Origin: Rubrivivax sp.
Lineage (GTDB): Bacteria > Pseudomonadota > Gammaproteobacteria > Burkholderiales > Burkholderiaceae_C
Assembly: GCA_004210455.1 (NCBI GenBank)
Contig: SEFA01000066.1
Location: 1 to 32,401 of the forward strand
Reading direction: 5' to 3'
DNA: 32,401 bases
The position numbers were made by a program, and so were the translations under genes. Under the pieces are notes generated by a model. It ran no database searches, had not been told where the DNA came from, and saw only the letters and a program-made list of their open reading frames with translations. Shown piece by piece: positions 1-32,401 of this stretch (the first letter of the stretch is position 1; the number at the start of each line of letters is the position of its first letter).

Positions 1-3000
1 CTGCTGGGTCGACAGGGCCTTGATCTGGCCGCTCGTGAGAGCGTTCAGATCGTCGGAGGTCAGGTTGCTGACCTGGCCGGTCGTCAGCGCGGCGACCTGC
101 TGGGTCGTCAGCGCGGCGATCTGGTCGGAGCCCAGCGCTTCCAGCTGGGCCGAGGTCAGCGCCTGCAGGGCGTTGGTCGCCAGGGCCTTCAGGTCAGCCG
201 TTTCGATGGCGGCCATCTGGTCGGTCGTCAGGCCGGCGACCTGCTTGCTGTTCAGCGCGGCGACCTGCGTCGAGTTCAGCGCGACGATCGCGTCGGTGCT
301 CAGCGCGCCGACCTGGGCGGAGCTCAGCGCGGCGACCTGCTGCGAGTTCAGCGCGGCGACGTCTTCGCTGGTCATCGTCGAGACCTGCGCGGTCGACAGC
401 GCGGCGACCTGCTGGGTCGACAGCGCCTTGATCTGGCCGCTGGTGAGGGCGTTCAGGTCATCGGAAGACAGGTTGCCGACCTGCGCGGTCGACAGCGAGG
501 CGACCTGGGCGGTCGTCAGCGCGGCGATCTGGTCGGAGCCCAGCGCGTCGAGCTGATCGGTGCCCAGGGCGCGCAGCGCCGCGGTGGACAGGGCCTTCAG
601 GTCACCCGTTTCGAGGGCGGCCATCTGGTCGGTCGTCAGACCGGCGACCTGCCTGCTGGTCAGCGCGGCGACCTGCGCCGAGCCCAGGGCGACGATCGCC
701 TCGGTGCTCAGGGCGCCGACCTGGGCGGAGCCCAGCGCCTGCACCTGCGCGGTGGTCAGCGCGGCGACGTCTTCGCTGGTCATCGTCGAGACCTGCGCGG
801 TCGACAGCGCGGCGACCTGCTGGGTCGACAGCGCCTTGATCTGAGCGCTCGTGAGGGCGTTCAGGTCGTCCGAGGACAGGTTGCCGACCTGCGCGGTCGT
901 CAGGGACGCGACCTGCACGGTCGTCAGCGCGGCGATCTGGTCGGAGCCCAGCGCGTCGAGCTGGTCGGTGCCCAGGGCGCGCAGCGCGACGGTGGACAGC
1001 GACTTCAGGTCACCCGTCTCGATCGCGGCGATCTGGTCGGTGGTGAGACCGGCGACCTGTCTGGTCGTCAGCGCGGCGACCTGCGTGGAGGTCAGGGCGA
1101 CGATGGATTCCGTGCTCAGCGCGCCGACCTGCGACGAGCTCAGCGCGGCGATCTGGTTGGTCGCCAGCGCGGCGACGTCCGCCGATTCCATCGTGTTGAT
1201 CTGGCCGGTCGTCAGCGCAGCGACCTGCTGGGTCGTCAGCGCCTTGATCTGGCCGCTGGTGAGGGCGTTCAGGTCATCCGAGGACAGGTTGCTCACCTGA
1301 CCGGTCGTCAGCGCGGCGACCTGCTGAGTGGTCAGCGCGGCGACCTGGTCGCTGCTCAGCGCGTCGAGCTGGGCGGTGCCGAGCGCGGCGATCTGGGCGG
1401 TGCCCAGGGCGCGCAACTGGCCGGACGTGAAGGCGCCGAAGTCGTCCGTCGCGAGCTGGCTGACCTGGCCGGTCGTCAGCGCGGCGACCTGCTGGGTCGT
1501 CAGCGCCTGGACCTGGTCGGTCGACAGGGCCTGCAGCTGGTCGCTGGTCAGCGCGCGCAGGGCGGCGGAGGACAGTGACTTCAGGTCGCCCGTTTCGATC
1601 GCGGCCATCTGGTCGGTCGTCAGGCCGGCGACCTGCTTGCTGGTCAGCGCGGCGACCTGGCCCGAGGTCAGGGCGACGATCGAGTCGGTGCTCAGCGCGC
1701 CGACCTGGGCCGAGCTCAGCGCGGCGACCTGGTGGGTGGCGAGCGCCTGCACGTCGGCGGATTCCATCGTCGAGACCTGGGCGGTCGACAGGGCGACGAT
1801 CTGTTGCGTGGACAGCGCCTTGATCTGACCGCTGGTCAGCGCGTTCAGGTCATCGGAGGTCAGGTTGCTCACCTGGCCGGTCGTCAGCGCGGCGACCTGC
1901 TGCGTCGACAGCGCGGCGATCTGGTTGCTGTCCAGGGCCTCCAACTGCGCGGAGGTCAGCGACTGCAGCGCGTTGGTGGCCATCGCCTTCAGGTCGCCCG
2001 ATTCGAGGGCAGCCATCTGGTCGGTGGTCAGGCCCGCGACCTGCTTGCTGTTGAGGGCGGCGACCTGTTGCGAGGTCAGCGCGACGACGGCATCGGTGCT
2101 CAGCGCGCCGAGCTGCGCCGAGCCGAGGGCGGCGACCTGCTGCGTGGTCAGCGCCTGCACGTCGGCGGATTCCATCGTGTTGACCTGCGCGGTCGTCAGG
2201 GCGGCCACCTGCGCGGTGCCCAGCGCCTTGATCTGCGCGCTGTTCAGCGCGTTCAGGTCATCGCTGGTCAGGCCGGCGACCTGCGCGGTCGTCAGCGAGG
2301 CCACCTGGACGGTGTTCAGCGCGGCGACCTGGTCGGAACCCAGCGCGTTCAGTTGGTCGGTGGTCAGGGCGCGCAGCGCGGTGGTGCTCAGCGCACGCAG
2401 GTCACCGGTCTCGATGGCGGCCATCTGGTCGGTGGTCAGGCCGGCGACCTGCTTGGTCGTCAGCGCGCCCACCTGGGCGGAGCTCAGGGCGACGATCGCG
2501 TCCGTGCTCAGCGCGCCGATCTGGGCCGAGCCCAGCGACTGCAGCTGCGCGGTGGTCAGCGCGGCGACGTCCTCGCTCGTCATCGTGGCGATCTGGCCGG
2601 TCGTCAGCGAGGCGACCTGGGCGGTCGACAGCGCCTTGATCTGACCGCTGGTCAGGGCGTTCAGGTCGTCGGAGGTGAGGTTGCTGATCTGGCCGGTCGT
2701 CAGCGAGGCGACCTGGGCGGTCGACAGCGCGGCGATCTGGTCGGAACCGAGCGCCTCGATCTGGTCGGTGCCCAGCGCGCGCAGCGCGGCGGTGGACAGC
2801 GCCTTCACGTCGCCCGTTTCCAGGGCGGCCATCTGGTCGGTGGTCAGGCCGGCGACCTGCTTGGTCGTCAGCGCGCCCACTTGCGCGGAGGTCAGCGCGG
2901 CGACGTTTTCCGTCGACAGCGCGCCGATCTGGGCCGAGCCCAGCGCGGCGACCTGCTGGGTCGTCAGCGCCTGCACGTCGGCCGATTCCATGCCGTTGAC

Positions 3001-6000
3001 CTGGCCGGTCGTCAGGGCGGCGACCTGGGCGGTGGAGAGCGCGCGGATCTGGGCCGAGCCCAGCGCGTTCAGGTCATCCGTGGCCAAGGCCTGGACCTGC
3101 GCCGTCGTCAGCGCCGCGACCTGGGCGGTCGTGAGCGCGGCGATCTGGTCGGAGTTCAGGGCGTCGATCTGGGCGGTCGTCAGGGCGCGCAGCGCGTTGG
3201 TCGACAGGGCCCGGACGTCCACCGTCTCGATGGCGCCGACCTGATCGGTCGTCAGGCCGCCGACCTGCTTGGTCGACAGCGGGGCGACCTGCTGCGAGCT
3301 CAGCGCGGCGATGTTCTCGGTCGACAGCGCGCCGACCTGGTCGGAATTCAGCGCGCCGATCTGCTGCGTGGTCAGCGCCTGGACGTCGCTGCTCTCCATC
3401 GTGGAGATCTGCGCGGTCGTCAGGGCGGCGACCTGGGCGGTCGACAGCGCCTTGATCTGGCCGCTCGTCAGCGCGTTCAGGTCGTCGGAGGTCAGGTTGG
3501 CGATCTGCGCGGTCGTCAGCGCGGCGACCTGGGCGGTCGTCAGCGCGGCGATCTGGTCGGAACCCAGCGCGGCGATCTGGTCGGTGCTCAGCGCGCGGAT
3601 GGCCGCGGTGCCCAGCGACTTCAGATCGCCCGTTTCGAGGGCCGCCATCTGGTCGGTCGTCAGGCCGGCGACCTGCTTGGTCGACAGCGCGGCCACCTGC
3701 GTGGACGTCAGGGCGACGATGTTCTCGGTCGACAGGGCGCCGACCTGGTCGGAGCTCAGCGCCTGCACCTGGCCGCTGGTCAGCGCCTGCACGTCGGCGC
3801 TTTCCATCGTCGAGACCTGGGCGGTCGACAGGGCGGCGACCTGGGCGGTGCCCAGGGCTCGGATCTGGGCCGAGCCCAGCGCGTTCAGGTCGTCGCTGGT
3901 CAGGCCCTGGACCTGGCCGGTCGTCAGCGCGGCGACCTGCTGGGTCGTCAGTGCGCCGACCTGGGCGGAACCCAGCGCGTCGAACTGGTCGGTGGTCAGC
4001 GAACGGATCGCGGCCGTGGACAGGGCGCGCAGATCCTGCGTTTCCATCGCGGCCATCTGGTCGGTCGTCAGACCGGCGATCTGCTTGGTCGACAGCGCGG
4101 CGACCTGGGCGGAGCTCAGCGCGACGATCGAATCGGTGCTCAGCGCGCCGATGTGGGCCGAGCCCAGCGCGACGACCTGCTGCGTGGTCAGCGCCTGGAC
4201 GTCGGCGCTTTCCATCGTGGAGACCTGGGCGGTCGACAGGGCGGCGACCTGGGCGGTGCCCAGGGCGCGGATCTGGGCCGAGCCCAGCGCGTTGAGGTCA
4301 TCGCTGGACATCGCCTGGACCTGGCCGGTCGTCAGCGCGGCGATCTGGCCGGTCGACAGGGCGCCGACCTGGTCGGAGTTCAGTGCGTCGAACTGTTCGG
4401 TGGTCAGCGAGCGGATCGCGGCCGTCGACATGGCGCGCAGGTCGGCGGTCTCGATGGCGGCAACCTGGTCGGTCGTCAGGCCGGCGATCTGCTTGGTCGA
4501 CAGCGCGGCGACCTGGGCGGAGCTCAGCGCGGCGATATTTTCCGTCGAGAGCGCGCCCACCTGGGCCGAGCTCAGCGCCTGGACCTGGCCGGTGGTCAGC
4601 GCCTGGACGTCGGCGCTTTCCATCGTGGAGACCTGGGCGGTCGACAGGGCGGCGACCTGGGCCGTGCCGAGCGCGCGGATCTGGGCCGAACCCAGGGCGT
4701 TCAGGTCGTCGCTGGACATGGCCTGGACCTGGCCCGTCGTCAGGACGGCGACCTGCTGGGTCGTCAGCGCGGCGACCTGGTCGGAATGCAGCGCGTCGAA
4801 CTGGTCGGTCGTCAGCGAGCGGATCGCGGCGGAAGACAGGGCGCGCAGGTCCTGCGACTCGATGGCGGCCATCTGGTCGGTCGACAGACCGGCCAGTTGC
4901 TTGGACGTGAGGGTCGCGAACTGGCCCGAGGTCAGCGCGACGATGGCGTCGGTGGACAGCGCGGCGATCTGGGCCGAACTCAGCGCGGCGACCTGGCCGG
5001 TGGTGAAGGCCTGGATGTCGGCGGACTCCATGCCCTGGACCTGGTCGGTCGACAGCGCGGCGATCTGGGCGGTGCCCAGGGCGCGGATCTGCGCGCTGTT
5101 CAGCGCGTTCAGTTCGTCGGTGGACAGCACGGCGACCTGGCCGGTCGTCAGCGCGCCGATCTGGGTGCTGGTCAGCGCCGAGACCTGGTCCGAGCTCAGC
5201 GCCTGGACCTGGTCGGTCGTCAGGGCGCGGATCGTCGCGGTCGACAGCGCCTTCATGTCGTCAGAGCTGATGGCCGCCATCTGGTCGGTCGTGAGGCCCT
5301 TGACCTGGGTGGAACTCAGCGCGCCGATCTGGCCGGAGCTCATCGCCTCGATCGAGTCGGTGCTCAGGGCGCCGACCTGGGACGAGCTCAGCGCGCGGAC
5401 CTGGGCAGTCGTCAGCGCCTGCACGTCGGTGCTGTTGACGCCGGCCAGCTGGTCGGTCGTCAGCGCGGCGATCTGCTGCGTGGTGATGGCGCGGATCTGG
5501 TTGGTGTCCAGGGCGGCGATTTCATCGCTGGCCAGCTGGCGGATCTGCTGCGTGGACAACGCGCCGATCTGGGCGGTGGTCAGCGCGGCGATCTGGTCGG
5601 AATTCAGGGCGGCGACCTGGTCGGTGCCCAGCGCCTTGACGGCGGCGGTGCTCAGCGCATGCACGGCGTCGGAGGTCAGCGCGGCGGCCTGGTCCGAGGT
5701 CAGCGCGGCGGCTTGCGTGCTGCTCAGCGCGGCGGCCTGGTTGGTCGCCAGAGCGGCGACGCCCTCGGTGGAGAGGGCGGCGACTTGTTGCGAGCTCAGT
5801 GCCTTGATCTGCTCGGTCTTCAGGGCCTGCAGGTCGTCGGAGGCCAGCGAGCCGATCAAGCTGGTGGCGATGGCGGCCACCTGCTGCGTGCTCAGCGCGC
5901 GGATCTGGTCGGACGCCAGGGCGTTCAGGTCGTCCGACTCCAGGTTCCGGACCTGGCTGGTGGTCATCGCGCCGACCTGCTTGGTCGTCATCGCGCCGAA

Positions 6001-6276
6001 CTGGTCGGAGCCCAGGGCGTTCAGCTGGGTACTGGTGAAGGTCTGCACCGCGGCCGTGGACAGGGCGCGCAGATCGTCGGACTCGATGGCCGCGATGTTG
6101 GTCGTCGTGAACAGCGAGACGGCCTTGGTGCCGAGCGTCGCGAACTGCGAGGTCGTCAGCGCCTGGAATTGCTCGGTGGTGAACGCAGCCCAGTCTTCGC
6201 TGGTCAGGCGCGCCAGGGTCGTCGACGTGAGGGCGGCGATCTGGTCGGTCGTCAGGTTGGTAATCAGCGATGCCAT
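1..6276 (-). CDS. Giant octapeptide-repeat protein, 3' end outside window
   Basis: The minus strand is open without a stop from an ATG at 6274-6276 to base 1, giving 2092 residues that continue past the left edge. Almost the whole protein is an 8-residue repeat of form [LMIF]-[TSGNE]-[TS]-x-[QDA]-[IVLF]-x-[AGS], for example LTTDQIAA, about 260 copies, starting within the first ten residues (MASLITNLTTDQIAAL). An upper layer repeats every 17 octads. I see no signal peptide, so if exported it would need a C-terminal signal (type I secretion or similar) beyond the window; this is inference. GGAG lies 8 nt before the ATG, and a sigma28-like promoter and a leader hairpin lie upstream. Composition is rich in A, L, T, S, Q and poor in K, C, W. 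Such proteins are often annotated as adhesins or generic repeat proteins; I do not know the fold or function. The strand choice is firm because only this frame gives the regular octad. Confidence 0.9.
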   Translation of the reverse strand, partial: MASLITNLTTDQIAALTSTTLARLTSEDWAAFTTEQFQALTTSQFATLGTKAVSLFTTTNIAAIESDDLRALSTAAVQTFTSTQLNALGSDQFGAMTTKQVGAMTTSQVRNLESDDLNALASDQIRALSTQQVAAIATSLIGSLASDDLQALKTEQIKALSSQQVAALSTEGVAALATNQAAALSSTQAAALTSDQAAALTSDAVHALSTAAVKALGTDQVAALNSDQIAALTTAQIGALSTQQIRQLASDEIAALDTNQIRAITTQQIAALTTDQLAGVNSTDVQALTTAQVRALSSSQVGALSTDSIEAMSSGQIGALSSTQVKGLTTDQMAAISSDDMKALSTATIRALTTDQVQALSSDQVSALTSTQIGALTTGQVAVLSTDELNALNSAQIRALGTAQIAALSTDQVQGMESADIQAFTTGQVAALSSAQIAALSTDAIVALTSGQFATLTSKQLAGLSTDQMAAIESQDLRALSSAAIRSLTTDQFDALHSDQVAALTTQQVAVLTTGQVQAMSSDDLNALGSAQIRALGTAQVAALSTAQVSTMESADVQALTTGQVQALSSAQVGALSTENIAALSSAQVAALSTKQIAGLTTDQVAAIETADLRAMSTAAIRSLTTEQFDALNSDQVGALSTGQIAALTTGQVQAMSSDDLNALGSAQIRALGTAQVAALSTAQVSTMESADVQALTTQQVVALGSAHIGALSTDSIVALSSAQVAALSTKQIAGLTTDQMAAMETQDLRALSTAAIRSLTTDQFDALGSAQVGALTTQQVAALTTGQVQGLTSDDLNALGSAQIRALGTAQVAALSTAQVSTMESADVQALTSGQVQALSSDQVGALSTENIVALTSTQVAALSTKQVAGLTTDQMAALETGDLKSLGTAAIRALSTDQIAALGSDQIAALTTAQVAALTTAQIANLTSDDLNALTSGQIKALSTAQVAALTTAQISTMESSDVQALTTQQIGALNSDQVGALSTENIAALSSQQVAPLSTKQVGGLTTDQVGAIETVDVRALSTNALRALTTAQIDALNSDQIAALTTAQVAALTTAQVQALATDDLNALGSAQIRALSTAQVAALTTGQVNGMESADVQALTTQQVAALGSAQIGALSTENVAALTSAQVGALTTKQVAGLTTDQMAALETGDVKALSTAALRALGTDQIEALGSDQIAALSTAQVASLTTGQISNLTSDDLNALTSGQIKALSTAQVASLTTGQIATMTSEDVAALTTAQLQSLGSAQIGALSTDAIVALSSAQVGALTTKQVAGLTTDQMAAIETGDLRALSTTALRALTTDQLNALGSDQVAALNTVQVASLTTAQVAGLTSDDLNALNSAQIKALGTAQVAALTTAQVNTMESADVQALTTQQVAALGSAQLGALSTDAVVALTSQQVAALNSKQVAGLTTDQMAALESGDLKAMATNALQSLTSAQLEALDSNQIAALSTQQVAALTTGQVSNLTSDDLNALTSGQIKALSTQQIVALSTAQVSTMESADVQALATHQVAALSSAQVGALSTDSIVALTSGQVAALTSKQVAGLTTDQMAAIETGDLKSLSSAALRALTSDQLQALSTDQVQALTTQQVAALTTGQVSQLATDDFGAFTSGQLRALGTAQIAALGTAQLDALSSDQVAALTTQQVAALTTGQVSNLSSDDLNALTSGQIKALTTQQVAALTTGQINTMESADVAALATNQIAALSSSQVGALSTESIVALTSTQVAALTTRQVAGLTTDQIAAIETGDLKSLSTVALRALGTDQLDALGSDQIAALTTVQVASLTTAQVGNLSSDDLNALTSAQIKALSTQQVAALSTAQVSTMTSEDVAALTTAQVQALGSAQVGALSTEAIVALGSAQVAALTSRQVAGLTTDQMAALETGDLKALSTAALRALGTDQLDALGSDQIAALTTAQVASLSTAQVGNLSSDDLNALTSGQIKALSTQQVAALSTAQVSTMTSEDVAALNSQQVAALSSAQVGALSTDAIVALNSTQVAALNSKQVAGLTTDQMAAIETADLKALATNALQALTSAQLEALGSDQIAALTTQQVAALTTGQVSNLTSDDLNALTSGQIKALSTQQ
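361..5832 (-). repeat. 408-bp (17-octad) super-repeat array inside the giant gene
   Basis: A marker octad (ESADVQA- or TSEDVAA-like on the minus strand, a gtc/gtcggcg block on the plus strand) starts at 361, 769, 1177, 1753, 2161, 2569, 2977, 3385, 3793, 4201, 4609, 5017 and 5425. Eleven of the twelve intervals are exactly 408 bp and one (1177 to 1753) is 576 bp, which is 24 octads. A weaker, in-phase marker (SDDLQA) occurs at 5833. The copies at 3793-5017 are the most alike. Confidence 0.92.
1271..1606 (-). repeat. 168-bp tandem duplication (7 octads) in the super-repeat array
   Basis: The one 576-bp interval holds an extra 168 bp. The stretch from about 1271 resembles the stretch from about 1439: the GTCATCCG/GTCGTCCG blocks at 1273 and 1441 are 168 bp apart and are followed by similar octads. 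The copies have diverged, so the expansion is not very recent. It keeps the octad register and the reading frame. Confidence 0.75.
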
Positions 6277-6292
6277 CTTGGAACTCCGTGAA

Positions 6293-6318
6293 CCTATGGG
6301 GGCGGATGCGCCCATAGG
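6293..6318 (-). promoter_or_regulatory. Leader hairpin before the giant repeat gene
   Basis: CCTATGGG at 6293-6300 pairs with CCCATAGG at 6311-6318; an inner GCG/CGC extends the stem past a small GG bulge. It sits about 17 nt upstream of the start codon of the repeat gene, just before the GGAG ribosome binding site, so it would be transcribed in that leader. A role in translation control or mRNA stability is inference. Confidence 0.6.
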
Positions 6319-6383
6319 CGCGAGGTGGATTTGGGTCAGCTTGTTGTTAGCGGGCAGCCGAACTTCCGGATGCCGTCAGTCGG

Positions 6384-6410
6384 TTTTCGGACGCCGAATG
6401 ACAAACTTGA
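6384..6410 (-). promoter_or_regulatory. Candidate sigma28 (FliA) promoter of the giant repeat gene
   Basis: On the minus strand TCAAGTTT (6410-6403) is followed after exactly 11 nt by TCCGAAAA (6391-6384). The enterobacterial FliA consensus is TAAAGTTT-N11-GCCGATAA, so 7 of 8 and 6 of 8 positions match with ideal spacing. The predicted transcript starts near 6377 and has a leader of about 100 nt containing the hairpin at 6293-6318. No better sigma70 promoter was seen in this leader. Confidence 0.6.
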
Positions 6411-6855
6411 GCTAGCCCGGAAATGTTATTGGTGGCTCGCTTAACGTGAACGGAACAAAAGGGCCGGGAGTCGGCCTCAGTTCACGGTTACAGAAGCGGC
6501 GTAAAGCCCGCAAACGCGGGGGAGGAGATGCTTGCCCCGGCAAGGAGTCCAGGCCAAGTCATCGAACGATCGTGCGCTTGTCACGTGGCAGACATCCAAT
6601 GGTGATCGGCACTTAGGCGAGATCCTGAAGTCCAAGCCCTTTCATCGACAGGGAGCGAGGACGTCGGACTGCCACCTTGCGTCGATGCAACACGATGTAA
6701 ATCGTGTGAACGAAGTCCGCCGACGCCAGGAGGCGGGTTGGGGTTCCAGGCAAGTCGGGGCGTGTCAGCCGTGATAAGTTCACGGGTTTCCAGCGGGCGG
6801 CTGCGCTCAGTTTCGAAGGGGAATCCCTTCTATTAGTAATTGACGGCTGATTAAT

Positions 6856-7380
6856 ATGACGACGAATGCGACCCGGCCTTATCGGATCCTCGGGATCCAG
6901 CAGATCGCGATCGGCGGACCGGACAAGGCGGCGCTGCGTCGGCTGTGGGTGGACGTGCTGGGACTGCAGGTCATCGGGCATTTCGTGTCCGAGTCGGAAA
7001 ACGTCGATGAGGACATCTGCGCGATCGGCGAGGGCCCGCGGCGGATCGAGGTCGATCTGATGCAACCGCTGGATCCGGACAGGAAGCCGGCGGTCCATGC
7101 GACGCCGCTCAATCACGTCGGTCTGTGGGTCGACGATCTACCCAGGGCCGTCGAATGGATGACCGCGAACGGCGTTCGCCTGGCACCTGGCGGCATCCGC
7201 AAGGGTGCGGCGGGCCATGACATCTGCTTCATCCACCCCAAGTCCAGCGGCGAGTTCCCCATCGGCGGGGAGGGGGTGCTGATCGAGTTGGTGCAGGCGC
7301 CGCTAGAGGTGGTGACGGCCTTGGGCGGACCTGCCGCATCCAGCAGTCCCGGCGGATCAGGGGGGCCAGGCGAAGCCTGA
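6856..7380 (+). CDS. VOC-superfamily (glyoxalase / methylmalonyl-CoA epimerase-like) protein
   Basis: A 174-residue protein with two beta-alpha-beta-beta-beta modules of the vicinal-oxygen-chelate fold. Module 1 starts at [10 protein letters not shown] (11-20) and module 2 at [11 protein letters not shown] (85-95), ending in VLIELVQAP (141-149). [11 protein letters not shown] in module 2 resembles methylmalonyl-CoA epimerases. The expected metal ligands map to E65, H87 and E144, but the first ligand, usually His, is Gln (Q16). Members are small cytosolic metalloenzymes acting on thioesters, hemithioacetals or aromatics; the substrate here is not clear. The last 20 or so residues are a Gly/Ser/Pro tail. 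The ATG at 6856 has no clear Shine-Dalgarno sequence; an AT-rich tract lies just upstream. It converges on the next gene with an 11-bp gap. Confidence 0.82.
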
Positions 7381-7391
7381 ACCCGCCCGGT

Positions 7392-8084
7392 TCACCAGAA
7401 CTTCCACCAGGGGTCGGGTGTTTCCGGCGCTTCGGGCGCTGCCTTGCGTCGCATGCCGGCGCGTTGGAAGTGCAGCAGCGGAATGGAGCACGGATCGACG
7501 CTCGCCTTGCCGCCGCCTTCGAGCTGGTAACCGAAACGGGCGAGCAGGACCGCCTCCCCCAGTTCCAGCGGATGGAAGGGCAGGGGGTAGGCGTCCTCGT
7601 CCTCCTCGTCCTTGCCGCCGACGGTCGCGCGCTGCTGTTCCGCCCAGAACGGGGCCTCGAAAGGCAGCGGCTCGCCGATGTCCTCCAGGATGCCGCTGTC
7701 GGGCGCCAGGCTCAGGGAGCGGATGAGCCGGCCGTCCTCCCAGACGGCGAAGGCGAACCAGTCGACCACGCTGTGCATCGCATGCAGGGTGATCCGGCGC
7801 TTGCCGGCGACGTCGAGAAAGCGGCCCGGCAACTGCGACGGATGGTCGACGGCGAACTCGCTGGCCGCGATGACGCTGACGCCGGGGAAGCAGCCGATGA
7901 ACATCAGCGGGTCGGGCGGATTGGTGTAGCTCAGATCGCCTTCGCCGATCAGTTCCAGCGTCTCGCCCGGGAAGAGCTGCTCGGCCAGCGCGCGCGAGGC
8001 CTCGCGATCGAGCGCGGGCTGCGCTTCCAGCGCCGCGCGGGCGTCGCCGTCCGCGATGACCAGCATCCAAGTCTTCGCCCCCAT
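7392..8084 (-). CDS. Conserved hypothetical protein, DUF6928-like
   Basis: A 230-residue protein starting MGAKTWMLVIADGDARAAL, an N-terminus I associate with the DUF6928 family, whose function is unknown; this assignment is from memory. No signal peptide or membrane segment is visible. Other conserved-looking blocks are SYTNPPDPLMFIGCFPGV near 52-69 and DWFAFAVWEDGRLIRSLSL near 108-126. An acidic stretch (GGKDEEDEDA) lies near 157-166, and the C-terminus is Trp-rich (DPWWKFW). The start is supported by GAGAGGA about 8 nt upstream. The gene stands between convergent VOC and upstream esterase genes on the same strand and may share a transcript with the esterase (40-bp gap). Confidence 0.75.
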   Translation of the reverse strand: MGAKTWMLVIADGDARAALEAQPALDREASRALAEQLFPGETLELIGEGDLSYTNPPDPLMFIGCFPGVSVIAASEFAVDHPSQLPGRFLDVAGKRRITLHAMHSVVDWFAFAVWEDGRLIRSLSLAPDSGILEDIGEPLPFEAPFWAEQQRATVGGKDEEDEDAYPLPFHPLELGEAVLLARFGYQLEGGGKASVDPCSIPLLHFQRAGMRRKAAPEAPETPDPWWKFW

Positions 8085-8124
8085 GCGACATCCTCTCCAT
8101 GCAGTGGCGAGGATGGTAATCGCC

Positions 8125-9090
8125 TCAGGCCTCGTAAGGCCCTTTGCCGGGCAGCGCCCGCAGCAGGCCGAGCGTCGCCCCGGCCGGCGCCACCGTGAGG
8201 TGGTCCTCGCCGGCGAGGACGCGGGTCTCGATGCGCAGCGACGGATAGCGGCGACTGCGCAGCAGCGCCTCGAACCGGCGGGCGTCGGCGACGAGGTCGG
8301 CGTCCTTGTTGAAGCGCGGTCCCGGCGCGACGGCCTCGTAGGCGCCGACGTACTGGAAGATCCGGGCGGCCAGGTCGGTGTGACGATTCGCGTACGCGGC
8401 TTCGCGCTCGAACATCAGTCGCCGGTCGAACCAGAACGACGGGCTGCCGAGGATGTAATGGCTGAACAGCGCGGGCTGGGCGAACAGGACCTGCGCGGCG
8501 AAGAGCGCCCCATAGGAATGACCGAGCAGGACCCGGCGGTCCGGATCGATGCGGTACCGCTCGGAGATGGCCGGTACCGCGACGTCGGCGAGGTACTTCA
8601 GATAGGCGGGGCCTTCCCCGTAGCGTGGCGCGCCGTAGCGATCGGCGGGCCGGCCCGGCCGGGTGCGGGGATCGCTCGGGGTGTAGTCGCGCGAGCGCAT
8701 GTCGACGGCGGATTCATCCGGCGGTCCCGCCAGCCCGATGACGGCGAAGTCGGCGAGGTTGCGTCCCTGCTGACCGACGCGGTTGCGCAGCGCCCGCACG
8801 AGCGGGAAGGCGTAGGGCGCGTCGGTCACGAACACGGCCGGGCGAGGCCCGACGGTCGCTGTTGTCGTCGCTGTTGCTGATGCGGATGCGGATGGCGGTG
8901 GATTCGGCGGCAGGTCGACCCAGACCTCATACCGGCGGCCGGTGACCGGATCGGGGAGCGGATGGACGAAGGTGCCGGGGAGGGCGTAGGGCCCGGTGGC
9001 GTCCGGCAGCGCGGGCGCCGCGATGGACCGGGCGGTCGGCATCAGCAGCGAGCCCAACGCCGCGGCGAGAAGATGCCGGCGGTCGGTCAT
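8125..9090 (-). CDS. Exported alpha/beta-hydrolase, putative esterase
   Basis: A 321-residue protein of the esterase D/IroE-like alpha/beta-hydrolase group. GHSYG at 190-194 is the nucleophile elbow (S192), and H297 in AGEDHLTV fits the catalytic His; the acid is probably one of the aspartates before it. The N-terminus MTDRRHLLAAALGSLLMP has a twin Arg followed by a hydrophobic stretch and Ala-rich cleavage region (near 24-27), so Tat export to the periplasm is likely. A low-complexity Ser/Ala/Thr insert near 67-80 interrupts the first strands and is encoded by a simple repeat. The family hydrolyses carboxyl esters, including some siderophore and thioesters; the substrate here is unknown and no siderophore gene is nearby. 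The start has no strong ribosome binding site. Confidence 0.8.
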   Translation of the reverse strand: MTDRRHLLAAALGSLLMPTARSIAAPALPDATGPYALPGTFVHPLPDPVTGRRYEVWVDLPPNPPPSASASATATTTATVGPRPAVFVTDAPYAFPLVRALRNRVGQQGRNLADFAVIGLAGPPDESAVDMRSRDYTPSDPRTRPGRPADRYGAPRYGEGPAYLKYLADVAVPAISERYRIDPDRRVLLGHSYGALFAAQVLFAQPALFSHYILGSPSFWFDRRLMFEREAAYANRHTDLAARIFQYVGAYEAVAPGPRFNKDADLVADARRFEALLRSRRYPSLRIETRVLAGEDHLTVAPAGATLGLLRALPGKGPYEA

Positions 9091-9193
9091 GCGGGGGAGC
9101 GGGAGTGGCGTTGGGGCGCGAGTGTCCCGCGCCGAGGCGGGGTCACGCGGTCCGCTTGGCGTTACGGGAGTTACGGGCGCGGACCTGCCGCCT

Positions 9194-9628
9194 TCAATCG
9201 ACCAGGATGTTCCGGTTCTTCAGCGTCAGATGGATCTTGTCGCCGACCGTGTCCTTGTTGAACGGCTTGACGATGTACCCGGTGGCGCCGAGCTGGGCGG
9301 CGCGGATGATGTCCTCCTTGCGGCCCTCGGCGGTGACGAGCAGCACCGGCACCTTGCGCAAGGGATCGGATTCCGGCCTGGCGCGCAGGGCTTCCAGGAA
9401 CTGGAAGCCGTTCATCACCGGCATGTTCACGTCGCTGAGGACGAAGTGGACCGGCTCACCCGACTCGGCCGAGATCTCGAGCTGGCGCAGCGCAGCCTTG
9501 CCGTCCTCGGCCTCGAGGATCTTCTTGAAGCCGAGTTCCCGGAGCAGCCCGGAGATGATGCGGCGCATGGTCGAGAAGTCGTCGACCACCAGGAAACAGA
9601 ATTCTTCGCGTTTGATCGTCGTGACCAT
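9194..9628 (-). CDS. cheY: CheY-like single-domain response regulator
   Basis: A 144-residue receiver domain with no output domain. FLVVDDFSTMRRI (12-24) is identical to the same stretch of enteric CheY as I recall it. Key residues are D16/D17 (Mg2+), D66 (phosphoacceptor, LSDVNMP), T99 and K121 (IVKPF). In chemotaxis CheY-P binds the flagellar switch protein FliM. No other che or fli gene is near, so this may be an accessory copy. The ATG at 9626-9628 is preferred over an in-frame TTG six bases upstream because AAGGGG lies about 8 nt before the ATG. It is somewhat longer than the usual 125-130 residues because of a short N-terminal extension and a longer alpha2-beta3 segment. Confidence 0.88.
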   Translation of the reverse strand: MVTTIKREEFCFLVVDDFSTMRRIISGLLRELGFKKILEAEDGKAALRQLEISAESGEPVHFVLSDVNMPVMNGFQFLEALRARPESDPLRKVPVLLVTAEGRKEDIIRAAQLGATGYIVKPFNKDTVGDKIHLTLKNRNILVD

Positions 9629-9730
9629 GTGCAACCCCTTCAGGCCAGGATCCTAGCGCGAGCGGGCACCGGCGTATCCGTTGAAAAGGGGCTCGCTTCG
9701 CGGTCATGGCGCTGCGGGTAGCATGCCCGG

Positions 9731-10525
9731 ATGAGCTCCACAACGCCTGACCCCGTCGCCGCGCTGCTGCGCCACGCCGCCGCCACCTGGATCGCGCCGC
9801 GTTTCCGCCATCTGGCGGACGACGAGGTGATGGAAAAGGCCCCCGGCGAGTGGGTCACGACGGTGGATCGCGACGTCGAGGCCTTCCTCACCCCCGAACT
9901 TCGCGCGCTGGTGCCCGGTTCACGCGTCGTGGGCGAAGAACAGTGCGCGGAGACGCCGGAACTGCTCGACCAGCTCGACGACGGCGCCGTGTGGCTGGTG
10001 GATCCGCTGGACGGCACCTTCAACTTCATCTCGGGGCGCGAGCCGCTGTCGTCGATGGTCGCGCTGCTGGAAGACGGCGTGACGGTGGGGGCGTGGATGC
10101 TCAACCCGATCTCGGGCGTGCTCCATCACGCCCGGCGCGGGCAGGGCGCCTGGCGGGAGTCCGAGCGGCTGCGCGCGGCCGCTGGACCGGGACTGAAACG
10201 CGCGGTCGTCAAGACGCGCTTCCTGCCGCAAGAACATCAGGAACGGGTCGCGACCTGGCCGGGCGCGGAGATCCTGCCCGGACTGAACTGCGCCGGCGCG
10301 GAGTACCCCGCACTCGCCGAAGGCGCGTTCGACGCGACGCTCTACTGGCGCAAACTCGCCTGGGACCACGCGCCAGGCTCGCTGTTCATCGCCGAAGCCG
10401 GCGGCGTCGCGGCGCGGCTCGACGGCACGCCCTACCGCGCGGGCGATCGACAACCCGGGCTGCTCGTGGCGCGCAGCCGGGAAGTGTGGGAGGAGGCCGC
10501 CGCCGCCTGGGCGAAGAGGGCGTGA
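9731..10525 (+). CDS. Inositol monophosphatase-family phosphatase
   Basis: A 264-residue protein with the Mg2+-dependent IMPase signature: GEE at 68-70, VDPLDGTFNF at 90-99 (metal ligands D91 and D94) and the C-terminal WDHAPGSLFIAEAGG near 215-229. The family dephosphorylates inositol monophosphates, and in bacteria also histidinol phosphate, fructose-1,6-bisphosphate or PAP; the exact substrate cannot be read from sequence. No signal peptide, so cytosolic. It is transcribed divergently from cheY with a gap of about 100 bp that must hold both promoters. Length is normal for the family. Confidence 0.88.
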   Translation: MSSTTPDPVAALLRHAAATWIAPRFRHLADDEVMEKAPGEWVTTVDRDVEAFLTPELRALVPGSRVVGEEQCAETPELLDQLDDGAVWLVDPLDGTFNFISGREPLSSMVALLEDGVTVGAWMLNPISGVLHHARRGQGAWRESERLRAAAGPGLKRAVVKTRFLPQEHQERVATWPGAEILPGLNCAGAEYPALAEGAFDATLYWRKLAWDHAPGSLFIAEAGGVAARLDGTPYRAGDRQPGLLVARSREVWEEAAAAWAKRA

Positions 10526-10526
10526 G

Positions 10527-10554
10527 AACGACTGCGTGAAAACGACTGCGTGAA
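10527..10554 (+). repeat. 14-bp perfect tandem repeat after the IMPase gene
   Basis: AACGACTGCGTGAA occurs at 10527-10540 and again at 10541-10554 without a mismatch, directly after the stop codon. A G/C-rich stretch with GGGGC/GCCCC blocks follows to about 10620. No T-run follows, so it is not a classical terminator. Confidence 0.8.
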
Positions 10555-10701
10555 GCCAAGCGCGGGCTCTCCACGGGGCATGGGGCGCCCCTCCAGGGAC
10601 CCCAAGCCCCATTCCGGCCCCACTCGCACTCGCTGACTTCGGGTATGGAAGCCGTGCGGTCGGCAGATCGGTCCGGAACGCCGATTGCCGCCTCCGCCGC
10701 G

Positions 10702-12117
10702 ATGACGGATTCCCTCGATATCGCACGCCGACTGGATCGGCTGCCCTGGTCGCGCTGGCACTGGCGCGTGGTGCTCGCCCTCGGCGTGGCCTGGGTGCTC
10801 GACGGCCTGGAGGTCACCCTCGTGGGCTCCGTCGGCGCCGTGCTGGAAAGACCTGACACCCTCGGTCTCTCGGCCGTCCAGGTCGGTTGGTCCGGCTCGC
10901 TGTATCTCGCCGGCGCGATCGTCGGCGCCCTGGTCTTCGGACGGATGTCGGACCGGCTCGGACGCAAACGGCTGTTCCTGGCCACGCTCGCAATCTACGC
11001 CGTGGCCACGCTCGCGACCGCGTTCTCCACCGACTTCACCTTCTTTGCGCTGTGCCGCTTCATCACCGGCCTGGGCATCGGCGGGGAGTACGCCGCCATC
11101 AACTCCGCCATCGACGAACTGGTCCCCGCCCGCGTGCGCGGTCGCGTGAACCTCGCCATCAACGGCAGCTTCTGGATCGGCGCCGCGCTGGGCGCCGCCT
11201 CCAGCCTGCTGCTGCTGCATCCGGATGTGCTGGGACCGGTGGAGGGCTGGCGCGTGGGCTTCGCGATGGGCGCGCTGCTGGCGGTCGGCATGGTGCTGGT
11301 GCGCCGCCACGTGCCGGAAAGCCCGCGCTGGCTGCTGCGCCACGGACGCGTGGAGGAAGCCAGCCGGATCCTCGACGCCATCGAGGCCGAAGTCGTCGCC
11401 CAGCACGGCGCGCTGCCACCGCTCCCCGCGGTGGCGCCGAAGGACCGGCGGGAGCAGCGGCCGGTGCCGACGATGCGTGAGGTTCTGCATGTGCTGCTGC
11501 GCCGCTATCGCGTGCGCAGCGGCGTGGCGCTGTCGTTGATGCTGGCGCAGGCCTTCTTCTACAACGCGATCTTCTTCAGCTACGCGCTGGTGCTGACGCG
11601 CTTCTACGGCGTCGCCGACCATCGGGTGGCGCTCTACATCTTCCCGTTCGCGCTGGGCAACGTGCTGGGACCGTTGCTGCTGGGACCGCTGTTCGACCGG
11701 GTCGGGCGCCGCCGCATGATCGCGCTGACCTACGGCCTGGCCGGGGTGGGCCTGGCGGCCACCGGCGTGGCCTTCGTCGCGGACGTGCTCGACGCGCGCT
11801 CGCAGGCGCTGTGCTGGTCGGCGGTGTTCTTCTTCGCCTCCGCGGCGGCGAGCTCCGCGTACCTCACGGTGAGCGAGGTGTTCCCGCTGGAGATGCGCGC
11901 GATGGCCATCGCGATCTTCTATGCGGTCGGGACAGGCGCGGGCGGTTTCGCGGCGCCGCTGCTGTTCGGATGGCTGGTGGAGAGCGCCGACCGCGGCAAC
12001 GTGGCGATCGGCTATGGCGTCGGCGCGGTGCTGGTGATCGTGGCGGGGCTGCTCGCGCTGCGCTTCGGCGTCGATGCGGAACGCAAACCGCTGGAGGACA
12101 TCGCGCCGTCGAGTTGA
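10702..12117 (+). CDS. MFS transporter (sugar/metabolite:H+ symporter type)
   Basis: About 471 residues with twelve predicted membrane spans in two halves. The MFS signature between spans 2 and 3 is visible as GRMSDRLGRKRLF, and the equivalent loop in the second half reads DRVGRRRM. GLGIGGEYAAINSAIDELVP and the following RVRGR match the second conserved motif of the sugar-porter/AAHS-type families. The substrate is not clear. I prefer the ATG at 10702 (MTDSLDIARRLDRLPW) because the 19 residues encoded from an upstream ATG at 10645 look non-conserved; neither start has a clear ribosome binding site. It converges on the glycan genes with a 7-bp gap. Confidence 0.85.
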   Translation: MTDSLDIARRLDRLPWSRWHWRVVLALGVAWVLDGLEVTLVGSVGAVLERPDTLGLSAVQVGWSGSLYLAGAIVGALVFGRMSDRLGRKRLFLATLAIYAVATLATAFSTDFTFFALCRFITGLGIGGEYAAINSAIDELVPARVRGRVNLAINGSFWIGAALGAASSLLLLHPDVLGPVEGWRVGFAMGALLAVGMVLVRRHVPESPRWLLRHGRVEEASRILDAIEAEVVAQHGALPPLPAVAPKDRREQRPVPTMREVLHVLLRRYRVRSGVALSLMLAQAFFYNAIFFSYALVLTRFYGVADHRVALYIFPFALGNVLGPLLLGPLFDRVGRRRMIALTYGLAGVGLAATGVAFVADVLDARSQALCWSAVFFFASAAASSAYLTVSEVFPLEMRAMAIAIFYAVGTGAGGFAAPLLFGWLVESADRGNVAIGYGVGAVLVIVAGLLALRFGVDAERKPLEDIAPSS

Positions 12118-12124
12118 CCGGTCC

Positions 12125-13054
12125 TCAGCGCTTCCCGGCCCATCGCCTGACGCGCCGCTGCCAGTCCAGCCATTGCCGATGGCGCGAGCGGTCGATACGC
12201 TTCACGTCGATGAGCGTGATGTCGCCGCAGGCGGACATGGTGTGCAGGCCGCACGCGAAGTCACGATGGGCGAGGTCGCCGGTGAAAGTCTCGGGCAAGG
12301 CCTGGACCTCGACGGCCTCCGTCGACAGGCGCGTGAAGCGCAGCCAGCGCGTCGCCGCTCCGTAGCCGTTGCGGCTGTCCTGCACGGGCAGCGTGACGAG
12401 GCCGTCCGCGCCGACGAAGGGGGTGCCGCCCGGGCGGGCGCCGTCGTGCGCCGACCTCACCGGATTGGCGCGGTGCGGCGTCCATGGCCCCTGCAACGAC
12501 GGTGCATGGGCGACATGCAGTTCCCGCTGATCGCGCTTGTCCGGCCCGATGACGGCGTAGAACATCCACCAGATCCCGTCGTGCCGCAGCAGCGAGGCGT
12601 CGACCGCTCGCACGCCGGGCAGCAGCGCGCAGACCCGCTCCCAGCGTTCCCAGCGCTCGGCGCCGTCCACCGCGCGATAGAGCGCGACTTCCTCGGCCTG
12701 GCTGGACTCGGGGACCATCCAGACCTGACCCTCGTGCTCGAAGACGAAGGGATAGGACAGATGGAAGGGCGTTCGCAGCACCGGTCTGGGCGCGCTCCAC
12801 GCGCCGCTGCCCAGATCGAGCGTGAGCCGCTGCAGGTCGGCGCGCTTGGTGCGGTAGTCGAAGTGTTCGACGAACACATGCAGGGCGTCGCCCTCGCGCA
12901 GGGCGAAGGGATCGGCGTAATAGCGCCAGTCGCCCGCCTCGGGCATCCAGACGATGCGGTCCCGCAGTTCGTGCAGACGCTCGGGTGTGAGCCGATCGAT
13001 GCGTTCGGGAACGACGCCGACAGTCCAGAAGTCGGACTTCGGCCGTTTAACCAT
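12125..13054 (-). CDS. Five-bladed propeller protein, GINT1 N-domain / GH43-like
   Basis: A 309-residue protein with no signal peptide. WRYYADPFALREGDALHVFVEHFDYRTKRADL and the later PFHLSYPFVFEHEGQVWMVPES are hallmarks of the propeller domain found at the N-terminus of glucosamine inositolphosphorylceramide transferase-like proteins, related to GH43/GH32 propellers. In bacteria such domains sit with glycosyltransferase or formyltransferase genes in surface-polysaccharide clusters. It overlaps the 3' end of the upstream GT4 gene by 8 bp, so the two are translationally coupled and probably work on the same glycan. The reaction is unknown. Confidence 0.72.
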   Translation of the reverse strand: MVKRPKSDFWTVGVVPERIDRLTPERLHELRDRIVWMPEAGDWRYYADPFALREGDALHVFVEHFDYRTKRADLQRLTLDLGSGAWSAPRPVLRTPFHLSYPFVFEHEGQVWMVPESSQAEEVALYRAVDGAERWERWERVCALLPGVRAVDASLLRHDGIWWMFYAVIGPDKRDQRELHVAHAPSLQGPWTPHRANPVRSAHDGARPGGTPFVGADGLVTLPVQDSRNGYGAATRWLRFTRLSTEAVEVQALPETFTGDLAHRDFACGLHTMSACGDITLIDVKRIDRSRHRQWLDWQRRVRRWAGKR

Positions 13055-14123
13055 GAACGTCTTCGACGCTCAGCCCGGTCAGGTCGTGCACCCGGGCGCC
13101 CTGACGCGCCAGCACGTCCTGGTAAAGACCCAGCGTGGCGCGCACGGCGGTGGAGCGGTCGTAGCGCTGCATGTCGTAGTCGACCGGGCGGCGCTGGTCG
13201 CGCTGGCGCTGCTCGATCGCCGCCGCGATCGCCCGGCCCATCGCCGACGCGTCGTCGATGGGCACGATGGCCGATTGCGCCGGATCCAGCATCTCGCTCG
13301 CGCCCAGGGTCGCGGTCGCCACGATCGGCAGTCGCGCGCGCATCGCTTCGAGGATCGCCAGCGGGAACTGCTCCTCGCGCGACGAGGACACGTAGAGGTC
13401 CATCTCGCCGAGCAGTTCGTCCACGTTCCAGCGGAAGCCGAGCAGATGGATGCGCCTGTCGTCGCCGCGCAGCGCTTCAAGCTCGGCGCGCTGCGGGCCT
13501 TCGCCGATCAGCACGAGGTGGGCGTTCGCCGGCGCGTGCTGCCGGAAGGCCTGGATCAGGGTGTGCATGCCCTTGGCCGCGTGCAGCCGGCCGACGCAGC
13601 CGATCACCGGCGCGGCGTGCGGGATGCCGAGCTCCATGCGCAGCGATCCCGACGGCGCCTTCGCGGCGCAGGATCCGGCGCTGCGTACCGGGGCCCAGTT
13701 GTAGATGACGCGATGCAGGCCGCCGAATTCCTTCAGATGACCGACCTGCGCGGAATTGACGCACACCAGCGCGTCCATCCGCGCATGGTGATGCGTCTTG
13801 TATCCCACATGCAGCGTGCCGACGCGCGCGCTGTGCCTGGCCGCTGTCACGGCCTTGCAGGCGGGACCGAGGTGACCGTGGACGACGTCCGCGCCCAGCT
13901 TGTCGGCCAGCCGCCGCACGCGCGCGGCACGCAGCACGGGCAGGCGAAGGCCGTGGAAGCTGACGCGCTGGTCCAGCGCATGGCGGACAGCCGATCCCGC
14001 CTGCCCGATCACATGAACGGTGTGGCCCAGCGCGGCCTGGGCGTTGGCCAGGTCGACACAGTGATGCTCGCCCCCGGCGAGGCGAGATGAGAAAACCACG
14101 TGGACGATTGAAAGTGCGCGCAT
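13047..14123 (-). CDS. Glycosyltransferase family 4 (GT-B fold)
   Basis: A 358-residue retaining GT-B glycosyltransferase. The N-terminal half has the acceptor-side SSRLAGGEHHCVDLANAQAALGH, and the C-terminal half starts at PVIGCVGRLHAAKGMHTLIQAF and carries the nucleotide-sugar EX7E motif in SREEQFPLAILEAM. Such enzymes add a sugar to lipopolysaccharide, capsule or other surface glycans on the cytoplasmic side of the membrane. I take the ATG at 14121-14123; an in-frame GTG lies one codon upstream. It is the first gene of a two-gene unit with the propeller protein. Confidence 0.88.
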   Translation of the reverse strand: MRALSIVHVVFSSRLAGGEHHCVDLANAQAALGHTVHVIGQAGSAVRHALDQRVSFHGLRLPVLRAARVRRLADKLGADVVHGHLGPACKAVTAARHSARVGTLHVGYKTHHHARMDALVCVNSAQVGHLKEFGGLHRVIYNWAPVRSAGSCAAKAPSGSLRMELGIPHAAPVIGCVGRLHAAKGMHTLIQAFRQHAPANAHLVLIGEGPQRAELEALRGDDRRIHLLGFRWNVDELLGEMDLYVSSSREEQFPLAILEAMRARLPIVATATLGASEMLDPAQSAIVPIDDASAMGRAIAAAIEQRQRDQRRPVDYDMQRYDRSTAVRATLGLYQDVLARQGARVHDLTGLSVEDVHG

Positions 14124-14536
14124 CACGTCGAATCGGCAAAAAGGATAAATAACGTCTGGAGTCTATTTCTTAACATTCAGCAATAAAGCGGGATTTCCCC
14201 CGAGATCGTGGGGTGTACGGTGCGTCAATACCAAAGCTGTGCGCAATTTCATGGCGGACGTTGACGCCACTTGAACAATCGGGACGAAGTCGGGGCGCGC
14301 AACGGTCGCCGGCGGGGCGTAGTGACTGAAGCGGGGACGAAACGCCACGTAACCAAACCGGCAGTGACGGCCAGGCACGCTTCAGGGCGACGAAGCGCTG
14401 TTTCCCTGGGATGAACTGCAGGACGTGACCACCTGCATGCAGGGTCATTGAAGTTAAGCTAGCGCGCCTTTTTGCGGCTTTCGCACGAAGGACACCTCTT
14501 GACCACCCCCTGCCTCGTTCCCTCGGAGCCCGCTTC
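14124..14536. other. Divergent intergenic region between GT4 and RND genes
   Basis: No gene is supported in these 413 bp. The part nearest the GT4 gene (14140-14190) is AT-rich compared with its surroundings and probably holds that promoter. The half nearest the RND operon holds a 12-bp palindrome described separately. I could not assign clear -35/-10 pairs for either side. Confidence 0.5.
14426..14447. promoter_or_regulatory. Palindrome upstream of RND efflux operon, possible operator
   Basis: CCTGCATGCAGG at 14432-14443 is a perfect 12-bp palindrome, flanked by TGACC on the left and GTCA on the right, so the symmetry nearly extends to 22 bp with a small offset. It lies about 90 bp before the adaptor start, where an efflux-pump regulator such as a TetR or MarR protein would bind. 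No such regulator gene is next to it. Confidence 0.45.
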
Positions 14537-15787
14537 ATGCTGCGTCTGTCGCTGATCGCCCTTGTCGTTGCATCCCTGCTTGCCGGTTGCGGCAAGTCCT
14601 CCCCCGACAAGAAGGCATCGCCCGCGGCCGAGGCGGCCAGCGCGCCCAGCCTGCTGGTGGCCGCCGAGGACGTGCAGACGCTGGGTGTCAGCGCCTACGC
14701 GAGCGGCCCGGTGATCACCGGCTCGATCCAGCCGGAACGTCGCGCCGACCTGCGCGCCGAACTGCAGGCCATCGTGCTGCAGGTCTACAAGGAAAACGGC
14801 GAGCGCGTGAAGCGCGGCGACCTGCTGGTGCGCCTGGACGACACCGCCATCCGCGACACGGTCCAGTCCGCCGACGAATCCGCCCGGGCGGCCTCGCAGA
14901 GTTTCGAACAGGCCGAGCGCCAGTACCAGCGCCTGAAGACGCTGCAGGCGCAGGGCATGAGCTCCATCCAGGCGATGGAAGACGCCGAGATCCGCCGCAA
15001 CAACGCGCAGAGCGACCTGGTCGCCGCGCGCGCCCGTGTGGCCACCGCGCGCCAGCAGCAGCAGCGCACCGAGGTGCGCGCGCCGTTCGACGGTGTCGTC
15101 AGCGATCGCAAGGTCTCGCCGGGCGATTCGGCCCAGATCGGCAAGGAACTGATCAAGGTGATGGACCCGGCGTCGATGCGCTTCGAGGGCCTGGTGTCCG
15201 CCGACCGCATGTCCGAGCTCAAGCTTGCGCAGGTCGTGTACTTCCGGGTCAACGGCTATCCGCAGGTGGACTTCCAGGGCAAGGTGCGCCGCATCGCGCA
15301 GGCCGCCAACGCCAACACCCGCCAGGTCGAGGTGCTGGTCGACTTCGCCGGCGCGCAGCAGCCCGGCGTGGCCGGCCTCTATGCGGAAGGGCGCGTGCAG
15401 ACCAACAGCGTCTCGGCGCTGATGGTGGCGGACGGCGCGCTGGTGCGCGAGGGCGACAAGTCCTTCGTCTGGCGCGTGGACGCCGGCAAGGTCTCGAAGA
15501 CCCCGGTGAACCTGGGTGCGCGGGACGACCGCCAGGGCCTCTACGTGGTGACCGGCGGCCTGAAGCAGGGCGATCGCATCCTGCGCAGCCCGACCAGCAC
15601 GCTGCTCGACGGTCAGCGCGTCGAGCTCAGCAAGGCCGCCGCGGCCACTGCGGCCCCCGCCATGACAAGCGCCAGCGGCACGCCGCCGACCGGGTTGACG
15701 AACTCGGGCTCGACCTCGACCTCCGCGGGCTCGACCGTGGTGCCGCTGCCCGTGCTGCCGGTGGCCTCCGCCGCCTCGGCCCCCTGA
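14537..15787 (+). CDS. RND efflux periplasmic adaptor lipoprotein (MFP)
   Basis: A 416-residue membrane-fusion protein. The N-terminus MLRLSLIALVVASLLAGCGK is a lipoprotein signal with lipobox LAGC (C18). Then follow the beta-barrel/lipoyl parts (ITGSIQPERRADLRAE, VKRGDLLVRLDD), a coiled-coil hairpin near 105-180 (ARAASQSFEQAERQYQR to VATARQQQ), the second lipoyl half (VRAPFDGVVSDRKVSPGDS) and membrane-proximal domains. A Ser/Thr/Ala/Pro-rich tail of about 45 residues ends it. It links the inner-membrane pump to an outer-membrane channel; no TolC-like gene is in the window. GGAG lies 9 nt before the start. It is co-transcribed with the pump gene (20-bp gap). Confidence 0.92.
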   Translation: MLRLSLIALVVASLLAGCGKSSPDKKASPAAEAASAPSLLVAAEDVQTLGVSAYASGPVITGSIQPERRADLRAELQAIVLQVYKENGERVKRGDLLVRLDDTAIRDTVQSADESARAASQSFEQAERQYQRLKTLQAQGMSSIQAMEDAEIRRNNAQSDLVAARARVATARQQQQRTEVRAPFDGVVSDRKVSPGDSAQIGKELIKVMDPASMRFEGLVSADRMSELKLAQVVYFRVNGYPQVDFQGKVRRIAQAANANTRQVEVLVDFAGAQQPGVAGLYAEGRVQTNSVSALMVADGALVREGDKSFVWRVDAGKVSKTPVNLGARDDRQGLYVVTGGLKQGDRILRSPTSTLLDGQRVELSKAAAATAAPAMTSASGTPPTGLTNSGSTSTSAGSTVVPLPVLPVASAASAP

Positions 15788-15807
15788 CGCGCACAGGAGC
15801 CTGAACC

Positions 15808-18800
15808 ATGTTCCTCTCCAATTTCTCGGTCAAGAAGCCGATCGCGATGATCGTGATCATCATCGGCTTGATGGCCCTGGGCCTGCTGGCCCTGTCCAAG
15901 CTGCGCGTCAACGAGCGGCCCGACGTCGACCTGCCGCTACTGGTGGTCAGCATCAGCTATCCCGGCGCGTCGCCGGAGACCTCCGAGCGCGAGATCGTCA
16001 ACCGCATCGAGAAGTCGCTGCAGAGCATCTCCGGCGTGAACGAGGTGCGTTCGACCTCGGGCGAAGGGTCGGCGCAGCTGCTGCTGTTCTTCAACTTCGA
16101 CAAGAACATGATCGAGGCGGCCGACGAGGTCCGCAACGCGATCGCCGCGGTCCGCCACAAGCTGCCGACCGAGATGCGCGAGCCCGTGCTTCAGCGCGTC
16201 GACCCGTCGGCGCAGCCGATCATGCAGCTGGCGCTGTCGTCCAGCAGCCAGTCGCATGCCGAGATCTCGCGGATGGCCGAGGACCAGTTCGCCGACCGCT
16301 TCCGCGCCATCCCGGGCGCCGCGACGGTGACGGTGAACGGGTCGCTCAAGCGCGAGCTGTCGGTGCTGCTGAACGCGCAGAAGCTGCGTGAGTTCAACGT
16401 CTCGGTGACCGAGGTCGTCAACGCGCTGCGCATGCAGAACACGACGGCACCGGTGGGCAAGGTGCGCGGACAGCTCGAGGACCAGAGCATCCGCCTGCTG
16501 GGCCGCATCGAGTCGCCGGCCGATTTCAACCAGATCGTGGTGAAGCGCTCGGGCAACGAGCTGATCCGCCTGGGGCAGGTGGCCACGGTGCAGGACGGCT
16601 TCGCGGAACAGACCGGCCTGTCGGTGCGCAACGGCCATCCGAACGTCGGCATCATGGTCACACGCTCGCGCGACGCGTCGACGGTGAGCGTGGCCAAGGA
16701 GGTCCGCAAGCTGGTCGAGGAGATCGGCAAGACGCTGCCCCAGGGCACCAAGCTCGAGGTGGTGCAGGACGGCGGGCAGGACGCGCAGGACAGCCTGAAC
16801 AACGTGATCCACGCGCTGGTGTTCGGCGCGGGCCTGACGATCTTCGTGGTCTACGTGTTCCTGAATTCCTGGCGTTCGACCATGATCACGGCGCTGTCGC
16901 TGCCGACCTCGGTGATCGCCGCGTTCATCGCGGTGTGGCTGTGCGGCTTCACGCTGAACTTCATGAGCCTGCTGGGCCTGTCGCTGGCGATCGGGGTGCT
17001 GATCGACGATGCGATCGTGGTCCGCGAGAACATCGTGCGTCACATGGAGCGCGGCGCCGACCGCCGCACGGCCGCATTGAAGGGCACGGCCGAGATCGGC
17101 CTGGCCGTCGCGGCGACGACCTTCTCGATCGTCGCCGTGTTCATCCCGGTGGCCTTCATGCCGGGCGTGTCCGGCGAATGGTTCCGGCCCTTCGGGCTGA
17201 CGGTGGTGGCCTCGGTGCTGGTGTCGCTGTTCATCTCGTTCACGCTGGACCCGATGCTGTCGGCGTTCTGGGGCGACCCCCCGGGGCACCATGAAGCGCC
17301 GAAGACGAACTGGGTGTCGAAGAAGCTGCACGCCTTCAACGAGTGGTTCGACCGCCAGGCCGACGGCTACGGCCATGTGATCGCTTGGGCGCTGCACCAC
17401 CGCACCTGGATGGCCGTGTTCGCGGTCCTGAGCTTCGTGCTGGCGATCTTCCTGCAGGTCACGATGGGCGGCACGAGCTTCCTGCCGGCCTCCGACTCCG
17501 GGACCATCGCCATCGAGGTGCGCACGCCGGCCTCGTCCAGCCTGGAATACGCACGGCTCAAGATGGGCGCCGCGTCCGCGCTGGCGCGCGAGATGCCCGA
17601 GACCGTGGCCACCAACGAGAGCGTGAACGCCAGCGGCGGCCGCGTCTACGTGGACCTGGGCAAGAGCACCCAGCGCAAGCGCAGCGCGGCCGAGATCGCC
17701 GCCGACCTGCGCACGCGGGTGGCGCGGCTGGTCGGGGCGGAGTACGTGGTGCTCGACGACCTGAACAACGGCGCGCAGAAGCCGGTGCAGATCCGGTTCT
17801 CCGGCGCGGACTCGCGCAAGCTGATGGAGATCACCACCGACTACATGGAAAAACTGCGCCGCGTGCCGGGCGCGGTGGACGTGGGCCTGTCGGAGCAGGA
17901 TCCGCAGAACGAGCTGCAGATCGAGCTCAACCGCGGCCTGGCCAATACGCTGGGGATCTCGGTGGGCGATGCGGCCAACTCGCTGCGGGTGGCCTTCGCC
18001 GGCGTGGAGGTCGGCGACTGGATCGACCCGAGCAGCGAGACGCGCGACGTCGCGGTGCGGCTGGCGCCGGAAGACCGCGTCGACGCGAGCAACATCGAGC
18101 GCCTGCCGATCGCCGTGAGCGGCGCCGGCGTGATGGTGCCGCTGGAGCAGATCGCCACGGTGACCATGGGCAAGGGGCCGGCCAAGATCCAGCATGCGGA
18201 CGGCAAGCGGATGATCGCGGTGTCGGCCAACGCGCACGGCCGCTCGCCCGGCGAGGTCACCAGCGACGCGCTGAAGCTGGCGAAGTCCATCAACTTCCCG
18301 CCCGGTTACGGCATCGAGCTGGCGGGCGCGGCCAAGGACCAGCAGGAGGTGTTCAGCGCGATGGGCATCGCGCTGGCCTCGGGCATCGGCCTGATGTACC
18401 TGATCCTGGTGATGCAGTTCGGCAGCTTCACCGCGCCGCTGGGCGTGATGCTGTCCCTGCCGCTGTCGCTGATCGGCGTGGTGGTGGCGCTGCTGCTGAC
18501 CAAGGGCACGCTGAACCTGATGAGCTTCATTGGGATCATCATGCTGGCCGGCCTGGTGGCGAAGAACGCCATCCTGCTGCTGGACGCGGCGCGCCAGGAG
18601 GAGGCGGCCGGCGTGCCGCGCGAGGAGGCGCTGATGCACGCGGGCCGCAAGCGCTTCCGTCCCATCCTGATGACGACCTTCGCGCTGATCGCCGGCATGC
18701 TGCCGGTGGCGGTGGGCATCGGCGAGGGCGGCGAGTTCTACCGCCCGATGGCGGTGGCCATCATCGGCGGCACGATCACGTCGACCTTCCTGACGCTGCT

Positions 18801-19041
18801 GATGGTGCCGAGCTTCTACGACAGCATCGAGATCAAGCGCGACAGCTTCCTGGCGAAGTTCCACCGTCGCGAGGCGCGCTGGACGACGGCGGGGGCGCTG
18901 CTCGCGGGCATCGTCGAATTCGTGCTGTTCCTGACCTTCGTGCGCTTCGTGTTCCGTTTGTTGAAGCGTGCCTGGGACATGGTCAGCGGCAAGCACCGCC
19001 GCCCGGTCGACTTCACGGCCCACGGCGCGGGCGACGACTGA
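15808..19041 (+). CDS. RND efflux pump inner-membrane transporter (HAE1/AcrB type)
   Basis: A 1077-residue proton-driven multidrug exporter of usual family length plus a C-terminal extension. It begins [16 protein letters not shown], has two large periplasmic loops and twelve membrane spans. The proton-relay residues are visible: D400 and D401 in [13 protein letters not shown] and K919 in [12 protein letters not shown]. The signature [18 protein letters not shown] lies in the first porter domain. After the usual end, about 40 residues include an extra hydrophobic stretch ([24 protein letters not shown]) and a basic cytoplasmic tail. AGGAG lies 8-9 nt before the ATG. Together with the upstream adaptor it forms the inner-membrane half of a tripartite pump; substrates unknown. 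Confidence 0.95.
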
Positions 19042-19072
19042 CCTCCGGTCCGGCGACGCCACGCAGTCCACG

Positions 19073-19102
19073 AAAAGAGCGCCTCGTCGAGGCGCTCTTT
19101 TT
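19073..19102. terminator. Bidirectional intrinsic terminator
   Basis: A 13-bp perfect stem, AAAAGAGCGCCTC (19073-19085) with GAGGCGCTCTTTT (19089-19101) and a GTC loop, with T-runs on both strands. It lies 31 bp after the RND stop codon and 22 bp after the stop of the convergent kinase gene, so it serves both. Confidence 0.93.
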
Positions 19103-19123
19103 CCTTCGGCGTCGGTCTGTCGA

Positions 19124-22100
19124 TCAGCCGCGATGCAGACGGCGCCACCAGCCATCGCCGGACCTGCGGGACGAGCCCCCGTCGGGCAGCTCGTAGACCG
19201 ACGCGGCGGGAGCACGCAATTCGACCTCCGTGCCCACGCCGGCGTGCGAGGCGAGGCGGTAGGCGATGCCCGCGAGTCCGGCGCGCTCGCGCATGCCCGC
19301 CAGGCCCCAGTGGCCCTGACGGCCGCCGCGATCCTGCACCTCGTCGGGCACGCCGACGCCGTCGTCCCGCACGAAAAGCGCGAAGCCCGCGTCGTCGTAC
19401 CGGAGCGTGACCTCGATGCGCTCGGCCTGCGCGTGTTGGAACGCGTTGAAGATCGCTTCACGCGCGATCAGGCAGAAGGATTCCGACAGCGCCGGTGCCA
19501 GGGCCCGGGGCGTGCCTTCCACACTCAGCGCGAACGCGGCGCCGTGCGTGTGCGAGAGCTCGCGCCCGAGACCTTCCAGCGTGTGCTCGATGCGCTTGGC
19601 GTCCGGCGGCGGCAGGCGCAGGTCGGTGACGCGGTCGCGGCCTTCGATGAGCAGCGCATCGGCGTCCGTCAGCACGCGTTCCATGGCGGCGCGCTCGTTG
19701 CCCGGCAGCCGGCGCGCGATCGCCTCGAAGCGCAGGATCAGGCCGTAGACGCCTTGCAGCAGCGTGTCGTGCAGGTCGCGCGCGATGCGCTCGCGTTCCT
19801 GCACACGCGCGGCGAGGCGCTCCTGTTCATGCAGACGGCGTCGGCGGGCGCGCAGCGCGGCCAGGACGCCCAGCGTCGAGAGACCCACGAGCACCGCGGC
19901 CGCGCGGAACCAGGCGGTCTGCGTCAGGGTGGGGGCGATCTCGAAGCGCAGCGTCGCGGGCGCCGCGCTCCACGGTCCGCCGCCCTGCGAGGCCTCGACC
20001 TGGAAGTCGTAGGTCCCCGGACCGAGGTTGGTATAGAAGGCGCGGCGTCGCGCGCCCGCGGCCTGCCAGTCGCGGTCCTGACCGATCAGCCGGTAGCGGA
20101 AGCGCGTGCGCTCGGGCTGGGCGAGGCTGATCGCCGTGTAGGCGATCTCGACGTCACGCGTACCCGCCGGCAGTTGCGCAGCGCGCCCGACGGACGGTGT
20201 CATCGCTTCGCCATGCACCAGCAGACGTTGCACATCGACGGGCGGTGCCGGCAAGGGCGCGCTGTCCAGGCGCGACGGATCGATGCGGACGACGCCGTTG
20301 TTGAGCGTGAACCAGAGCAGGCCGTCCGGTGTGCGCGCCGCGGTGCGCAGCGGCCAGGATTGCTCGGCGCGCCCGGTCAGGCCGTCGCTCAGATCGATAT
20401 GCCGACCCGCCGGCGGGTTCGACGGCCGACGCTCGTCCGCTGGCCCGTCGCCGAGCGCGCGACGCACCTCGTCCGCGCCGAGCCTGGTGATGCCGTTCGC
20501 GCCGTTGAGCCACAGCTCGCCGTCGGGCGTCTCGACGATGCCCGAGACGCCGTCGAGTGCCTCCGCATCAGACAATCGAAGCAGGGGCAGGGCGGGGTCG
20601 GAGACCCGCTGGACGCCGCGTTCGCCGCCGATCCAGACGTGGTCGCCTTGGCTGACGATCACCTTGATCGCGCCGACGCGGACGCCGTCCGCGGGGGTGA
20701 GCGTCGTCGTCACGCCGGCTTCATGGCGGAGCAGCGTGCCGTCTCCGTAGCCGATCCAGATCCGTCCGCGACTGTCGGCGGCCAGGGCGTCGGGACCCTT
20801 GCGCGGGAATGCCCCGCTGCCCGAGAGCCGCGTGAGCTGCCCGTCGGCGAACCGGAGCAGGCCGTAGCGGTGCGCGTTGAACCAGATGCTGCCGTCGGCG
20901 GCCTCGGTGATCTCGAAGCTCGGGACGCTCCACGGTTGCCCGTCCGGCGTGGGAACGGCGGTCAGCGGGCCGCCCGCCTTGCCGGCGTCCTGGTACCAGA
21001 GGCCGGTGCGGCCGCCGATCCACAGGCGCCGTCGGCTGTCGACGAACACGGAGGTCAGCGATTCCAGTCGACGCGACAGCGGCCAGATCGAGAAGTGCCG
21101 GTCGCCCTTGGCGCGGTGATGCACGAAATCGCCGGCAGCGAGCCAGAGGCCGCCGTCGTGATCGGCCGCCATGGCGATGCCTGCCGTGCGCTCCGGCAGG
21201 TCGACGCGATCGACGGCCGCGCCGCGGAAGCGGTCGAGTCCGCCGTTGGTACCGACCCAGATCGCGCCGTCGCGATCCTGGAAGACGCGCATCACGAGTT
21301 CGCCGGACAGTCCCTTGTCGACGCCGAGAAACTGGGCGGTGGGGGCCGAGCCCGCGATCGCGGGCGGGATGGCGGGCGTGTCAAGGACCTCGATTCGGTT
21401 GAGGCCGTCCTTCGCGCCGTACCAGAGTCGTCCCGCGCGGTCGAAGGCGGGCATGAAGAAGCTTTTGGGCACCGCGTGGTACGGGCCGGCGGCTTCGCCG
21501 GGGAGCGGCAGACGCAAGAAGCCGCGCACCGCGTCCGAGCGGTCGTTCGCCCAGGCCCGTCCGGCGGCGTCGAGCGCGAGCTGCGCCTGGCCGAGGCCGG
21601 GGACGTCCACCGCGGTGAACCGCGTCGTGCCGGCCGGCTTCACGTACATGCCGCGATCGGTGACGACCCAGAGGTTGTCGCGCGCGTCGACCTCGATGCT
21701 CATCGTCCCCATCGGCGTTCCGTTGCCGTAACCGGATTCGACGCCGACCGGCGTCCAGGCGTTGCCACGCCGCTTCAGCAGGGAGCGGCCGGTGGCGACC
21801 CACAAGGTGCCGTCGCGCTCGGCCGCGAAGCCGCGGGTGGAGAAGGAGAAATGATCCTTGGCCGGATCGACATGCAGGATCCGCCCCGCGCGCACCAGCG
21901 CCGTGCCGCCGTCGAGCAGTCCGACCCACAGCGCGTTGTCCTTCGTCGCGAAGAGCGACAGCACCTGCCGGCTCGGCAGCGATTCACCGGCAAGCGCATC
22001 GAAGCGCTCGAAGCGCACGCCGTCGAATCGGAAGAGCCCGGCACCGGTCCCGAGCCATAGATAGCCGTCGGTCGTCTGGGCGATCGCCATCACCGGGCCG

Positions 22101-22279
22101 GGCATGCCGTCCTTCAGTGTCCAGGTCGTGTGCTGCAGATGGACGAGCGGCTGCTCGGAGGGCGTCGACGACTGCGCGTGCGCGGGCAGGGCGGGTGACA
22201 TGGCCAGGATCGCCACCGCGCAGGCCACCGCGATCGACGACAGACAGTTGGAATGGGAAGTGGACGACGACAGGGACAT
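19124..22279 (-). CDS. Hybrid-free sensor histidine kinase with two-component propeller sensor (Reg_prop / Y_Y_Y / HisKA_3)
   Basis: About 1051 residues. After a signal peptide (MSLSSSTSHS to ALPAHAQ) comes a periplasmic sensor of repeated Reg_prop blades (GYLWLGTGAGLFRFDGVRFE, GAIWVGTNGGLDRF, GSIWFNAHRYGLLRF and others), then a Y_Y_Y domain (RFRYRLIGQDRDWQAAG, YDFQVEAS), one membrane span (AWFRAAAVLVGLSTLGVLAAL), a HisKA_3 dimerisation domain with phosphoacceptor H837 in ARDLHDTLLQG, and a HATPase domain (RDDGVGVPDE, GLAGMRERAGLAG). HisKA_3 kinases normally pair with LuxR/NarL-type response regulators, but none is adjacent. I start at 22279 because the 30 residues encoded from an upstream ATG at 22369 are Arg/Pro-rich and would bury the signal peptide; AGG lies 11 nt upstream. 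It shares a terminator with the RND operon, but a link is unproven. Confidence 0.9.
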   Translation of the reverse strand: MSLSSSTSHSNCLSSIAVACAVAILAMSPALPAHAQSSTPSEQPLVHLQHTTWTLKDGMPGPVMAIAQTTDGYLWLGTGAGLFRFDGVRFERFDALAGESLPSRQVLSLFATKDNALWVGLLDGGTALVRAGRILHVDPAKDHFSFSTRGFAAERDGTLWVATGRSLLKRRGNAWTPVGVESGYGNGTPMGTMSIEVDARDNLWVVTDRGMYVKPAGTTRFTAVDVPGLGQAQLALDAAGRAWANDRSDAVRGFLRLPLPGEAAGPYHAVPKSFFMPAFDRAGRLWYGAKDGLNRIEVLDTPAIPPAIAGSAPTAQFLGVDKGLSGELVMRVFQDRDGAIWVGTNGGLDRFRGAAVDRVDLPERTAGIAMAADHDGGLWLAAGDFVHHRAKGDRHFSIWPLSRRLESLTSVFVDSRRRLWIGGRTGLWYQDAGKAGGPLTAVPTPDGQPWSVPSFEITEAADGSIWFNAHRYGLLRFADGQLTRLSGSGAFPRKGPDALAADSRGRIWIGYGDGTLLRHEAGVTTTLTPADGVRVGAIKVIVSQGDHVWIGGERGVQRVSDPALPLLRLSDAEALDGVSGIVETPDGELWLNGANGITRLGADEVRRALGDGPADERRPSNPPAGRHIDLSDGLTGRAEQSWPLRTAARTPDGLLWFTLNNGVVRIDPSRLDSAPLPAPPVDVQRLLVHGEAMTPSVGRAAQLPAGTRDVEIAYTAISLAQPERTRFRYRLIGQDRDWQAAGARRRAFYTNLGPGTYDFQVEASQGGGPWSAAPATLRFEIAPTLTQTAWFRAAAVLVGLSTLGVLAALRARRRRLHEQERLAARVQERERIARDLHDTLLQGVYGLILRFEAIARRLPGNERAAMERVLTDADALLIEGRDRVTDLRLPPPDAKRIEHTLEGLGRELSHTHGAAFALSVEGTPRALAPALSESFCLIAREAIFNAFQHAQAERIEVTLRYDDAGFALFVRDDGVGVPDEVQDRGGRQGHWGLAGMRERAGLAGIAYRLASHAGVGTEVELRAPAASVYELPDGGSSRRSGDGWWRRLHRG

Positions 22280-22309
22280 CAAAAGCCTGCGGACTGGAGG
22301 GCGCGGATT

Positions 22310-22651
22310 GTGCCTCCGTTCATTTTTGGCGGGACGGCGATTCTTCCAAAGAACTTCGCCGGCGAACATGGTCTGGCGCGTCTCGCGACGTGGGCCCCGT
22401 CATCGGTCGCCGTGGATGGGGACGGGAATGTCTATGTGACCGACCGCCTCGACAATATCCGGAATTTCACCCCAGCCGGGGATGTCACCACGCTGGCGGG
22501 GACCGGGGCGCCGGGGGCGACCGACGGTGACAACATGACGGCGACGTTCGATGCGCCGATCGCCGTTGCGGTCGATGGCAATGGCGTGGTCTATGTCGCA
22601 GACAGGGGCAACAATCAGATCCGCAAGATCAGAGCGGTGACGATGCCCTGA
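22310..22651 (+). pseudogene. NHL-repeat protein, short or remnant
   Basis: The frame encodes two NHL beta-propeller repeats, SSVAVDGDGNVYVTDRLDN and IAVAVDGNGVVYVADRGNN, the second followed by QIRKI and a stop. Two blades cannot close a propeller, so this is probably the C-terminal piece of a larger NHL protein whose 5' part has been lost. A GTG at 22310 has GGAGG 9 nt upstream and would give 113 residues without signal peptide; the frame stays open to 22253, inside the start region of the kinase. Only 30 bp separate this GTG from the divergent kinase start, leaving little room for a promoter. I cannot exclude a genuine small protein. Confidence 0.5.
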
Positions 22652-22702
22652 AAACGCTGCTCGACCCGCGGCGTGTGCACGAATCGCATCTCCTGCGGCT
22701 TG

Positions 22703-24115
22703 TCAGACCACCCGGCCCGGATTCAACAATCCGCGTGGATCCAGCGCCTGCTTGATCTGTCGCATCAGCTGCATCGCCACCGGGCTCTTGCGCTGCGCGA
22801 GTTCCTCGCGCTTGAGCTGACCGATGCCGTGCTCGGCGGAGATGGAGCCGCCGTGCCCCGTCACCTGGTCGTAGACGACCTCGTTGACCGCGGCCTCGTG
22901 GTCGCGGAGGAACTCGGCGGCGGTGACGCCTTCCGGCGCCTGCAGGTTGTAGTGCAGGTTGCCGTCGCCCAGGTGGCCGAAGTTCACCAGCCGCGAACCC
23001 GGGAAGCGCTCCGCCAACAGCGCGTCGCAGCGCGCGACGAAGTCCGGGATGCGCGACACAGGCACCGCGATGTCGTGCTTGATGTTCAGGCCTTCCTCGC
23101 TCTGCGCCAGCGGGATGGACTCGCGCAGGTGCCACATCGCCTGGCTTTGCGACAGGCTCTCCGCCACCGCCGCGTCGTCGATCGCGCCGCGCTCCAGCGC
23201 TTCCTCGAGCAAACCCTCGAACTGCGTGCGGGCGTGTTCCTCGCCCTCGCTGTCCGAGAGCTCCAGCAGCACCGTCCACGGACGAGGGCCGAGCGGCTGC
23301 GCCAGCTGCGGGAAATGCTTGCGGACCAGCGCGAGGGACAGCGCGTTCATCACCTCGAAACCGGTCAGCGCCGCGCCGCAGCGCGATCGCGCCAGGTCCA
23401 GCAGCGTGACGGCATCGCGTAGCGTGTCGCAGGCGGCCAGCGCGGTCATCCGCGCGCGCGGCAGCGGATGCAGCTTCAGCGTCGCCGCGGTGATCACGCC
23501 CAGCGTGCCCTCGGAGCCGATGAACAGGTCGCGCAGGTCGTAGCCGGTGTTGTCCTTGCGCAGCCCGGACAGTCCGTCCCACACCGTGCCGTCGGCGGTC
23601 ACGACCTCCAGGCCCAGGCACAGCTCGCGCGCGTTGCCGTAGCGCAGCACCTGCGTGCCGCCGGCGTTGGTGGCGAGGTTGCCGCCGATCGTGCAGCTGC
23701 CCTCGGCCGCCAGGCTCAGCGGGAACAGCCAGCCCGCCTCGCGCGCCGCCTGCTGCACGTACTGCAGCACGCAGCCGGCCTCGACGGTCATCGTCAGATT
23801 CGAGGGATCGATCTGGCGGACGCGGTTCAGCCGTTGCAGGCTCAGCAGCAGTTGCGTCCCCGAATCGTCGGGAACGCCGCCGCCCACCAGTCCCGTGTTG
23901 CCGCCCTGCGGCACCAGCGCCACGCCGTGTTCGCGCGCGAGTGTGACGACCGCGGCGACCTGCGCCGTGTCGGCCGGGCGGACCACCGCCAGCGCGCGTC
24001 CGACGTAGCGCTTGCGCCAGTCGCGCTCGAAACCGGACAGGTCGTGTTCGGCGGGCAGCAGCACATGGGCGTCGCCCAGCGTGGCGCGCAGGGCGTCGAT
24101 GAGGGCGGCACTCAT
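22703..24115 (-). CDS. FAD-binding oxidase, D-2-hydroxyacid/D-2-hydroxyglutarate dehydrogenase type
   Basis: A 470-residue flavoprotein. The N-terminal PCMH-type FAD-binding domain shows PQGGNTGLVGGG and the later EGSCTIGGNLATNAGGTQVLRYGN; the C-terminal FAD-oxidase domain shows NFGHLGDGNLHYN and SAEHGIGQLKREEL, which carry the metal/substrate ligands of the GlcD/D-LDH/D2HGDH group. It oxidises a D-2-hydroxyacid and passes electrons to a carrier or the respiratory chain; the substrate (D-2-hydroxyglutarate, D-lactate or glycolate) is not decided by sequence. No signal peptide. Its ATG overlaps the stop of the upstream DUF2069 gene (ATGA), so the pair is coupled. Confidence 0.92.
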   Translation of the reverse strand: MSAALIDALRATLGDAHVLLPAEHDLSGFERDWRKRYVGRALAVVRPADTAQVAAVVTLAREHGVALVPQGGNTGLVGGGVPDDSGTQLLLSLQRLNRVRQIDPSNLTMTVEAGCVLQYVQQAAREAGWLFPLSLAAEGSCTIGGNLATNAGGTQVLRYGNARELCLGLEVVTADGTVWDGLSGLRKDNTGYDLRDLFIGSEGTLGVITAATLKLHPLPRARMTALAACDTLRDAVTLLDLARSRCGAALTGFEVMNALSLALVRKHFPQLAQPLGPRPWTVLLELSDSEGEEHARTQFEGLLEEALERGAIDDAAVAESLSQSQAMWHLRESIPLAQSEEGLNIKHDIAVPVSRIPDFVARCDALLAERFPGSRLVNFGHLGDGNLHYNLQAPEGVTAAEFLRDHEAAVNEVVYDQVTGHGGSISAEHGIGQLKREELAQRKSPVAMQLMRQIKQALDPRGLLNPGRVV

Positions 24116-24615
24116 CGTTCTTCCTTCGAGGCTGCGGACTGCGCCGCTTCGTCGTCGAGCCGCTGCGCTTCAGCCGATCTCGCTTCAGCCAGTCGCTGCC
24201 GGATCTGCGCGGCGCAGGCGACGAAGATGGTCACCGACAGCACCACCTCGATCCACGCCAGCACCATGCCGAGTCCGCCTTCGGACGTGCCGCGCACCAG
24301 CCCTTCGGTCACGTAGAGCCAGATCATCAGGCTGACCCAGCGGTAGGTGTACATGCGGTAGCGCCACAGGCCGACCAGCGGCAGCAGCAGCGGCAAGGCC
24401 TTGATCGCGAGCGTGCCGCGTCCGGTCGGCGCGAGCCAGAGTTCCCAGGCCAGGCACACGACGGCCAGCGCCAGCGTGGCGAAGAACGCCAGCTGCCGGC
24501 TGCCGCGTTCGCGCGCGGTGGGCGCCGAGCGTGGGGTCGGCGCATGGATCGGCGCAGGGGTCGACGGCGTAGCCGGCGCGGAGCTCATCGAAGGGGCGGC
24601 GTCGAGGCTTGACAT
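24112..24615 (-). CDS. DUF2069 inner-membrane protein
   Basis: About 167 residues. After a Ser/Pro/Ala-rich N-terminus (to about residue 40) come three to four hydrophobic segments: LAFFATLALAVVCLAWELWL, ALPLLLPLVGLWRYRMYTYRW, VSLMIWLYVTEGLVRG and LAWIEVVLSVTIFVACAAQ, the pattern of DUF2069. The C-terminus is charged and cytoplasmic. The function is unknown; in Burkholderiales this gene commonly neighbours yihY and a FAD-linked oxidase, as here. The start at 24615 is uncertain, with another ATG at 24588; neither has a good Shine-Dalgarno sequence. Confidence 0.83.
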   Translation of the reverse strand: MSSLDAAPSMSSAPATPSTPAPIHAPTPRSAPTARERGSRQLAFFATLALAVVCLAWELWLAPTGRGTLAIKALPLLLPLVGLWRYRMYTYRWVSLMIWLYVTEGLVRGTSEGGLGMVLAWIEVVLSVTIFVACAAQIRQRLAEARSAEAQRLDDEAAQSAASKEER

Positions 24616-24637
24616 GGCTGGCATCATAGCCAGCATG
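24614..24637. promoter_or_regulatory. Inverted repeat between divergent DUF2069 and yihY starts
   Basis: GCTGGC-ATCATA-GCCAGC lies between CATG at 24613-24616 and ATG at 24635, making a nearly symmetric CATGGCTGGC/GCCAGCATG element. The possible start codons of the two divergent genes lie within its ends, so a protein or hairpin here could affect both. Confidence 0.45.
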
Positions 24638-25987
24638 ATCAGTGAAGTTCGGGCGCAGACGCAGAGCTGGCGCGAGGGAATCCGGGAGCTCGGACGCGAG
24701 TTGTTGACGTGGCCGTATGCGCGCACGCTGCGGCTGTTCGTGCAGCGTTTCCGCGAGGAACGCCTGGGCCTGACCGCCGGCAGCCTGACCTTCACGACGC
24801 TCATCTCGCTGGTGCCGCTGCTGACCGTCGCGCTGGCGCTGTTCACCGCGTTCCCGATGTTCTCCAGCTTCCAGTCCGCGCTGGAGAAGTACTTCCTCAA
24901 GTCGCTGATCCCCGACAACATCGCCCGCCCGGTGCTGATGTCGCTGACGCAGTTCGCGGCGAAGGCGAACCGGCTCGGCGTGGTCGGCCTGGTCGTGCTG
25001 GCGGTGACGGCGCTGTCGCTGATGCTGACGATCGATCGTACGCTCAACCAGATCTGGCGCGTGCAGCGACCGCGGCCGATCGCGCAGCGGGTGCTGGTGT
25101 ACTGGGCGGCGCTGACGCTCGGGCCGCTGCTGCTGGGCGGCAGCCTGACGGTCACCAGCCTGCTGATCTCCGCCAGCCAGAACCTGGTGGACAACATGCC
25201 GCGCGGGCTCGTCGTGCTGCTCAACAGCGTGGACCTGCTCGTGCTCTGGGCCGCGATCGCGGGGCTCTTCCATTACGTGCCCAACACGGACGTGCGGTGG
25301 CGCCATGCGCTCACCGGCGCCGCCTTCGTCGCCGTGGCCTTCCACCTGGCGAAGCTGGCGCTGGCCTGGTACGTGAAGCAGGTGCCGACCTATTCGACGC
25401 TCTACGGCGCGTTCGCGGCCGTGCCCATCTTCCTGATCTGGATCTACGTCGGCTGGTCGATCGTGCTGCTCGGCGCCATCCTGGCGGCCAACGCGCCGGC
25501 CCTGGCCGGTGGCGTCAGCGTGCGCGCCAACAAGCCCGGCATGCAGCTGGCGCTCGCGCTGGACGTGATCCGCGAACTCGACGCGTCGCGCACCGGGGGC
25601 GAATCGGGACTGTCCATGATCGGCCTCTCGCAGCGGATGTCGGTCGACCCGCTGCAGCTGGAGCCCGTGATCCAGCACCTGCAGAAGCTGGACTGGATCG
25701 GGCGCCTGGAGGAGGAGGGCGCGCAACGCCTGGTGTTGTTGTGCGACCCCGCCTCGACGATCGCCGAACCCCTCATCCGCGCGCTGCTGGCGGACCGTCA
25801 GCAAGGGCTGGCGGCGTTGTGGGAGAACGCCGGCTGGGAGCAGACGACCGTCGGCGTGCTGATCGGGCGCGTGACGCCCGACGTGATCGCCATCGCGTCG
25901 TCCGCCGCGATCGGTGGACAGGCCGGGTCCGCGATCGCCCTGACGCCGGCGGCGTCGTCGACGATGCCGGCTAGCGCAGGTAGGTGA
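24635..25987 (+). CDS. yihY: YihY/BrkB-family inner-membrane protein
   Basis: About 450 residues. A polytopic domain begins near residue 40 with ERLGLTAGSLTFTTLISLVPLLTVALALF and continues through five further hydrophobic segments to VPIFLIWIYVGWSIVLLGAILAAN, the usual YihY/UPF0761 core (once misnamed RNase BN). A C-terminal cytoplasmic region of about 150 residues (MIGLSQRMSVDPLQLEPVIQHL, winged-helix-like) follows, as in many betaproteobacterial members. Its transport or envelope role is unclear. ATG 24635 is preferred; an ATG at 24614 in the same frame would add MAGIIAS. The last 17 bp overlap the convergent small membrane protein gene. Confidence 0.88.
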   Translation: MISEVRAQTQSWREGIRELGRELLTWPYARTLRLFVQRFREERLGLTAGSLTFTTLISLVPLLTVALALFTAFPMFSSFQSALEKYFLKSLIPDNIARPVLMSLTQFAAKANRLGVVGLVVLAVTALSLMLTIDRTLNQIWRVQRPRPIAQRVLVYWAALTLGPLLLGGSLTVTSLLISASQNLVDNMPRGLVVLLNSVDLLVLWAAIAGLFHYVPNTDVRWRHALTGAAFVAVAFHLAKLALAWYVKQVPTYSTLYGAFAAVPIFLIWIYVGWSIVLLGAILAANAPALAGGVSVRANKPGMQLALALDVIRELDASRTGGESGLSMIGLSQRMSVDPLQLEPVIQHLQKLDWIGRLEEEGAQRLVLLCDPASTIAEPLIRALLADRQQGLAALWENAGWEQTTVGVLIGRVTPDVIAIASSAAIGGQAGSAIALTPAASSTMPASAGR

Positions 25988-26291
25988 CGGCCACGCCGCC
26001 GACCACGGCCAGCAGCGCCACCACCGAATAGATCGCGCGCCGGTACGGCGGCTTGGGCCGCGTCGCGCCGGTCGGTTTCATGCCGTACTTGGGTGTCGCG
26101 CCCAGCGGCAACGCCGCCTTGTCGATCAGGGGGGTGGAACGGTGCTCGCGCGCTCTTTGCTCGGCCACGCGCAGACGCGCGGATCCATCCAGCAGCTGCA
26201 GCTGCTTCGCCTGGGTTTCGGTGTCGATGGTGGCCGGCTGGGTCGGGGTAGGGATGTGGGGATGCTTCTCTGAAAACGAGCGTTGCTGCAT
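25971..26291 (-). CDS. Small protein with C-terminal membrane anchor
   Basis: A 106-residue protein I do not recognise. The first 80 residues are polar, with a Pro/Thr-rich start (HPHIPTPTQPATIDT) and a probable helix (AKQLQLLDGSARLRVAEQRAREH). One hydrophobic segment at the end (AIYSVVALLAVVGGVAVTYL) preceded by KPPYRR predicts a tail anchor with the N-terminus in the cytoplasm. AAGG lies 8 nt before the ATG. It is convergent to yihY with a 17-bp overlap. Confidence 0.65.
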   Translation of the reverse strand: MQQRSFSEKHPHIPTPTQPATIDTETQAKQLQLLDGSARLRVAEQRAREHRSTPLIDKAALPLGATPKYGMKPTGATRPKPPYRRAIYSVVALLAVVGGVAVTYLR

Positions 26292-26420
26292 GTGGACTGC
26301 CTTGACTACGCTCCCTCGCCTCCGCGAATGCGGCCCATTGTGACGATGCTGACGCGGCGGTCAAGTAACAGGGGGTTGCCGCTTCTGTTCGTGAGACGGC
26401 CAGATTCTGCTGTTCTCGGT

Positions 26421-26449
26421 TTGAGATCCGATTGAGGCTAGACTTGATA
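26421..26449 (+). promoter_or_regulatory. Sigma70 promoter of the toxin-antitoxin operon
   Basis: TTGAGA (26421-26426), a 17-nt spacer, then TTGATA (26444-26449). Transcription would start near 26456, leaving a short leader with GGAG 8 nt before the antitoxin ATG at 26475. Type II antitoxins usually bind and repress such promoters; no strong palindrome was seen here. Confidence 0.6.
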
Positions 26450-26474
26450 GCAAACTCTCATTGGAGTGATATCA

Positions 26475-26708
26475 ATGGCCGCCGTGACGATCAGGAACCT
26501 TTCGGATGTCGCCCATGAGGCGCTCAAGCGTCGTGCCGCGCGTCACGGTCGAAGCACCGAGGCCGAGATCCGCCAGATCCTGGAGGATGCCGCGGTGCCT
26601 GCGGAAGGTCTGGGTACGGCGCTCGCGCGTATTGGTCAGCGGATGGGCCCGGCGGGCTTGAAGCTTCCTCGCCGCACGACGAAAGTGACACCGGCCGAGT
26701 TCGAATGA
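26475..26708 (+). CDS. FitA/VapB-type antitoxin
   Basis: A 77-residue ribbon-helix-helix protein: the N-terminus AAVTIRNLSDVAHEALKRRAARHGRSTEAEIRQILEDA is the DNA-binding dimerisation domain typical of FitA-like (Arc-family) antitoxins. The C-terminal 35 residues (RIGQRMGPAGLKLPRRTTK) should wrap the toxin and block its active site. ATG 26475 is chosen over a GTG at 26466 because GGAG at 26463-26466 is correctly placed for it. The stop overlaps the toxin start by 4 bp (ATGA), the classic coupled arrangement. Confidence 0.9.
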   Translation: MAAVTIRNLSDVAHEALKRRAARHGRSTEAEIRQILEDAAVPAEGLGTALARIGQRMGPAGLKLPRRTTKVTPAEFE

Positions 26709-27130
26709 TCCTGCTTGACACCAATGTCGTGTCCGAACCGCTGAAGCCTCGGCCAAGCGCGGCTGTGCTGGGTTGGTTGAATGCCCAGGATCCTTGGGAC
26801 CTACATATTTCTACCGTCACCGTGGCCGAGTTGTTCGCTGGCGTGGAAGTCCTCCCCAAGGGGAACCGTCGCTCAGGGCTTCAGCGTCTGATAGAGCGGG
26901 AGCTCCTTCCACTCTTCGAGGGGCGGATCCTGCCGTTTGACGAAAGTGCTGCGCGCGAGTTCGGAAAGATCGTCGGCCTTGGCAAAGCAAAGGGGCGACC
27001 CGTGAAATTCGACGATGGCGCCATCGCGGCGATTGCGAAAGCCAACCGCATGAGCGTGTCGACGCACAACATCAAGCACTTCGAGGCGACAGGAGTCCAC
27101 GTTGTGGATCCGTGGCTCTGGACACCCTGA
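26705..27130 (+). CDS. FitB/VapC-type PIN-domain toxin
   Basis: A 141-residue PIN ribonuclease. The acidic active-site residues are D5 (MILLDTNVVSE), E42 (TVAELFAGV) and D104 (KFDDGAIAAIA); N122 in STHNIKHFE takes the fourth position, as is common in this group. PIN toxins cut tRNA, rRNA or mRNA when freed from the antitoxin. All key residues are intact, so the module looks active. GC content and codon use look slightly less extreme than in the flanking genes, in line with mobile origin, though this was judged by eye. Confidence 0.92.
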   Translation: MILLDTNVVSEPLKPRPSAAVLGWLNAQDPWDLHISTVTVAELFAGVEVLPKGNRRSGLQRLIERELLPLFEGRILPFDESAAREFGKIVGLGKAKGRPVKFDDGAIAAIAKANRMSVSTHNIKHFEATGVHVVDPWLWTP

Positions 27131-27137
27131 CGACGCT

Positions 27138-27157
27138 CCTGACGCGATTGCGTCAGG
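27138..27157. terminator. Hairpin between convergent toxin and XRE-cupin genes
   Basis: CCTGACGC (27138-27145), loop GATT, GCGTCAGG (27150-27157): an 8-bp perfect stem between the toxin stop and the end of the regulator gene, overlapping the latter's stop codon. No T-run follows, so termination is only a possibility. Confidence 0.45.
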
Positions 27158-27731
27158 CGTGCAGCACGACGAGCAACGCCGTCGCCGTCTTCTTCGACAG
27201 GTTGCGGATCGCATGCGCGCCGTCCACGGCGTAGCGTGCGGTCTCGCCGGTCTTGACCGTCTGGCGGCTACCGCCCGCGGTCACCTCCAGTTCACCGCCC
27301 AGCACGCTCAGGTGCTCGCGCGAACCGGGTTCGTGCGCCGCCGACTCCAGCGCGCCGCCGGGCTGCACGGTCAGTTCGTACCATTCGAAATTGCCCGCCA
27401 GGTCGATGGGGCCGAGGATGCGCAGCCGGCACAGGCCGTCGGGACTCGACAAGGCCGGCGTCCCGTGCGACGCCACGACCTCGATCGTCGGCGCGGCGGG
27501 TCTTTCGCCGCCCAGCAGCTCCGACAACTCCACCCGCAGCGCATTGGCCAGCCGCCACACCACGGCCACCGTGGGATTGGCCTGGTTGCGCTCGATCTGC
27601 GAGAGCATGGACTTGGACACGCCCGCTCTTCGCGACAGTTCGTCCAGCGACAGGCCTTGCGCTTGCCGCAGGGTCTGCAGCGTGGCGCCGACTCTGGGCG
27701 GTTCGAGTTTTTCGGAAGGGTTGGCGGACAT
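27153..27731 (-). CDS. XRE-family regulator with C-terminal cupin sensor
   Basis: A 192-residue transcription factor. The HTH_3 domain covers about 15-75 (LQTLRQAQGLSLDELSRRAGVSKSMLSQIERNQANPTV) and a cupin_2 domain about 100-190 (YELTVQPGGALESAAHEPGSREHLSVLGGELEV). The cupin normally senses a small amino-acid-derived or other metabolite. It is transcribed divergently from kbl and the threonine dehydrogenase gene, with the direct repeats at 27806-27836 between them, so it very probably controls that operon. No good ribosome binding site precedes the ATG at 27731. Confidence 0.9.
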   Translation of the reverse strand: MSANPSEKLEPPRVGATLQTLRQAQGLSLDELSRRAGVSKSMLSQIERNQANPTVAVVWRLANALRVELSELLGGERPAAPTIEVVASHGTPALSSPDGLCRLRILGPIDLAGNFEWYELTVQPGGALESAAHEPGSREHLSVLGGELEVTAGGSRQTVKTGETARYAVDGAHAIRNLSKKTATALLVVLHA

Positions 27732-27789
27732 CGGCGATGACGTTACGGTTGGGCAGGGCGGCGACGCCTTGACCCGGTGTCGACCTTCC

Positions 27790-27817
27790 TTGATACTGCA
27801 CGGCTGTTCGATATAAC
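27790..27817 (+). promoter_or_regulatory. Sigma70 promoter of the kbl operon
   Basis: TTGATA (27790-27795), 16-nt spacer, TATAAC (27812-27817). The -10 box lies inside the first copy of the operator repeat. Transcription would start near 27824, giving a leader of about 35 nt with GGAG 8 nt before the kbl ATG. Confidence 0.62.
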
Positions 27818-27836
27818 GAACACGTTCGATTTAACG
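27806..27836 (+). promoter_or_regulatory. Direct-repeat operator, probable XRE-cupin site
   Basis: GTTCGATATAACG (27806-27818) and GTTCGATTTAACG (27824-27836) differ at one base and are spaced 18 bp start to start, under two helical turns. The first copy also forms an inverted repeat, GTTCG-ATATAA-CGAAC. The array covers the -10 box and start point of the kbl promoter, so occupancy should repress. Confidence 0.65.
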
Positions 27837-27858
27837 GATTGTGCCGCAGGAGCACCGC

Positions 27859-29076
27859 ATGACCAACATCGTCCCCCCGTCCACCGACGACTTCTATCGC
27901 CACCTGCAGAACGAGCTGCAGGGCATCCGTGACGCCGGCCTCTACAAGAGCGAACGCATCATCACGGGCCCGCAGGGCGCGATCGTGAAGACGAACGACG
28001 GCCGCGAGGTCATCAACCTGTGCGCCAACAACTACCTGGGGCTGTCTTCGCATCCGCAGGTCGTGGAAGCGGCGCATGAGGCGCTGCGCACGCACGGCTA
28101 CGGCCTGTCGTCGGTGCGTTTCATCTGCGGCACGCAGGACATCCACAAGGAACTGGAACAGCGCCTGGCGCGCTTCCTGGGCACCGAGGACACCATCCTG
28201 TACGCGGCCGCCTTCGACGCCAACGGCGGGCTGTTCGAGCCGCTGCTGGGCGAGCAGGACGCCATCGTCAGCGACGAGCTGAACCACGCGTCCATCATCG
28301 ACGGCATCCGGCTGTGCAAGGCCAAGCGCTTCCGCTACAGGCACAACGACATGGCCGACCTGGAGGCGCAACTGGTCGCCGCGCGCGCCGCCGGCGCCCG
28401 CCACGTCATGGTGTTCACCGACGGCGTGTTCTCGATGGACGGCACGATCGCGCAGCTGGACAAAATGCGCGAGATCACCAACCGCTTCGGCGCGCTGCTC
28501 GCGATCGACGAATGCCACGCCAGCGGCTTCATGGGCAAGACCGGTCGCGGCACGCACGAGCATCGGGGCGTGTTCGGCAAGGTCGACATCATCACCGGCA
28601 CCCTGGGCAAGGCGCTGGGCGGGGCCTCGGGCGGCTTCACGACCGGCCGCAAGGAAGTGATCGAGCTGCTGCGCCAGCGCTCGCGGCCCTACCTGTTCTC
28701 CAACACGGTGGCGCCCAGCATCGTCGGCGCGTCCATCGCCGTGCTGGACCTGCTCGAAGGCAGCACCGCGCTGCGCGACAAGCTCGAAACCAACACGACC
28801 TACTTCCGCGAAGCGATCCAGCAGGCCGGTTTCCAGATCAAGCCGGGCACGCATCCGATCGTGCCGGTGATGCTGTTCGACGCCGTCAAGGCGCAGCAGT
28901 TGAGCGCGCGCCTGCTGGAACTGGGCGTGTACGCGGTCGGCTTCTTCTATCCCGTGGTGCCCAAGGAACAGGCCCGGGTGAGAGTGCAGATCTCCGCCGT
29001 GCATGAGCGCGAACATCTGGAGAAGGCGGTCGCCGCCTTCGCGCAGGCGGGCCGCGAGCTGGGCCTGGTGAAGTAA
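27859..29076 (+). CDS. kbl: Glycine C-acetyltransferase (2-amino-3-ketobutyrate CoA ligase)
   Basis: A 405-residue PLP enzyme of the alpha-oxoamine synthase family. It cleaves 2-amino-3-oxobutyrate with CoA to glycine and acetyl-CoA, the second step of threonine breakdown. Hallmarks are NLCANNYLGLSSHP, FTDGVFSMDG, the PLP-contacting AIDECHASGFMG and TGTLGKALGGASGG with the Schiff-base lysine K251. Length matches the E. coli enzyme (398 aa). The ATG at 27859 is chosen over a GTG at 27841 because GGAG falls 8 nt before it and the predicted transcript starts between the two. The partner threonine dehydrogenase follows 22 bp downstream. Confidence 0.96.
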   Translation: MTNIVPPSTDDFYRHLQNELQGIRDAGLYKSERIITGPQGAIVKTNDGREVINLCANNYLGLSSHPQVVEAAHEALRTHGYGLSSVRFICGTQDIHKELEQRLARFLGTEDTILYAAAFDANGGLFEPLLGEQDAIVSDELNHASIIDGIRLCKAKRFRYRHNDMADLEAQLVAARAAGARHVMVFTDGVFSMDGTIAQLDKMREITNRFGALLAIDECHASGFMGKTGRGTHEHRGVFGKVDIITGTLGKALGGASGGFTTGRKEVIELLRQRSRPYLFSNTVAPSIVGASIAVLDLLEGSTALRDKLETNTTYFREAIQQAGFQIKPGTHPIVPVMLFDAVKAQQLSARLLELGVYAVGFFYPVVPKEQARVRVQISAVHEREHLEKAVAAFAQAGRELGLVK

Positions 29077-29098
29077 GCAGAGTCAGAAGCAGATCCCC

Positions 29099-30037
29099 AT
29101 GACGAAGATCCTGTTGATCGGCGCGAACGGCCAGATCGGTTCCGAACTGGCGGTGGAGCTCGCCAGGCGCCACGGCAACGCCAACGTGATCACCAGCGAC
29201 GTGGCGCCGCAGGGCCGCGTGCCGCAGCTGACGCACGAGATGCTGGACGTGACCGATGCGGCCGCGCTGGCGGCGGTGGTCAAGCGCCACGGCATCACGC
29301 AGATCTACCACCTCGCGGCGGCCTTGTCGGCGACCGGCGAGAAGCACCCGATGTGGGCCTGGGACCTGAACATGAAGGGCCTGCTCAACGTGCTGGAGCT
29401 CGCGCGCACGGAGAAGCTGGAACGCATCTTCTGGCCGAGTTCGATCGCGGCCTTCGGTCCGCAGACGCCCAAGCGCGACACGCCGCAGACCACGGCGATG
29501 GACCCGTCGACCGTCTACGGCATCTCCAAGCTGGCGGGCGAGGGCTGGTGCCGCTGGTACCACGCCAACCACGGCGTGGACGTGCGCAGCCTGCGCTACC
29601 CGGGCCTGATCAGCTGGAAGACGCCCCCGGGCGGCGGCACGACCGACTACGCGGTCGAGATCTTCCACGAGGCGCTCAAGCACGGCCGCTACACCTGCTT
29701 CCTGAAGGAAGACCAGGCGCTGCCGATGATGTACATGCCCGACGCGCTGCGCGCGACGCTGGAGCTGATGGAAGCGCCGGCGGACCGCATCACCGAGTGG
29801 GGCAGCTACAACCTGGCGGGCGTGAGCTTCACGCCGGAGCAGATCGCCGCGTCGATCCGCCGCAGCATCGCGGGCTTCGAGATCGACTACGCGCCGGACT
29901 TCCGTCAGAACATCGCGGCGAGCTGGCCCCAGTCGATCGACGACTCGGTCGCGCAACGCGACTGGGGCTGGAAGCTCGGCTACGACCTGGATGCGATGGC
30001 GGACGACATGCTGGCGTCCTTGAAGGCTCAGGGTTGA
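29099..30037 (+). CDS. L-threonine 3-dehydrogenase, SDR (epimerase-like) type
   Basis: A 312-residue extended short-chain dehydrogenase. The NAD+ motif is GANGQIG (8-14); the catalytic residues are S115 (FWPSSIAAFG), Y140 and K144 (STVYGISKLAGE). RSLRYPGLISWKTPPGGGTTDYAVEIF matches the SDR-type threonine dehydrogenases rather than the zinc-dependent Tdh of E. coli. It oxidises threonine to 2-amino-3-oxobutyrate, which Kbl then cleaves, so the pair forms one pathway and one operon. The last 10 bp overlap the convergent F-box gene. Confidence 0.93.
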   Translation: MTKILLIGANGQIGSELAVELARRHGNANVITSDVAPQGRVPQLTHEMLDVTDAAALAAVVKRHGITQIYHLAAALSATGEKHPMWAWDLNMKGLLNVLELARTEKLERIFWPSSIAAFGPQTPKRDTPQTTAMDPSTVYGISKLAGEGWCRWYHANHGVDVRSLRYPGLISWKTPPGGGTTDYAVEIFHEALKHGRYTCFLKEDQALPMMYMPDALRATLELMEAPADRITEWGSYNLAGVSFTPEQIAASIRRSIAGFEIDYAPDFRQNIAASWPQSIDDSVAQRDWGWKLGYDLDAMADDMLASLKAQG

Positions 30038-30870
30038 TCGGATGGCGGCAGGCGCGGTGCTCGATTGCTCCTGGCCGCCGTGAGTTCCAGGCACGCCAAC
30101 GCGCGTCTGGAACTTATTCCGTAGCGCTGCGATACCTCAGGCACAGAAGCTCCCGCCGCGACTTCAGCGCCGGCGGGACCGTCCACGAGGTGCATCTCCA
30201 GCGCGAGGACCCGTTCCGGCGTGGAGCCGACGCCGAGACGCTGTGCGACTTCCCCGACCGTCGCGCCCGCGGCGCGGACGGCGTCTTTGGCGGGCCCTTG
30301 GATAACTGCATCTTCCAATGCCCAGATTTGCTCGACGTCCAGCTTCAGAAGTTTGCCGACAACGGTGACGTTCTCGCCGGCCATGCACGCCGCATGAGAA
30401 GAGCCGTGCTTCAGGATCCGGGCGAGGTCGACCAGTCTTTGAGGTCGCACCTTGTCGGGCAATGCCGTGACGGCGTCGTTGAACAAGGGCTGGCCGGTGC
30501 GCTGATCGTTGGGGCGAAGTTCGCTCAACCTCTGTCCCACACGCTCCAGCAAGTCGATCTGCTGCATCTGGCGCAACCGGCGGATCGCATTCAGCGCGTT
30601 CTTGAATGAGGCCAGCCCGGTCACGTCGCGCTGGGCAATTGCGAGATTGCGCTGGTTTTCCAAAGCAGGCAGGAATCGGGCCGGGGAGGCAGCCACCAGC
30701 GCGAGCACGTCTTTCGCGGGCAAACGGCGCGCGATGTGTTCGAGCAACTCATCCGGCAAGTCCGTCAGCGCGGGCTGCAACGCTGCGGGATCGTCGGACG
30801 TCGGCATGACGGCGATGGGCGGGGCCTCGACGTGATGCGCGGCTGTGTTCGGGAGTGCTGTGAGTGTCAT
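30028..30870 (-). CDS. Bacterial F-box protein with C-terminal about 37-aa repeats, candidate effector
   Basis: A 280-residue protein. After a disordered N-terminus, residues 36-72 (TDLPDELLEHIARRLPAKDV, then LALVAASPARFLPAL) read as a good F-box, the eukaryotic Skp1-binding motif. Bacterial F-box proteins such as VirF, GALA and several Legionella proteins are injected into eukaryotic cells to steer ubiquitination; F-box-like sequences of unknown role also occur. Residues 143-178, 179-215 and 216-253, with a half copy at 254-268, form a repeat whose core is GPAxxAVxAGxSVxEVxQRxG. The start at 30870 is chosen because AAGGAC repeats directly before it give Shine-Dalgarno motifs at correct spacing; 112 more codons upstream are open but low-complexity. 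No signal peptide; no secretion system is in the window. Function is inference. Confidence 0.7.
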   Translation of the reverse strand: MTLTALPNTAAHHVEAPPIAVMPTSDDPAALQPALTDLPDELLEHIARRLPAKDVLALVAASPARFLPALENQRNLAIAQRDVTGLASFKNALNAIRRLRQMQQIDLLERVGQRLSELRPNDQRTGQPLFNDAVTALPDKVRPQRLVDLARILKHGSSHAACMAGENVTVVGKLLKLDVEQIWALEDAVIQGPAKDAVRAAGATVGEVAQRLGVGSTPERVLALEMHLVDGPAGAEVAAGASVPEVSQRYGISSRRALACLELTAARSNRAPRLPPSDQP

Positions 30871-30871
30871 G

Positions 30872-30900
30872 GTCCTTGTCCTTGTCCTTGTCCTTGTCCT
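30872..30900 (-). repeat. Hexanucleotide repeat of Shine-Dalgarno motifs before the F-box gene
   Basis: (GTCCTT)4 at 30872-30895 plus a fifth imperfect unit to 30900; on the coding strand this is (AAGGAC)4 ending one base before the ATG. Each unit contains AGGA. The unit next to the ATG is too close to work, but the second lies at about 8 nt, the ideal distance. Unit gain or loss by slippage would not change the frame. Confidence 0.85.
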
Positions 30901-31039
30901 GGGAGCTTTGTCGCATCTAGCCGGTCGCCTCGCGCACGGTCGATGGATGACGCAGGGGAGGATAGGTAGGGAGGGACCGCGCAGTGGTTCCAGCAGACGA
31001 CAATCCGTTCGCTTCCCGCAACGCATCGAGGCCGCCAGG

Positions 31040-31729
31040 ATGTCAAGACTCGCCACCGAATTCCATCGTCTGTACGCCGCAGGTCCTGAAGGGTCGGCGC
31101 GCGCGCTTGTGCTCGACGTCGGTCGCCCCTCGGACTGGGAATTGCTCGGCGCCGTCTGGCGCGGCGTGCAGCTCGATCTGTCGCTGCCTGCACCGGGCAT
31201 CGCCATCGCGGGGGAGAACAGCTACCAGCTGTGGTTCTCGCTGCAGCAAGGCTGCGCTGCGGACGAGGCGAGCGCGTTTTTCGACGGGGTGAAAGCGCGC
31301 TATCTGAGCGGCGTCGCGGCGCCCCGGATCCGCTGCCTGAAGGAAGTTTCTGTGGTGCCGGCCGAGGTCAGGGAAGGCCAATGGTCCGCGTTCGTCGCAC
31401 CGGACCTGGCGCCGGTGTTCGTCGAGGCGACCTGGCTCGACATCCCGCCTGGCGTTGAAGGACAGGCAGACCTGCTGAAGTCCCTGAAGAGCATCACGCC
31501 TCAAGTCTGGCGCGAGGCGCTGGCGCAACTCGCACCGCCTGCTGCGCAAGACCTGGCACCCGCGCTGGCACCGCCGTCGTCCGACGTCGCGCCGGCCCCG
31601 TCCGCTCATTTCCCGGCGACCTCATTCAGCGACCCGCGCGCGTTCCTGCTCCACGTGATGAACGATGCGACCGTACCGATGGCGCTGAGGATCGAGGCGG
31701 CGAAGACGCTACTGCCCGCGAAAGACTAG
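31040..31729 (+). CDS. Hypothetical protein, accessory region
   Basis: A 229-residue protein I do not recognise with certainty. Part one (5-150) contains GRPSDWELLGAVWRGVQLDLSLPAPGIAIAGENSYQLWFSL, which looks like a conserved family seen in betaproteobacterial accessory DNA. A Pro/Ala/Ser-rich linker (about 170-195) joins a short C-terminal module, DPRAFLLHVMNDATVPMALRIEAAKTLLP, of a type often found at the ends of phage or plasmid-associated proteins. No signal peptide or membrane span. ATG 31040 is chosen because GAGG lies 8 nt upstream; the open frame reaches back to 30845, but that part encodes low-complexity sequence including the translated hexamer (VLVLVLVL). Divergent from the F-box gene. 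Confidence 0.65.
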   Translation: MSRLATEFHRLYAAGPEGSARALVLDVGRPSDWELLGAVWRGVQLDLSLPAPGIAIAGENSYQLWFSLQQGCAADEASAFFDGVKARYLSGVAAPRIRCLKEVSVVPAEVREGQWSAFVAPDLAPVFVEATWLDIPPGVEGQADLLKSLKSITPQVWREALAQLAPPAAQDLAPALAPPSSDVAPAPSAHFPATSFSDPRAFLLHVMNDATVPMALRIEAAKTLLPAKD

Positions 31730-31825
31730 ATCTGACTTCTGTGAGGAGTCGAGGCCAACGACATTCACTTGGATAGGCCAATGACGATGGCGATGCCGCC
31801 AGCCAAAGTAGCTGCCTTCCTTCAT

Positions 31826-31830
31826 GGAGG
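31826..31830 (+). promoter_or_regulatory. Strong ribosome binding site of the Tse2-like gene
   Basis: GGAGG lies 7 nt before the ATG at 31838. This points to 31838 as the original translation start although the frame entered there is not the one that encodes the toxin fold. Confidence 0.7.
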
Positions 31831-31837
31831 TGCCTAC

Positions 31838-32286
31838 ATGTCTCCCATCGTCGCCGCATCGCAAGCCATGGTCTCGCCCGTGGATCTCTACATCCTCGAC
31901 GTCACCCAGTCTCAAAGGACTTCTATCGGATGGGGAACGGGACCTGGCCCTTGTTTACTGACGATCGTGCCCGCATCGATGTTGCCGTCTCGGTGCAGAA
32001 CGACGTGGAAGTCGTGATCGCCGACGGCAATGGGTTCTCCGCCTTCGATACGATCGTGCCCGTGATGCGGCAGCCGGGACGCAAGGTCTGGCGCATCAGG
32101 AAGGGCGCCGTGATCCCTCAAGATCTTGTTCTGGTGAAGGACCTGCGCCCCAATCACTCCGGGCACTACATGCTCGCCCCGGCCACGACGATGCCGTTGA
32201 AGAAGTATCTTGGCGCCCTGGAGGAACTCGGCATGGATCGCAGCCGAGTTCAACTCATCGTTGAAGGAGATTCAGATGTCCGTTAG
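31838..32286 (+). pseudogene. Tse2-like ADP-ribosyltransferase toxin, probably frameshifted
   Basis: Two overlapping frames make up one gene. From ATG 31838 (strong GGAGG) the first 26 codons read MSPIVAASQAMVSPVDLYIL plus DVTQSQ; from 31915 the neighbouring frame continues as KDFYRMGNG, then NGFSAFD, GRKVWRIRKGAVIPQDLVLVKD and HYMLAPATTMPLKKY, and stops at 32286. The order G-x-SxFD, a VIP-type strand and HYxxxPAxxM resembles Tse2 of Pseudomonas aeruginosa (type VI secretion toxin, NAD-dependent ADP-ribosyltransferase fold); similarity is from memory. Adding one A to the AAA at 31914-31916 would join the frames into 149 residues, near the 158 of Tse2. Alternatively translation starts at ATG 31930 (AAAGGA 10 nt upstream), giving 118 residues lacking the DFYR strand that normally begins the fold. 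Confidence 0.65.
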
Positions 32287-32329
32287 GGACAGTCTGCAAA
32301 ACCCCTCGTCACCCCGACTGGCGATTTGA
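32276..32329 (+). pseudogene. Start of a downstream gene (probable immunity gene) cut by an IS
   Basis: ATG at 32276 overlaps the toxin end by 11 bp and has AAGGAG 6-7 nt before it, a strong coupled start where an immunity or antitoxin gene is expected. After ATG-TCC-GTT the sequence runs into the left end of an insertion sequence and reaches a stop at 32327-32329, leaving 17 codons of which only about three are native. The rest of the gene may lie beyond the element, outside the window. Confidence 0.6.
32283..32286. repeat. Presumed target site duplication (TTAG)
   Basis: TTAG lies directly before the IS left end and fits the YTAR target that IS5-group elements duplicate on insertion. The second copy would lie beyond the window. 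Confidence 0.5.
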
Positions 32330-32401
32330 TCGTCGGTCAGCGACGATGAGGGCATGAATCAAAGCTCGCTTGGTTTTGACCCGCTGCCCAAGAAGACCCG
32401 C
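32287..32401 (+). mobile_element. Left end of an IS5-family insertion sequence
   Basis: From 32287 (GGGACAGTCTGCAAAACC) there is a 67-bp non-coding end followed by the start of a transposase frame. The terminal inverted repeat cannot be checked because the right end is outside the window. Confidence 0.65.
32354..32401 (+). CDS. IS5-family transposase, N-terminal fragment at window edge
   Basis: The 16 codons visible read MNQSSLGFDPLPKKTR. I associate the pattern of a short Leu/Gly/Phe start followed by KKTR with IS5-group DDE transposases, where R/KxxFLxEMxxVVPW usually comes next. The frame is open at the window edge. GAGG lies close to the ATG. The family assignment rests on this short stretch and the TTAG target, so it is tentative. 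Confidence 0.65.
   Translation, partial: MNQSSLGFDPLPKKTR

Follow-up and report, generated by a model that had tools for sequence, protein, structure and literature searches.

The giant gene at the left edge of the window (the whole stretch of 32,401 nucleotides that was analyzed, from a bacterium belonging to the Roseateles/Mitsuaria group) encodes an uninterrupted array of octapeptide repeats, and octad proteins of this kind are accompanied in relatives by an OGT-like glycosyltransferase of family GT41 and a type I secretion system. The explanation that we favor, with moderate confidence, is that the octads are O-glycosylated in the cytosol by this OGT-like GT41 enzyme and that the protein is exported by the type I route to form a sugar-coated rod. 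The array, its Pfam family, the SPM fold of the C-terminal module, the fixed length, the co-occurrence of GT41 with type I secretion genes, a partial linkage and a correlation at octad position 3 were computed, and from them we infer the glycosylation, export, surface location and role of the gene A protein.

The open frame 1..6315 of the minus strand runs up to the left edge of the window and gives 2,105 aa from its first ATG, or 2,092 aa if translation begins at the ATG at 6276 (Table 1). Since the window starts where the contig starts (bases 1-32401 of the contig), gene A was cut by the assembly. Translation probably starts at the latter, because a MASLIT beginning was present in 13 of 13 complete genes of the genus and the open frames of L017, L023, and L024 start just 6 residues before it. 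Inspection by eye revealed no Sec-type signal at the N-terminus of the octad protein. A single octad phase was kept from residue 20 to residue 2,100 of the longer frame, with 260 units and no indel, and the pattern [LMIF]-x-[TS]-x-x-[IVLMF]-x-x was followed in phase by 255 of them, whereas 1,000 shuffles of the same composition, each scored in the best of its 8 phases, averaged 5.7 matches and never exceeded 11. The original prediction of near-unbroken octads, about 260 units over at least 2,092 residues of the minus strand, was borne out by these counts. A second period of 136 aa (17 octads) was also detected, with an identity of 0.70 at lag 136, and approximately 99% of the octads of gene A carry Ser/Thr at position 3.

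Table 1. Coordinates of gene A and its parts in the window.
Feature	Position	Strand	Remarks
Gene A CDS (giant octad protein)	1..6276	-	Likely start ATG 6276; truncated at position 1, where the contig ends, C-terminus missing
Octad array	16..6255	-	260 octads in one phase without indel; ALTTAQ repeat (PF20080); 17-octad higher-order unit (136 aa)
In-frame extension to upstream ATG	6277..6315	-	Probably untranslated
272-aa piece for structure prediction	3424..4239	-	34 octads

The octads matched the family PF20080 (ALTTAQ repeat) with 1,976.7 bits, against a curated cut-off of 26.4, in 77 stretches. The repeat of gene A is the same octad as that of the Pfam entry, which consists of a name and a 38-position model, and literature searches found no paper giving a fold, role or function for it. 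When the 272-aa piece was modeled with AlphaFold, 34 helices were obtained, one short helix per octad, at a pLDDT of 96.5, a score to be read with the caution that repeat proteins can receive over-confident models. In this model, octad position 2 is the helix N-cap and position 3 the first helical residue. Gene A would probably comprise approximately 362 octads stacked as a solenoid of one-and-a-half-turn helices, in a protein of about 3,150 residues. Hence, the short capped helix per octad and the solenoid stacking guessed in the original prediction agreed with the model, and its questions about the export route and the role were rightly asked. Its description of a protein with no recognised domain had to be abandoned, given PF20080 in the octads and, farther along the gene and in its relatives, a C-terminal module that is FrpC-SPM-like. 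It had stated that it would be refuted if a profile search placed the octad in a well-characterised family with known structure and function; what was found is a named Pfam family and, by sequence, one solved protein, but no paper giving the function of the octad.

That solved protein is HeliScrew4 (PDB 9zem, 120 aa; phmmer 1.5e-17 over 110 residues), perhaps a designed protein, as we guess from its name. Its octads are mostly L-[TS]-P-x-x-[VIF]-A-A and number about 14, compared with about 362, and it mostly has Pro at position 3, where the natural protein has Ser/Thr. The likeness is one of sequence, and 9zem was not among the best 50 of 402 Foldseek hits. Within those best 50, the top matches to the octad model were to the mesothelin ectodomain (8cyh, 7ued; E 8e-5 to 6e-4), but with a TM of 0.43 or less and an rmsd of 9 Å or more, and no relation is claimed.

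The C-terminus of gene A lies beyond the contig end and was therefore examined in complete relatives, where 360–363 octads are followed by an FrpC-like Ca2+ module (SPM fold) and then by a short tail. The RTX repeats that the original prediction had proposed to look for there were not found, with no GGxGxD nonapeptide in any octad protein listed. All 13 of the 13 complete genes of the genus have exactly 2,907 residues between the start and the SPM; lengths were not counted for loci with interrupted frames (L036, L037) or no octad frame (L043), L014 and L021 are truncated where their contigs end, and L156 and L157, which repeat L020 and L016, were not added a second time. Within the genus the array thus does not vary in length, which points to a function as a spacer or in reach and less to an adhesin of variable length. 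The C-terminal module resembles the self-processing module of FrpC (6sjw, 6sjx) in its SPM fold and its Asp/Asn-rich Ca2+ loops, with a phmmer value of 4.1e-38 against 6sjw (L009) and a Foldseek TM of 0.82 by target length (L016 orthologue). It differs in being attached to octads, not RTX repeats, and in carrying Thr-Pro or Ser-Pro in place of the cut Asp-Pro. The residue before the conserved Pro was Thr in 28 rows and Ser in 8, the scissile Asp being replaced in 36 of 36. Because of this replacement the module should not self-cleave and, judged from its residues, it is an SPM-like fold and no self-processing module. FrpC itself is described as a type I-secreted protein in a passage of PMC5233953.

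Among the relatives, the octads were accompanied by a gene set composed of a TPR-GT41 (OGT-like) enzyme, LssB, HlyD and OEP. An adjacent pair of GT41 and LssB orthologues (identities of 58–100% and 61–100%, respectively) was present in 20 of the 21 octad-bearing relatives and in none of the 39 octad-free ones; counted by genus, the figures were 5/6 and 0/39 (Fisher 5e-6), although p-values are too optimistic for related genomes. The one octad-bearing relative without the pair (G027) carries a different GT41 at a distance of 4.3 kb from the octad gene, and no LssB or HlyD above the family cut-offs. GT41 as such is common, since 39 of the 60 relatives had some match at 1e-40, and stop codons were present in 3 of the 20 GT41 orthologue matches (G001, G008, and G026). 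In the genus of the window, the gene set is present and not linked to the octad gene: GT41, LssB or HlyD above 60 bits were found in none of the 28 named genus loci plus the window (for most of these loci, 10 kb of one flank was read). In G012, a single contig, gene set and octad gene lie 0.7 Mb apart. The C49 octad-calpain proteins of this genome adjoin a type I system that has no GT41, and octads can thus do without this enzyme.

The wider searches covered a class sample of 274 genomes (300 intended) and a phylum sample of 398 (400 intended). Of 46 octad contigs, 18 had a GT41 gene (100 bits or more) no more than 25 kb from the octads, corresponding to 17 of 27 genomes and 10 of 13 genera, and none of 20 control stretches had one (Fisher 6e-4), these being 20-kb stretches from five genomes and shorter than most octad flanks. 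In G683 and G663, the two genes are 135–172 bp apart. The 46 contigs were 33 hand-picked ones (17 linked) and 13 further octad contigs from the phylum sample, with 15 other genomes of the window's genus lying outside the set; this widening lowered the linkage fraction, raised the position-3 contrast and brought out a contrary result in genus g366. Linked contigs were counted at any flank length, and the 28 unlinked contigs included 18 with at least 15 kb read and 10 with less.

With octads called without using positions 2 and 3, the mean Ser/Thr fraction at position 3 was 0.83 on the 18 linked contigs versus 0.48 on the 18 unlinked ones whose flanks were read over 15 kb or more (p=4e-5) and 0.54 on all 28 (p=5e-5). 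The contrast held by genus means (p=0.006), and position 2 did not differ (0.66 linked versus 0.64 unlinked, p=0.70). Outliers were G366:C69 (unlinked, 0.93) and G663:C2 (linked, 0.35). In genus g366, which has many octad genes, just 2 of 22 contigs were linked and position-3 Ser/Thr did not track linkage (linked 0.51–0.70, unlinked 0.42–0.75). Position-3 Ser/Thr could alternatively be structural in one sub-lineage.

The missing trend within g366 favors a rod that is type I-secreted but unglycosylated, an adhesin or spacer sitting in or anchored to O-antigen or exopolysaccharide, with GT41 modifying something else. The O-antigen-like sugar genes found near octads in several genera and the type I system without GT41 beside the C49 octad-calpain proteins point the same way. 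We nevertheless consider it rather unlikely, as GT41, a protein-glycosyltransferase family, adjoins LssB in 20 of 20 pair-bearing genomes, and over all contigs it is position 3, not position 2, that tracks GT41 linkage.

The GT41 partner is a PF13844 domain with N-terminal TPRs (257.7 bits; contig C146, L069 6535-8616). This TPR plus GT41 architecture is that of XcOGT and human O-GlcNAc transferase, but the gene of the partner has type I secretion genes as its neighbors and, in several genera, octad genes as well. The GT41 of this genome aligned with XcOGT (2jlb) over 460 residues (3e-78), and the residues aligned to XcOGT His218 and Lys388, which we take to matter for catalysis, are kept (counted by hand). 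Because these catalytic-type residues are kept, sugar transfer is likely, and this argues against GT41 acting mainly as a secretion chaperone, in which the TPR superhelix, or a sugar at the helix start, would keep the octads unfolded for export. Such a role appears improbable to us, even though it would suit the N-terminal TPRs, a proposed acceptor that is the first helical residue, and octads without the GGxGxD motif, for which reason Ca2+ cannot gate their folding; it is also compatible with the favored explanation, not exclusive of it.

A structural or scaffold protein that stays in the cytosol would account for the lack of a Sec-type N-terminal signal by eye and for octads that are confidently predicted to fold alone, but we regard it as very improbable in view of the FrpC-SPM-like Ca2+ module, which belongs to type I-secreted proteins, and of the co-occurrence and linkage with LssB. 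A TALE-like nucleic-acid-binding solenoid, suggested by phmmer matches to TALE repeats (E down to 5.8e-12), is hardly credible, as the match is a helix motif (LTPEQVVAIA), TALE units have 33–35 residues and the octad 8, HeliScrew4 scores better, and no TALE was among the best 50 of 402 Foldseek hits.

In the favored explanation of a glycosylated, exported rod, the OGT-like glycosyltransferase (TPR plus GT41), in one cluster with the LssB ATPase, HlyD and a TolC-type OEP, would be dedicated to the octads and would glycosylate many of their Ser/Thr residues in the cytosol, most likely at position 3. The GT4, GT2, DUF5672, acyltransferase, aminotransferase and sugar-dehydratase genes that lie close to octad genes in several genera also speak for this explanation. 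The gene A protein would be exported C-terminus first via the LssB-HlyD-OEP system, its FrpC-SPM-like module would bind Ca2+ outside and fold as a cap with no self-cutting, and the final product would be a rod coated with sugar, located on the cell surface or beyond it. Two kinds of glycosylated giant adhesin, the serine-rich repeat proteins with GtfA/B and HMW1 with HMW1C, leave by accessory Sec or two-partner secretion. The octad protein would be similar to them in being a giant, repetitive surface protein served by a cytosolic glycosyltransferase of its own, and would differ in its putative type I secretion and its folded helical octad. We see an even chance that this is an apparently undescribed Gram-negative glycosylation-export system, in which an enzyme of the OGT family, dedicated to one type I substrate, places sugar at the first residue of every helix. 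The resulting mucin-like rod, strictly invariant in length at 362 octads, would correspond to the serine-rich repeat adhesins but be built on another scaffold and leave by another exporter, and bacterial OGT homologues would have a natural substrate in it.

If true, O-glycosylation would be linked to type I secretion, two subjects for which a literature search found no paper holding both “O-GlcNAc transferase” and “type I secretion”, and bacterial OGT (GT41) homologues would gain a physiological substrate. Furthermore, the helical octad rod would be one more scaffold known from giant bacterial proteins, and its fixed array length makes the idea of a molecular ruler directly testable.

The at least 2,092 octad residues (octads being 8-residue repeats) that the original prediction had placed on the minus strand of the window were present, and the array of gene A, the giant octad gene, comprised 260 units in one phase with zero indels. 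A simple octad pattern was fitted by 255 of these 260 units; 1,000 shuffles gave 5.7 on average and 11 at most. The per-position consensus, drawn from 262 units, was L (85%) at position 1, T/S at positions 2 (68%) and 3 (99%), A/D/G at position 4, Q (69%) or D (16%) at position 5, V/I/L (91%) at position 6, A and others at position 7 and A (76%) at position 8, with a 136-residue period (17 octads) superimposed. The accompanying claim that there was no recognised domain did not hold, since Pfam PF20080 (ALTTAQ repeat) matched the octads at 1,976.7 bits. The top match among PDB sequences was HeliScrew4 (9zem, 1.5e-17), likewise an octad protein, of 120 residues; a literature search found no paper on either name, the PF20080 ALTTAQ repeat or HeliScrew4. 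The proposed octad fold is very probably correct.

Gene A was cut by the assembly, since the window and contig C38 begin at the same base. A separate, unjoined contig, C52 (locus L009), starts within an octad frame that stays open for 1,016 residues and ends in a domain similar to the FrpC-type self-processing module (SPM) and a short tail, and a second octad gene follows. Relatives in named genomes (28 loci, the closest being Roseateles noduli HZ7 with 98% over the query) showed octads that start near residue 8 and reach the SPM-like domain, with a tail after it. Of 36 rows of octad-SPM proteins, 32 terminate in PLI or PLL, usually preceded by a D/E-rich patch; this ending may be the export signal. 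In Duganella aquatilis (L041), whose C-terminus lacked PLI, flagellar genes (Flagellin_N, FlgI) adjoined the octad-SPM gene. The arrays of Pelomonas sp. Root1237 (L036, L037) were split into several frames with ambiguous bases present, possibly through sequencing errors in repeats, whereas Root1217 (L035, L038) has long, open ones.

In the window's genus, gene A is followed by gene B (~155 octads). A protein between gene B and a GT4 gene gave no Pfam match in the L009 copy and was observed, among the loci read, only in the window's genome and R. noduli. In much of the genus, the GT4 gene is followed by a DUF5672 gene and a gene for a protein without Pfam match, perhaps glycan enzymes, and then by a chemotaxis receptor.

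Coordinates of the features described, by window, locus or contig
Sequence	Positions	Strand	Feature
Window	1-6276	-	Part of gene A present in the window, encoding octads
Window	6856-7380	+	Divergent neighbour of gene A; 88% identity over 158 residues to the Glyoxalase_4 protein at the corresponding L016 position
Window	14537-19041	+	HlyD-family adaptor with an AcrB-type RND pump; distinct from the octad system's type I adaptor
L009	7859-11722		Protein of 1,287-1,311 residues between gene B and GT4 gene
L016	15817-19749		Same protein
L018	16817-17581; 17571-18647		DUF5672; protein without Pfam match
L010 (G000:C49)	66.5-78.4 kb		Two octad-like proteins flanking a type I set (OEP, C39-type ABC, HlyD)
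L095 (G425:C92)	2254-13596	-	Single 3,781-residue frame; 8 GT41 stretches matched, many TPRs, octad gene adjoining

In all 13 complete genes of the genus (L011, L016-L020, L022-L026, L154, L155), 2,907 residues separate the start Met from the Ser/Thr-Pro that heads the SPM. Ungapped, position by position, the arrays of the first eleven of these and the window piece were 79-97% identical; adjacent 136-residue units inside one array shared 63-70%. When 80-residue blocks were compared with L016, shift 0 was best in 30-33 of 36 blocks (ten comparisons) and in 25 of 26 for the window array; the remaining blocks matched better 17, 24 or 34 octads off, as is typical of repeats, with no net shift. Since the blocks matched without net shift and the longest exact DNA repeats reached at least 52-188 bases, units could come and go, but there has been no net change in length. 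The dN/dS was 0.26-0.36 at a dS of 0.22-0.56 (seven pairs). Gene B measured 1,244 residues in 12 of 14 cases and 1,243 in L017 and Paucibacter L027; the latter's gene A has 3,427 residues, 65 octads more. Periods of 192, 355, 386 and 574 were found in Pelomonas and further relatives.

Contig C146 of the window's genome carries an LssB-type type I ATPase above the family cut-off with HlyD adjoining, within four consecutive genes (L069) encoding TPR-GT41 (an OGT-like glycosyltransferase), LssB, HlyD and OEP, a TolC-type outer membrane protein. This GT41 was closest to bacterial XcOGT (3e-78), followed by human OGT, and retains the residues aligned with XcOGT His218 and Lys388, which matter for catalysis in that enzyme. 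In G022, G028, G020 and G026 this set is found at 4-25 kb from octad genes; in the window's genus it is present but elsewhere (0.7 Mb away in G012). Octads occurred in 21 of 60 relatives, and adjacent GT41 and LssB orthologues in 20 of these 21 vs none of the 39 octad-free genomes; by genus, the pair was present in 5 of 6 with octads vs 0 of 39 without (Fisher 5e-6). Orthologue identity was 58-100% for GT41 (any further match ≤42%) and 61-100% for LssB (further matches ≤47%); more distant GT41 matches were common (39 of 60 relatives at 1e-40), and three orthologue matches contained stop codons (G001, G008, G026). The sole octad genome without the pair, G027, had no LssB or HlyD above the family cut-offs, but a different GT41 lies 4.3 kb away from its octad gene.

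PF20080 was rare, in 3 of 274 class-sample and 20 of 398 phylum-sample genomes (the window's genome counted in both). Linkage, defined as a GT41 of at least 100 bits within 25 kb, was analyzed around 46 octad contigs from 27 genomes: the window's, five family relatives, two class genomes and all octad contigs of the phylum-sample listing. GT41 was linked on 18 of the 46 contigs (17 of 27 genomes, 10 of 13 genera), often with LssB/HlyD between it and the octad gene; the distance was 135 bp for G683 and 172 bp for G663:C2. Of the 28 unlinked contigs, 18 had at least 15 kb read. Control stretches, each 20 kb long and taken from five of the octad genomes, contained no GT41 above 30 bits (0 of 20; Fisher 6e-4), and no GT41, LssB or HlyD above 60 bits was detected in the 28 named loci and the window. 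The g366 genomes G388, G425, G436 and G448 each hold several giant octad genes, on up to 4-5 contigs, mostly without GT41 close by; the L095 protein is, by its sequence, a putative multi-catalytic OGT-like protein. Export of the octad protein by a type I system is probable, and its glycosylation by the C146-type GT41 of the set is rather likely.

For the analysis of acceptor positions, only positions 1, 6 and 8 served to call octads. The mean Ser/Thr fraction at position 3 was 0.83 on linked contigs (n=18) vs 0.48 on unlinked contigs with at least 15 kb read (n=18; Mann-Whitney p=4e-5), or 0.54 over all 28 unlinked contigs (p=5e-5), whereas position 2 was flat (0.66 vs 0.64, p=0.70). The contrast persisted on genus means (p=0.006; 10 linked, 6 unlinked, three genera in both groups). 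At position 3 HeliScrew4 mostly has Pro, so that Ser/Thr there seems dispensable for the fold; together with this contrast, that points to position 3 as an acceptor. Against this, gene B had ~0.65. Within genus g366 (22 contigs, 2 linked) there was no trend (0.51-0.70 linked vs 0.42-0.75 unlinked), and counter-examples were the linked G663:C2 (0.35) and the unlinked G366:C69 (0.93), although C56 of that genome carries a linked octad gene. The odds that position 3 is the main acceptor are close to even. The value was 0.09 in the C49 octad-like proteins of the window's genome, which adjoin a type I system without GT41. A scan of one of the two gave PF00648, a calpain-family domain, at 38 bits amid octads; the other shares its GDCWLV motif, and the protein looks like a secreted octad-protease.

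In the proposed mechanism, the cytosolic TPR-GT41 would, after translation, glycosylate octad Ser/Thr, the sugars possibly being extended by GT4/GT2-type enzymes encoded close by. The protein would then be exported through LssB-HlyD-OEP, the SPM-like cap would fold outside the cell, driven by Ca2+, and the octad rod would end at the surface or beyond. This chain as a whole, leaving out the position-3 acceptor and the fixed-length spacer, is slightly favoured. Adhesion is an alternative role; the constant length makes a spacer or reach element the best guess, and the odds that the octad rod is a fixed-length spacer at the surface lie somewhat below even.
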